Made by a program: the position numbers and the translations under genes. A DNA stretch of 64,000 nucleotides from Mesostigma viride (Eukaryota; Streptophyta; Mesostigmatophyceae; Mesostigmatales; Mesostigmataceae): positions 9,387,128 through 9,451,127 of the forward strand of contig RPFO01000065.1 in assembly GCA_009746045.1 (NCBI GenBank), given 5' to 3'. Under the pieces are notes generated by a model, which saw nothing but the letters and a program-made list of their open reading frames with translations, was not told the origin of the DNA and did no database searches. Shown here piece after piece: positions 1 to 64,000 of the stretch (position 1 is its first letter; every line of letters starts with the position of its first letter).

Positions 1-40
1 TTAATTAATTAATAGACACGTGATTGCGTCACGTGAGCAT
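1..40 (-). repeat. LINE 3' terminal hairpin and TTAA-type tail
   Basis: Bases 17-23 (cacgtga) pair with 29-35 (tcacgtg) around a 5-base loop, and an AATT/TTAA microsatellite follows at 1-13. The same arrangement recurs at the 3' end of the copy beginning near 26190 and, without the full stem, near 10896-10925 and 11150. A 3' stem-loop plus simple-repeat tail is the usual template-recognition signal in several LINE clades. Its role here is inferred from that. Confidence 0.6.
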
Positions 41-90
41 AAGTCCTCAGTGGGAGGGGAACATGGGATGGAATGGATGGTATAAGCTAT

Positions 91-1125
91 CTAGGTCCTA
101 GTTACAGGGGTGTGGGCACCGCGGCCCGAATCGCTATGAATGCCATACTTGGTCACACGCGGAGCCCCCACAGGCTTGGGGGTGGTCTCCTTCATCACTA
201 CTTGCCATCTATCCTTGCGCACCATCTGCCTCCATATTACAGACAAACCAGGAGGCTGCCCGGGGGTGAGCCCGTCACGTCTAGTGTAGCACATGTCCAT
301 GCCGAGTCTATCACGAAAAGTCCACGGGTGGCGGCCCTGCCGCGCGCGGCCGGGGGCACGCCAGGTGAGGACATATCGCCCAGGCTGGGCGGGCTTGGTG
401 CCAGCTAGTCTATCTGATGTATCTACCTGATCTGTGCGGGCCAGGTGCCCGGCTAGGCCCAGGCGCCTGTGCCTAATAATGTGGGAAACATAGGGCAAAT
501 CAGCGTACAAATCCTCATTACTAATGTGCAAACCAAAGGGGATGTTAAGGGCCTTGCGCAGCATCTTGGTGACGGCGCCGTCGAGTCGTTGCTCCAGCTC
601 CTGCATCAGTGTCCACGTCTCGGCGCCGTAGGTCAGGATCGTCAGAATGACGACCTTGAAGAGGTCACGCTTGACGATCCGGGGTAGGGCGGGGTTGCTC
701 CACCAGCGGCGGTGGTCATGGAGGTGCGCCCACGCCATGCCGATCCGTGTCGTCATGTCGTCCTCGCAGTCAGGAAGCCAACTGCCGAGCAGCTTGAAGC
801 GGCCTGAAGTAGGGTAGTTGACCTCGGCATCGTCTAAGAGGCGGAGTGTGGGTGGGGGCCCTGCCATGCCGAGGGCCAGGGCCTCCGTTTTGGGGCTGAT
901 TTCTAGACCAACCGCCCGAGCCTCGAGCGCCAGGCAGTCCAGCCAAAGTTGGGCAGACTCCGGCTTCTCGATGAGCGTGATGTCGTCGGCATAAATGAGG
1001 TCAGCTAGTAAATTCTGCTTGTTAGTCGGCCCCCCTTCCCCAAGCTCGTTCGTGATCGCTAGGCCAGGGGCACGGCCTGCAATGCTAGCAAAGCGAGCAC
1101 GTGCCTGGCGCATAACATAATCCAC
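91..1125 (-). pseudogene. LINE ORF2, C-terminal part (RT motif C and thumb)
   Basis: The 344-codon frame continues the RT: LIYADDITLI is motif C with the catalytic YADD. It is followed by a GLEISPKTEAL segment and a C-terminal region containing TYGAETWT and HRRLGLAGHLAR, both common at the end of RTE/L1-type ORF2 proteins. The first codons overlap the preceding broken frame. The same protein segment recurs with small changes at 26.2-27.7 kb. Confidence 0.8.
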
Positions 1126-2993
1126 TACAATAATAAACAGGTACGGCGACAGGACGCAACCCTGCCAGACGCCGGTCTGCAGTGGGCAGGGCGGGGTATG
1201 CCGTGCTGAGTGCGCACCGAAGTGGTGGACCCCTCATACAGCGTGCGGATGACGGTAATCAGGGGAGTGGGGACGCGAGCGCGAGCAAGTACAGCCCATA
1301 GAGCGTCCCAGAGGACAGAATCAAAAGCCTTGATGAAGTCGACGAAGATCAGGATGGCGGGAAACTCACCAGGTTGCAGGAGAGCGATTTCCTCGAAGAG
1401 GCGACGCGCGACGAAGATGGCCATGACGGTGTTGCGCCCAGGACGGAAGCCCATTTGACTTTCCCCAAGGTGACAGTCGAGAGCAGAACGAAGGCGGTTG
1501 AGGATCATGCGCATGAACAACTTAAGTGCGGCGCTCTGGATGCAGACTCCTCTGTAGTTGGCGGGGTCGTCAGGGGAACCTTTGTTTTTGTACAGCATAA
1601 TACGGTAGCTGTGCTGCCACTCAGGAATCGGCGGCGCGTCGGCAAGCAGGATCCGGTTGCAGACGTCAAGCAGGAACCCCGTGAGCGCCGTCAGCTTAAT
1701 CACCGGGGCTGGGAGCTGGTCAGGTCCAACGGCAGCATAGAAGCGGAGTTGCTTGGCGGCGGTGCTCAGCTCGAGCTCGGTGAACGGCGGGAGCTCGTTG
1801 GGGTGGGCCAGGGGTTCCGTCAGGGCTGGGTACGTGTAGTCCTGCTCAGCGGCGGGCGGCGTGGGCGGCGCAGGGACGTCCGCCGGTGCTACTGCCAGGC
1901 GTGCGGCCGCCAGAGGGCCAAGCGGCGGAGGCGGCGGGGGGGCGCCGAGCAGCCGGGACTGGGAGGAATACCACTGGTTGAGCTGCTGCTGCGGTGAGCC
2001 AGAGAGCGTCCGCGGCGCCGGCTGCGCGCCGCCGGCGGGCCGTTGGGCGTGACGCAGGCGGGTCCAGGCGTACTTGCCGTGCTGGTCCTTGAGGTGGGCG
2101 AAGTACTCGCGGACATGAAGGTCCTCCTGCTCCTTGGTCGCCTGCCGGATGGCCGAGTGGTAATCGGCTTTGAGGCGGGCGTAGCGGGCGGGGTCGCGGT
2201 TGTCGCGCAGGGCTTGCCGGGCCTGGATGACGGCGGGGAGCCGGTGCAGGCTGGTGAAGCGGGGCGGGCGGCGGGGGGGCAGTAGGGCCCCGGCCGCGGG
2301 CAGCTTGTCAGCGAGGTGCCGAAGGGCCGATGCCGGGCCGGCAGCGAACAGCTGGGCGTGGCTGGCCGGGATGTCCAGCGCGTCGACGAACGCCTCTGCG
2401 GCGCGCTTGTGGGCGCGTTTTTCAGGGAAGTCCTCCAGAGCGTCGTCAGATTTCTCGAGCAACTGAAGTGTGCGCAAATCAGGTGGTGCCACGTGCTTAC
2501 GAAAGGGCGAGGGGAATCGCAGGCGGATGCGGGCGGTGACGATGCGATGATCGGAGCGCACCAGGGGGATCACATGCGAGCGAGCAGCTAGTACAGATCC
2601 TTGATGACGCTTGCGCATTACAACATAGTCAATGCAGCGTTCAGTGCCAGTTGGCGAGGTGTGTGTGACCAAAGCATCTGGACTATGTGGAAAGCGGGTG
2701 TTGGCAGTGACCAAATCGCATGTCGTAAGCAAATCAGCAAAAAGTTCGGTGTTGGCATTGGAGACCGTACCGTTGGGGGCGTGCTGACATCCGCCAGTAC
2801 CCGGTGGTAGCGTGGCGTTGGCGTCCAGCAGCAGAGCGAGGTAGTTGCGACCAGGGATGCCGTTCGCCAGGTTCTCCAGCGCTGCAAAGAAGTCCTTGCG
2901 GTCTTGTTCTGGGTGGCCGGAGTGGGGTGCGTAACCAACGCCCACCGTCAGGGCGTAGGTCGAGTGGCCCTCCATCGAATGAAAAGTGGCCAC
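1125..2993 (-). pseudogene. LINE ORF2, middle part (second half of endonuclease and RT fingers/palm)
   Basis: The 622-codon frame carries the end of the endonuclease (LLLDANATLP and SDHRIVTARI, the C-terminal SDH motif), a basic linker, then the RT domain: an IPEWQHS..MLYKNKG stretch, NYRGVCI, GFRPGRNT and motif A FVDFIKAFDS with its catalytic Asp. It loses frame near 1195, just before motif B. The copy at 27.3-27.7 kb reads through this point as QTGVWQGCVLSP; relative to it, one A is missing here (ggtatgcc versus ggtaatgcc). The frameshift therefore belongs to this copy, not to the family. Confidence 0.8.
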
Positions 2994-3721
2994 GAGGAGC
3001 GAGCGTTGACCAGCTGGGGTTCGCCCATGTGGCGTACGGCGAGCGGGGAGCAGAGGAGACCGACGCCCCCGTTCCCGGTGCCGTCGCCGCCTCCGTAGTA
3101 GAACCGCCAGCCGTCGATGTCGTCAGCAACAAGGGCAGTTGATCCGCGGGCCGATGCAGTGCGCCTGTGTTCTTGGATTCCCAGGATGGCGATATTATTG
3201 TCGATGCAGAAACCAATAAGATTGGAGACTCGATGGCACTGACAGTCGTCACTGCGCAGGCAGTGACAGCGGTCAGCGTCGGGCTGGAGCGTGCGGGCGT
3301 TGAAGGTGGCGATGACCAAGGGCGCGCGTTGACCGAAAAGGGGGGTGCAGGCGGGGGTGGGGGCGGAGATGGAGCAGGGTGGTGATGGGGGTGGGGGTGG
3401 AGGTGGTGGGGTAGGGGGGGCGGGTTGGGGACTTATGCTTTCAATCACCATTTCGATTCTTCCTGCCAACGCGTCGAGGCGACGCCGACGGTTGGCTCGG
3501 GTGGCCAGGTAGAATGAGTTTGCGTCTGCACGCATAAGAAATGCGTGCAGTCTGAGGAGGTTTCGGAGGCGGCCGCGCGAGGCGGGGCTAACCTGGCTCA
3601 CTGCCGACCCGTTGCTCTCTCTCCGACAGCCCGAGGGCTGCGAAGGCAAAGGGGCGGGAAGGGGAGTTAGGCAGATCCCACTGCTAGAGCCGCGGAGCCG
3701 CGGGGCCGCGAGCGTCGTCAT
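2948..3721 (-). pseudogene. LINE ORF2, N-terminal part (proline-rich leader and first half of endonuclease)
   Basis: This frame of 257 codons starts the LINE protein. After a basic leader and a proline run it enters an apurinic-type endonuclease fold: FNARTL (metal-binding Asn) and, about 45 residues later, IQEHR (catalytic Glu) are visible. The frame ends prematurely inside the endonuclease. The rest of the domain continues in another frame overlapping 2948-2993, so a one-base indel near 2980 split it. In the intact family the enzyme nicks target DNA to prime reverse transcription. Confidence 0.75.
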
Positions 3722-3829
3722 TGATAGGAGAGAAGGGTTCGCATACTAGAGGCTACCTTAAGTTTTTCAGCCTATACACCCGCAGGTCTACCCACACACT
3801 TTAGTCAATACAGTTTTATTGAGCCAGAC

Positions 3830-4260
3830 AATGCCCCCGCCTTGTCACCCACCGGTAGGACTGTTTGCACCCACCCATCCATCCATCGGGGTAATGCTCC
3901 GTGACTCCCCAACGGGATCACGAGGGCTTTATTAATTAATTGTCACCCACGCACATTAATTCAGCATTTTAGAGCACCCTGGCACAGTTATGCCAGACTC
4001 TTCACTCTCCTCGTGAGTAGTTTCGATTGCAACTGTGGCTTGCCTCCGGGCATGAGGGAAGACGGGTGTCTCTGCCCCTTCCCAGGGTGCAACATATATA
4101 CAGCGATGATCGAAAAGCAATTTAACTCTGTATCATTGTGCTCCGTGACTCCCCATGCAACAGGAGCGCGTGTTTCATTTTTTGGGCTATCTGCTCATTT
4201 TATAATTATGTTGATGCGGGCTCACAGGGGGCCGATATGCCGCCTGTAGCGTAGCTCTAC
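3830..4260 (+). repeat. SINE-like remnants of the 'GTGCTCC hairpin' family
   Basis: Two degraded 3' ends are visible: gctccgtgactccccaac near 3896 followed by ttattaattaatt, and a second copy near 4139. The stretch at 4040-4085 resembles the body of the better copies at 25306-25484 and 27183-27422. The interval has no coding signal. Confidence 0.5.
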
Positions 4261-4672
4261 CGTAAGGTAAACCACAACACCCGCTAAGGGCCACCCCTGG
4301 ACCCCCCCCCCACCCCCCCACCCCCCAGCATTTTGCGCAATTTGGTTTGAAATGATCAGAATATTCAACAACAGGTGGCGGCGTAGCTGCAATGGAAGGG
4401 CCAGCGGTTGCCTCCAGGCCATGCCGTAATTCCAGCTGCTTGTTGTCGGTCGTTGCTTCGTATGTATACTCTGATTTTCTGATTTACAGTCGGTACTTGC
4501 ATCGTATGGATTGAGCAACGATCGTTCCACAAGGTTACGTGCTCCGCATAGAGCTCGACAAGCAGCTTGTTCACTGTTCCATATGAACCAATGTTCATTC
4601 CCTATGACGACCATATAAGCCGTCGAGTCGTGACAACGGATGTCACCCTGAAAGGGTTGGCGTATTATCAAT

Positions 4673-4760
4673 TAAGGAGACAACCAGCGCAGGTCAGAAA
4701 TCGAGAGAATCCGGACCTTGGTAGCTCGAGCCTGCCGTTATCTTGTCCGCCTGTTAGTGG
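4673..4760 (+). repeat. tRNA-like SINE, copy 1 (partial)
   Basis: A segment containing ggtagctcgagcctgccg is repeated with about 90 percent identity at 5096-5215 and 24496-24605. The shared core resembles a pol III A box, and the fuller copies add a B-box-like gttcgagtc about 30 bases downstream. This copy lacks the B-box part. Derivation from a tRNA is inference. Confidence 0.45.
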
Positions 4761-5095
4761 CTTACGTGTAGAGCGACTAGATTACCTAGACGGCGTATTA
4801 TGATAGTAATGATCACGGGTGCCAATAGAGGCTGCTGCTGGCTGGTCCGAGTTGGAGCTAGAAAACCCTCGCGACAAAAATGTTATCGCTGTTTCCGTAA
4901 ATGGCGACAAAGCGGAATTACGGAAGTTTGCTGGACAGTGCTTTCTTTTCCCGTTGCGTCACTGAAAAGGTAAACGGTCTTGCGATGTCAAAACAGCAGC
5001 TAGTAGAAGTCGCTGTGTTTAATTGCAATCAGTGGTAGTTTGCCTGAAGCATATACTGCCTGAAGCTTTTCAAGGCTTGCTGGGATGTTGCCCAT

Positions 5096-5215
5096 ATCAA
5101 GGAGACAACCAGCGCAGGCCAGAAATCGGGAGAATCCGGACCATGGTAGCTCGAGCCTGCCGTTATCTTGTCCGCGTGTTCGAGTCGTTCAGGATGATGA
5201 AGACTGTCGCCCATA
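5096..5215 (+). repeat. tRNA-like SINE, copy 2
   Basis: This is the fullest copy: an A-box-like tggtagctcgagcctgcc near 5145 and a B-box-like gttcgagtcg near 5178, spaced as in tRNA-derived SINEs. It shares its first 70 bases with 4673-4752. It differs from the TTAA-tailed SINE family elsewhere in the window. Confidence 0.45.
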
Positions 5216-5897
5216 TGTTTCTAACGCTTTAACTCTTGTTCAAGTGATGAAGACTGGCTTGGAAACTTGAGCTTGTCATGTTTACATTGTTATTGTGTTA
5301 CAATATGTGCCTCTTTTCAGTATATGTTTCATATATAATGCGAGGCTTCAGCATGATGGTTTAGCACCGTGGTGGCAGCCAAGCCTCTAATGACAATCTT
5401 GGACCTAACCTTGGCAAATATTTGCTTCTTGTTTCACTCTTTGGACTGAGCCAGCTTTACACCTGCTGTTTGGCCTGCACCATCGTCCCTGGCTGCCAGT
5501 TACATTTGTGCCCCCCCCTGGCAGGCTGCAGGGTCTAGGATAGCGAGGGTGTAACGTAGACATGTTGTGGGCACCCTCGGTGCATTTTCAGGACCAGCCA
5601 TGACCTGGCCATGCCTTCTTTTTGGCACATTGAACATGACTTGAGTGCTTTTTGGTCACTCGCGTAACGACCCCCCTGCATTCATAAATCGTAAACAACT
5701 ATACCATGAGCATATTTCATGGAGCATTTCAACTCTTGAGCATATGGTTCCATACCGTACCCATGGATGTGTTGACATGTGTGAGTTATTACAAATGGTA
5801 TCCATCTTTAAAATGTCCTCATTTGAGGACATTTTCTTGCAGTGATTAGACATCAAGGTTCTAGATTTTTGCCCTTGCCCACACTCAATCCTGCTCA
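5216..5897. other. non-coding interval
   Basis: Only short chance frames occur. Near 5810-5835 there is a small inverted repeat, aaaatgtcctcatttgaggacatttt, which could fold as a hairpin. No gene or known element was recognised. Confidence 0.4.
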
Positions 5898-6256
5898 CAC
5901 GCCCACGCCCACGCCCACGCCCACGCCCACGCCCACGCCCACGCCCACGCCCACGCCCACGCCCACGCCCACGCCCACGCCCACGCCCACGCCCACGCCC
6001 ACGCCCACGCCCACGCCCACGCCCACGCCCACGCCCACGCCCACGCCCACGCCCACGCCCACGCCCTTGCCCACGCCCTTGCCCTTGCCCTTGCCCTTGC
6101 CCTTGCCCTTGCCCTTGCCCTTGCCCTTGCCCTTGCCCTTGCCCTTGCCCACGCCCACGCCCACGCCCACGCCCACGCCCACGCCCACGCCCACGCCCAC
6201 GCCCACGCCCACGCCCACGCCCACGCCCACGCCCACGCCCACGCCCACGCCCAAAC
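5898..6256. repeat. Hexamer array (CCCACG)n with an internal (CCCTTG)n block
   Basis: About 27 CCCACG units run from 5898, switch to roughly a dozen CCCTTG units between about 6062 and 6148, and return to about 17 CCCACG units. The unit length is a multiple of three, so every frame is open; the Pro-Thr, Pro-Leu, Val-Gly and Ala-Trp runs it encodes are artefacts. It is not the plant or green-algal telomere repeat. Confidence 0.9.
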
Positions 6257-6429
6257 GCCCACGACCATGGAAGTAACTAATGTCTAACTAAATTACTTGT
6301 TTCAAAACTACAATAGAATAGTTGTCGATCTCACTTCATATGTCTTAATGGATCTATGATTCCATGTTGTTGCTTGATATGGCAAGTAACACAACAATCG
6401 AACACTTTTGACACACCCACACACCTTGG

Positions 6430-6908
6430 CACAGTTCAGGGTGGCCCTATGTGGTCGCTTGATGTGCCATAATAAGTTAGACTAGTTCACGGCAAATCAC
6501 GGCTCATCAATCACACAACCATGCCAAGACTTTATTGAAAACTTGAACTCGATTCAGGTGGCCCTATGTGGTCGCTTGATGTGCAACAGTAAGTTAGACT
6601 TGCTCATGGCAAATCATGGGTCATCAATCACACAACCATGCAGTGACTTTATTGAAAACTTGAACACGATTCAGATGGCCCTATGTGGTCGCTTGATGTG
6701 CCATAGTACTTAAGTTAGACGTGTTCATGGCAAATCACGGCTCATCAATCACACAACCATGCAGTGACTTTATTGAAAACTTGAACACAATTCAGGTGGC
6801 CCTATGTGGTCGCTTGATGTGCCATAATAAGTTAGACTAGTTCATGGCAAATCACGGCTCATCAATCACACAACCATGCAAAGACTTTATTGAAAACTTG
6901 AACACAAT
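6430..6908. repeat. Tandem array, about 119-bp unit, four copies
   Basis: The phrase ggccctatgtggtcgcttgatgtg recurs at about 6442, 6557, 6678 and 6798. Each unit also holds catcaatcacacaaccatg and tttattgaaaacttgaa. On the minus strand each unit supplies an AATAAA hexamer. The array begins directly after the stop codon of the minus-strand frame ending at 6909. Confidence 0.85.
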
Positions 6909-7058
6909 TCAGGAGGCCAGCTGTCGCAGCTGCTTCCAAGCATCGATGGTAGCGTGCTCTTTCTTAAACAGTTTTTGATAGTCGTTCCAGCTGCATTCCC
7001 GCAATTTCTCCTCTGGAACAACCTCGAGAAGGAGCCGGTGATACAACTCTACAGTCGG
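6909..7058 (-). pseudogene. Possible terminal exon of an unidentified gene
   Basis: On the minus strand a frame reads TVELYHRLLLEVVPEEKL and continues to WKQLRQLAS before a TGA at 6909-6911. An AATAAA lies about 20 bases further on. Upstream (about 7060-7130) a different frame looks coding (YIHFKALVIVTMKDAEGN), so there is either an intron or a frameshift between them. The composition looks like real protein but I do not recognise the family. Confidence 0.35.
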
Positions 7059-7254
7059 TTGCCTTGGGAGCGTTGCCCTCGGCGTCTTTCATTGTGACGA
7101 TGACGAGGGCTTTAAAGTGGATATAGTCAACTAAGCCAGCATCCAGCCGATCCTCTGGGAGAATGCTGGATGCCCGGACGTGTCTTCTGCCATCCCCTCA
7201 CGAAGTCTGTCACTCAGCTGTTCTGCGTCTTCAGTTCAGGGTTCTCAGCCGTCA

Positions 7255-7420
7255 ATGGAAGCAGCTAGCAAACTGGAAGCCCGCCATGTGACCAAGGCTG
7301 CATGCTGAGCAGAATAATTTAATTAAGCCGCTAGCCATGGACGGTAACCAAGGCTTTTCCCCGCTTTCCCCTGCTTTTCACTGCTAAAAAACAGGGGTGG
7401 CCCTTAACCCGACTTTGCCC

Positions 7421-7452
<32 letters not shown>

Positions 7453-7788
7453 GTACCAAAACGGTCCCAACAAGAATTTTACCATGCGAAGTCGATGTCG
7501 CTGATTCCAAATCCGTGCTCAGAATGACAATCTGCCCAGTCCTGCGAATAAATAATGCCAGGAGTTTTGCAATTAAGGTGGCCGTCCGGGTGGTTTACCT
7601 TACCAGTGTAGTGTAGAAAATTGCTCTGCCTTTGTGCCAAAAGAGCCAAACGCCCAAAGCCAACTTCCAAGACGCCCAAAGCCACATTCCAAGACGCCCA
7701 AAGCCCAAAGGCGGGCGAGTCTGGCGCGGCGCGCCTGTCCTGGAGGCGCCGGAATAACAGAAATCCCGTCGCAACGTGGTAAGTACAG
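7255..7788. other. non-coding interval with homopolymer and short repeat
   Basis: A run of about 22 C followed by 9-10 A sits at 7419-7451, and a short imperfect repeat of gacgcccaaagcc at 7655-7715. No coding signal. Confidence 0.5.
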
Positions 7789-8678
7789 TCATTCCCGCGT
7801 TAAGTTGCGATCGCCCCCCAAAACTTGACGCCGCAACTTAACGCGGGAACGCAACTTAACGGTAGAATTAGGCTAGCAGCCCACCACCTCCTCCTCTGAC
7901 GGACTTCTATACGGCATTCGACAGCTCTCGTCAAGCCCGATCCAGGTGCAGCGTCAAAGCCGGCCCAAGTCCAATTTCCAGGCCAGATATCAGTTTAGTT
8001 GGACAAAGGCGGGCTGCAAAACACGCCGTGGGCAGCCATGCAGTTCCTGCGTTTTTGATACCACAAATGTAGTGTGTTTTAACCCTCGACTTTGGCTCTC
8101 TTTTTGGCGGGTTACTTAATTGCCAGCCGGCTTCACATTTGACTGTGACAAAACATGGGAACAGTCGTGAGGGAAGCTTCATTTACTGTCAATGGCCTCC
8201 ATGCCGTGTAAACAATAACAACAGCATGGAGGCCGCAGGCCGTGAAACTGCCTGTGGCCTCAACGACCATGTCTTTGCCCTTCTGTGGTGCATTCGGCAT
8301 GAAGTGGTGGTAATTTCCGGCAAGATGTCTCAATTACAGACCCTGCATGGTCGTGGATTCTTATGTACCGCAGCCCGCAGGCTGCAAAACTGAATTTGTA
8401 AGGTTGCATTTGCGCTTTTCACCTAAGCCAGCAGGCGGGGAAATTTGCGCGCCAGTGGGGCTTGCGTATTTTGCCGCCTAAAATCACGTAGCGGATCCGG
8501 ACTTGGCAAAAAATGGCCTCCTGCGCGGCCAAAAATGGCCTGACACCTACAAATTGAGTCATTACCGCGTTAAGTTGCGATGGTCTCCATGCTTAAGTTG
8601 CGGTCGCCCCCCAAACTTCGGCGTCGCAACTTAACGCGGGAACGCAACCTTAAGAAACGCAACTTAACGCGGGAATGA
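7789..8678. mobile_element. MITE-like element with perfect 21-bp terminal inverted repeats
   Basis: Bases 7789-7809 (tcattcccgcgttaagttgcg is the right end's exact complement) match 8658-8678 with no mismatch. Further inverted copies of the gcgttaagttgcg core lie just inside both ends (about 7836-7861 and 8563-8650), giving sub-terminal repeats like transposase-binding sites. The 890-bp interior has no transposase. No clear target-site duplication is visible; GTAC occurs near both ends but not at the exact boundary. The superfamily is unknown. Confidence 0.7.
8192..8235. repeat. Hairpin inside the MITE
   Basis: The sequence ggcctccatgc is followed 19-20 bases later by its complement gcatggaggcc. 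It lies in the middle of the 890-bp element and is not at a gene end. Confidence 0.6.
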
Positions 8679-8706
8679 TGGTACCCCTTTTATTATCAAG
8701 TAACGT

Positions 8707-9033
8707 GCGTGTTTGCAACTTGGGGTTTTGGAAATCACACCCGGTGTTGGGAACACCCGGTGACGGGTGACGGGTGACGCTAGGGTACGGTACGCGTCGA
8801 TAAATACGAATGGAAGGAACGAACGGGACGGTGTGGGCCGATTAATACGAATGGCTGACATCTTGACACCCTGGCTTAGCAGGGATTAATTACTGGCTAT
8901 ATTTGGAATAAACGTACACCTATTTACCTGGAATACGAATGCCGTATGCATACGCGGCGGCATGAGCCGGCATCGACGTTACAAGGGACGAACAGAACGG
9001 AAAACGCAGCCTAGTGGCGCCTACTAGGGCGCC
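8707..9033 (+). repeat. Left arm of a widely spaced inverted repeat
   Basis: This arm reads ggggttttggaaatcacacc ... gtatgcatacgcggcggcatg ... gcctagtggcgcctact. It matches the reverse complement of 13262-13497 with high identity, apart from an insertion of roughly 85 bases here (about 8842-8930) and small differences at the outer end. It could be one TIR of a 4.8-kb element or one of two dispersed copies facing each other. Confidence 0.7.
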
Positions 9034-10860
9034 AGAGCAGGTGCACGTGCGAAGGCTATTGAACGGGTAGCATGAGACTCGGTGCGTAAATTTTGGGTGC
9101 GGAAGTACAAATGACAGAATAAACTGCAGGCGCGCCAACTTCCAAGCAAAGGTTCGCGCAGGGCGCAAGGCAGAAAACGTCTAAGTCCATCGCTATGGCG
9201 AAGCATAAGCGGGGGCGTTTGCTTAGCATAATGAAGTGAACTCCACAGCAAGAGAATGCGGCGGACCGAAAGAATGTAGCGGCATTAGTGCCAGTCAAGT
9301 AGTCTGACATTTCAGTTCCTTGTCTATAAACGGCTGAATCCTTGCGTTGCAGTTCTAGCTGGCAAGACAAACTAGCCCAGTCAAGAAAATGGCGGCTAGG
9401 ATTGGTTTCTTTAAAATCTTCCGCTTTGCTGTGGAGGAGATCCGTCGGGTTGTGCGCAGCACTTTTCACATCTCGTTGCGGACTATATTCGCACGATGAT
9501 AGTTCTTTCAACCTGCATGAAGGTGCGGGCACAAGACGACGATATTTAGGCAAATATTTTCCATTGCAGGACGCAGGTCCCATGGTGCTTTGTGTCGTAA
9601 CGGCGGTGTTGCCACTTCGAAATGAGCTGCTCCGCAGGTGCTGATAACTTCGCCAGCTGAGCGGACGCTACAGGAAAGCAAGCCTCGGTTATTACTGGCG
9701 CTGCCAGCAAGACAGAAAGAGCGGTGAGACCGGATGGGCGCAGCTAAGCAGGCGGCTAGCGAGCATCCTGCAGATGTTCCCTCTCATCCTGGAATTGCCG
9801 CTCCATTTGTTGCATTGTTGTGACAATATTCGCTCGGATCCTTACTACACCGATTTGCAAGTCTGTTCAAAATATTGTATACACAATCAAAGTGTGTCGA
9901 TATCATTTTGAGAGAATGGATCGCTTGCTTGTGTCATGGTAGTCGGTTGTATTGGTAGTTACAATCATCTCTATCCTGTTCGGTTGGTTTATTCCAACCA
10001 GTCAGTCAATACTCGTGTGTCAATGAAGGGAGCTCACCATACCGTGATGCCATCGTAACACCTCGATGTTGTGCAACGTTGCCCATTGTCATACTTGTTT
10101 CTCCGACAAAAGTTATGTGCAGATGTTGTCTCCATGATAGCTTTCTGCCATCCTTGCACGCAAACATGTGAGGGATAGGGTTACTTGCCATTATCCATTT
10201 AAGAAAGGGCCCTTGTGGTCAAGTGGCATCTGCAACAAGGAAGTTCCCAATAAACAGATTTTAAAACAACCTGTTTGACATCTTTGTGCGCGGCATGTGT
10301 TTTCATGTCAGCTGCCAGGATCTCCTCTGCTCCAGCCTTTCTACCAAAGCGGGTTTACTGCATTGGTGACCTTAATGATGTTAAAGGGTGGCAAGGCGAA
10401 GGGTCCACAAGCGGAGGGGCGAGGTATTTTTTCCGCGGAGGACGGCGGGGTGGCGGGCAGTCGGGCGCTGCTGGGCGGGTGCCTTGTATAGTTACCAATG
10501 GCGTGGCTGTCCCAAGAATGTTGACAGTGGCAGCAGCCCAGGTGCTAAGCCAATAGATGAGGCATGCTTGGGATGTTGTGGTGTGGGGCAGGTAAAGGCC
10601 ACTAGGTGCCCTTGGCGCTTGTACCATGACCACATGCCGTTGTCATCTTGTTTCCCCTAACATGTGTGGAGTCTCTACACGGCATCAGCGCCCTCCTGGT
10701 ATGTAGGCCCGTTCTAGAAACGAGGTGTGTGCTGTGCCGGGGGTCAGGTGAGGCGTGGTGGGGTGTCGGCAAGATGACGACCGGGAGTGCCAGAATGGTT
10801 TGGGTTGTACAAAGCACACAAAGCGCTATGATTCATGCATATGTGTTGTAATTATTTAGT
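9034..10860. other. interval without recognised genes
   Basis: The longest frame, 9056-9583 on the minus strand (175 codons), has no recognisable domain and is Ser/Cys-rich. I do not consider it supported. The rest has only short frames and no repeat that I could trace. Confidence 0.4.
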
Positions 10861-10879
10861 GAGTAAGTAAAAAAGCATG

Positions 10880-11420
10880 TACATTCTTACATTAATTAAT
10901 TTATTATTTAATAGACACGTGACTGCGTAAATTCTTACATATTAGAACTATTTAAAAAAAATTAAATTATAACATGCCTCCGTTGGGATATTAGAACTAT
11001 ACCGACAGGAGTGCCTGATCAGAATACCGACAATGTAAGCCCTCGAGGGGGCACGTTAACCGGTACTCCCGGCCACGTGGACTATGCAAATATTTCAAAG
11101 AGGCCAAAAATTTGCGCTGTGCAAGTGTATAGTTGGATTGTTAATAAATTAGCACGTGACTGCGTCGGGTGGATGTAATTAGCTATCTGGTTCCTAAATA
11201 CTCGATGCATTAACCCGTATTTTTTTTTTTAGAACACGATATACTACGTTGTAAGCTATTGGAGAGTCACTGAGCATTAACCCCGATGGATGGATGGATG
11301 GATGGGTACGTGCAAGCAGTCCTACCGGTCTAATCTATCTACATCAGCTACCTACGACATCTATCTATCAGCATTCTAACTACAACATCTATCTAGACAG
11401 CCTAACGATGCCCTATAAAC
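10880..11420. repeat. LINE/SINE tail fragments
   Basis: At 10896-10930 there is a TTAA-rich run followed by tagacacgtgactgcg, the LINE tail seen at base 1. At 10965-10990, tataacatgcctccgttggga resembles sequence at 25485 and 28505. At 11147-11170, gcacgtgactgcgtc is another tail fragment. At 11277-11330 the minus strand repeats the ggtaggactg...catccatccatcgggg...gctc.gtgact stretch of 3861-3905. Confidence 0.5.
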
Positions 11421-12700
11421 GGGGATATCATGAGCTAGGAGGGTCAAAACGTTGAAAATAGGAGTTGTATAAGTTATACAGCATCAAACATGCATCAAAC
11501 ATCATGACTGGATGACATAATATGACTGAATCAGGCAGCCATAGCCAAAGCATCATCCACGCTCACAACGTGTTGAGCACATGCCTCGTGGGAAGGGAGG
11601 CACTGGGTTTTCATTCCATAACGTGTGCAATACTGAAAGAAAGAAGCCAGTGTAATGCAAGGCTTGGATAGGTTGAGTGATCCATGAGCTTACATGCAGG
11701 CAAAGATGACGCTGGAATGCATGCTAGCAAATGGTGGCAAGATGCTAACAACGCATGATTATACACCATGATTATGGGCACCTAGCTGATCTTCTTGCAC
11801 AATCAACACAGTATAAACCATCAATATCCAATCCTCACGATATATTCACGGCTTGACGATGTATACAGCACCTAAATACTGCACAACTGCAACCTGCTAT
11901 GGCTGACATGCAAGCAACGTCGAGTAGGATGGCGGTCTTAGAGAGGCTGGGCAGAGGTCGGTAGAAATAAGTGGAAAACTGGCAGAAACTACTATGTATG
12001 ACGAAGACTTGACAAGGGGGAAATTTTGAGGGAATTGGATGGATGAATGAATGAGAGGGAGTGCGGACGAGATGGGGAAGGGGATGATGTCACGATGGAT
12101 AGGTGCAGGGACCGCGGGGGGGACAAATGGAGGGACAGGTGGAGGGGTGGACCGAGGGACATCCTCAACAATCGATGCATTCATGGTAAGTTGAATGACT
12201 GGATAAGAGGGAGTGTGGACGAGATGGAGGTACTAAGGGCGTGAGGGGTGAATGAATTGGTAGAAACGGACAGTTGGAAAGATGGACGGAGGGATGTGGG
12301 CGCACGAACGCTTGAGGGACCATATGCCATCCGGCTCTGCCGATGCAGCTAGCGGCATTATGCGGACCAAGCCCGTGTACAAGGTTGCTATGTTGGAGGA
12401 ATTCGTAGTGTAGGCGGGCTGGGTTGACCGGATGTAAGGACCCTCGGGTGGGACGTCGGAGGCGCGCGCTTGCAAGTAGCAGGTCGAGGATGACGGCAAA
12501 ATCGAGGAAGCGGGGCCTGTGGCATGGCACAAACCATGGAGGTATGATGAGCATGGGCGAGTCGAGGAGGACATGCATGGGATGGGGGCTGAGCAACCGA
12601 AGGCAATCGTACACAAAGGCTCGCGGATGGCACTAACATGATGCAAAAAAGATAAAATGGCACCCAAGGGCAGCACTTAAGGTGGTCCGCAAGGGCAACA
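11421..12700. other. interval without recognised genes
   Basis: Purine-rich sequence from about 12000 to 12300 carries a loosely repeated gagggagtg.ggacgagatgg motif (12055 and 12208). Minus-strand frames here are Ser/Pro/His-rich by composition and not convincing. Nothing recognised. Confidence 0.4.
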
Positions 12701-12701
12701 G

Positions 12702-13004
12702 CTACCTACACGCTCTTTGAAGTAACTGACGAAAAAAAATTCTACTTCTACCCAGCAAATCCCATTTAAAGCGGCGGGTAGACAACAGGACATAAGGCCT
12801 AAGTAAAGACGTACCATCATAATGGAAGCTAGACAGTGCCGAGACACCGCGACCATTGTCGATAAGAATGCCCACGACAGGCGCCAACGATAAGACAACA
12901 ATGCAAACAATCATCGCTACCATGATCGCGGCCTTTCCGCGCAGTCTATAGTTGTCGTGGCCCGGCATCACATCCGGGCCCATCTCTACAAGCTCACCAG
13001 CCAC
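12702..13004 (-). CDS. hypothetical single-pass membrane protein exon
   Basis: A 100-codon frame begins MAGELVEMGPDVMPGHDN and then has a strongly hydrophobic segment of about 22 residues (around positions 28-50: AAIMVAMIVCIVVLSLAP) flanked by basic residues on its N-terminal side, as in a signal anchor. After about residue 55 the composition is no longer distinctive, so the exon may end earlier at a splice donor. No family recognised. It could be a chance frame. Confidence 0.25.
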   Translation of the reverse strand: MAGELVEMGPDVMPGHDNYRLRGKAAIMVAMIVCIVVLSLAPVVGILIDNGRGVSALSSFHYDGTSLLRPYVLLSTRRFKWDLLGRSRIFFRQLLQRACR

Positions 13005-13261
13005 TGGAATGACTGTTCAAAGGGTGACAAGAGTGCGCGGACACCTTTCATGTTCCTACCTTCATGCTCCTTCATGGACAACGGTGCCGGATATCTTGTT
13101 TGAAGGTTCCGTTACAGCGATTTCCCGCCTTGCGCTCTCTGCACTCAGAAGTCTTAATTGTCTTACGCCACGTCCAAACCACTGTTCCAAATTTTTTTTA
13201 CGTGGCCGCCTTGGCATGGTATGGCCCCACTGGCCCCACATCTAGACTTCGCGGTTTTGGC

Positions 13262-13497
13262 AAGTAGGCGCCACTAGGCTGCGGTTTCCGTTCTGTTCGT
13301 CCCTTGTAACGTCGATGCCGGCTCATGCCGCCGCGTATGCATACGGCATTCGTATTAATCGGCCCACACCGTCCCGTTCGTTCCTTCCATTCGTATTTAT
13401 CGACGCGTACCGTACCCTAGCGTCACCCGTCACCCGTCACCGGGTGTTCCCAACACCGGGTGTGATTTCCAAAACCCCTTGCAACTTGCCCGTTGAA
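13262..13497 (-). repeat. Right arm of the widely spaced inverted repeat
   Basis: Reverse complement of 8707-9033. It retains the cgtcacccgtcacccgtcacc triplet and the palindromic gtatgcatac, but lacks the extra 85-base block of the left arm. Confidence 0.7.
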
Positions 13498-13504
13498 ACT
13501 CTAC

Positions 13505-14374
13505 GGCGGAGCCAATTTTCGGAAGAACCTCACCCTTAGGCTTGCAAATTAGGGACAAATTCGGTGGATGGATGGATGTAGGGTTGTACCGAATAGTGTT
13601 CCGAATACCGAATATCCCCCGAATACCGAACCGAACACCGAATATGTTCAGTATACGGCGAACGGTCTGTCCGTCTGAACATATTCGGTATCGGTATCGG
13701 GAGGCAAGCTCTACTTACGAATATGTTCGGTATCGAAATCGGGACACCCTACTATTCGACGAATATATTCGTAGTTCCGAATATCGAATAGTAGTACCCC
13801 TACTAGCGGGCGGCGCAGCCTCCAGCCTCCACTCACCAGCTGGCGCGGTCATGCCTCCGCCGACTCAGAGTTAGGCCAACGCCCAAAAGCTGAATGCACT
13901 ATGCCGGGAAGGCAACTGTGTGTGTGTGTGATACAAAAATTAAATTAAAATTTTAATTTAATTTAATTTAATTTGAATAAGTCTCATTAATATAATTGAT
14001 ACAAGTTGTCTACCTAATACGTTGTAGTGAAATTAGTAGCTACTGTCGTCATTATTCGATCGGCGTCCGAATAGTTCGGAGAACTATTCGGTGTTCGATT
14101 CGGGAAGGGCCCTTCAGCTCCGAACATATTCGGTATCGGTATCGGGAGGCTCCAAATATATTCGGCATCGGGCTCGGGGCACCCCCCTGGTCCGAGTATC
14201 CGATTCGGCAAGCCAAAACGCTATTCGGTACAACCCTAGATGGATGGGTGGATGAACGGATTCACTGGATTGACGGATTTTCATCCCCTATTCCTATGTT
14301 TTCTCACGTGTACGGCCTTATAAGCTTCGCCAATTCTGGCGAACCTAACGGTTCGTCCGAAAATTGGCTCCGCC
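13505..14374. mobile_element. Possible outer TIR element
   Basis: Bases 13505-13528 (ggcggagccaattttcgga followed by agaac) are the inverted complement of 14351-14374 with one mismatch. The pair brackets the hAT-like element at 13579-14238, so an older TIR element may have been its target. No target-site duplication is evident outside these arms. Confidence 0.45.
13579..14238. mobile_element. hAT-like non-autonomous element (MITE)
   Basis: The ends are tagggttgtaccgaatag and its exact complement. GATGGATG stands directly outside both (13571-13578 and 14239-14246), an 8-bp duplication as made by hAT transposases. The element is 660 bp with no transposase, and is dense in ccgaata/tattcgg and ggtatcggtatcggga motifs in both orientations. 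Caveat: the flank is itself a GATG microsatellite, which weakens the duplication as evidence. Confidence 0.7.
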
Positions 14375-14406
14375 TGATTAGTCTATTACCTAACGATATA
14401 CGAAGG

Positions 14407-16126
14407 CAAAATGAAAAAAGTTAAAACGTTAGCCGCCGACAATCTGGAGCGTACGATGATGGATCCAACGGCCGCGATAAACCCGCTAAGTTAGCGGCTC
14501 GGGTCGTCCGTCCAGAATACTACAAAATACTACACATAAACAACCAATCCAAAACAAGCAAACTACGGAAAACAAACGGCCTTCGGCCCCAACGGTCACA
14601 AATCCAACGGAAACGACCCGAAATCGATACATAACACCACCGAAACGACGCAGCCGCAGGCCACGCCGCCGGACGAAAAAAACAAAGTGACGTGCTCCGC
14701 GAGCAATTTGCTGGCTGGCGATGGCAGGAAACGTACGCTAGAAAATTGGGATGGGGAATGCGCAGCCATGGTTTTATACGTCAAAATTTTATGTTTGAAG
14801 AGCAAGTACGAAATTTTCTGAGCTGGAGGTGCGTCAACGGAGTGATACCTGCGTGGGAGAGGTCCGCGTCGCTATGGCGACCTGGAAATGGAATGTCGTT
14901 GTAGATTTAGGTATTGTAGTATCATGCTTAATTGCTTTACGTACTGGGTGCCTAGTAAAATCAGTTTGCTGTTCGTGGAAGGCGTGGGGCCGACGAGTTT
15001 CTGGTGTCATCATATTGGAAAGAACTCTGGATTTTTTGCCACGGGACGTAACTGGCGATGCCGATGGTGAGGCGTACTACCTACCGGGGTACTACCTGCT
15101 CTCTTTCTGATGCATTTTCATGGTTGCGTTCTTTCCATTTCGCCGAATCCATCTAGTCGCAGACATAGCGTAGCGTTGCGTTTTATTAGCCGTGCAGGAC
15201 GCCATCTTCATGGTCCTTCGAATGTCCTGTGTGAACGTCCGTTGCCCAAGGATCTGTGATGCTTTTTTCTGGAATATGCTGGGCTTGGAAAGCCCCTCTG
15301 GATGCTTGCTGTCACGGGTTTGGGGCGTCATTTACATTCATGGTGCTTTCTGCGTAGCTGCTGACTTGCTTCGCACGTGGATTTTCACTGGACTGAAGAG
15401 CGCGTCTGCTAGCATGTTTACGTGGTGTATAAGGTGATCAATCAACTATTTGTTTATTATATGTTGACAATAGATATATGTTGTTTATTATATGTTGACA
15501 ATAGAAGGTGTGTTATATATTTCTTCATCAAGCATGTCAAAAGTAATCTCCACTCGCTTACAACCTGAATTTTGCTTTGCTGGGTCTGCTGTGTTTGTGT
15601 CTCACTGTGCAGGCTATCCCCTTGGTTGATCAACCAGCGGGTGCTTTTTGGTGGCAGCGGGGCCTTATACTCTTCTTGGCGTTTTTCATCCATGGCATGT
15701 CAACCAACGCATGCATGCCAGCCCCTAAACAAGAAAACACTAAGTCACCAAAGAATGGAATTCAGGGCATGGTCATGAGCAGGGTAACAGCAGCATTAAT
15801 ATTAAATGGGCATGATGTCAACAGGAAAACACTAAGTCACGTGAGGGAAGTCTTTTTATGATCCCAAACAGCCTGGACGTGGCCGTGTGCCGAATTAATT
15901 TGTGTAGTCCGCGCATTTCCGGCGCAAGTCGCCGGCCGGACCTTGTGACAGCGCCAGAATAATTATTAACATTGTATGACTTTTGTAGGTAGAAAAATGT
16001 CTGTGGAGACGCTGTGCGTCGCGCTTAAATATTTTAATATAATTTTAATGAAAAGTTTGAAATGTTTCGTAAACCTTACCTAAGCTTAGCCGCTAGGCGG
16101 CTAAGCTTAGCCAAACCACATGTGCA
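14407..16126. repeat. 1,720-bp tandem unit, copy 1
   Basis: The unit begins caaaatgaaaaaagttaaaacg and ends aaaccacatgtgca. It carries a 14-bp-arm palindrome (ctaagcttagccgc, loop tag) near its end and an internal short direct repeat of ttgtttattatatgttgacaatag near 15450-15505. Open frames of 60-94 codons occur on both strands, but none matches a family and one is disrupted by an indel in copy 3. Confidence 0.95.
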
Positions 16127-17846
16127 CAAAATGAAAAAAGTTAAAACGTTAGCCGCCGACAATCTGGAGCGTACGATGATGGATCCAACGGCCGCGATAA
16201 ACCCACTAAGTTAGCGGCTCGGGTCGTCCGTCCAGAATACTACAAAATACTACACATAAACAACCAATCCAAAACAAGCAAACTACGGAAAACAAACGGC
16301 CTTCGGCCCCAACGGTCACAAATCCAACGGAAACGACCCGAAATCGATACATAACACCACCGAATCGACGCAGCCGCAGGCCACGCCGCCGGACGAAAAA
16401 AACAAAGTGACGTGCTCCGCGAGCAATTTGCTGGCTGGCGATGGCAGGAAACGTACGCTAGAAAATTGGGATGGGGAATGCGCAGCCATGGTTTTATACG
16501 TCAAAATTTTATGTTTGAAGAGCAAGTACGAAATTTTCTGAGCTGGAGGTGCGTCAACGGAGTGATACCTGCGTGGGAGAGGTCCGCGTCGCTATGGCGA
16601 CCTGGAAATGGAATGTCGTTGTAGATTTAGGTATTGTAGTATCATGCTTAATTGCTTTACGTACTGGGTGCCTAGTAAAATCAGTTTGCTGTTCGTGGAA
16701 GGCGTGGGGCCGACGAGTTTCTGGTGTCATCATATTGGAAAGAACTCTGGATTTTTTGCCACGGGACGTAACTGGCGATGCCGATGGTGAGGCGTACTAC
16801 CTACCGGGGTACTACCTGCTCTCTTTCTGATGCATTTTCATGGTTGCGTTCTTTCCATTTCGCCGAATCCATCTAGTCGCAGACATAGCGTAGCGTTGCG
16901 TTTTATTAGCCGTGCAGGACGCCATCTTCATGGTCCTTCGAATGTCCTGTGTGAACGTCCGTTGCCCAAGGATCTGTGATGCTTTTTTCTGGAATATGCT
17001 GGGCTTGGAAAGCCCCTCTGGATGCTTGCTGTCACGGGTTTGGGGCGTCATTTACATTCATGGTGCTTTCTGCGTAACTGCTGACTTGCTTCGCACGTGG
17101 ATTTTCACTGGACTGAAGAGCGCGTCTGCTAGCATGTTTACGTGGTGTATAAGGTGATCAATCAACTATTTGTTTATTATATGTTGACAATAGATATATG
17201 TTGTTTATTATATGTTGACAATAGAAGGTGTGTTATATATTTCTTCATCAAGCATGTCAAAAGTAATCTCCACTCGCTTACAACCTGAATTTTGCTTTGC
17301 TGGGTCTGCTGTGTTTGTGTCTCACTGTGCAGGCTATCCCCTTGGTTGATCAACCAGCGGGTGCTTTTTGGTGGCAGCGGGGCCTTATACTCTTCTTGGC
17401 GTTTTTCATCCATGGCATGTCAACCAACGCATGCATGCCAGCCCCTAAACAAGAAAACACTAAGTCACCAAAGAATGGAATTCAGGGCATGGTCATGAGC
17501 AGGGTAACAGCAGCATTAATATTAAATGGGCATGATGTCAACAGGAAAACACTAAGTCACGTGAGGGAAGTCTTTTTATGATCCCAAACAGCCTGGACGT
17601 GGCCGTGTGCCGAATTAATTTGTGTAGTCCGCGCATTTCCGGCGCAAGTCGCCGGCCGGACCTTGTGACAGCGCCAGAATAATTATTAACATTGTATGAC
17701 TTTTGTAGGTAGAAAAATGTCTGTGGAGACGCTGTGCGTCGCGCTTAAATATTTTAATATAATTTTAATGAAAAGTTTGAAATGTTTCGTAAACCTTACC
17801 TAAGCTTAGCCGCTAGGCGGCTAAGCTTAGCCAAACCACATGTGCA
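16127..17846. repeat. 1,720-bp tandem unit, copy 2
   Basis: Exactly the same length as copy 1. Only a handful of substitutions were seen, for example acccactaag here versus acccgctaag in copies 1 and 3, cgaatcgacg versus cgaaacgacg, and gcgtaactg (shared with copy 3) versus gcgtagctg in copy 1. Confidence 0.95.
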
Positions 17847-19567
17847 CAAAATGAAAAAAGTTAAAACGTTAGCCGCCGACAATCTGGAGCGTACGATGAT
17901 GGATCCAACGGCCGCGATAAACCCGCTAAGTTAGCGGCTCGGGTCGTCCGTCCAGAATACTACAAAATACTACACATAAACAACCAATCCAAAACAAGCA
18001 AACTACGGAAAACAAACGGCCTTCGGCCCCAACGGTCACAAATCCAACGGAAACGACCCGAAATCGATACATAACACCACCGAAACGACGCAGCCGCAGG
18101 CCACGCCGCCGGACGAAAAAAACAAAGTGACGTGCTCCGCGAGCAATTTGCTGGCTGGCGATGGCAGGAAACGTACGCTAGAAAATTGGGATGGGGAATG
18201 CGCAGCCATGGTTTTATACGTCAAAATTTTATGTTTGAAGAGCAAGTACGAAATTTTCTGAGCTGGAGGTGCGTCAACGGAGTGATACCTGCGTGGGAGA
18301 GGTCCGCGTCGCTATGGCGACCTGGAAATGGAATGTCGTTGTAGATTTAGGTATTGTAGTATCATGCTTAATTGCTTTACGTACTGGGTGCCTAGTAAAA
18401 TCAGTTTGCTGTTCGTGGAAGGCGTGGGGCCGACGAGTTTCTGGTGTCATCATATTGGAAAGAACTCTGGATTTTTTGCCACGGGACGTAACTGGCGATG
18501 CCGATGGTGAGGCGTACTACCTACCGGGGTACTACCTGCTCTCTTTCTGATGCATTTTCATGGTTGCGTTCTTTCCATTTCGCCGAATCCATCTAGTCGC
18601 AGACATAGCGTAGCGTTGCGTTTTATTAGCCGTGCAGGACGCCATCTTCATGGTCCTTCGAATGTCCTGTGTGAACGTCCGTTGCCCAAGGATCTGTGAT
18701 GCTTTTTTCTGGAATATGCTGGGCTTGGAAAGCCCCTCTGGATGCTTGCTGTCACGGGTTTGGGGCGTCATTTACATTCATGGTGCTTTCTGCGTAACTG
18801 CTGACTTGCTTCGCACGTGGATTTTCACTGGACTGAAGAGCGCGTCTGCTAGCATGTTTACGTGGTGTATAAGGTGATCAATCAACTATTTGTTTATTAT
18901 ATGTTGACAATAGATATATGTTGTTTATTATATGTTGACAATAGAAGGTGTGTTATATATTTCTTCATCAAGCATGTCAAAAGTAATCTCCACTCGCTTA
19001 CAACCTGAATTTTGCTTTGCTGGGTCTGCTGTGTTTGTGTCTCACTGTGCAGGCTATCCCCTTGGTTGATCAACCAGCGGGTGCTTTTTGGTGGCAGCGG
19101 GGCCTTATACTCTTCTTGGCGTTTTTCATCCATGGCATGTCAACCAACGCATGGCATGCCAGCCCCTAAACAAGAAAACACTAAGTCACCAAAGAATGGA
19201 ATTCAGGGCATGGTCATGAGCAGGGTAACAGCGGCATTAATATTAAATGGGCATGATGTCAACAGGAAAACACTAAGTCACGTGAGGGAAGTCTTTTTAT
19301 GATCCCAAACAGCCTGGACGTGGCCGTGTGCCGAATTAATTTGTGTAGTCCGCGCATTTCCGGCGCAAGTCGCCGGCCGGACCTTGTGACAGCGCCAGAA
19401 TAATTATTAACATTGTATGACTTTTGTAGGTAGAAAAATGTCTGTGGAGACGCTGTGCGTCGCGCTTAAATATTTTAATATAATTTTAATGAAAAGTTTG
19501 AAATGTTTCGTAGACCTTACCTAAGCTTAGCCGCTAGGCGGCTAAGCTTAGCCAAACCACATGTGCA
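17847..19567. repeat. 1,720-bp tandem unit, copy 3 (one base longer)
   Basis: Differs from the others by one inserted G near 19153 (atggcatgcc versus atgcatgcc) and few substitutions. The array ends cleanly at cacatgtgca, after which the sequence becomes tcgaatagtc. Confidence 0.95.
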
Positions 19568-19570
19568 CAT

Positions 19571-19646
19571 CGAATAGTCTCAAAAAAAAAAAACATCCAT
19601 CAAGATCCAGAGTCTCAAAAAAAAAAAACATCCATCAAGATCCAGA
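19571..19646. repeat. Short direct duplication with A-runs
   Basis: The block tctcaaaaaaaaaaaacatc plus catcaagatccagag occurs twice in tandem immediately after the 1.72-kb array. Confidence 0.85.
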
Positions 19647-19649
19647 GGG

Positions 19650-20730
19650 AGATCATGCGCTTGGCACTTGACAAAACTCACGGTTGTTGGAACCTGCACC
19701 TACGGGTTATTACGGGCCTCCCATTGGTTAATAAAAAATACCCATTTACCCTTGATTTACCCGGAAATTTCGTAGTGGCCGAGGATGTGCGCTGTAGTTG
19801 GCGATGGTTGACTTTTCTGCCCGGCCAAATGTAGTCACATCTCGCGCCCAGGTACTTGCGTGGATAACTATGCGGGGCAGCAAACGTGGCTGCCCGCCGT
19901 CGAAAGTTTCGATTGTCTTTATGGTTGCGAACAAGCTGCTTTACGCCGCATGGATAGTCCTGTTTTTGCTGGCCCCTCAAGTCCAAGGAAGAAAACGCAT
20001 CCCGGGGGAAATGCCGACAAAAATAGTAAGTACTTGCATATGTTCCATCAGGAGGAAGGTTGCCAACATTATTACACCTTCCCGTAGCTGCTCGCTCGGG
20101 GACTTTGCTGCCTAGGCTTCGCGAGAACCACCCTCGCACCGGGGGCCGGTTGGCCCATACCGAGGCAGGGCGTCAGGCTTCATTCGGAACGCGTCGTTTA
20201 CCCTCTCATTCGGCACAATATTCAATTATATATTGTATATGATGCGTTGTACAAGCAGTGCTCTTTCCGCCGTGGATAGTAAACATTCAAACAGCTAGCG
20301 GGGCCCTTGGTGCAGGCCCATGGAGCTGGCGGTTATGGCGAATGCATAATCGATATCCTCCCTCTACGGTTCCATTCACGGATGTATACCCACTCGCCCC
20401 CACCCTCGCTCACACCTCCACCCCCATTCCCACCCAAAGGCACCTGGCGTGCACCTCTACCCTGACATCCACCCCCACGCCATGAGGATGCATACTCGCC
20501 TGCTGAATGCCACGCCGCATGCCTCCTGTTTTTGCCATGTTTGATGCCCCCCGACACAACGTGCTCAATGCCATGCTGCGCTGCCACACAACGTGCCCCA
20601 CGCCAATGATGCTGCCCAAGTTATATAACGTTATATACGTCAGTTCTATGGTGCTAATTGATATTACATGTTCAATGCCACGATGCGTGCAGTAATGTGT
20701 TTCACGCATGGATGCCTTATCGGCGCCATC
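19650..20730. other. interval without recognised genes
   Basis: A 153-codon minus-strand frame at 19678-20139 and overlapping plus-strand frames were read; none shows a domain or biased coding composition. Nothing else recognised. Confidence 0.4.
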
Positions 20731-20732
20731 TA

Positions 20733-20802
20733 CTCATGCGCGCTGCGACGTGTTTCGATGCCGTCTACTCATGCGCGCTGCGACGTGTTTCTATGCCACG
20801 TG
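20733..20802. repeat. Tandem duplication, about 36-bp unit
   Basis: The stretch tctactcatgcgcgctgcga plus cgtgttt occurs twice in succession, followed by c.atgcc. Confidence 0.8.
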
Positions 20803-20905
20803 GATGTGCCTGCCCCTGATCGCAGCGCATTCATTCGGACGAGTTAAAGACATACTGGGGCACGCACGAGGCACGGCTGTGGCCCAAGCCCGTGAGTGAT
20901 GAAGT

Positions 20906-21042
20906 GTGTGCAGAGGGGGGACACCCGTGCGTGGAGGCATGCACAGAGGGGGGGACACCCGTGCGTGGAGGCATGCACAGAGGGGGGGACACCCGTGCGT
21001 GGAAGCATGTGCAGAGGGGGGGACACCCGTGCGTGGAAGTTT
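20906..21042. repeat. Minisatellite, about 34-bp unit, four copies
   Basis: Units of gcagaggggggacacccgtg plus cgtggaggcat with one-base variations. Frames across it are repetitive artefacts (PCVEACTEGGT-like). There are no unique spacers, so it is not a CRISPR array. Confidence 0.85.
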
Positions 21043-21854
21043 CAGTTCAGTTTTGTTTATTTCCCACGCCGGCTGTGCCGACAGAGATGTAAGTGAGTGA
21101 TTAATACATATAAATTTATTAGTGATCCAGCGGCTGGTCCCGCCTGAGTGGAAGTACTAGTAGCTGACTTGTGAGTGGATGTACCAGTGGCAGAGGGTGA
21201 AAAACTCGTTTGTGGAACTGGTAGCAGAAATCGGTAGGAAAACGTGTCTGGCAAACCAAAGGTTTGCCGAAGGGAAATTAACCCAGGAGTGAAAGTACTA
21301 GGAGAGGGCGGCCTAGCTGCATGGGTAGGGTGGAGGAACGCCGTGAGTGGGAAGGCTGGGCGAAGTGTCGTGAATGGAACTACCGTTGGTAGGTATCTTG
21401 TCTTGTCCGTGGCAGTAGCAAAGGGAAGAAACAATGAGGGAAAGTGAAGGTGACAGAGGGGTCGTAACCAGTGACTGGAACTGGTGGAGGAGGTGGAGAA
21501 AGATGGAGACGCGTGCGGGCATCTAGCAGACTCAGGGGGGCTACCATGGCGACAGTGCATGTCATGTCTGCGGCGGCGGTGCAAATAGGCCCCTCTGGGT
21601 ATATTGGGATCCGGTCATCTTCCTTATTCACTCTTGTGCCATGGCTCCAGTGTTTTTCAACGGGTCGGTCTCCGTACCTGATGTTAATCATCCCACGTAC
21701 TTTGGTACGTCTTTACTCTTCTAGGGCTTGGCAAGGCAACAGGGGTCGGTCTCCGTACCTTGTTGTTCTAGTTTTGGCACACATCACGTCTCAGAACCAC
21801 TGCATGGCTTGATCCTCACATGGGCGCCCCATGGGTGTCCACTTTGTACCGGCC
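21043..21854. other. interval without recognised genes
   Basis: Contains a twice-occurring gggtcggtctccgtacct (about 21662 and 21742). Frames on both strands lack recognisable domains. Confidence 0.4.
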
Positions 21855-22024
21855 AAATCGGATGTGCGTCAGGGCGCGCCCTTCTCTAATTATTGTGTGT
21901 TAATCTTGTCATATCTCTAATTGCCCTCAATTCTTACACAATAATCAAATCGGATGTGCGTCAGGGCGCGCCCTTCTCTAATTATTGTGTTCTAATCCAG
22001 TCATATCTCTAATTGCCCTCAATT
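21855..22024. repeat. 92-bp direct duplication upstream of the GT29 gene
   Basis: The block beginning aaatcggatgtgcgtcaggg occurs at 21855 and again at 21947, each followed by cgcgcccttctctaattatt and, further on, catatctctaattgccctcaatt. It lies immediately before the open frame of the sialyltransferase-like gene and may include its promoter or part of an upstream intron. Confidence 0.8.
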
Positions 22025-22026
22025 AA

Positions 22027-22470
22027 CACACCAAGTTTGTGGGTGTCCTTGTTCGGTTGTCACTCTCTGCCTCTTCTGCGTGTGCGGTGCAGCCCTTGAC
22101 GGGGGCATCCCGACAACGCGGGGCGGCATCAGCGACCCAACAACCCAGCCCAACTCCCCTGTCCTCGGATCTCACACTCCAAAGCTTGGACAAGGCTTTC
22201 GCTAAAGTTAACGGCCCCGACCGCAGACGAATTAGCCGCCGTAGCCCGCCCCCGCCCGCCTTCGACTACTTGCACGAGAAGCCTTGGAATTTCACCCAGT
22301 GTATCTGTTACAAGCCGCAGGCAAGTACCAGCATATCGCCATCCGTTTCTCCCGCTACCCGTCCCGGTGGACTGATTGCGAATACTGTCATGAGCGGCAG
22401 AAACGCCATCAAGAATAGCACGCTATCCTTGGCATCATCATCGTCGTCGTCGTCGTCATCATCAGCACCG

Positions 22471-22513
<43 letters not shown>

Positions 22514-23787
22514 TATCATCATCATCATCATCATCATCATCGCCATCATCATCATCACGACCATCATCATCGTCGCCCCTGGCATCGCTGGCACCCCCCA
22601 CCCCACAGGGCCGCCTCTCCTACCACCACTTCCCCTCGTATTTGGCCCGGTACTCGCAATGCCACTACCCGTTCCTCGACCGCGCCAACCTGGGTGCAGA
22701 CTTCCACGAGTCCCTGCCCATTGGCACGGTGAAGGCCAACGCGGCCGACCTGGCCCGGCTGGCGTCCCAGCCGGACGTGCCGGACAAGTTCCGTCGAACG
22801 TCATGGCTCGACCGGTGCAGCAAGTCATGCGCGGTCGTGGGCGGTGGGGGCACGCTACTGGGGCTAGGGCAGGGGCCGGAGATTGACGGTCACGAGATCA
22901 TCATACGTGTGAATGTGGGCCCGGTGGCCGGGTATGAACAGGACGTGGGCAGCCGGACCACGATCCGCGTATTCTACCCAGAGTCGTATGCGCCTCGGGC
23001 GGATGCACCGAGCCCCACATTCACTCATGACGGAAACGACGGCGGCGGTGGTGGCGGTGGTGGTGGTGGTGCCTCGCAGGGAAAGAGACAAGGGAGGAGG
23101 GACATGGCGGAACTGTATGCAATGGTGGCATTCAAGCCTCTCGACGTGAAGTGGTTGGCAGCGGCGCTTGACAAGAAGAATCGCGGCAGGCCTTACAAGG
23201 GTGCCTTCTATCAGAAGGTCGAGGTGGTTCCCCTGGTCGCGGGCCCCTTTGTGCTGGTTCACCCGTATATCGTCCGAGCGGTGAGATCCCACTGGCTCTT
23301 GCGGAAAAAGGAGGGCGAGTGGCCGACGACGGGAATGATCGCGATCATGCTCGGCATGCTGCTGTGCGAGAGGGTGACCGCATACGGGTACTCCTACCCG
23401 GGCAGTTCGAGCGCGCACTACGGGCACTACTACGGCAGAGACGTGTACGACGTTGCGTGCGGCCACCACGCGTTTGAGCGCGAGTGGGAGGTGATCGACG
23501 AGCTTGGGGTGAGGTCGCCGAGGGAGTCGGTGCGCAAGCGGGAGGAACTGAACAACCGCAAGGCGGTGGGTGCCAACGGAGGGTTGGTCGTGGCCGGACC
23601 GGTGAAGAGGGTTGCAAGTTGTAAACCGATGCAAAAGGAAAAAAAGAGTTCTGCAGGTGCGGCCAACCGTGGGGCGTTGGAACACAGGAAGGCCGCGTCG
23701 GGCTCTGGAAAGGGGCCGGAGGCATCCACCCCCCCAAACACGTTTAAGATTGAGGTCCGACCAATCCAGGGCTCACGATCTTAAAGA
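22027..23787 (+). CDS. GT29 sialyltransferase-like protein (N-terminus probably in an upstream exon)
   Basis: The catalytic region of a GT29 enzyme is clear. Numbering codons from 22039, the L sialylmotif starts at Cys264 (CAVVGGGGTLLG, then DGHEIIIRVN, then EQDVGSRTT, ending YPES near 316). The S motif is at 428-451 (WPTTGMIAIMLGMLLCERV; its Cys would pair with Cys264). Motif III is HYGHYY near 460, and the VS motif is H477-x4-E482. YPES is typical of the animal ST3Gal branch rather than plant SIA proteins. Family members are Golgi type II membrane proteins using CMP-sialic acid; whether this one uses Neu5Ac, Kdo or another sugar cannot be told. A (TCA)n microsatellite gives a poly-Ser tract at about 134-180, and a Gly run sits between the motifs. 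The frame is open from 22027 but has no in-frame ATG before 22390, and no membrane anchor. An upstream exon is therefore likely. The stop is TAA at 23782-23784. Confidence 0.85.
22436..22580 (+). repeat. (TCA/TCG)n microsatellite inside the GT29 frame
   Basis: About 45 near-perfect TCA or TCG codons encode poly-serine between the stem region and the catalytic domain. It is a likely length-variable site. Confidence 0.9.
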
Positions 23788-24199
23788 ATCTTACTGCTGT
23801 GATTCGACTCTACTGAATTCTACTACATTCTACTACTAATCTACTAAGTTAGTAGAGGTCACATCCAGTGTCTCATAATCTTAGACCTGGGATTCTTAAA
23901 CGTGGGGGGGGCGTGGGGGTAGAGCATGGAAGGGGCATCAGAAGGCCGGGGTCGTGCGGCGCGGAATGGGGAAGAAATGGCCGTCTAAGATAGCAGCGGC
24001 ATCAAAGCTTCGATACGGAGATAGAACACAAAGGTTCGATCCGGGGACTGGGCGGGTATAGGGCATCGATCGGGGATGCTAAACGCACAAACAAAGTGTC
24101 CGCATGTAGCAAGCACTGGCTGGAGGTGAGTCGCGGCCCCCGGCCTGAAAACATGTCCTTGGATGGGGTCCAGGACATCTGCATGATTCCTATGTGCTC

Positions 24200-24262
24200 T
24201 TAAAAGCACTCCGGTGCTCCGTGACTCCCCAACAGGAGCACGAGTTTAATTAATTAATTAAT
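24200..24262 (+). repeat. SINE 3' end with hairpin and TTAA tail
   Basis: aaaagcactccggtgctccg, then tgactccccaacaggagcac, gagttt and TTAATTAATTAA. gtgctcc pairs with ggagcac around a 13-base loop. Same ending as at 25647-25715 and, inverted, 27183-27250. Confidence 0.7.
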
Positions 24263-24495
24263 CTGCAATAAGCACCTTCCTGAAGGGCATGATCCTGTTG
24301 TCTCTCCACGGCCCCCGCGGCCCAGGGTAGCTGTCCGCAGGTGGATATTATTGCCCCTGATCGAGGAATCAGCCGCTACACTACAGCCTCGTCTACGATT
24401 CCAGTCTAGATCGAGGACGTACAGCTCAGATGAGGATTATATCCCCATCTAGTACTATGTGGCTGGGGCAGGCGCGATGCAGGCGATATTTAAAA

Positions 24496-24605
24496 GAGAC
24501 AAACAGCGCAGGCCCAGAAATCTGGAAGAATCCGGAGGTCCCATGGTAGCTCGAGCCTGCCGGTATCTTATCCGCGTCTGTCGAGTCGTTCCGGATTATG
24601 GAAAT
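24496..24605 (+). repeat. tRNA-like SINE, copy 3
   Basis: Repeats 5096-5190 with about 85 percent identity, including ggtagctcgagcctgccg (A-box-like) and tgtcgagtcgtt (degenerate B box). Confidence 0.45.
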
Positions 24606-24763
24606 GATATTTGTCTGTTGAGTGTGCACTTATTTTTCAATGAGATTAGCATAGTACTCCGTGGCATGCCTATGCGCATGACACGCAAGTACTTACAGTT
24701 ATCAATGAGATAACTGGATCGAGTACTTACTTATTCTTACTTACTTACTTACGTATACTTCTG

Positions 24764-25127
24764 ATGACCGCCCGCTACGCCCGCCTCGATCAGGCCGGGA
24801 AGAATACCACTCGGCCATCCGGCAGGCGACCGAGGAGCAGGAGGACCTCCATGTCCCACTCACGGGACAAGGCGGCTCCCCCACCAGTCCTGCTCACCTT
24901 CCCCTCCCCTGAGGACAAGCAGCGGTTCCTTTCTCGTCGCAAGAGGTTGCACGACCTCACCTGGACGCTGGACGACGACCTAACCCCCGCTCAGCAGCAG
25001 CAGCGAAGCGACCTGTGGCCTGAATATCTCCGCCACAACTGCAGGACCCCCAGAAGCCCAAGGTGAACTGGAGGGGCAGGGACCTGATGATCAACCACAA
25101 GATGTGGTCGCCCCCTGCGGGCTAGAA
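24764..25127 (+). pseudogene. LINE fragments: ORF2 linker joined to ORF1 C-terminus
   Basis: The first part translates in mixed frames as RYARL and YHSAIRQATEEQEDLHV, matching the linker of the LINE protein at about 2100-2200. A second frame from about 24880 reads LLTFPSPEDKQRFLSRRKRL and LDDDLTPAQQQQRSDLWPEY, resembling the C-terminal part of L1-type ORF1 RNA-binding proteins. The two are fused out of order, so this is rearranged debris rather than a gene. Confidence 0.55.
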
Positions 25128-25305
25128 TAGCCCTAGCTTGTAATCATTGGTAGTCACTGCCGCCATGGCAGCCATGCCTAGAATGTTTGCAGCTTGCCGT
25201 GCCACACCTAGTCACGTGCACCGCTAACGCATGGTACACAACCAGCCATAGCCTTTGCTTAGCCCTTGTACAGGCTACCAGCCATGCTACGTCCTGGCTA
25301 TGATT

Positions 25306-25484
25306 ACTTGCCCACGCTCCTTGTTATGATATGCTCACACGGGTCTTATTGCACCCACAGAACCTGCCGGATCGTCTATCATGTCCGATTGCTGCTGTGG
25401 CATGCCTCTGGCATGAAGGATAAAGGGGGTCTCCGCCCTTTCTTCCTGTTGTGCACATAATTAATTAATTAATTAATTAATTAT
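25306..25484 (+). repeat. SINE-family copy with TTAA tail
   Basis: Shares with the reverse complement of 27260-27420 the phrases acgctccttg.tatgatatgc, gggtcttattgcacccacag, tgtggcatgcct.tggcatgaagga and ggggtctc.gccctttct. It ends in (AATT)n at 25459-25483. Confidence 0.65.
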
Positions 25485-25646
25485 CAACATCACTCCGTTG
25501 GGAGTAGATGTAGCACATAGCCCTGAGAAGGGGCATATGGCTTTTAATACTTTCTAGGCTACTTCATGCAAGGGTGGGAATGTAAGCTACCCCTGCTCTA
25601 GGTGCACCAGGGCACCCGCACCCTATATGTGCACATAATGCAGGGA

Positions 25647-25715
25647 TTAAAAGCACTCCGGTGCTCCGTGACTCCCCAACGGGAGCACGAGTTTAATGAA
25701 TTAATTAATTAATGT
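25647..25715 (+). repeat. SINE 3' end with hairpin and TTAA tail
   Basis: ggtgctccgtgactccccaa, then cgggagcacgagttt and an AATT-type tail, followed directly by a LINE fragment. Confidence 0.7.
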
Positions 25716-25953
25716 CCGCGAATACCGTCCCCCACCTTGAGGACCAGCACGGCAAGTATGCCTCACGGCAAGGATGACCTCCGCGCAGTGCTGGAGGAGC
25801 ACGTGACCTGGCCGTAACTTGGCCTAGAAGCTGACCTCGCTGAACACGACGCTCAACACGGTGGAGGCCCGGGTCTCCAATGTAGCCAAGGTCGCCCGCA
25901 AGATCCAACCTCAGCTCACGGCGCTGCAGACCGCGGCACCGGCAGGCATCTGA
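25716..25953 (+). pseudogene. LINE debris
   Basis: A short match to the LINE linker (HLEDQHGKYA, cf. HLKDQHGKYA near 2060) is followed in another frame by a heptad-like stretch NTTLNTVEARVSNVAKVARK ending at a stop near 25951. That stretch resembles a coiled-coil part of an ORF1 protein. Multiple stops and frames show it is not expressed as such. Confidence 0.4.
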
Positions 25954-26189
25954 GGCACATGCTGCACTTGTCTCTCGCCTAAATCAGGTGGAGGGCAAGT
26001 GCGGCCTGCCCGTTAACCCTTAAATGGTACCCAACTGACTGCCATAAATAGCGGACAGTTAGCACTTTGCATCATAATGTCCACAAACCAAGCTAGTAAT
26101 TATTTACGGTCCATACTAGGACCAAAGCACACACATATGTGGACCTCCTTGGGGGTCATATGTCTTGGGTCATGTTGCAATGTCCTATT

Positions 26190-27820
26190 TTTAATTAATT
26201 AATTAATAGACACGTGACTGCGTCACGTGAGCATAAGTCCTCAGTGGGAGGGGAACATGGGATGGAATGGATGGTATAAGCTATATAGGTCCTAGTTACA
26301 GGGGTGTGGGCACCGCGGCCCGAATCGCTATGAATGCCATACTTGGTCACACGTACGCGGAGCCCCACAGGCTTGGGGGTGGTCTCCTTCATCACTACTT
26401 GCCATCTATCCTTGCGCACCATCTGCCTTATTATTACAGACAAACCAGGAGGCTGCCCGGGGGTGAGCCCGTCACGTCTAGTGTAGAAAATGTCCGTGCC
26501 GAGTCTATTATCACGAAAAGTCCACGGGTGGCGGCCCTGCCGCGCGCGGCCGGGGGCACGCCAGGTGAGGACATATCGCCCAGGCTGGGCGGGCTTGGTG
26601 CCAGCTAGTCTATCTGAGGTATCTACCTGATCTGTGCGGGCCAGGTGCCCGGCTAGGCCCAGGCGCCTGTGCCTAATAATGTGGGAAACATAGGGCAAAT
26701 CAGCGTACAAATCCTCATTACTAATGTGCAAACCAAAGGGGCCTTGCGCAGCATCTTGGTGACGGCACCGTCGAGTCGTTGCTCCAGCTCCTGCGTCAGT
26801 GTCCACGTCTCGGCGCCGTAGGTCAGGATCGTCAGAATGACGACCTTGAAGAGGTCACGCTTGACGATCCGGGGTAGGGCGGGGTTGCTCCACCAGCGGC
26901 GGTGGTCATGGAGGTGCGCCCACGCCATGCCGATCCGTGTCGTCATGTCGTCCTCGCAGTCGGGAAGCCACCTGCCGAGCAGCTTGAAGCGGCCTGAAGG
27001 AGGGTAGTTGACCTCGGCATCGTCTAAGAGGCGGAGTGTGGGTGGGGGCCCTGCCATGCCGAGGGCCAGGGCCTCCGTTGGGGGGCTGATTTCTAGACCA
27101 ACCGCCCGGGCCTCGAGCGCTAGGCAGTCCAGCCAAAGTTGGGCAGACTCCGGCTTCTCGATGAGCGTGATGTCGTCGGCATAATTAATTAATTAATTAA
27201 ACTCGTGCTCCCGTTGGGGAGTCACGGAGCACCGAAGTGCTTTTAATCCCTGTGTGTGCACTACAGGAGAAAGGGCAGAGACCCCCAGTCTCCTTCATGC
27301 CAAAGGCATGCCACAGCTGCAATCGGGCGCGGCTAGCTAAAAGGACAGGCTAACGATCCGGCAAACTGTGGGTGCAATAAGACCCATGTGAGCATATCAT
27401 AGCAAGGAGCGTGGGCAAGTAAATGTCGTCGGCATTTATAAATGAGGTCAGCTAGTAAATTCTGCTTGTTAGTCGGCCCCCCTTCCCCAAGCTCGTTCGT
27501 GATCGCTAGGCCAGGGGCACGGCCTGCAATGCTAGCAAAGCGAGCACGTGCCTGGCGCATAACATAATCCACTACAATAATAAACAGGTACGGCGACAGG
27601 ACGCAACCCTGCCAGACGCCGGTCTGCAGTGGGCATGGCGGGGTAATGCCGTGTTGAGTGCGCACGCACCGAAGTGGTCGACCCCTCATACAACGTGCGG
27701 ATGACGGTAATCAGGGGAGTGGGGACGCGAGCGCGAGCAAGTACAGCCCATAGAGTGTCCCAGAGGACAGAATCAAAAGCCTTGATGAAGTCGACGAAGA
27801 TCAGGATGGCGGGAAACTCC
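26190..27820 (-). mobile_element. LINE copy 2, 5'-truncated and SINE-interrupted
   Basis: About 95 percent identical to bases 1-1366 of the first copy. It starts with the TTAATTAA tail and hairpin and stops abruptly at gggaaactcc, inside RT motif A. It carries its own indels (for example a deletion near 26740) but preserves the frame across motif B (QTGVWQGCVLSPYLF) where copy 1 is broken. A SINE interrupts motif C. Adjacent sequence from 27821 (tattattatgagtgc) is unrelated. Confidence 0.85.
27183..27422 (-). mobile_element. SINE inserted in LINE copy 2
   Basis: A 240-bp insertion flanked by a perfect 13-bp duplication, atgtcgtcggcat (27170-27182 and 27423-27435). Read on the minus strand it ends with the hairpin gtgctcc...gggagcac and a (TTAA)n tail, as at 24200 and 25647. 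The duplicated bases encode the YADD of the LINE reverse transcriptase. TSD length and tail are typical of LINE-mediated retroposition. Confidence 0.85.
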
Positions 27821-29255
27821 TATTATTATGAGTGCTACTAAATGTAGCACCCCCTGGCAGGGGATGCGTAGAGTGCGAGACAAAAGAGTCACACCTATAA
27901 TGCAATATTGGATGCCAAATCACGTTTGTTGGTCCTAGTCCTGCCAAGGCAGTTGAATGGGAAGCCAGTAAGGGCCTCTGAGCACTGACATCATGGGGTG
28001 TCCCAGGGACCCAGCTGCAAGCTCTAAAAATAACTGCCCGCTACAAATAGCGGACAGTTTGGCTGGTGATGCCTGCTAGCATTACAAGCTAAATTCTTAT
28101 CCCGTAGCAACAAAAAACATCACGGATGATCAAACATGCTAACAACATCCTGTCCAGGCTGCAGAACATCCATCATAGCATATAAAGATAGGTAACCACG
28201 CCCATGCACAGTCAATAGTCATACTTGTACGTAAAGTCATAGCATGGTAAGGGCACACCCTTGAAACCACACAAGACAAACATGATGCTCACTTTTTTCT
28301 TGTGCTGATGCTTTAATAAACAAGTGCAAGTAAGCCTAGCTCAATGGCAATGCTAGCTAGTTCTCCCTGTATGCTGGGCTTTGTCATACTAGCTGCAAAC
28401 TGGCTATGGGGTGTCCTCTACTAACAAAGGCAGAAAGCTTACCAAAACCTGGCCAGGATACCATCTTTCCAAAAGAATGTAGGCAAGAAAAAAATTTAAA
28501 TTAAATTATAACATGACTCCGTTGGGAGATCATGTAGCACATATTCCCTTGCTGCATGGATGGATGGAGTTAGCATATTGGGGCACCAATGTGCTGGTTG
28601 GATGCAGGTTAAGGAGACCTTTCCAACGCCGTGCCAACCGCCTAGAACAGACAAGGGATTTGAAAGATATCAGGTCCCGAAGTACTGCCGACCGGTGGGC
28701 GGTGGCGGTGCACTCTCAGGGCACAGTGGACAGGACACGTGGCAGGCAGGGCCTGCACACTGAGGCTTTTAGCCTGAACCATCACGTGACTGGGACACAG
28801 TGTACTGAGGATCGACGCAATAGTCCTGCATGCATGTGGCTAGTAGAAGCCAGTGGCCAGCCAGCAGGTCTGCAAGGATGTAACTCCGTGCAGAGCTGTG
28901 GCAGGTCCTGTGCTAACCTAGACACAGGATAGCCAGAGATTCCTGTGTGGTGCTTGTGACGAGGATGCAAGGCAGCGATACGGGGCTCTGGCAAGGTAGC
29001 GTTGCACAGCGTTGCTCATGACCAAGGAACAAGGATGGAACGAGGTATTCATATAGCTCGAGGCCCAACGAGGCAATGAGCGTCTTCATGCACACGAACC
29101 TTGGTCGTCACGACGAGTGGCGAGCCTATCGAGGGTCGTAGGCCTGGTGTGAGGATAAAGATTGCTAGTAGCCAAGCAGCCTAGCTAGGGTCATTCCAGC
29201 CAGCAAGACCAGAAGCTCACAAGCTCGCTGACGAGTCGCTGTACAAATCGTACTA
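27821..29255. other. interval without recognised genes
   Basis: Includes a hairpin aactgcccgcta.caaa.tagcggacagtt at about 28033-28060 (a related form is at 26035-26055) and a SINE-like tail, attaaattataacatgactc plus cgttgggag, near 28497-28525. Frames such as 28513-28932 have no recognisable domain. Confidence 0.45.
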
Positions 29256-30342
29256 TTGCCTTCCTTGCAAGATTTCATGTCTGCCAGCTCATGGTCCAGC
29301 GGCAACGGCACGGGTGAGACGGGTGAGCAGCGTGATTCGCAAGCTTTCTATCCCTATCGTAACAAAGCATACGCTCCTACGTTCGTGCAGGCCGCCTATA
29401 TTGCAAGGGGCTTGGCCGAGGAGGGGTGGGTGGCGGTATCAGTTAGGTTAAATAGTGCCGGAACCTTTTGCCGCCTGAGGCAAATCGGTCCGTCACACTA
29501 TTTTGCCCGGAATAACCACTTCCGAGCACCCAAGTTAATTCGGCCACTGAGCACGCAAATGTAAATGCGCCGGAGCTGCCCGGACTCGAACCCCTGACCT
29601 CCAAGGTGCACAGGTTTTAGTTAGGTTAAATAGTGCCGGAACCTTTTGCCGCCTGAGGCAAATCGGTCCGTCACACTATTTTGCCCGGAATAACCACTTC
29701 CGAGCACCCAAGTTAATTCGGCCGAATTAACTTGGGTGCTCGGAAGTGGTTATTCCGGGCAAAATAGTGTGACGGACCGATTTGCCTCAGGCGGCAAAAG
29801 GTTCCGGCACTATTTAACCTAACTAAAACCTGTGCACCTTGGAGGTCAGGGGTTCGAGTCCGGGCAGCTCCGGCGCATTTACATTTGCGTGCTCAGTGGC
29901 CTAGGCGGATGTCTCATATTCAACCCACCCTCCACGAGGCCAGGTTTTAGTTAGGTTAAATAGTGCCGGAACCTTTTGCCGCCTGAGGCAAATCGGTCCG
30001 TCACACTATTTTGCTCGGAAGTGGTTATTCCGGGCAAAATAGTGTGACGGACCGATTTGCCTCAGGCGGCAAAAGGTTCCGGCACTATTTAACCTAACTG
30101 TATCGGGAGGAGGCAACAGGCCAGCGGCGGCGGATCCCATTGTACAACGGGCTCGCGTCGTCGTGTCTCTGGGCGCGAGGCAGGACGGCCGGGTAGCGGT
30201 GGAGGTGCTGGTGCGGCTACGTGACGCGCTTGCAGCGACTGCCAACGGTGTAGATGTAGCCTATCAGGGCGGCCATATCACAACCGCGGCTCTTGACCTG
30301 GCCAGGGAAGCGCTCAGCCAGATCGTGGCGACAGCGCTATAG
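29256..30342 (+). pseudogene. unidentified reading frame split by a foldback element
   Basis: The first 62 codons run from the ATG at 29256 to the insertion at 29441. If bases 29441-30099 and one GTATC copy are ignored, the same frame continues from GGGNRPAAADPIVQRARVVV through VEVLVRLRDALAATANG to a TAG at 30340-30342, giving about 142 residues in all. Continuity across the empty site shows this was one frame. The product is unknown; the second half is Ala/Val-rich and probably helical. It may be part of an old mobile element, since similar open stretches follow to 31.3 kb. Confidence 0.5.
29441..30099. mobile_element. Foldback-type element with nested palindromes
   Basis: The ends agttaggttaaatagtgccg and their exact complement are flanked by GTATC at 29436-29440 and 30100-30104. 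The interior contains several copies, in both orientations, of a roughly 105-bp unit that ends caagttaattcggcc. Bases 29542-29721 and 29722-29901 form a spacer-free perfect palindrome. Between units lies ccttggaggtcaggggttcg followed by agtccgg, which resembles a tRNA variable/T-arm (B-box). No protein is encoded. Related units occur at 54322-54865. Confidence 0.8.
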
Positions 30343-31346
30343 GTACATAGCATGAGGCTGTTTAACCACTGGGTGGCGACAGATGTGCTGGGGGATCGAG
30401 GGGGTACCGGAGTCCGACATAATCCGGAACGCCAGAGCTCGCGAGGTGGTCAAGGCGTGGAGCACGGCGCAGGTATTTGCCCAAACAATTGAAAATCTGG
30501 TTGCTGTCCTTTTGCAAGAGTCGAGGGGATACGCAAACAGGTTTTATATTACCACTCAGCCTTTCGGGGTATATTCCCGGCTCGACACGCCCAGACCAGA
30601 GACGGCGTCGGGGTGGGGTCCAGAAGTCGAGATATAGTCACCGGGATCGAGAAGACGCCCGAGGACGTCCACTTCAAATGAGTGGACCGACAGGCCGGAG
30701 GGTTCCGTAAAGCGCTCTGCCCAGCGTATCAACGAGGGCGACGGCACTACTGCGACATACGAGGAGAGGCAGAGCGCGGATCTGCACATCCCTCGTGAGT
30801 CGACTCACGAGTACGACCGGATCGGCCGAGGCAAGCAAAACGAGCTTGCTGGTGGTGGGATGCGGTGGGTATGCAATCTTGCTTGGTTTCGGAATCCAGG
30901 CGAGGAGCAGCACGCGGTCGAACGTAAGGAAGACGGTAGACCTGTGAGCTGCGTCTTGGGAGAGTTCAATCCGGACCTTCAGATTGTGGCCACGCCGGTT
31001 GCTGAGAGTGCTGAGGTGCGTGCACAACAGGATCATGAGGCAGCACAGGCGAGCCTGGGCAGGCCAGGAGGCGGCCTCCTCTGGGGTGGGTGAGACGTCA
31101 GCCTGAGGGATTCCCAGAAGCCATAGGCGCGTTGTTTCTTGTATTATAATGCTTCGTAACACACGCGGGGGCGGCAGCGGGAGCGGGGGCGGGAGATGGA
31201 GGTGGTGGAGCAAGGGCAGAAACGGAGGGCCCCGCCAACGTCTTGCCAGAAGGGGATCCAATCCCAACGGCAGAGGGCGTCAATGGCAGGAGGGCATCAA
31301 ATCGGAAACGGAAGGACTCAGGTTGCACAAGGTGAGCAGAGGGCGC
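30343..31346 (+). pseudogene. degraded open frames of unknown origin
   Basis: Successive frames look coding but change phase. Around 30410-30636 one reads SDIIRNARAREVVKAWSTAQ and on to a TAG. From 30638 to 31093 another is open for 152 codons (SVKRSAQRINEGDGTTATYE, later GEFNPDLQIVATPVAESAEV). A third at about 31155-31331 is Gly/Ala-rich and ends RRASNRKRKDSGC before aag|gtgagc, a possible splice donor at 31332. The 10.9-kb LTR element starts 15 bases after that donor. I do not recognise the proteins. Confidence 0.35.
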
Positions 31347-32050
31347 TGTAACGACTAAAAATGTTGTGTTTGCAACAGCCTCAGTATCAACATTGGTGTG
31401 AAAAGATCTTTATACCTGGGTTGGAGTCGCGATCGACAGATAACTTCACGTCCAGAGAAGCAATGAAGATGGATCTTCAACAGTTAAGGGAATGAGTCCC
31501 CACCCTTGTTAGACACAACAGACAAGTTATATCCAAGTCGACTATCTGTTGAAGTTATAGTTGACTTTTAGCAAGGGTTGTTTGATTGATGAAACAAGGA
31601 AACCCTTGAATTACACCATAGCTTTAGCTCTCACGTACGCAGACATGCACGACCTCCACCAACAGGATAAAAGTCATCGTGCATGCAGAGTCGGCTCAAT
31701 CCTAACCCGAAAGGACCAATCAGATGTGAAGATCACTCAAGGTAAGATCCTGTCCTCAGAATCCACAACACAACACAAGGCCAGCACTACAGAATCTCCG
31801 TGACCTGGAACCAGATCCCCCAGGTACAACAGTCTTAAAGAGAATCTATGACTGGTTGAACTAAACCATGCAAAGTACCCCACGTGGATCAGGCCACGAC
31901 CAATGAGGGTAGAACAATAATTCGACAGATCTTAGCAGGCCCAATATCAATCCTACGTCGAAGCCTCCTAACTTTCCAAATAATTGTCCCCAAGAACTCA
32001 TAATAAGATCAACAGTAGGAAAACTTTGGATGTAACATTTGGTTGTTACA
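31347..32050 (-). repeat. 3' LTR of the 10.9-kb element
   Basis: 704 bp, TGTAAC...GTTACA. It has an extra tcga near 31432 that the other LTR lacks. The polypurine tract abuts its right edge at 32051-32064. Confidence 0.85.
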
Positions 32051-33297
32051 TATCTCCCCCTCAAGATAGGAACTCCCAGTTCCTAGAAGCCAAGAAGACT
32101 AAAACAACAACCTCCACAAGAACAACACAACAATAAACAGGAAGTCCGCCACCATCTCTTGGGACAAGCAGATGGGTTTTTACATCCCTGAAGCCAGGGC
32201 CTCCTATCTCATAAACATCTAGTCACATGTGCTTAAAGAAGACAAGTCACATCCTTATCCACTACAAGCCCAGATAATCACAGCAATACTGGAAGTCATC
32301 CCGTCATCATTCTGGAATTCTGGAACTCTGGACTGGAACATCAGAACTGGAATGGAGCCCCCCCCATCATCCATCCTGGAATCCCCCCCCTCACACCACA
32401 ATCCAAAGCCCCCCCCCCTTTTCTTCTCAGCCCTGTTCCTCACAGGCTATACCAATCCCCATTCAGGCCACCTTGCCATTGGGTCCACACATGGGAACTG
32501 CTCCACCATGTGGGCCAACTCTGGCCAGTTCCTGCTAACCTGCAGCACCATGCAAGTCTCAGCAGCCCCTGCCACCATCTGGACAGCATAGCGAAAGCAT
32601 GCCCCAGGAGAAGAGCACCACAGACTGACTCGCAGGGTCCATCACCCAAGTAGAGGACGTCTTGTGCCTGCTCACCCTTGATCTGTACGCCCACCAGAAC
32701 TGCAGAACGGTCTTGACCACAGACCACTTAGCACCTATCAGAGGCACCAGCACCCGTAGTGGCATCAGACGGACCCTGAGTTCCACAGTGTACTTGGGCA
32801 ACCCGGGATTGCAAAAGAGGTAGAAGTCTCCAAAGGAAAACACCGTCTGGTTGAGCTGGAGGAAGAAGGAACCAAATCAAAGTCACCCTTCTGAACTGAA
32901 AACTCCAACAGCTCCCTGTAGGAAGCCTCTCCCATACTCACTGGCTGCAACTGAGTAAATGCCTCCTTCAAGGCCTCAGGTAAGGCTGCTAGCATGTCCT
33001 GCCCCTCAGCAGGCCTCATGTCAATCTCAGGAACCACGTGTCTGAATCATACCAGGCATCAAGCCCTAGGTGAACAACTCCATATGTCGGGGTTACAACA
33101 CAGAAGTCACTCTCCATGTGCCATCCAGGCTCAGATCCCCTCAACCATCCTCAGAAGCTGGTCACCAAAATCTGGATGTCATCTCAGCTTAGTCCAACCA
33201 AACTCCCACCAGAGTCCATCCCACTCAACTCAGATCCCAGTCGGATTCGATGAGTCCACATGAATCCAGGAAGGAGTAAACAGGATCAAGGCACCTA
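32051..33297 (-). pseudogene. degenerate internal region of the 10.9-kb LTR element, left part
   Basis: Minus-strand frames such as 32765-33037 (RPAEGQDMLAALPEALKEAF, then GEASYRELLEFSVQKGDFDL) look once-coding but are short and stop-broken. Their identity within Gag-Pol is not recognised. Cytosine runs occur at 32350-32420. Confidence 0.3.
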
Positions 33298-33805
33298 CAG
33301 GGGTCACCCGCAGTATCGCAACAAGAATCGCAACTACGCAACTTTCCAGGAGGACCAAAAAACACTTTTGTTGCGATTCTTGCGAGGACCGATTTGGACG
33401 AAAAGTTGCGAAACGGCAAACGCGTGGTATCGCAACTAAAGATACACCCCGACGTGAAGTATGTCACTCCTTGGCTGACCGGCGCGAAGAATCAACCGAA
33501 CTGAAATGAGCGGCGTCAGAAAAATGCTTTAGCCGCAGTCGCGCAACATCTAATGATGCGCACATTATCTCGGGCTGGTTTTTACTGCGTCTACACGCGT
33601 TAATCATCACGGGGGTGACGATGAAAGGCAGCACTTGTTATTAGCTTCTGTATCATTGAATTTTTCGCAACCAGTAGTTTTCGTATGATGTATTTCGCGT
33701 ATTTCATCATCGTTCAGGGCCAGGAAAGTCTCGACGCCGTGATGAGATTGCCTTTCTGTCATGAGATTGCTAGCTTTCCGCTAGCCTTCTTTTTGCGGTT
33801 TCGGC

Positions 33806-33865
33806 ATGGCGCAGTTTAGTGTACCTGCGGATACCGTCAACAAGGTAAAGTCGTTATATCATTCG
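33806..33865 (+). CDS. possible first exon within the TIR element
   Basis: An ATG opens MAQFSVPADTVNKVKSLYHS, followed immediately by the strong donor-like gtaagt at 33866. It could be the start of the element's own spliced protein, with the rest lost. No downstream exon could be matched, so this is speculative. Confidence 0.2.
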
Positions 33866-34679
33866 GTAAGTAATCTCGGACACGTTGTTGAAGGTTTGTG
33901 GTGTTAAGTTCGCTAACTTACTACTCCTGTGTACTAGTTTGTGGTTGTGGTTTTGTACAACCGTCGTCGTAAGATTTTCATCAGTTTTGTTCATGATTAG
34001 CTGCGTCTGTACCTAATTTTCTAGAATGACGATTGATTTAACATCTAAAGGAGTTGTAGATGGTAGCACGATGGTTTCTATTGCCTAAATTCTTCAGGAA
34101 AGATGGTATCATGGCCAGTTTTTTGTCAGCCTTTTGGCTTTGCTAGTAAAGGACGCCTGTGCAGTTGTGCAGTCCGTGCAACATCTATGGAGGCCCCAGT
34201 GCCTTGCTGACGTAGAAAAGAAGTTCGATGCAGTGTTTGTATATTTTCATCCTAGGCATGCAAATGGAGGTCATTTCTCATGTTCTGGATGCATGGGTAA
34301 CACCGCCCCTTGCACCCCCTTGCTACGTGTGCATTTGGGCCTTGGTTTGTGAAGACGTCCAATATTGCATTATCACTTAACATTGCATTGTAAGTGTCTT
34401 TTTTATCGCACCCGTGCACCCCCTGAGATTAGTGCTGTATTTAGCACCCATAGGACATATAGGACATTGCAACATGACTAATGACATGACCCCGAAGTAA
34501 CTCCCTATATGCGTGTGCTTTGGTCCCAGTATGGACACTAGATTGTTATCAGGCTGGTTTCTGGACATTATCATGCAAGGTGCAACCAGCCATAATTAGG
34601 GGTAGAGTTACACACTGGTCATCCAAGGGCTAAGTGCAGGCCAGCACGCGGTAAAATGGTGACTGTGCATTAATATTAA

Positions 34680-34925
34680 AAAATTAAATTACGACACGCA
34701 GACGCTACGCGTTGATCAGGCGTCGCGTGACCGCCATGCGAACATTAATAGTTGTCGCGTATATTACATCCTCAATGATGTGGAGGCGGAGATGGAATGA
34801 GTATCTATAATGTAACCTTGAGTGACAGGGTTGCTGACACCACGGCCCGAATCACTGTTATTACACTTGTACTGAATTGGGTCACATGCATACCCCCACC
34901 GACTTGGGGTTGGTATCCTTTATAT
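34680..34925 (-). mobile_element. old LINE 3' end fragment
   Basis: Shares with bases 60-200 the order cacggcccgaatc.ct, gggtcaca..catac, ccaccgacttggggttggta. It is preceded by an AT-rich tail (attaaaaaattaaatta) and a gacgctacgcg...gcgtcgcgtg stem, mirroring the hairpin-plus-tail end of the LINE family. Strongly diverged. Confidence 0.5.
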
Positions 34926-35045
34926 ATCCTGCCATGGACTGGAATCGTTGTCTCCTTGAATACATGTATAACTCACATGGGTCAGGGGGCCTGCCCATAT
35001 TCACCACTATATTAATCCCTAAAAGGTGCTTACACTGTCCTCGGT

Positions 35046-35690
35046 CGCATTCATGCATGCATTCGCGTATCCATGCATGCAATCACTTCCATCCCTGCAA
35101 GCATTCACGCATCCATGCATGCAAACACCATCCATCCACGCAAGCATTCACGTATCCATGCATGCAAACACCATCCACCCCAAGCATTCACACATTCATG
35201 CATGCAAACACCATCCATCCATGCTAGCATTCACGTATCCATGCATGCAAACACCACCCATCCGTGCAAGCATTCACGTATCCATGCATGCAAACACCAT
35301 CCACCCAGGCAAGCATTCACGTATCCATGCATGCAAACACCACCCATCCGTGCAAGCATTCACGCATCCATGCATGCAAACACCATCCACCCATGCAAGC
35401 ATTCACGTATCCATGCATGCAAACACCATCCACCCCAAGCTTTCAGGTATCCATGCATGCAAACACCACCCATCCATGCATGCAAACACCATCCACCCAT
35501 GCAAGCATTCACACATTCATGCATGCAAACACCATCCATCCCTGCAAGCATTTACGTATCCATGCATGCAAACACCACCCATCCCTGCAAGCATTCACGT
35601 ATCCATGCATGCAAACACCATCCATCCCTGCAAGCATTCACGTATCCACGCATGCAAACACCATCCATCCCTGCAAGCATTAATGCAATA
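35046..35690. repeat. Minisatellite, about 43-bp unit, roughly 15 copies
   Basis: Units read catgcatgcaaacaccatcc then atccctgcaagcattcacgtatc with variants. Degenerate units continue to about 35860. All six frames are open through much of it, giving spurious repetitive ORFs (HACKHHPS-like). No spacer pattern. Confidence 0.9.
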
Positions 35691-35869
35691 TCGATTCGTG
35701 TAATTAGCACCCATCCTGCGAGCATCCATGCAATTACCACCCATCCTGCGAACATTCACGTGCAATCCATGCATGCAGACACCGCCATCCATTCGATGCA
35801 AGCATTCACGTTTCCATGCAGCCACCCATCCTCGGCCCGCAGCATCATGGTGAACACAGCATTTCCCTT

Positions 35870-36676
35870 GCCCGGCCTGCGGCCGGACTGTAACACTGGA
35901 CTGTCTCACCGCTTTAACAAAGACGGTTCAGGGCGATATATGTAGTCGCCTCAAAGTTGCACCCGCACGGCCAGCAAATGCTGGGCCGCTGCCATCCCCA
36001 CTTCACAAACACACCCTCTTTCAGAATCTGTCCAGTATTGTTGCCTAATGCATCCCCGTTCGAAAGAGCGACATAATGAAACCACACTGTGAATGAAACA
36101 ACGCAGTTTGTTTAACATGCCACGGCGCCGACTATACCTCAAGACCATAGCTGTGTAATGTCGGCGGGACAATGACGGGGTAATGACGCGCAATGACGAG
36201 ACGATGACGCGCGTGATGATTAGGGAACTGTTTGATAACGAAAGGTTAGTGGTTGTAGACTAATTATAGGTCGTTGATTATTCAATGAAGAGGCGGCACA
36301 CTTTTGTTTTTGTTCATTATTGCACTGACTTCCGCGCGATGAATCCCACTGAACTGAACTGAACACCGCGCGGCCAATCAATCGTCAACGGCGGTAACTA
36401 TTGCAAGTACATATCGGATCCTGCACGCCGATTGGCGACAATTTATTCCTTCCGGCGCACGTGTACGGCGTACTTTTGGTATACTTGCCAGGTTTGTTGC
36501 GATTCTGTTGCATTGCGGAACTCTAGAATTGGTGGGTTTTCAGTTGCGGAACTAGGTGTTGCGATACTCGAGCACGCTCCCATTTTTCATCCAAACATCA
36601 CTTTTGAAAAGTGAAGGTGCCATGGTGTGCCCATACCTGCCCTTAATCGAAGTGGATGATAAAATTTTTTTTTTTG
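35870..36676. other. right part of the TIR element, non-coding
   Basis: Contains sub-terminal ttgcgat-type motifs near 36495, 36560 and 36680. Short frames only. Confidence 0.5.
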
Positions 36677-39600
36677 AGTTGCGATTCTTGTTGCGATACT
36701 GCGGGTGACCCCTGTAAGCCAAACAAGGTGAGGCCACTCCAGGTTCTGGGACCCCACCCTCCCTCAGCTAGAGTCCACGGGTGAAGGACAAGCCTGACAT
36801 TCCCAGGGATAACGGGTCATCCACAGGGATCCATGCCATGAATACTGACAGCTCTCACTGCTTGCTCAGGGCAGGAAGCTTAGTGTCATGTAGCAAGGCT
36901 AACCCTCTATACAGCCAACCCCCCATAATTAACTGGGCTGCCAGGGTCCCAGGCTCATCAGGTCATAGCAGGCTGGATGGATGCCAAGAATGCTCAATCC
37001 TAACACAGGAGCTGGCATGAGCTTCTGCTGCAGCAAGTCCAAAGCCTGCTGACACCCGTCAGTCCACGCAAACTGGAACGAGGAAACGTCCACAGCGCCC
37101 CAGGTGGAAGTGCAGTCACCAAGAGGCATGAGCAATGCCAGCAGGAAGTCGTCGCCAACAGGGTCGCCTCATGAAGAGCAAGGTTATCTCAGAAGTACGC
37201 CCATGATGAAGAGAGGCCGTGGACAGGGTTGTCTCCAGTGGGTACCCGTCAGCAGGTTGGGGAGATGCAACAAAGCACAGCCAAAATAGCCCACCGATGG
37301 CCAGCGAAACCAGGATACCACCTAGTCAGGGATCTATGAGGAGACCCAGAAAAGATGAACTGAAATCCCAAGGTGTCTCCACGCTATGATCCTCATAGAT
37401 CTCCTCCCCACCAGAACAAAATTCCCCCCCTCCAGTCGCTCCCAAAGGAGTGAGAGTGAGGTAAAGCCACATCTCCTTAGTAGCTAGTACTCTCAAACCC
37501 ATAGCCAGTGGCTTTTTATGATCCAAGGCACACTATTGCTCCATAACGGATGCCTGGGAAACCATCCACAGCCTTGATAGGGATAGCAGAAGATCAGTAA
37601 GGCCTCACCAGCCTTATGAACGGTATGCCCCAACTGGTAAAGCGTAGCACACGCTACCCCCATGCAAGGGATAGATGCAGCCCAATCCCCTGCACGCCCT
37701 GCTCCCCACACAATCCCCCTCAGCATAACTGGTAAACTGGAGACGACCAGCATGCCTACTAGTAATTCCCCCTTCTGCGTAGAATAAGCTGTAATAATCC
37801 TGGTATCAGTTCCCAAAATTGACAGCATAACCTAGCAGGAATAAACGCCATGGGATACGCATAAAGACAGAGGCCCAGCCAACCAGAGAAGGGTGGGGGA
37901 GGCCTGTCTCTCAGCCCACTGACCCACTGGTGGCCTGCAGGGTCTCTCTATAACGGCGTCCTATGCACCTCATGACTAAACATGGGATGGGCACTACAGC
38001 AAAGTGTCCAAGACGGAGTTGCATACAAGGCAGCTTGAGAGCAGACTGAAAGCAATCACCAATCAGCCAACTGATGTGCTCAAGCTTGGCAGGGCCCCCA
38101 GCAACAACATCACTCCCCGCAACCATCCAGGTGGCACTACCATGCAAGGTAATGTGGGCATTAGGATCGAAGGAGCCCAAGACAAGGTTGCACAAGTAGG
38201 GCAGCATAAGGGTATGCTGGATGAGGCCATCAGTCATCAAACAGATACACCCTCAGCTTGGCAGGGCCCTAGCAAGTAGACTGAACAATGTCCCCCTAGT
38301 CAAAGCATGGAAGGTAGTATCCATGTCCGTGAACCACGTAGACTGCCAAATGGTATTAATGTCAGTGTACCACGGATACTGATGCACATGAGGCAGGTTG
38401 TAAGGGTGGTAAAGGGCTGAATGGGTCCCTCAACAAACCCCCACCTCTAAGCTCATGTGAGCCCCCCCGCCCAGCACCCAGTAGTCCAACTCCTCAATTA
38501 AGAGTCAACGGAGTGGGCACCATTGTCATCACTGTCATGCCAAAGATTCCAGCCGGCCCCACAGTTGTAGCTCCGTTGATCCCGCCCATCATCCAACCCA
38601 CAAGGACATCCTACCCATGCAAACATGATGCCAGACCCCCCGTGCAAGCAGTCCTATTCATACAACCATCATGCTGTGCAAGCAATCAGCTCAAGGGCGG
38701 ATGGTGTACTATCAAGACAACAAGCCATCCTGGCACCATGCAAGCAAGGATAAGTCCATAGCAGGGCAAAGCAAGGGTAGGAGGTTACTCATCTGCACAT
38801 GGCTGGCTTGATGTCCACCAGCAGGCAGGACCCAACACAGCGTCAGGAGCAGGCACCAGCATTGCAGATATGCGTCACTTGGGCGTCCCCAAGTCACCAG
38901 AGTCCCAGCGGCCACCATGCAGTGCTTGATGAAGTCGCCACCATTGAGTGCTTGCAGTCACCACCAACAGCATTAGTCCACCACCAGGATACTCTCCAAC
39001 GTCGCCTCCATGCACCATGTCCGCCATCGACAAGTTACCAATCCCCCACTGGCCTCAAGCCCCCAATAGGCTACTGCCACCACGCCCAATCAGCGTTGGA
39101 CCATCCCCACATGTGGGTATCCAACACAGCTGTTGCCTGAATGGACAACCAAGACTACCTGCTTGCGCCGGTCCCGCAATGGGGAAGTGACTAAGCTGCT
39201 TTAAGGAGGCCTGGAACGGACACCAATGAGCCTGGCTCCAGAAGCTGCTTGGAAGAATGACCACATGCTGTCAACTTCCCGGACTGAATCAGCTGCAAGA
39301 AGGAGCCAGCAACCTTCACTATGGCACTCAGAAAAACTGCCTAGTAGGCCAACCTGTCAAGGGAGCATACTCTAACATGGCTACTACCAAGTGCCAGGTA
39401 GCCAGAACTCCTAAGCCTAAGGAGTGACAAGGGCCTGAGGTGGTCCAACAGCCAGCACAACTGCCCAAAAGTCAAGAGAATGGGCCTAAAAGCGCCTTGA
39501 CCAGTGTCAACAATTCTGATCTGAGAACTATATCAGATATATTCACAGATAAGAACTATGACAGCAGCCCTGGTGTCCATACTTGCTGTCCTAGTGCACC

Positions 39601-39776
39601 TCCTAGGCCCAACAGGGGCCGTCTGCCAACAAGCAGTGGTAACCATCATGTCCTCGGAGAAGTAAATGCGTGGTCACAATGGTCTGGCGCAGGTAAGGGC
39701 CCCAACTGGCAAGTGACCCACACCCCACTTGTACAGGGACGTTGTCAAGCAAGTGGTCCACCCCCTCTGGGAACAT

Positions 39777-40142
39777 GTGTCAAAGGACACCGTCTGGCAA
39801 GTGGGCAACCCATGCAAGAGACCACTGGCAACTCATGTGATACCCTTTAGGGGACAACCCACTGCAGGTATCCCGATGTCCCCTGATGTGGTGGCATCTA
39901 CCATGCCATGTGCCTCCATGATAGCATCTGGCAACCCTTTGGCAGACCTGGGATATCCATGTGTCAAAGGACACCGTCTGGCAAGTGGGCAACCCATGCA
40001 AGAGACCCCTGGCAACTCATGAGATACCCTTTAGGGGACAACCCACTGCAGGTATCCCGATGTCCCCTGATGTGGTGGCATCTACCATGCCATGTGCCTC
40101 CATGATAGCATCTGGCAACCCTTTGGCAGACCTGGGATATCC
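39777..40142. repeat. 183-bp tandem duplication
   Basis: gtgtcaaaggacaccgtctg begins at 39777 and again at 39960. The two copies differ at only two or three positions (ccactgg/cccctgg, atgtgat/atgagat). Confidence 0.9.
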
Positions 40143-41530
40143 ACTCCCCCGCAGAAATTTTCTCAGGGTAACTAGACACAGCGCTGTCCAAGTATGATAG
40201 TGGAAACCCCGTACATGCTGTTGTTCTGCCCTGGCATGTGTGATGCCGTCTGGAAATTACATTGCAGACATCCCGGATGTCCACTCCCCCGCAAAAATTT
40301 GCTCAGGGTAACCAGACGTAGCTGCCACCAATCTGGACAACTCTGGACAACTCCTAAGGAGCTCGCCCTATCCATAGTACCATGTTGATAGTGGGAACAA
40401 CTCAGATGCCGTTGTTCTCCTCCCCACCAAAACCAAACCACCATCCACGTGGGAGGAACCAAAGCTCAACCTAGAACGCCTCCACTGTCATGATGCTCAA
40501 CAAGAAAAGGAAGAGTTTCCCCCACAACTGAAACAATTGTTTGGCGACGCGTGAATTAAGAACGTGCCACAGTCCTTAAACAGCAAGGGTAGGCTGCCCA
40601 TGCACGGAAGAAAAGGATCCTGAAAGATTGTCAAGTGAGTGCAAAAGGAACCTTGCGTGAAAAAGGCAGCCATGAATTCCTACTGTCCGCTCATCCGGAG
40701 CCACCCTCAAAAGACACGAGGTGTAACCTGAGCCACACCGTAACAATGTCGTCAAAGAAAAGCAGCACCGGGAAAAAAACAACCTGAGACAGCGACGTCG
40801 TCAGGCGGTCGCGGTGGTGGTCGTGCGTGCAGCCGCAACCCGGAAGCCGGGTGATAGGTGCCGTCGGCAGCAACAGTGCGTCGGCTCAGCCATAACCCGT
40901 AGCGCCATGTCAGCCTGGCCGAAAACAGAGCCGGCAGGAAAAAAAAACAGCTCCTAGCAGGATTCTGGAGCCGGACCTGCTGAGCTACTGGACCAACACT
41001 CCGCACTGCCCTGCTCGAAACGTAGCAACACTTGCGTAATGCTAATATATAAAGATGTTTGGAGCTAGGAGGAGACTGCGGCGTCAGCAGCCACGACAGA
41101 CAGGGCGGTGGTCGGACTTCAGCACGATGCGGCCAGCCAGCCGACAGCCCGTAAGTAAGTACGCTTGTCTATGAAATATTGCACGAATCCAAATAGTTGA
41201 CGTCTGGGAGTAGATGAAAAAACCCTTTCATCACCGGTAGTCGCTGCGGAGCTGCTAAAGATGTGGTAGCATCTTCAACTCTCTTACTTGATTCCGGTGG
41301 TTGTGTCTCCGGGTTACTCATCACTCCATGGGTCGCGCATGCCGGACTGGGGAGACGTTAAAAACTTGTGAGTTCAAGGCAGCTCTCAGAGCAAGACTGT
41401 CACATAAGGATGAGTCACACTCTAAAAACTGTCCGAGCGCACAGCATTACGTACCCTCTCTGGGTCGGGCATGACTTTCATTGTTAACCGTGAACTAATA
41501 CTATCAAGATCACCAACACCTAGGTAGAAA

Positions 41531-41542
41531 CCTCCGATACCA
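41531..41542 (-). other. Primer-binding site of the 10.9-kb element
   Basis: Minus strand TGGTATCGGAGG, close to the complement of the initiator tRNA-Met 3' end, one base inside the 5' LTR. The same twelve bases serve the unrelated gag-only element at 61978-61989. Confidence 0.75.
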
Positions 41543-41543
41543 A

Positions 41544-42264
41544 TGTAACGACTAAAAATGTTGTGTTTGCAACAGCCTCAGTATCAACATTGGTGTGAAA
41601 AGATCTTTATACCTGGGTTGGAGTCGCGACAGATAACTTCACGTCCAGAGAAGCAATGAAGATGGATCTTCAACAGTTAAGGGAATGAGTCCCCACCCTT
41701 GTTAGACACAACAGACAAGTTATATCCAAGTCGACTATCTGTTGAAGTTATAGTTGACTTTTAGCAAGGGTTGTTTGATTGATGAAACAAGGAAACCCTT
41801 GAATTACACCATAGCTTTAGCTCTCACGTACGCAGACATGCACGACCTCCACCAACAGGATAAAAGTCATCGTGCATGCAGAGTCGGCTCAATCCTAACC
41901 CGAAAGGACCAATCAGATGTGAAGATCACTCAAGGTAAGATCCAGCTAAGGTTGTGGATCACTTACCTTGAGTGATCCACAACACAACACAAGGCCAGCA
42001 CTACAGAATCTCCGTGACCTGGAACCAGATCCCCCAGGTACAACAGTCTTAAAGAGAATCTATGACTGGTTGAACTAAACCATGCAAAGTACCCCACGTG
42101 GATCAGGCCACGACCAATGAGGGTAGAACAATAATTCGACAGATCTCAGCAGGCCCAATATCAATCCTACGTCGAAGCCTCCTAACTTTCCAAATAATTG
42201 TCCCCAAGAACTCATAATAAGATCAACAGTAGGAAAACTTTGGATGTAACATTTGGTTGTTACA
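41544..42264 (-). repeat. 5' LTR of the 10.9-kb element
   Basis: 721 bp. It differs from the other LTR mainly by a local inverted duplication: gatcactcaaggtaag (41924-41939) is repeated in inverted form at 41962-41977, replacing tgtcctcagaat. Confidence 0.85.
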
Positions 42265-42269
42265 GGCGC

Positions 42270-43424
42270 AGTGGCCAACCGACGGCGTGGTGCCGATGGG
42301 GGCGGGCCAAGGAGCAAGAACGTCAGGACACGGGTAAGAGAGCTCGCGTGCCCAGGATCCTATTGTTCCTACGCGTATAAATATCCTAGTGTGCCTGGGC
42401 CTTCAGCAGCAGTGGCTCCTGCCATAGGTAGTGATCATCCGTGTAACTTTGCCCGGTACTAGGCCTCATATGAGTGCTGTGGCTGTGATGAATGGCCAGA
42501 AGCCTCTCAAGCCTCCTCAGTGCATGTGGGACAGGAAGAGCTAGACAAGTGGTTGGAGGAATCAATGATATGGAGCTGGTAGCCTGCTCTGTAGATCCCA
42601 CTGTCAACCTTGTGGAGGTATTCCACACTTCCACGGCTAATAGGGATTCCAGTGAGCGTGTGAGGGACAAGACCAGGACAGCAGTCAAGGACAAGCTGAC
42701 CTGGGGTCAGTTCCTACTAAGACTACGTCAGGAGTTCTCTGATAAGGTTCTCAACCTCACCAATCACTATAAGCTGAGCTATGACACCTTTGAGATCAAG
42801 GGTACAATAGCTGAGGAGCTGCAGCGGCTCCCACGCAACAGGGAGAAGGGGGCCAAGCAGGGCTGAACATGCTAACTGACAGAGCAGTGGCAGACTACTT
42901 CCTGGATCGCATGGGGCTGAGTGTGGATGGGAGGAATGCAGCTAGGATGTTTGCTGATCAGACAGATGGGTCGTGGCCAGCCTTGCAAAAGGTTACTTTG
43001 AACATACGCCCATCTGATGCTGCTTGCAAGGCAATCCAGGTCACTGGTGCCTCTTCAGCCTCCGCTAACCAGGTCCATGGTGATGCTCAGGTGGGCATGG
43101 GGCCCAGGCAGACGATCCCAGGCCTATAGTAGGCGTCAGAGGGCTAACAGACGCAGGCAGAATGGTAACCAAGGTGGCAAGGGCCAGCAGCAGGGATCCA
43201 AAGGCAAGGGTCAGCAGCAGGCTGGGGGTCACCGAGGTGGTCAGCAGAACAAGGGTGGCCAAGGGCAAGGCAAGAGCCAGGGCCAGGGCACCCAGGCCAG
43301 TCAGAGCAGCCAGAACCAGGATGGTCAGAGGAAGGCTACTGCTGGGAAGGATGACAAGTGCTTTGGCTGTGGCAGGACAGGTCATTGGCGACGTGACTGC
43401 CCAGACTACTAGGCCAAGTCTGCT
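42270..43424 (+). pseudogene. gag of a Copia-type element (left part of the host of the Gypsy insertion)
   Basis: Three overlapping plus-strand frames (42492-42866, 42869-43129, 43017-43412) make one Gag-like protein with frameshifts: VKDKLTWGQFLLRLRQEFSD and IAEELQRLPRNREKGAKQG, then VADYFLDRMGLSVDGRNAAR. A Gln/Gly/Lys-rich region follows, and the zinc knuckle CFGCGRTGHWRRDC (CX2CX4HX4C) near 43362-43403. After the stop, the frame into the empty site reads AKSAGAGSGQVG..., and the remainder of pol lies at 53.3-55.5 kb. Confidence 0.7.
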
Positions 43425-44821
43425 TGTCGCGTCTGCGTGCCACAATCTCCGGCGCACCGATGGCGGCTGGCCACTCAGCTTTGGTAAAACCCAAATGAGC
43501 TGAGCTGACGCGCCTGCCTTAACTGCATGCCCTGTGGGGTGGGCGAGGACTTGTCCCATGATTAATGAAAAGAGGGCTCTCAGCCGAGGACAAGGAACTG
43601 TCCCTCGTGCCTGATGTCCACCTTATTGATCCCCTTGTGTACCGTCGCGTGCCGCGTTTGAATATCCTTGCTGGGGCGTTAGCTAAACGCTCCAACTACT
43701 CTAATTGCGACAATATGATGGTGCAAGAGGATGCTTTTGCCTCCCCTGCTATAGGACAATGCTTTCACAACACACACTTTGCACAGTCTGATGATGAAGC
43801 CGCACATGCGGAATTTATTCAATGAGAAAGTTAATACAATTACAACACGTTGATAGTCTCAATATCGATGCACTCCATGCTCACGAGCCCGCAGTTAGGC
43901 AGCGCTCCATGACATGCTACCGGCCTTGCTCCCAAGGAAAGGGAGAAACACGAAGGCCACTAACGAGAGACTCGAAGAGACTACACGCTGCGTGAGAGTC
44001 CTCTTCGACTATGAACCAAACCATTCGTCATGCCACACGCATGACACACGCCACACTTGTCAGTCCAGCCAGGAATGCCAAAACTATCTTGCTGCCTGAA
44101 CCATGCAAATAGAAACCGCATTCCAGTTGCCGTCCTGGCTTTCTACCACACATGCCAACAAAAGCAGGAAGGCATCCCAACAAATCTAAATTGCTACCCT
44201 GTTGCCGATCTCATCTCCTAGAGGCTCCGGCATTTCTGTCCCCGGGAATGTCCGACATTGAGTCACGTCCACCAAGGTCGAAGCATAATATCCTTCAGAC
44301 AATCTGCACGCTCACACCTTGCGTGTGAGTGGCCCAGCAACCATTGCGTCTAATCGTTCCTTTCTAGAAGAAATCCCTTTGTAGGGCTGCCAGCGATTTC
44401 GCATTCATTCCAGCGATCTGGCTCTGCACCGCAAATTGTCCTTTTCCATTTTCTGTCCAGTCCTCATAACGTTGACCCGCTATTCTATACACCACAAAGA
44501 CACCTGGCCTGTCAATAGCCTCGGCGCTGTTGAAGTCCAGCAGTCCAGCTCCAGCTCCAGCTGTCCACTAACACGCGTATGATCCTCTCGACGCTGCGCA
44601 CTTGTGCTGCCGTCCGCTCAAGTCAGTGCTGCGCGCCCAGCTGTGCCTGGCCCGGCGCGCGCGCACGTACACTTTCGTCCGCTCTTATGCTGCAAGTGCT
44701 AGTGTCCCCCCCCCGGTCACTAGCCTTTGTCGCAAATGCGTAGAAAACAAATTCCTTGCGCACGTCACCGGTCTTGTGCATAGTGGGCGCCCGGCGGATG
44801 ACATAGCTCGCGTCCGTGACA
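43425..44821 (-). repeat. Left (3') LTR of the DNMT element, full TGTC...GACA form
   Basis: 1,397 bp. The inner 1,259 bp match 52087-53337 at roughly 98 percent. The first 138 bp match 44824-44962 instead. Two bases, gc, separate its end from that extra copy, producing the palindrome gacagctgtc. Confidence 0.8.
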
Positions 44822-44823
44822 GC

Positions 44824-44962
44824 TGTCGCGTCTGCGTGCCACAATCTCCGGCGCACCGATGGCGGCTGGCCACTCAGCTTTGGTAAAACCCAAATGAGCT
44901 GAGCTGACGCGCCTGCCTTAACTGCATGCCCTGTGGGGCGGGCGAGGACTTGTCCCATGATT
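44824..44962 (-). repeat. Extra copy of the 139-bp LTR end segment
   Basis: Nearly identical to 43425-43562 (ggggcggg versus ggggtggg). On the minus strand it directly follows a purine tract GCGAGGGGGGGAA (44963-44976), which is where a polypurine tract should meet the start of a 3' LTR. Confidence 0.85.
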
Positions 44963-44988
44963 CCCCCCCTCGCTGGCGACCGGCCCCA

Positions 44989-46314
44989 TCACGAAGACAG
45001 CGATCGTACCAAGACAAGGGCAGCGGTGACCGCAGTCAAGCTGCGGGAGGTAAACTGCGCAGCGGTGCACACTGGACAAAACCAATTCCCCTCCGGAATG
45101 CTGGTGACCACTGGCTGCAAACACTGCATGTGCCAACCACAGTTACACTGATCACACAATAACATGGACTCCGCCTGATCGACCCGGTGACAAACCTGAC
45201 ACTGGGCGTCCTTGACTCGGCGAGATGTGTGCGGTTGGAGGTCGTGGACCAAATTGGGCAGCGAGCAGGGACTGAGATTGCTGAGGTTGTCTGTCGTACG
45301 GCTCCCGTCGGCGCCCTCCAAAATTGCCACTCCCGATGGTTTGATAGCCACAATGCGCAAAATGGTGGGCCCTGCCTCCACATCCAAAGTGTGCTTCAGC
45401 TGAGTGCGCAGGAAAACATACTGCCCTGGCCTAAACCGCAGCTGGCGAGCCATGTATGCGCCCCCCCGGCGCTGAGCGTAGCGCAGGGAGTCCCTGTGCT
45501 GAGCAATGAACAAGTTGTTCATCGCGATGGGCATGACCTTCTTAAAAGTCTCTGCCCTGGCCAACACCTCAACCAAAAATTGCTGAGCGTTGTCGAAGGC
45601 CATGGGTTCGGGGTGCGCAACCTGTGCCTCCGTAGGCAAAAGAGGATTACGCCCGAACAGAAGGAAATACGGGGAGAAGGTAGCGAGAGACTCTTGGGGA
45701 GACATGCGATAACCCATGGCAATCCATGCCAACTCGCGATCCCACCTGGCCGACTCCGGCACCTGCAGGCTCCACTTGCGCAGCGCCTGCTTGACGGTCT
45801 GCACCAATCTCTCAGCCAAACCATTGGCCTGAGGATGCTCCCGAGAGGTGCGACGGTGATCAATAAGACATCCATCCAGCAACTCCTGGAACTCACCCCT
45901 GAACTCACCACCCTGGTCCGTGACTACCTCCGCGGGAGCCCCAAACCTGGTTATGATGTCCGCAAAATGCTTCGCTGTGGTAGCGGCATGCTTGTCAGCA
46001 ATGGGGATCAACTCAACCCATTTGCTAAAGCTCTCCACGCATACCATGACATAGAGGTTGCCGTCAGGGCTCTCCTGAAAAGGCCCGCACAGATCGACGT
46101 GCCAGCGATAAAACAAGCCCTTGATGGGAAGCGACATCAGCTCCTTGGCACCATGATCTGCGCTAAAGTTAGCCTTGGTTCGAGCACACGGGACACAGCT
46201 GGCCACTACCTGGGCCACCGTGTGTCGCATGTTATTCCACCAATATATTCCACCAATATATTCCACCAATGGTCCGTACGAGGCTGAGCGTGCGATTGCC
46301 ACCCAAGTGACCAT
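44989..46314 (-). CDS. Integrase (C-terminal part of Pol) with a terminal PHD finger
   Basis: The frame carries the zinc-binding CVPC (partner of HX4H in the preceding frame) and the DDE core: Asp in WHVDLCGPF, Asp in VVTDQGGEF, Glu in NGLAERLVQ, about 35 residues apart at the last step. A Gypsy-type C-terminal domain follows. The last 70 residues contain CQVC-x11-CDQC-x4-H-x2-C-x14-CPVC (45067-45205), a complete C4HC3 PHD finger including the conserved Trp before the last Cys pair (GNWFC). PHD fingers bind histone H3 tails; at the end of an integrase it sits where chromoviruses carry a chromodomain, so a role in target choice is likely but inferred. The stop is at 44989-44991. The frame is separated from the upstream one by a 13-bp tandem duplication near 46238-46272. 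Confidence 0.9.
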   Translation of the reverse strand: MVTWVAIARSASYGPLVEYIGGIYWWNNMRHTVAQVVASCVPCARTKANFSADHGAKELMSLPIKGLFYRWHVDLCGPFQESPDGNLYVMVCVESFSKWVELIPIADKHAATTAKHFADIITRFGAPAEVVTDQGGEFRGEFQELLDGCLIDHRRTSREHPQANGLAERLVQTVKQALRKWSLQVPESARWDRELAWIAMGYRMSPQESLATFSPYFLLFGRNPLLPTEAQVAHPEPMAFDNAQQFLVEVLARAETFKKVMPIAMNNLFIAQHRDSLRYAQRRGGAYMARQLRFRPGQYVFLRTQLKHTLDVEAGPTILRIVAIKPSGVAILEGADGSRTTDNLSNLSPCSLPNLVHDLQPHTSRRVKDAQCQVCHRVDQAESMLLCDQCNCGWHMQCLQPVVTSIPEGNWFCPVCTAAQFTSRSLTAVTAALVLVRSLSS

Positions 46315-47290
46315 ACCGCTCGTGGTACGCCTGCACTATAGCAACGCGCTTGTCAGGCGGTGGGACGACCACCCTACGCTTGCCCAACAGCTTGTACAAA
46401 ACCCCATCTTCCCAACCATAGGTTGCAGCCCTGTGCTGCACCCTGTTCAACTCCGTTGCCTTCTGAGCAGGAGTCCAATCGACTGGAGTAGGAGTCAAGA
46501 TAGCACCCTGCACTTGCTCCAACACTCGACCATCTAGCCAGATATCAGCGGTGTAGCAATCAGCAAGAGAGCTACGCGCTAAGAGAGCCTGCACAGCGAT
46601 CAGCTGCTGCAGAGAAGGATCAATGTCAAAGGACAGAGACCTACCCTCTTCCATAGCGCACACAGCTTTGGATGGCGTGAATGGAGACGGCCGCACCGGG
46701 TCGTCGCTGGTGCCGAAGTCCGCCACAGAGTACTCGATACTGCGCCACCATGCCTCCTCCTCATCGTCGGCCGCATACCCAGCAGCGTTCACAAAGACCA
46801 CAGAACCAGACGAGCCCTCGGCACCCATGGCCCGGGCTCCAGTGTGGTCAACAGTGGTAGGCATGGCGTATCGGGATAGCACATCGGCGTTGACATGGTC
46901 CTTGCCGGCCCGATGCACAATGGTCATGTGGGACTCCTGGATAATCATGGCCCATCGGGCGAGCTTACCCGTCAGGTTGGTGTTGGTCATTAGCCACTGA
47001 AGCGGCTGGTGATCTGTCACCAGAGTAAACACGCGCCCAAATAAATACGGGCGAAAGTGCTTGATGGCCCACACCACAGCCAGTGCCTCCCCCTCAGAGG
47101 AAGAATACCGGCTCTCCGCTGGGTTGTTGCTGCGACTAGCATAAGCAATAACGTGCTCGCGCCCATCACCATCCTTTTGCGCAATGGATGTATTACCCGA
47201 TGCAGCGTGGGCTCGCCGGCCAGCACGGTGCTGGTCAGCAGGGCGGTCATGAGAAGGATAGTCCACACCTGTCGCAGACGCCACCCCCAT
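46232..47290 (-). CDS. RNase H and integrase N-terminus (Pol)
   Basis: From about 47200 the frame reads IAQKDGDGREHVIAYASRSN, then SSSEGEALAVVWAIKHFRPY (RNase H Glu), LVTDHQPLQWL (Asp) and HRAGKDHVNADVLSRYA (His and last Asp), all typical of Gypsy RNase H. The first catalytic Asp is missing because the domain is truncated at its start. Near the end HERYGH supplies the HX4H half of the integrase zinc site. The codons before about 47200 (MGVASATGVDYPSHDRPADQ) match no RT motif. Confidence 0.85.
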   Translation of the reverse strand: MGVASATGVDYPSHDRPADQHRAGRRAHAASGNTSIAQKDGDGREHVIAYASRSNNPAESRYSSSEGEALAVVWAIKHFRPYLFGRVFTLVTDHQPLQWLMTNTNLTGKLARWAMIIQESHMTIVHRAGKDHVNADVLSRYAMPTTVDHTGARAMGAEGSSGSVVFVNAAGYAADDEEEAWWRSIEYSVADFGTSDDPVRPSPFTPSKAVCAMEEGRSLSFDIDPSLQQLIAVQALLARSSLADCYTADIWLDGRVLEQVQGAILTPTPVDWTPAQKATELNRVQHRAATYGWEDGVLYKLLGKRRVVVPPPDKRVAIVQAYHERYGHLGGNRTLSLVRTIGGIYWWNILVE

Positions 47291-47369
47291 GCTGATGAAG
47301 TCCCCGGCGCTGCAGGGCGCTTCAGTTTGGCGGCGCGCGCCTCAACCTGCTGAGGCGGATTGGCTGGGG

Positions 47370-47470
47370 ACGCCCCCCCAGACTGGCGCACGGCAACCGA
47401 GGCAAGCAGCACATACCCGACCTGCAACACCGACATAGCCTGGCCTATCAAAGACCAGCGCTCACGCTCG
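47370..47470 (-). pseudogene. C-terminal tail of the methyltransferase in a shifted frame (motif X)
   Basis: After the large frame leaves register near 47470, another frame (open 47017-47673) continues with ERERWSLIGQAMSVLQVGYV. This occupies the place of motif X of C5 methyltransferases (G.a.sv..v), which completes the SAM site beside motif I. A single-base shift near 47462-47500 therefore separates motif X from the rest of the enzyme in this copy. Confidence 0.6.
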
Positions 47471-50400
47471 AGCACCGGCGCCCGGCAGCGCCGAGGCCCC
47501 GACATGAAAACCCATGCTGGCCTCACGAAATTCTGCGGGTGGCTGCACCAACAGACCGGTGGTAGTGTCCCAAACGAGACCCTTACCCCGATCACGGTAT
47601 GCTGTCGACCCTTGGTAACTGACCAGGGCCGGCAGTGCACACATGGGGCTCCCGACCCGGTTGACGCGTGCATACGGTGGGCGATCCTCGCTATCCACCT
47701 TCTGCGTGACTAGGTGGGAAGGCAATGCTACCTCCGCAGACACACTCGGATGCTGCCTTGCTACGGCCCCCAAGACCACCTGCACACCGGTCGCACACGC
47801 CACGTTGGTCCAATAGGCACGCAAACGATGCGTGAGCCCACCCAGCCCTGCGTTGTCACACACGATGGGCTCCCCCAGGAGTGCCACGATAGTAGCCCAG
47901 TCCTCCCGCACCGCCTGATGTGGGCTGTCACCCGCCACAACGTTCTCAAACAGATACGCAGGCGGATGGGGCTGACGCGACTGCAACAGTCCCACCACAC
48001 GCAACAGTTCCCAGAACAGCGCGCTACGCGGATCGGCTAGCCCCCGCCCTTGCCCTGCCTGGCTCAGGCCCTGGCACTCCCAACCCGCGATTACCAAGTC
48101 GATGGCATGATGCCTGCGCAACAACTGCTGCACCTGCACCTCACCGATGGCTCGGATATCTTGAGGACATTCCCCAAACGGGTCACGCCATGCTGATGGC
48201 GGAAACTGCGCGGGATACTCTCGCGACAACACGCCACAGTGACTGAAGTACACCTGACGCGCCTTGTGCGATGGCTCTACCGCGATGAGTTTACGGCACA
48301 CGCCGCCTGCGGCCAAAAAGCCTGCAATGCCCCCTCCGATCCCCGCAAACAGTTCCAACACTACCGCACCCTTGGCAAAATCAGGGGCCTGCGGTAAGAT
48401 TGCAGCAGAAAAATTACCTTGGGCCTCCGAGACACCCGGTTGCACCAAAGTGAGGCCATGGCTGGCCATCTGAGGAATGGTGACGACGGCTTCAGTCACC
48501 CGCTTGCGCATAGCCAGCTGCCGCGTGGACGTCACAGCATCCAGCGACCACTGCGTGCGCATCTTGGCAATGCTCGCCGTTGGCTGAGGCAGCACCGTCC
48601 GATGCTTGTCCCACGCCGATGAGCCCGCCGCCCGTACCTCCACCATGCTGACCTCCACCACGCCCGCAGCCGCTGAAGGGTTGAGGCGTGCAGCCCCGGC
48701 TGAAGAACTGAAGCATGAGACCGGCACACTGGCCCGCTTCAGGCCAGCCCCATCCCAATCAGGGATGTAAGATGCCTCCTCCGCCCTATAGTCCACCTGA
48801 ACCATGGCGCGAGCAAGGACATCCACCCCGAGTAGTGCGGAATATCCACACTTGTTGACCACCAGCGCATACGCGGACACGGTGGTCATGCTAGAGGCGC
48901 GCAACGGATTGAAAATCACGTTGACTTTAACCGCCGTCATAGCGTACGGCTTACTAGCCGGACCCTGCCAACCTGACACAGACACGGGGCTTTCCACTAA
49001 GCCACCGTTCTCGTAGGTCAGGTTCAGCATGGTGGCCAAGTCTGTGCTGATGACTAGCGGCTGAGCACCGCTATCAAGCTTGACTGCGCCAACCAACGGA
49101 CATGTCACCATGTCGCTCCATACATCTCCACAGGCTCCAACTGCTTGGAACGCTATGGACGGCTCACCATTGGGGTATGGAACCACCGTGGGAACCTGGG
49201 GAACTGCACTAGTGCGCTGCTGGCTACTTGTGCTGACCACTCCCGCTTGCACCACGGGCACTGCGGCTTCTACCGGCTGACGCCCGTAGGTGACGGACTC
49301 AGAATTGCGCAAGGTGCGCACATCATGCCCATCTGCGAACAACTGGATCTCGGACACAACCGACCCCAGCCACTCAACCCCCTTCTGCCCGAAGGTGTCG
49401 ACCACCTGCCGTGCTGAAAACATGGGTACGTCCACAATGAACGGCATTGGGTACACAGGCGCCAATCGCCTACGCTGCTCCAGCCCAGCAGGGTTCGCAT
49501 GCTCAAAAGCAGATTGCACCCCAGCCAGCGGCATGGAAAAGGACGCGGGCAACTGCCCGGCAGGCAACATGGGTGCCTGCTGAAAAGAAAGCGGGCTGCG
49601 TGCCTGCTTGCCTTTGGTAGCCTCCGCAGCGTTGATCTCGACGTCACCCGGCATGGGCGCCCAGAATGGGTCCTCCCGGTACACCGTCGCGAATTGGTTG
49701 GGGGGCGCCGTCGCCTCCTCACCATGCTTGATGGCAGCCACCTGGGCTTCCATCGAGTCGGTCTTGCCCGCCATCTCGGCGAAGTGGACCGTCTTGATGC
49801 CCGCGGCTGGACACTTGTTCATCAGGTGCCACTTCGTGTCTGCCCCATGCGGCTTCGTGCAGCGGCTTGGACACTCGCGACTAAGGTGCCCATCCTTGTC
49901 GCAAAGGTAACATTTACCGCGTGACGGGGTGGGTGCGCCCAGCGCGCCTTGCACGCCCTGCGCCTCCTGAGTCCCATCCGATGACGGCGGACGACCGCCT
50001 CCGCCTCGACCACCACCGCGACCCCGACCACCGTAGCCACTGCCGCCGCCACCACGACTGACACCGCCGCTGCCACCCTGACCGCCACCGCCGCTGCCCC
50101 CGTGACCGGCGTTGCCACCACCCTGAGTGCCGACATATTCACCGCGCCCCGCACCAGGCAGCCGCTGGCCACCCTTGACCGCGATGGCCTTCTCCATCTC
50201 AGCCATCTTCTTGCGCATCTCAGCCAGCTCAGACGAGATACCCTTCTCGCCTTCCGCACGCTTCCTGAGCAGCCGCTTGAATGCTGCACAGAGAGTCACC
50301 AAAGTCCACTCCCCACCGGGCGGCTCCGGAAGATCGATGGCCAGCAGGGGCACTGCACTCCGCCATAACCGGCAAGCCTTGGTCTGCGTATAATCAGGCA

Positions 50401-51940
50401 CTTTGCCCGCAAACGCGAGAAGCCGGTCAAGGGAGAAAGCCGGATCCTCACCCTCGGCGACGGTGAACGCTCCATTCCATTCCGCGATGGCCTTGACGTG
50501 CTCAACTGGGTACTCCAGCCGCAGTTGCTGCCACAGCTGCTCTGCCGGGTCGACATCGAAGATGATCGAGTCGAGATCCGGTGTGCCCATGTCCGTGAGC
50601 GCAAACCATATGTCCGTGCGATGACATCGGTCCACGAGCGCTCGGTAATGCTGGACCAAAACCTGGACCTTCTTCTTGGTCAGGTCATGGAAAAAAAGGT
50701 GAATAAAATCCATCACCATCTCATGGCGAAGAGGATACCCCGAGGCATAACGATAAGTGTTACAATGAGCTCGGAAGAGCTCATAGGCTTCCTCTAAAGT
50801 CGCACCCGTGCCTGCTGAGGTGAACTTCTCGCGAAGCTCCACCTTGGGCAGCGATGGCACACGAGTGGATTCGCCATGCACGCCGTACGGCATGCGGTGG
50901 GGTCGCTGGACGTCGTCGCCCTCACCCCATGGTATGCTGGCTACCTCCCGATCGACTTGGCCCCAGCCGAAGTCTGACCGAGTGCCGCCAAGCCTGGGCC
51001 GCCCTGCGGTGCCACCCAACGGCGTTGCTGCCGCCGTCATGGGTGGCCGACCTGTGCTAAACAAGCCACCTGATGCTCCCCCCCTGGGGGCTGCACCATA
51101 CCCGCCGCGCCACGATAACGTGCCTTGGTTGGGTGCCCGTAGGTTCCCCCCCAGCGTATAAGATGCGTCGGCAGTCGACCGGGTGCCTACCCGACCGACG
51201 TTCGGCTGCAGCTCGTCATCCTGCGCCATTTCCCCGTCGCCCCGCCGTTGACCGCTTGGTCCGACGCGTGGCTGACTGGGCTCAACGTTGCGTAGTGGAC
51301 CTGTCCCACTGCGCTCTTCGTCGAAGTGTCCGCGTTGGTCGCGCAGCGCCTCATGTCGCCGCGCTTCCTCGGCAGCGGCCTCCTCGTCGGCAGCCTGCCT
51401 GGCCTCGGCGTCGCGTTGGGCCGCAGCTTGGCAGGCGCGTGCAGCTTCCGTGGTTGCCTCCGCCTGCCGCCGTTGCTCAGCGCGCTCCGTAGCACGCCTC
51501 GCTTCAGCCGTAGATTCCGCGCGCTCCAAAGCAAGTCGCACAGTTTCTTCAACAAGCGTCGCCTGTTGCGATAACTGCGTCGCTTGCTGAGCTCGGAGTG
51601 CCGCCAGCTCTGCCGCTTGCTCTTGCAGCAGGCGCAGCACTTGGGTAAGAGCACCACCGTCCCCTGCCGAAGAAAGGGAAGGCGCTCCATTACCTAACAA
51701 AGCGGTGTCCGCACTAGTGCCGAGACGACCGCTGGGCGGGTCAGTTGCTTGACCGCCCGTAGCTGCCGGCGCTGACCCACCACTGCCTGATGCTGTGGGG
51801 TCAGTTCCTGACATGTTGATGGTGGTATCGACCCTGGAGAGCTCCTGCCCGTCGGTGTCGACGCCCGTGTTGGCACAGCCTGCGTGGCTTGCCAAAAACG
51901 CTGTGACCGACCTAGTGTGATATGACATAAACTGCCACAA
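47462..51940 (-). CDS. Gag-protease-DNA (cytosine-5) methyltransferase polyprotein
   Basis: 1,492 codons; the likely start is the ATG at 51814 (MSGTDPTASG), 42 codons in. Numbering from 51940: a Gln/Arg/Ala-rich coiled-coil (about 75-210); a Gag core (about 377-590, YELFRAHCNTYRYASGYPLR to LVTLCAAFKRLLRKR); an RGG/Gly-rich tract (about 597-655); a CCHC knuckle CYLCDKDGHLSREC (near 677); a retropepsin-like site LDSGAQPLVIS with Asp956. The cytosine-5 methyltransferase spans about 1190-1480: motif I LELFAGIGGG (near 1197), motif IV GWECQGLSQAG with catalytic Cys1289, motif VI FENV (near 1331), motif VIII-like LTHRLRAYWTN (near 1372), and a terminal ALPALVSYQGS...REASMGF block. The enzyme should methylate cytosine in DNA using SAM. 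Fusion between protease and RT places it inside the element's own polyprotein. Motif X lies in another frame. Confidence 0.93.
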   Translation of the reverse strand: MWQFMSYHTRSVTAFLASHAGCANTGVDTDGQELSRVDTTINMSGTDPTASGSGGSAPAATGGQATDPPSGRLGTSADTALLGNGAPSLSSAGDGGALTQVLRLLQEQAAELAALRAQQATQLSQQATLVEETVRLALERAESTAEARRATERAEQRRQAEATTEAARACQAAAQRDAEARQAADEEAAAEEARRHEALRDQRGHFDEERSGTGPLRNVEPSQPRVGPSGQRRGDGEMAQDDELQPNVGRVGTRSTADASYTLGGNLRAPNQGTLSWRGGYGAAPRGGASGGLFSTGRPPMTAAATPLGGTAGRPRLGGTRSDFGWGQVDREVASIPWGEGDDVQRPHRMPYGVHGESTRVPSLPKVELREKFTSAGTGATLEEAYELFRAHCNTYRYASGYPLRHEMVMDFIHLFFHDLTKKKVQVLVQHYRALVDRCHRTDIWFALTDMGTPDLDSIIFDVDPAEQLWQQLRLEYPVEHVKAIAEWNGAFTVAEGEDPAFSLDRLLAFAGKVPDYTQTKACRLWRSAVPLLAIDLPEPPGGEWTLVTLCAAFKRLLRKRAEGEKGISSELAEMRKKMAEMEKAIAVKGGQRLPGAGRGEYVGTQGGGNAGHGGSGGGGQGGSGGVSRGGGGSGYGGRGRGGGRGGGGRPPSSDGTQEAQGVQGALGAPTPSRGKCYLCDKDGHLSRECPSRCTKPHGADTKWHLMNKCPAAGIKTVHFAEMAGKTDSMEAQVAAIKHGEEATAPPNQFATVYREDPFWAPMPGDVEINAAEATKGKQARSPLSFQQAPMLPAGQLPASFSMPLAGVQSAFEHANPAGLEQRRRLAPVYPMPFIVDVPMFSARQVVDTFGQKGVEWLGSVVSEIQLFADGHDVRTLRNSESVTYGRQPVEAAVPVVQAGVVSTSSQQRTSAVPQVPTVVPYPNGEPSIAFQAVGACGDVWSDMVTCPLVGAVKLDSGAQPLVISTDLATMLNLTYENGGLVESPVSVSGWQGPASKPYAMTAVKVNVIFNPLRASSMTTVSAYALVVNKCGYSALLGVDVLARAMVQVDYRAEEASYIPDWDGAGLKRASVPVSCFSSSAGAARLNPSAAAGVVEVSMVEVRAAGSSAWDKHRTVLPQPTASIAKMRTQWSLDAVTSTRQLAMRKRVTEAVVTIPQMASHGLTLVQPGVSEAQGNFSAAILPQAPDFAKGAVVLELFAGIGGGIAGFLAAGGVCRKLIAVEPSHKARQVYFSHCGVLSREYPAQFPPSAWRDPFGECPQDIRAIGEVQVQQLLRRHHAIDLVIAGWECQGLSQAGQGRGLADPRSALFWELLRVVGLLQSRQPHPPAYLFENVVAGDSPHQAVREDWATIVALLGEPIVCDNAGLGGLTHRLRAYWTNVACATGVQVVLGAVARQHPSVSAEVALPSHLVTQKVDSEDRPPYARVNRVGSPMCALPALVSYQGSTAYRDRGKGLVWDTTTGLLVQPPAEFREASMGFHVGASALPGAGARA

Positions 51941-51956
51941 CCACTACCAAGTAGCA

Positions 51957-52086
51957 ACGGTCTAATCTGAAAGACTTAATGGTTGATCAGGCCACTATGT
52001 GTGCTAGTCTTCCCCAGAAAACTGCACACCGTCTCTCTTTGCTGAAATGAAAATGTTCCTTTGCAGATGGAGCTAGTCTCTTCGAG
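51957..52086 (-). other. leader of the DNMT element
   Basis: Lies between the right LTR and the Gag frame. No clear primer-binding site (TGG...) abuts the LTR edge at 52087, so either the boundary is displaced or the priming site was lost together with the 139-bp segment missing here. Confidence 0.4.
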
Positions 52087-53337
52087 TAATGAAAAGAGGG
52101 CTCTCAGCCGAGGACAAGGAACTGTCCCTCGTGCCTGATGACCACCTTCTTGATCCCCTTGTGTACCGTCGCGTGCCGCGTTTGAATATCCTTGCTGGGG
52201 CGTTAGCTAGACGCTCCAACTACTCTAATTGCGACAATATGATGGTGCAAGAGGTGCTTTTGCCTCCCCTGCTATAGAACAATGCTTTCACAACACACAC
52301 TTTGCACAGTCTGATGATGAAGCCGCACATGCGGAATTTATTGAGAAAGTTAATACAATTACAACACGTTGATAGTCTCAATATCGATGCACTCCATGCT
52401 CACGAGCCCGCAGTTAGGCAGCGCTCCATGACATGCTACCGGCCTTGCTCCCAAGGAAAGGGAGAAACACGAAGGCCACTAACGAGAGACTCGAAGAGAC
52501 TACACGCTGCGTGAGAGTCCTCTTCGACTATGAACCAAACCATTCGTCATGCCACACGCATGACACACGCCACACTTGTCAGTCCAGCCAGGAATGCCAA
52601 AACTATCTTGCTGCCTGAACCATGCAAATAGAAACCGCATTCCAGTTGCCGTCCTGGCTTTCTACCACACATGCCAACAAAAGCAGGAAGGCATCCCGAC
52701 AAATCTAAATTGCTACCCTGTTGCCGATCTCATCTCCTAGAGGCTCCGGCATTTCTGTCCCTGGGAATGTCCGCATTGAGTCACGTCCACCAAGGTCGAA
52801 GCATAATATCCTTCAGACAATCTGCACGCTCACACCTTGCGTGTGAGTGGCCCAGCAAACATTGCGTCTAATCGTTCCTTTCTAGAAGAAATCCCTTTGT
52901 AGGGCTGCCAGCGATTTCGCATTCATTCCAGCGATCTGGCTCCGCACCGCAAATTGTCCTTTTCCATTTTCTGTCCAGTCCTCATAACGTTGACCCGCTA
53001 TTCTACACCACAAAGACACCTGGCCTGTCAATAGCCTCGGCGCTGTTGAAGTCCAGCAGTCCAGCTCCAGCTCCAGCTGTCCACTAACACGCGTATGATC
53101 CTCTCGACGCTGCGCACTTGTGCTGCCGTCCGCTCAAGTCAGTGCTGCGCGCCCAGCTGTGCCTGGCCCGGCGCGCGCGCACGTACACTTTCGTCCGCTC
53201 TTATGCTGCAAGTGCTAGTGTCCCCCCCCCGGTCACTAGCCTTTGTCGCAAATGCGTAGAAAACAAATTCCTTGCGCACGTCACCGGTCTTGTGCATAGT
53301 GGGCGCCCGGCGGATGACATAGCTCGCGTCCGTGACA
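52087..53337 (-). repeat. Right (5') LTR of the DNMT element, lacking 139 bp
   Basis: Matches 43563-44821 with small indels (for example tgcaagaggatgcttttgcc versus tgcaagaggtgcttttgcc; ctatagga versus ctatagaa). Ends GTGACA at 53337, followed by TGCT. Confidence 0.85.
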
Positions 53338-54321
53338 TGCTGGAGCAGGCTCTGGCCAGGTGGGTAGCCATGATGTGTTGTCCCCTGTAAATAATCAAAC
53401 ACCCCAGGTGGGACAGACATCAGTTGTATGTACTAACGGGGGTGTCCCTCTTGTGCAGCAGCAATTAAGGGATTGGGAATGATGAGGTGCTTCCACTAAA
53501 TGATTGCAATGATGCTGCTGCAGCAGTGGAATTCACTGTACCTGTGGCAGGTGCAGGGTCTCCAGTGGCTGGGGTTGGCTCTGGGAGTCAAGCCACCAGG
53601 CTGGAAGGATCGCTCAGCTAGCTGCTACCGTGGGAACCAGGACTGGCTCTTGGAGCCAAGCATCCTTTGATGTGGTCCCCAGGTGGAGCAAGAGAACAGC
53701 AGGTGGGTCGTGCTTTCCCAAGCACACAGTCTTTGTCACGTTCCTCAGACTCTGTGCAGCCAGGCTGACAGGGGACTGAGCTATGCTCAGGCTGGAAACA
53801 CGTTACACCATATCTTTGGCCACTCTAACTAAGCAGGCAGAGCTGTTTGCTTGTCGAAGATTGGCAAGGAGCTTTTGCTTGAGGCCTGCAGTGCAGCTAG
53901 CTGCTCACAATTGTGTATGTCAGGAGAATCAGATTCGCCTCCCACAGTTCCATGCCAGAGAGCCTGCTATAGAGAGCAGGGGGATATCCAGGTGTACATC
54001 CAGCATATCAGGGCGATGTATCTGTTGGTGGGGGTGGATAGGTTTAGCAGATATAGATTGCTGACCATTCTACCTGGCATGCATGCAGGAGCATCAGCTG
54101 TTGATGGGTCTCCAGTCTTTGTTGCCTGGCTTTGGGGTGTACACCAAAGTGCAAGCTGACTTGCAGTTTGACTGCTTGCTCAAGCTGGCTGACCAGCTTC
54201 CATGTAAGCTGGTAGTGGTCCCTGGAGAGAGCCATGGACAGCAGGGAGCTAAAGAGAGATCTGTACGTGAAGTAAAAACATTGGTGCTAGCAGCTAAGAG
54301 TGTGCAGGCTGTTGTGGCATC
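53338..54321 (+). pseudogene. Copia-type pol, integrase region (continues the element at 42.3-43.4 kb)
   Basis: Joined to 43424 across the empty site, the frame continues GSGQVGSHDVLSPVNNQ... to a TGA near 53480. Between about 53930 and 54320, two alternating frames give an integrase core: QVYIQHIRAMYLLVGVDRFS, then QADLQFDCLLKLADQLPCKL, VVPGESHGQQGAKERSVREV and KTLVLAA. The VDRFSRY and ERSVREVK segments correspond to the second half of an rve domain, so catalytic residues are only partly kept. It is broken by frameshifts, and at 54322 by foldback repeats. Confidence 0.6.
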
Positions 54322-54865
54322 AGTTAGGTTAAATAGTGCCAGAACCTTTTGCCGCCTGAGGCAAATCGGGCCGGAACACTATTTTGCCCGGAAGAACCAT
54401 TTCCCAGCACCCAAGTTAATTCCGACGGCCCGATTTGCCTCAGGCGGCAAAACGTTCCGGCACTATTTAACCTAACTAAACCCTGGCCTCGTGGAGGGGG
54501 AGTCGAATAGATCTGGAGACAACCGCCTGGGCTGCTGGCACGCAAATGATTTTATATTGCGCCGGAACTTCCTCTGGCAGGTTTCAAACCCCTGACCTCC
54601 AAGGTGCACAGGTTTTAGTTAGGTTAAATAGTGCCGGAACCTTTTGCCGCCTGAGGCAAATCGCGGGCCGGAACACTATTTTGCCCGGAAGAACCACTTC
54701 CGAGCACCCAAGTTAATTCGGTCTATTCGACTCCCCTTCCACGAGGCCAGGTTTTAGTTAGGTTAAATAGTGCCGGAACCTTTTGCCGCCTCAGTGAGGC
54801 AAAATGGGCCGGAACACTACTTTGCCCGGAAGAACCACTTCCGAGCACCCAAGTTAATTCGGCCG
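54322..54865. mobile_element. Cluster of foldback-family units inserted in the Copia-type pol
   Basis: Three units beginning agttaggttaaatagtgcc start at 54322, 54617 and about 54755. The first is followed by its inverted partner, ending cactatttaacctaact at 54477. Linkers include tcaaacccctgacctccaag and cacgaggccaggtttt, as in the 29.4-kb element. The rightmost unit ends aagttaattcggccg without an inverted terminus, so the cluster may be a partial or deleted element. Confidence 0.75.
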
Positions 54866-54986
54866 AAATCATTTCCAGTGATAAACTAGCCATCCAGGAC
54901 CTGGGTGGTGTTGCTCTGAATCATTTCAAAATTCCCCTTCAATCACTTCTTCAAACCAACATTGCTTCTGTAAATTTTGCTTAATT

Positions 54987-55478
54987 TTGCTACCCCCAAG
55001 TATGCTCCAGGACAAGAACCCTGTGTGGCAGATTTGGTTCACAATCAAAAACTTCATCCCTCCTCGATCCTTTGGATTGGGCAAGCATGATGTAGAAAAA
55101 ATGTTGCCCCTTTCTTATTATGAACTGATAGAGCAAGACTGTCGCACACACATAGGTTTCCTAAAATGGGTGGAGGCCTTCAACAAGGCCATGGAAGAAT
55201 GGGTAGTGCCAGATCCACTTAGTCCATCTCACACTCCACCTGTTACCCCTATTGACAAAAAGCCTGCAGGGTGCAAGCACTTGCGCCTGAAGTTTGTGTG
55301 TAAACATAAGCCAGCAGCAGATGGGTCAGTCATTTTTCATGCCAGACCTTGTGTGACAGAGTTCAAGGGGACCACTGATCTGACAGAAGCAGAGCTGTAC
55401 ACGCCAGGCATTCAGCAAACCTCTCTAAAAATCTTGCTGTCTGTCTTTGTGGGTCACCTCAATGCAGGGGATTGTTAG
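54987..55478 (+). pseudogene. Copia-type reverse transcriptase, N-terminal part
   Basis: A 163-codon frame contains KPAGCKHLRLKFVCKHKPAA, then ARPCVTEFKGTTDLTEAELY and QQTSLKILLSVFVGHLNAGD. This is the order at the start of Copia RT (a K..V.K.K....G...K.R.V..G entry, then S.R.LL). It stops before motif A and the YVDD box, where unrelated sequence begins at about 55479. Order gag, IN, RT along the plus strand is Copia-like. Confidence 0.6.
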
Positions 55479-56214
55479 CGCTCCCACGGTCCTAAATTTA
55501 GGACTTTGTCCTAATTTGTCCTAGAGGTCACTATAACCAAGGTACCGGGGGGGGGGGGGTCACTATATGGACCGTACCCCATGTGGACCGTACCCGGCAT
55601 GATGTACCCGACCCGTGGTACCGGCACATGGTACCCGGATTCCGTACCCGGGTACCGGGTATATAATGGCGGGAAAGTAGGTACCTCGACCAAAAATATA
55701 ACCGATTTTGGAGCGAAAAAGTGGGTGCGGGAATGAAGTGAGGTGGATATGGCGACCTGACAATCGTGGCCGGCGTTTTCACGTGCGTTTATCATTTCGG
55801 GCGCCCAGTAGCAAAAACGAAAGGTTGTTAGTTATGCTTAAAGGCTGTGAATATTTTCTGCGCAAGTTTTTATGTGTAGCGCTGTAGCACAGCGGCACAA
55901 CACAAGTGGGTCGCAGATCGCCTGCTCGGGGAGGGTCGATTTTGGCACAAACATGTTAGTGTATTAGCAATGGTGGTGCGAATCAAGCCAGGAAATTTTT
56001 GGGGACGATTTTGACTATAGTCTGGAGTTTAGAAACGGAGTATTTGACATGGGAGCGCCTGGGCCGTGATATTCTTGCCCGATTTCCATTGTCGACCATG
56101 TTTTAGGGGCGTTCAGGCTGGGCATGCAGCGAGCGCACCTTATAGGTCTTCACTTTCGGTATTTCTTGGACCTAGAACGCAGCACAAGCATGGTTTATAT
56201 CCACTAGGAACTCG
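55479..56214. other. interval without recognised genes
   Basis: A G-run at 55546-55558 is followed by a stretch rich in ggtacc/cggtac/gtaccc inverted motifs to about 55670 (possible small MITE, ends not defined). A short inverted repeat lies at 55490-55525 (cctaaatttagg, gtcctaatttgtcctag). Nothing coding. Confidence 0.4.
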
Positions 56215-56535
56215 GCTTTGAGAATGGGTGAGAAATGGTGAGAAAAAGGGTGAGAAAGGTGAGAAAAAGGGTGAGAAATGGGTGAGAATGGGTGAGAAAG
56301 GTGAGAAAAAAGGGTGGGAATGGGGTGAGAATGGGTGAGAAAACACGTTTCTCACCCGGGTGAGATTGCCCCAAAAAAGGTGAAAAAAGGGGAAAAACGT
56401 GAGAAAAATCTCAAAAAACAGGACGTGAGAAAAGTGAGAAAAACGGGAGGTGTGAACGTGAGAAAAGTGAGAAAATCAGGACGTGAGAAAAGTGAGAAAA
56501 GTGAGAAAAACAGGACGTGAGAAAAGTGAGAAAGC
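56215..56535. repeat. Purine-rich minisatellite (GTGAGAAA-type)
   Basis: Irregular repeats of gggtgagaaa, ggtgagaaaaa and cgtgagaaaagtgagaaaa form a strand-asymmetric purine tract with triplex or R-loop potential. Frames across it are low-complexity artefacts. Confidence 0.85.
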
Positions 56536-56823
56536 ACAGCGCTGAGAAACACAGGCATAATACAATTAATATGCTGGCAGCAGACACATGCATGCAGTGC
56601 CAGTAACAACCGCTGTTCAAAACAGCACGAACAATCATGATTTTTAATTTTGAATAATTTTAATATTTACAGCTGCAATAGCCCGTTGATTCAACTATTC
56701 AACACTGTTATGGCGTTATGTACATCTTCGGCATTCAATGCCTGTTCAACACATGCAGTCTGTTATGGCGTTATGACATCTTCGGCATTCAATGCCTTTT
56801 ATCAAGTACTATATGGCAGCTAG

Positions 56824-59654
56824 CTAACAAAGCGGGTCGCTCGACAGGGCGTCACATGCTGACTTGAAAGTGGGACCGCTTGCATTTAACTCTCGTGGTC
56901 CCTGCAAGAAATCAAGAAAACCGACACAATATATGCAAGAGGAAAAGAAATCAGATCCTTGACATAGACGTAAGCGTTCTACAAGGATCTTGAGCTCAGC
57001 ACCACCTAACAATCCATGCAGCAAATGTGTATGGCAATCAAACCAAGCAACATACAATTCCACACATCCATGCATGCAAGAGGGGGAAAAAAAAACAGGC
57101 CCTTGCAGATAAACATCTATATACCTTCAAATGCCAAAAACATGACACCTATAATTCCCCCCAAAATGAAAGCAGTGCAGCTAACCTTGGATGGTGATGC
57201 AACGCTCGACGCCGATGACATGGTATCGTCATTGCCATCCTCAATGTCAGTCCTCCTACCACGAGCTTCCTCCTGGGCGGTCCAGTTTACCTGCAAGTAA
57301 GAGGCATACAAGGAAATCAACTAAATCATGTTCAGGAAAACTTTGCAGAAAAAAGATGCTATCAATAAATGGCGATTTTTATAACGGAACAAAATTTCAG
57401 AAATCATAGGGGAAAAAACAACAAAACCTTATCAGCCAACATAATTTACCATGATTACAATCATTACATGAACACCAATATGGCATGCATGCAAGATGCA
57501 AACAACTTATTTTTAGGCGCGACTAAAAAGGTATACTTACCGATGTCATCCCCGTTGCCGTCGAGATGTCGATAGTCGCAGTACCCTGCCGGGCGCGAAC
57601 AAGGGCCTTTTGTTTTGCTAGGAGGGCTTCTAGCCTGGCCAGTTCTCGCTCTGCCTCCTTCAAATCCGGCTCGAGTTCCATATCCACGTCCCTGAATTCC
57701 AGTTTAGCAGGCGCAACCGACAGCACCGTTGGCGTGGCGACCTCCGCCTTGGCCTCAGTGCGCTGCTGCCGGCGTGGCGACCTCCGCCTTGGCCTGCGCC
57801 GCTGCCGGCGTGGCGACCTCCGCCTTGGCCTGCGCCGCTGCCGGCGTGGCGACCTCCTCCTTGGCCTGCGCCGCCGCCGCCGTGGCAACCTCCGCCTTGG
57901 CTTTCTCCACAGCAGGCGTGGTGACTACCACCTTTGTCCCCGCCTTTGCCTCGCTGCCCTGCACCGCAGCCCCAGCCACAACTCCCTAAGTTCGCACGCT
58001 TCACAGGCACCTGCTGCGCGGACTCCTCCACCTGTCTCTTTTTCACCGGATCCTGCATGTTGTTGGGGTCCACAGAGGCAGCAGCCTTCACGGCTGCTTG
58101 GGACCGCTTGCATTCGAGGACTCGGTACGCCGTCATGTCCTCGGGGTACACTCCATCAAGAGCCACCCAAGCACATATTTCCTTGCTGTTCTCGTCTTGG
58201 GGGAGGTCGTTGAGGGCGAGCTCATAAGTCTTGCTTGCGCCGTCATGCTCGACAAACAGGATTGAGTGTGGGATCTTCCTTTTCTTGTTGATGGAGCAGA
58301 CAAACTCCCAGATCCACTCATCCTGGTCCTTCTGAGGGTCCTCCAGGAGGAAACGCACGGCGATGAACAGCCCGATTTTCGGCTGGGCATCCTTGCGGAC
58401 GGTGGCCACGCGGCTGAGCTGCGGGAGAAAGTGAGACAGGCCCATGTCGAGGGGGGGACCGCATTCCTTCTTGATTTGGGGCTCCCGTTCCTTCTTGATT
58501 TGGGGCTCCCGTTTCTTTGGCGGCACATCAGCTTTCTTCTCGACTTGGTTCTTCTGCGTCTTTGGAATGAAGCGGCCAACGACCTCGGCTGCCGGGGCAG
58601 CGGCCTGGGCTGCCGGGGCCGAGCGGCCTGGGCTGCCGGGGCAGCGGCCTGGGCTGCCGGGGCAGCGGCCTTGGCTGCCGGCGCCGCGGCCTTGGCTGCC
58701 GGCGCCGCGGTCTTGGCTGCCGGGGCCGCGGCCTTGGCTGCCGGGGCCGCGGTCTTGGCTGCCCCGGCAGCGGCCTTGGCTGCCGGCGCCGCGGTTTCTG
58801 CGGCGGGGGGAGCCGACGTGGCGGAGGGGGAAGCAGCCACGGCAAGGACAGGCTTCCTTGGTGGCACAGGGGGCGGCGCCATGATATATGTAGAGGACCG
58901 ACTGTTCTGAAGCTGAGGCCGCCTTTGCAGATTGTTCAAGTGCAGCTAGTCTGGCGCGGAGGACTTCAGGCGATTTCCTGCTGCTGGGGCGTCAGGCCTT
59001 CTGTGTTCTCGACCTGCGCATGCCACAATTTCGGGGAAACGGACACAACCAACTAGACACAAAAGTTAGAGGACGTGATTTCTTGAGCTATTTGCTCATC
59101 TGACATGGGGGCGCTTGAAAATGGCAAAGGCAAAGCGGAGCCCGCCGCCTTTAGGCGGGCGTAACAGGTTGGTGGGGTGCTGGCATATGCATAAATAAAT
59201 GGGGTGGGGTGCTGGCATGCATAAATGAATGGTGTGGGGTGCTGGCATGCATAAATGAATGGGGTGGGGTGCTGGCATGCATAAATAAATGGGGTGGGGT
59301 GCTGGCATGCATAAATAAATGGGGTGGGGTGCTGGCATGCATAAATAAATGGGGTGCATGGGGTGCTGGCATGCATAAATAAATGGGGTGGGGTACGTGC
59401 TGGCATGCATTACAAGTATTAAATTTTTTTTCTAGGCTTGTCAGTCACTGTAGCATTTCTTAACCAGATTTATAGAAGGGCGCGTGAATACCCACGGTTA
59501 AAAAAGAAAATGTTCACGAGCATGGAGAGTGGAAAGCAACCATCTTTGCCGACGACATACAGTAAGCTAGCAGCCAGAATGCTTTCTTGCGGTAACATAC
59601 CTTGGCCGGGGCTTGTGGCTCGAGGTGAGTCTTGTCTTGCTTGGGATTCGCCAT
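56824..59654 (-). CDS. four-exon gene of unknown function, frameshifted
   Basis: Exon 1 (59654-59601) reads MANPKQDKTHLEPQAPAK then gtatgt. Exon 2 starts after tgcgcag at 59013 (VENTEGLTPQQQEIA) and ends at 57541 before gtaagt. Exon 3 (57290-57186) lies between cttgcag and gttagc and reads VNWTAQEEARGRRTDIEDGN... Exon 4 (56901-56824) follows tttcttgcag and ends GPRELNASGP...SSDPLC then TAG. All three junctions are phase 0. Exon 2 holds an Ala/Pro/Lys repeat region, a conserved-looking core (LSHFLPQLSRVATVRK, then DEWIWEFVCSINKKRKIPHS) and AKAEVATPAAAQ repeats, then a helical segment (DLKEAERELARLEALLAKQK). Its frame changes at least three times, for example by extra bases in the repeats near 58620 and 57765. 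It is a pseudogene, or the assembly has errors in GC-rich repeats. Family unknown. Confidence 0.6.
57740..57870 (-). repeat. 36-bp GC-rich coding repeat
   Basis: About three and a half copies of a unit encoding AKAEVATPAAAQ. The last copy carries an extra four bases (cactgagg versus cagg) that shift the frame. Confidence 0.7.
59172..59410. repeat. Minisatellite, 30-bp unit, about eight copies, in intron 1
   Basis: Units of ggtgctggcatgcataaata plus aatggggtgg with small variations. The array lies within the intron between exons 1 and 2 of the minus-strand gene. Confidence 0.85.
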
Positions 59655-59738
59655 CTTGGGCTTTGGCACCCCGACCTTCACCTACGATCGTGCGAGTGAT
59701 ACGACGATTGTGGGGAAACAAAGACAAGCAAATCAATT

Positions 59739-60296
59739 TGTTTAAAATACATGAATGGGTTGAATGTCATTTATTTATGAATTTATTACGAGAGACATGG
59801 CATGAGAGACGATGCTTTAGGTATGGCCCGCATCGTATTTTTATAGGCAGAAAAGAGGTACTGCCAGATGGCAAACAACCAAAGAACCATCGCCAGATTC
59901 TAGAATATTGTTTGTATGATTGCCAAATGTCAAACTGTCAAGACAACCGTTTGTATGATTGCCAGATGTCATCTGTAAAATCAACCCTGATATAATGCAT
60001 GGAATCTCATCCAGTAAAGTGACACCTGTCCATGGAATAAAGAATCACTGTCCATGTAACGTAGTGACATAGCTGCTGGCATACTAGTTGAGAACCGTAC
60101 ACTATAACAAAAAACACACACAACATAGATTAATATCTTGCTAAGTACTGATTCAAAAAAGTCAGTAAAAATATCAGCACGTAGCTAATCAAACACACTC
60201 CAAGAAATCACAAACAACACACAAAAGACCCACCTGCCCAGAATAGAAATAATTCAGGCATGTGGCCACTGGGAATAATTAATTAATTCCCAAACA
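59739..60296 (-). repeat. 3' LTR of the gag-only element
   Basis: 558 bp. It lies 84 bp upstream of exon 1 of the minus-strand gene in the same orientation, so its promoter, if active, would fire into that gene. Its plus strand has an open frame (FKIHEWVECHL...) that is present in both LTRs and is probably incidental. Confidence 0.9.
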
Positions 60297-60704
60297 CCCC
60301 CCTTGGCAACTGCCTAAAGAGGGAAACACTCTAGTAGTGCTAGTACTATGTCCCAGTTTATATTCACCTATCAAACTAGTAACCATTTCCTAGCGGTCAT
60401 TGCACTCAGGGCTAAGGACCTTTACAACTAGGACTAGGGCAGGTGATTGCTACGGGCCACCCCCCTCAAACACATGCCCCGTAGTGAGCGGGCAATAGGC
60501 TTTAAGGCAGAAGCATACCGGTACAAGGTGGTTTTTGGCTGACCACGAACCAAAAAGACTAGTCACGACGGGACTAGTGCACTACGTAGACTACCTACGC
60601 CGAGGTGGCCACGACGGGGCCACTATATGCAGCGGGTCACGACGGGACAACGCTGAAAAGTGTGCTTTTTGACATAGGGCTTAGCAACAAAACCCGAAGA
60701 GATG
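60297..60704 (-). other. 3' untranslated part of the gag-only element
   Basis: Between the Gag stop region and the polypurine tract. Contains short gactagtcacgacggg-type repeats at 60555-60650. No pol domain is present. Confidence 0.5.
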
Positions 60705-60758
60705 CTTTTTTACGGTTCAGCAATAACCGACGAAAAAATGGAAAACCGGCTGAAAAAT

Positions 60759-61605
60759 TTAAAATGCAAATGTGGACGGCATTTCCGGTGCCTCCATTGT
60801 CGAGGTGCCCATGAGAGGATTGGTTTCCGTAAAATGCACGGCGCCGCCGTTGGGCCGGGGGCGACGCTCCGGATACTTGGTCCAGCAGCGCTCGGCACGG
60901 TGGCCAGGGCGCTTGCAATGGCTGCACACCGGGCGAGTTGCAAATGCTTGGCCCGGTGGGAGCTCGCCTTCGTCGCGAGAAGTCGCAGCCGAGCCGGCGG
61001 GCGCAGTCGAACCGGCTGGGCGGTCCTTGAGCTGGTCAGCGGCTTGGAGGAGGAGGACGCGTGCGTCAGTGAGAGAAATGTCATCACGCACAAAAACTGC
61101 AGCGACAAGTGGACGATATTTGGCCGGGAGGCCATCCAGCAGATTCTGGACGAATTCAGTCTCAGGCAGCGTCCCCCCCAGCTTTAAGTACTCGCGGTAG
61201 CGTAGTTCATGTTCCGTCAAGTACAGGCCCATGTCGCCGTCCTCAGCCAGCTCGCAGCGGTGTATGTAGCTGACGACGGAGCTCCTGCTTGTGAGACCGG
61301 GTATGCCGTGGCTGGTCGTACACGGCATCCACGAGCTTGAACGCCACGCTGCCATGACGAGGCTCAGCTTGATCAGCAACGGTAAGCGCCTGACCGTCCA
61401 GGCGCGAACAAAGTGCAGCAAAAAGAATGCGGTCTTGACGGTCGTTGACGTCGTCACCGTGCAGCACACTGAGCATGGTGAATGCTCCCGCGACAGATTT
61501 GAAGCGAATTTTAAAAGCAGGGTAGTCGGCCAGTCTGGTACCGTTGAAAATAGGAATTCCGCTGACGGCACTAATGAGGGCCGTCTCCTTGAGTGCGTTC
61601 GCCAT
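60759..61605 (-). CDS. Copia-type Gag with one frameshift
   Basis: Starts MANALKETALISAVSGIPIF at 61605, with LADYPAFKIRFKSVAGAFTM and AEPRHGSVAFKLVDAVYDQP. Near 61250-61290 the frame moves to one that reads YIHRCELAEDGDMGLYLTEH, then ETEFVQNLLDGLPAKYRPLV (the LL.GLP..Y signature of Copia Gag) and the zinc knuckle CSHCKRPGHRAERC (CX2CX4HX4C, near 60888-60930). It ends at a stop at 60759. Gag would form the particle that packages the RNA; RT and integrase must come from another element. The single shift may be a mutation or a sequencing error. Confidence 0.8.
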
Positions 61606-61990
61606 TTACGACGGATAAAATTTTAGACGCCAGGTAGGGTTTCAAGAGACTCTCGATTTCCGATAAGCTTGACGATTCGAATCGAAATACAGCTCCTTGC
61701 CACCGGATAATGATTTTGGCAGGAGGAACGTAAACAGACCTCAGAGAACTCTCAGGATAAAATCCTGGTTTCTCGAATTGCTCGTAGCCAACGGGATACG
61801 CAATCACAGGTTCTTCGGCGACAATGACGCCTTGTTCCGGCTGTCCGAAAAAGTCTTCGAGATTGTCAAGTACATCAAAGTCCCAAGGACGATTGACAAA
61901 ATCGTCATCAGGCAAAAAATCATCGTCGTTTGCAAAAGTAGGAGAATCTGCCATGAGGAGAAACGGTGATCGAACATCCTCCGATACCAT
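61571..61990 (-). CDS. Acidic upstream open frame of the gag-only element
   Basis: A 139-codon frame whose first ATG overlaps the primer-binding site (ATGGTATCGG); a second ATG gives MADSPTFANDDDFLPDDDF. It is Asp/Glu/Pro-rich with no recognisable domain, and it ends within the start of gag in a different frame. It could be a separate leader protein or an upstream regulatory frame. Its length and composition make pure chance less likely. Confidence 0.4.
   Translation of the reverse strand: MVSEDVRSPFLLMADSPTFANDDDFLPDDDFVNRPWDFDVLDNLEDFFGQPEQGVIVAEEPVIAYPVGYEQFEKPGFYPESSLRSVYVPPAKIIIRWQGAVFRFESSSLSEIESLLKPYLASKILSVVNGERTQGDGPH
61978..61989 (-). other. Primer-binding site of the gag-only element
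   Basis: Minus strand TGGTATCGGAGG, directly adjacent to the 5' LTR; complementary to an initiator-tRNA-Met-like 3' end. Identical to the site at 41531-41542. Confidence 0.8.
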
Positions 61991-62547
61991 GTTTAAAATA
62001 CATGAATGGGTTGAATGTCATTTATTGATGAATTTATTACGAGAGACATGGCATGAGAGACGATGCTTTAGGTATGGCCCGCATCGTATTTTTATAGGCA
62101 GAAAAGAGGTACTGCCAGATGGCAAACAACCAAAGAACCATCGCCAGATTCTAGAATATTGTTTGTATGATTGCCAAATGTCAAACTGTCAAGACAACCG
62201 TTTGTATGATTGCCAGATGTCATCTGTAAAATCAACCCTGATATAATGCATGGAATCTCATCCAGTAAAGTGACACCTGTCCATGGAATAAAGAATCACT
62301 GTCCATGTAACGTAGTGACATAGCTGCTGGCATACTAGTTGAGAACCGTACACTATAACAAAAAACACACACAACATAGATTAATATCTTGCTAAGTACT
62401 GATTCAAAAAAGTCAGTAAAAATATCAGCACGTAGCTAATCAAACACACTCCAAGAAATCACAAACAACACACAAAAGACCCACCTGCCCAGAATAGAAA
62501 TAATTCAGGCATGTGGCCACTGGGAATAATTAATTAATTCCCAAACA
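61990..62547 (-). repeat. 5' LTR of the gag-only element
   Basis: 558 bp, essentially identical to 59739-60296. Confidence 0.9.
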
Positions 62548-62722
62548 CAATTAAAAGAAGGAACTTGACATCGAACGAAGCTAGCGGCAAGTACACATTT
62601 TACTCCAATACTAATGCTGCCGGATCAGAAAATATTGCATGCATGAAGTTCGGTTGCCTTTGCATCGGGAAAAGAAAAGCATTCAGGTGGAATAAGTCCA
62701 ATGTAGAGCTTATTAGCTATAC

Positions 62723-63071
62723 CTTGGGCGTGTCCAGGTTGGTTAGGTTGGCCAAGGCACCCCCCTCGTCCGGTTTGCGAATGCCGCGCTTCCCGCCATT
62801 TGCCTTGTACTTCGAATTCGACAAGTATCGAGACAGCTCGGCGGCTACAAATTTCCGCGCCGGCTGGAATACCGGAGCCTTGCCCGCCTAGCTTCGCGGG
62901 GTCTACTTTCTGCAATTCCTCGTACCTCCGCGTTGCTGCCTCAAAAACTGAGTTTTCTAATGCCCCGGCAAACTCGCATATTTTTAGCAGTCTATCGACA
63001 ACTGCGGCAACTAACACAGCATCTTGTTTAGCTTTTGGGTCCCCAAGGTGAAGGTACCTCCGCGATAGCAC
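62723..63071 (-). pseudogene. exon-like fragment of an unidentified gene
   Basis: On the minus strand DAVLVAAVVDRLLKICEFAG then FEAATRRYEELQKVDPAKLG is followed, one frame over, by KAPVFQPARKFVAAELSRYL and NLTNLDTPK before ctcaag-type cccaag|gtatag at 62722. Two good-looking segments in different frames and a donor-like end suggest a real exon with a frameshift. Not assigned to a family. It lies upstream of the gag-only insertion on the same strand as the 56.8-59.7 kb gene, but I have no evidence that they belong together. Confidence 0.35.
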
Positions 63072-63741
63072 TGCTATCTAGCTGCGGAGGACTGCCAGCC
63101 GGTTACTCTCGGCGACAAATGGCAAAGGGACTTCCTCGCTGGTCTTGTTCAAACGGAATGAGCGCCACTCTTTATCTGTGGCCTTGTAAGGCCCATCCTC
63201 CTCTGCTGCCATGTAACTACCCAACCGCCGTTGGGTAGAAAATTAAATGCGTTTTAACCTGGGTCAATGCGTCGGCCGCCTGTGTGTGCGGCTCCATGGC
63301 AACAACGACTACTTTCTGTGGACGCGGCAAATTCAACGCATACATCATCTTGAAATCGTGACCGTCCATCTGCACCGATCCGACGACTCATGCAGTATCC
63401 CGCTTTTTTTTCTCTTGCAGGAGAGCCATTGGCCGGTTCCCGACGCGTGCGACCACTGGTCTGCATTAACTTAACTTACCTTAAGTTCTCCAGAGAAGTG
63501 ACCCAAGCCGTCGGATGGCACTCATCGACGTTAGCCTCAGTGTGTTGACGCGTCCGCGCGATTGACGCGGCGGCACCACACGGCACCTACCGACAGAGGG
63601 AGCACCGCGCAACCTAAACAACGCGTTCGTCTCATCTGTCGAGGTCTGCTATGGCTTCGACGAGGAGTTCGCATCAAGTCTGACGCGGGCCCTTCCGTGA
63701 CTTTATATTTATTGTCATATTTATTCTTGAATACTTTAACA
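63072..63741. other. interval without recognised genes
   Basis: Short frames only. One plus-strand frame near 63290-63350 resembles the start of a Copia Gag but is too short to call. Confidence 0.4.
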
Positions 63742-64000
63742 ATGGCGGATTTGAACTGTAGCGTAGATGATTTTTACAGGAGGGGGGCGATCATCTGCCT
63801 GGTACCGGGGAGGAGGATGCAAAAGAGTTTGCCAGAAACTTCGCAGCTACAGTAGGCAAAATATCAGCAGACACACCACTTTATTCAGGATCCAGTAACA
63901 CTGCCATAGCTAGCGCGTTGGAGCTCTTATCTATACTCGGCAGGCATTCTGCATCGGCTGCCCTAACGGATGAGGTATTCAGTTTCATCATGCAGCAAAG
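63742..64000 (+). CDS. possible transposase-associated N-terminus, cut by the window edge
   Basis: An ATG at 63742 opens MADLNCSVDDFYRRGAI. After a G-run the coding-like frame shifts to GTGEEDAKEFARNFAATVGK, then TPLYSGSSNTAIASALELLS and ALTDEVFSFIMQQ at the edge. The pattern PLY.GS....A...L.LL........D..FS resembles the region preceding tnp2-type (CACTA) transposases in plants and fungi. Identification is tentative because only about 70 codons are present and the frame is not continuous. Confidence 0.35.

Follow-up and report, generated by a model that had tools for sequence, protein, structure and literature searches.

The window considered here, a stretch of 64,000 nucleotides, contains at 43425-53337, on the minus strand, what is probably a Ty3/gypsy-type retrotransposon in a defective copy, one that carries a DNMT3-like cytosine methyltransferase behind its protease and a PHD finger behind its integrase. 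The element is bounded by split end repeats, for which self-comparison gives, in coding orientation, the order A1-coding-B1-GC-A2-B2. An earlier note on this DNA had called it an LTR retrotransposon; its end repeats form an A-coding-B-A-B series and not a plain LTR pair. The parts of the ends, with the 4-bp target-site duplication that flanks them, are as follows.

53338-53341: right flank TGCT (AGCA in coding orientation), 4-bp target-site duplication
52087-53337, minus strand: repeat A1, 1,251 bp, at the 5' terminus; starts TGTCACGG, stops TTTCATTA
44824-44962, minus strand: repeat B1, 139 bp, from self-comparison
44822-44823: GC spacer of the B1-A2 joint, in a GACA-GC-TGTC palindrome with a single occurrence in the window
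43563-44821, minus strand: repeat A2, 1,259 bp
43425-43563, minus strand: repeat B2, at the 3' terminus, with one base common to A2
43421-43424: TGCT on the left side, the other copy of the 4-bp target-site duplication

A1 and A2 are 98.6% identical (BLAST, 1,267 columns), with four short indels and 8 substitutions between them; for B1 and B2 the identity is 99.3%. In coding orientation the termini of the element read TGTCACGG and CGCGACA, with AGCA flanking both. The integrated ends lie at TGT and ACA, and these two motifs also meet, with GC between them, at the internal B1-A2 joint, which reads ACA-GC-TGT and whose palindrome, GACAGCTGTC, is found at no second place in the window. The A2/B2 joint reads CATTA/ATCATGGG, with one base shared. 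A search within the window for an empty insertion site found none.

Two other retroelements in the window serve as controls for this arrangement. Those at 31347-42264 and 59739-62547 each have an ordinary LTR pair with TG...CA ends, flanked by 5-bp duplications of GGCGC and CAATT, respectively. Both also have TGGTATCGGAGG, which we take to be an initiator-tRNA-like primer site, beside an LTR; the sequence occurs nowhere else in the window and is absent from the methyltransferase element.

The features of the methyltransferase element between its end repeats are listed here in coding order.

51943 to 47462, minus strand: stop-to-stop frame of 1,493 codons with gag-like part, zinc knuckle, protease and methyltransferase
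49865-49918, minus strand: CCHC zinc knuckle, residues 676-693 (PF00098, 2e-4)
48809-49081, minus strand: aspartic protease, LDSGA ... ALLGVD, read from its motifs and under the Pfam cut-off (E 0.06-0.075)
47462-48388, minus strand: the part of the C5 methyltransferase that lies in the open frame, holding motifs I, IV, VI, VIII and the MGF block (PF00145, alignment, fold match)
48074-48079, minus strand: Glu-Cys in place of Pro-Cys, at the catalytic Cys of motif IV (alignment, codons)
47392-47475, minus strand: C-terminal methyltransferase block in another frame (ORF 47017-47709), motif X-like, the motif X label being a reading
46934-47185, minus strand: RNase H, N-terminus missing (PF17917, 1.4e-29, matched from profile position 21)
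46171-46363, minus strand: integrase zinc-binding (H2C2) domain, split over two frames (PF17921 in both)
46233-46270: 13-bp unit in 2.9 repeats, breaking the integrase frame
45832-46110, minus strand: integrase core, rve (PF00665, 5.8e-12)
45067-45201, minus strand: PHD finger, behind the integrase in the same frame (PF00628, 1.8e-9)

The 1,493-codon minus-strand frame bears out the earlier note's central claim, in that a C5 methyltransferase of the retrotransposon's own shares a reading frame with gag and protease. No Pfam gag family matches this frame, and its N-terminal part would be gag-like by position and by the zinc knuckle that follows. Along the minus strand the domain order is protease, RNase H, integrase, and RNase H ahead of integrase is the order of Ty3/gypsy elements. 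Comparisons with the PDB give Ty3 as the best match of the RNase H (6.2e-11), PFV (4.1e-15) and Ty3 (1.8e-12) for the integrase core, and BAZ2B (7.4e-14), Lid (8.7e-13) and fingers like them for the PHD finger. In this element the position that chromodomains occupy in chromoviruses, those of the Tf1/Sushi type included, is probably filled by the PHD finger. A viral-contig scan returned no relatives of the integrase frame, and a prokaryotic genome-contig scan found no relative either. Membership in the DIRS/PAT group, whose elements use a tyrosine recombinase and are not known to leave a target-site duplication, is ruled out by the DDE (rve) integrase together with the AGCA flank on both sides.

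Three lesions speak against any claim that the copy itself is active. The first is that no reverse transcriptase domain was found: Pfam gave no family match to one in the ten frames of the element that it covered, seven of which gave nothing at all over a Pfam cut-off. From the MGF block to RNase H the distance is about 320 nt, too short for a reverse transcriptase, and since the RNase H match begins at profile position 21, the loss extends into that domain as well. The second lesion breaks the methyltransferase frame ahead of motif X, and the third breaks the integrase finger. With methyltransferase, reverse transcriptase region and integrase all damaged, this copy can hardly methylate anything itself. 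The same damage divides the proposal that places the enzyme between protease and reverse transcriptase: its position behind the protease is confirmed, no reverse transcriptase was found in this copy, and the full arrangement may hold for intact ones. Nor is there a footprint of self-methylation in base composition, as CpG is not low in the element, at 0.856 versus 0.795 in the rest of the window and 0.416 at 36001-40000. Such CpG-depleted stretches elsewhere in the window suggest that the genome undergoes CpG decay, and nothing in the composition of the methyltransferase copy speaks for heavy self-methylation or for heavy methylation in the past.

Elements of this general kind have been described before, and the statement that the class is known but rare finds its basis in PMC5890265. 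The main text and legend of that paper describe KnitGypsy-Dnmt3 of the charophyte Klebsormidium nitens as having gypsy domains, a DNMT3-related enzyme in Pol and DIRS-like repeats. The present element shares with it the gypsy domains, a DNMT3-like enzyme in the polyprotein and the A-coding-B-A-B repeats, a comparison made by description only (PMC5890265), and differs in having a PHD finger, which has no mention in the main text there, in the E-C sequence at motif IV, and in being a copy without a reverse transcriptase. SymbioDIRS-Dnmt3 of Symbiodinium, as described in the same text, also combines a DNMT3-like enzyme in the polyprotein with A-coding-B-A-B repeats, but does so with a tyrosine recombinase and a DIRS-type reverse transcriptase, in contrast to the DDE (rve) integrase and 4-bp flank duplication found here (PMC5890265). 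Elsewhere, a passage of PMC12344493 places some members of the DNMT3 family in retrotransposons of streptophytes and dinoflagellates, and one of PMC9998398 reports no DNMT3 among the MMETSP green algae; the available parts of PMC11244446 hold nothing further on methyltransferase-bearing retrotransposons. Within the open library, and judged by title or the start of the abstract, no report of KnitGypsy or of elements like it was found besides PMC5890265.

By description only, then, the element fits the account of KnitGypsy-Dnmt3 except for the reverse transcriptase, and its sequence features would be those of a kind already known. A stronger form of this relationship, a serious possibility if one that falls short of probable, is that the element is a copy of the published family itself, with the window belonging to Klebsormidium or something closely related to it, so that only its details are new. 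Few host genes are recognized in the window, the ten other frames scanned having yielded one host-like gene (GT29) and two LINE reverse transcriptases, which accords poorly with the fairly gene-dense genome of K. nitens. Scans of the window for tRNA and against Rfam, as clues to the host, gave no matches. The PHD finger, too, sets it apart from what the main text of PMC5890265 contains, whereas repeat order, gypsy domains and DNMT3-like enzyme all agree with the text and legend of that report.

The methyltransferase assignment is supported by family searches and by alignment. As the earlier note had proposed, a search against the C5 methyltransferase family gives a significant match, to DNA_methylase PF00145 at 4.6e-11 over residues 1195-1335, with 43.2 bits against a curated Pfam cut-off of 22. 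The domain also matches phrog_116 DNA methyltransferase (4.1e-18) and TIGR00675 dcm (4.9e-12), the latter yet under its curated cut-off (46.1 versus 100.65 bits). A tblastn comparison matches 246 phage records; of the 15 listed, an enzyme from a Pelagibacter phage has the lowest E (1e-10, 37.7% across residues 96-200). One viral-contig scan returned no relatives of the domain. In an alignment with 56 viral-contig relatives, out of 67 selected, the enzyme keeps F25, G27, C116, Q117, E159-N160-V161, R199, R201, Y203, W204 and N206. The catalytic Cys is present in all 56 relatives, as is a Pro preceding it, in place of which the element has Glu, so that motif IV reads E-C-Q rather than PCQ, with ENV of motif VI and RxR of motif VIII intact. 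The MGF block is found but does not align with the C-terminus of these relatives. Of the motifs attributed to the enzyme from the letters of the sequence (I, IV, VI, VIII and MGF), motif IV has the substituted residue, and a motif X-like block lies out of frame.

The order of these motifs, I, IV, VI, VIII and then the MGF block, is not that of a rearranged enzyme, and a DRM-type methyltransferase is therefore ruled out. A single-sequence search of the PDB gives 4onj, a tobacco DRM (5.1e-5), HhaI (2.5e-4) and DRM2 (1.1e-3), with DNMT3A not among the 46 matches, and the second half of the domain searched alone gives three matches to other kinds of protein, the best at E 0.095. The fold predicted from the single sequence was set aside at a pLDDT of 33. 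A model built on the viral-relative alignment reaches a mean pLDDT of 61.8, with residues 11-60 and 101-210 mostly good and residues 64-82 and nearly all from 213 onward poor. Among its 109 PDB matches at E <= 0.001, the best 50 are all structures or complexes of DNMT3A, DNMT3B or DNMT3C, led by a match at 5.1e-10 with 25% identity to DNMT3A over 195 columns, a result that the viral proteins in the alignment rows may themselves favor. With a model of moderate confidence, the methyltransferase thus appears DNMT3-like in fold and in its unrearranged motif order. The catalytic domains of the animal enzymes DNMT3A/B/C, which provide the best matches to the predicted fold and have the same order of motifs, differ from it in that here a Glu stands ahead of the catalytic Cys, the domain is fused to a gag-protease frame, and no PWWP or ADD domain is detected by Pfam.

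Whether such an enzyme acts on DNA or is a passenger, dead or RNA-binding and retained through its fusion to Gag-Pol, bears on how the element is understood. The Glu for Pro ahead of the catalytic Cys and the frame break ahead of motif X would suit a passenger, as would the KnitGypsy enzyme, which produced no methylation in yeast, a trial that its authors judged inconclusive (PMC5890265, main text). Retention of the catalytic Cys, ENV and RxR speaks against it, together with published relatives that are under purifying selection (Ka/Ks < 0.2, as given in the text of PMC5890265), and a role without enzymatic activity is considered doubtful. According to the same text, the SymbioDIRS enzymes carried out CG methylation in yeast.

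The split repeats take on further meaning in light of candidate priming sites that adjoin them.

52490-52502, minus strand: presumed transcript start and self-primer within A1, a 13-nt perfect complement of the site below
52074-52086, minus strand: presumed self-priming primer binding site, adjoining A1
44963-44969, minus strand: G7 tract adjoining B1, presumed polypurine tract

The 13 nt that adjoin A1 (52086 to 52074) have a perfect complement within A1, at 52502-52490. Among 1,434 sampled 40-mers, none has a 13-nt match within the first three offsets, the maximum being 10, and one has such a match anywhere; in a full scan, complementarity of 11 or more occurs at 111 of 122,156 positions. 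In the leader predicted from 52502, the 13-nt helix closes both the minimum-energy and the centroid structures, with a total folding energy only a little out of the ordinary (z -2.1, matched by 2 of 100 shuffles). TGTAA and AATAAA lie 139 and 164 bases past the presumed start in A2, a spacing that would be as expected for an R region. On its coding strand the element has seven runs of at least 7 G, of which the tract at B1 is one, and it has no purine runs of 12 or more. Self-priming has been reported for Tf1/Sushi and Tcn1 in the available parts of PMC6317226, and as in those elements, the putative primer site here adjoins the 5' repeat and is complementary to the presumed 5' end of the element's own transcript. 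Those elements are chromoviruses with plain LTRs, in contrast to the PHD finger, methyltransferase and split repeats of this one.

The sites just described also weigh on whether the repeat order arose by accident, from an ordinary A-B LTR pair (TG...CA) that lost its 5' B and had B duplicated at the 3' LTR by unequal exchange. Such an origin is improbable, even though A2-B2 by itself reads TG...CA like an ordinary LTR and only a single copy is at hand: the 13-nt self-complement adjoins A1 exactly where B would be missing, the G7 tract adjoins B1, GC separates B1 from A2 between perfect terminal motifs, and KnitGypsy-Dnmt3 was published with the same order (text and legend of PMC5890265). That two nested elements, or a chimeric assembly, account for the methyltransferase-gag frame on one side and the RNase H-integrase part on the other is very improbable. 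The frame break and the missing reverse transcriptase do both fall in the interval from methyltransferase to RNase H, but a single 1,493-codon frame holds gag, protease and methyltransferase, near-identical repeats in the same orientation and matching 4-bp flanks bracket both sides, and two nested stretches would need common ends; frame, repeats and flanks together argue for one element.

For a single element with split repeats, a replication scheme can be outlined as it might operate in an intact copy. Transcription would begin in A1 and finish in A2, and the transcript's own 5' end would prime reverse transcription at the site adjoining A1, as in Tf1. The plus strand would be primed at the G7 tract, and with these two primers the cDNA would carry LTRs of the form B-GC-A at its ends. 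Joining of the cDNA ends would then give a circle in which the A2/B2 joint, the expected product of end-to-end joining of B-GC-A LTRs, marks the point of closure, and cutting by the integrase at one ACA-GC-TGT joint would leave the split repeats and the 4-bp duplication. Drawn from one copy, these steps taken jointly are offered as a possibility well worth considering rather than the expected outcome. Transposases of the IS3/IS30 type use circle junctions, an analogy for an integrase that cuts an LTR-LTR circle.

Two further steps concern the domains that accompany this cycle. The methyltransferase, packaged within Gag-Pol, might methylate the cDNA ahead of insertion or as it happens, and this may protect the cDNA or set a chromatin state. 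The text of PMC5890265 contains a similar proposal, that a retrotransposon methyltransferase acts on cDNA in the particle or at insertion, and by analogy the chance that an intact copy of the present element does so may be only a little less than even. The PHD finger might direct integration via histone H3, a role for which the case in an intact copy is likewise nearly, if not quite, balanced. The overall reading, put forward as a tentative one, is that of an element with a DDE integrase in which primer site and polypurine tract delimit an LTR that is circularly permuted with respect to the integrated ends. Such an element would prime itself, integrate by cutting an LTR-LTR circle at ACA-GC-TGT, have a DIRS-like layout without a tyrosine recombinase, and carry a DNMT3-like writer together with a PHD reader.

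The usual view casts the host as the one that methylates and the element as the one that is silenced, a view that retroelements bearing a methyltransferase turn around. Should the host be something other than Klebsormidium or a dinoflagellate, such captures would be known from a wider range. The end structure provides a concrete replication scheme for A-coding-B-A-B gypsy elements, which the main text and legend of PMC5890265 describe only as having DIRS-like repeats. The layout of the end repeats suggests that the element may pass through a DNA circle before chromosomal insertion; if that is true, a DIRS-like architecture would have been reached without a tyrosine recombinase, in an element that unites a DNMT3-like writer of methylation with a PHD reader of histones.

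Among the ten frames of the window scanned outside the methyltransferase element (the defective Ty3/gypsy-type retrotransposon that carries a DNMT3-like methyltransferase), the frame with a GT29 domain is the sole recognised host-like gene. The features around that element, in order of position, are as follows.

94-3745, minus strand: LINE-like element with RVT_1 matches (6e-13 and 4e-8)
22027-23781: GT29 sialyltransferase domain (4.4e-46), encoded in an open frame 585 codons long
42492-43409: gag-like frame with a zinc knuckle, left of the methyltransferase element, read from its translation
53342-55475: integrase-like and RT-like fragments, right of the methyltransferase element, read from their translations

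Part of the LINE-like element has a further copy at 26195-27819. Repeats of other kinds include a 1.72-kb unit present in three tandem copies (14407-19569; 99.8% identical), which represents either a recent triplication or a feature of the assembly. Short palindromic repeats at 29435-30100 and 54316-54867 form one family, within which 29542-29901 (360 bp) matches itself perfectly when inverted.

Two LTR elements accompany these. An ordinary one of about 10.9 kb (31347-42264) has LTRs 96% identical to each other, a flanking 5-bp duplication, GGCGC, and a primer site of tRNA-like type, with strong CpG depletion (0.42-0.58) over its region. The second, a short element at 59739-62547, is flanked by the 5-bp duplication CAATT; its LTR pair is 99.8% identical, and its interior holds a gag-like frame, including a zinc knuckle, for which Pfam returned no match.

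Likewise without a Pfam match are the two retroelement pieces bordering the methyltransferase element, which, judging from these translated remnants, seems to have inserted into an older retroelement.
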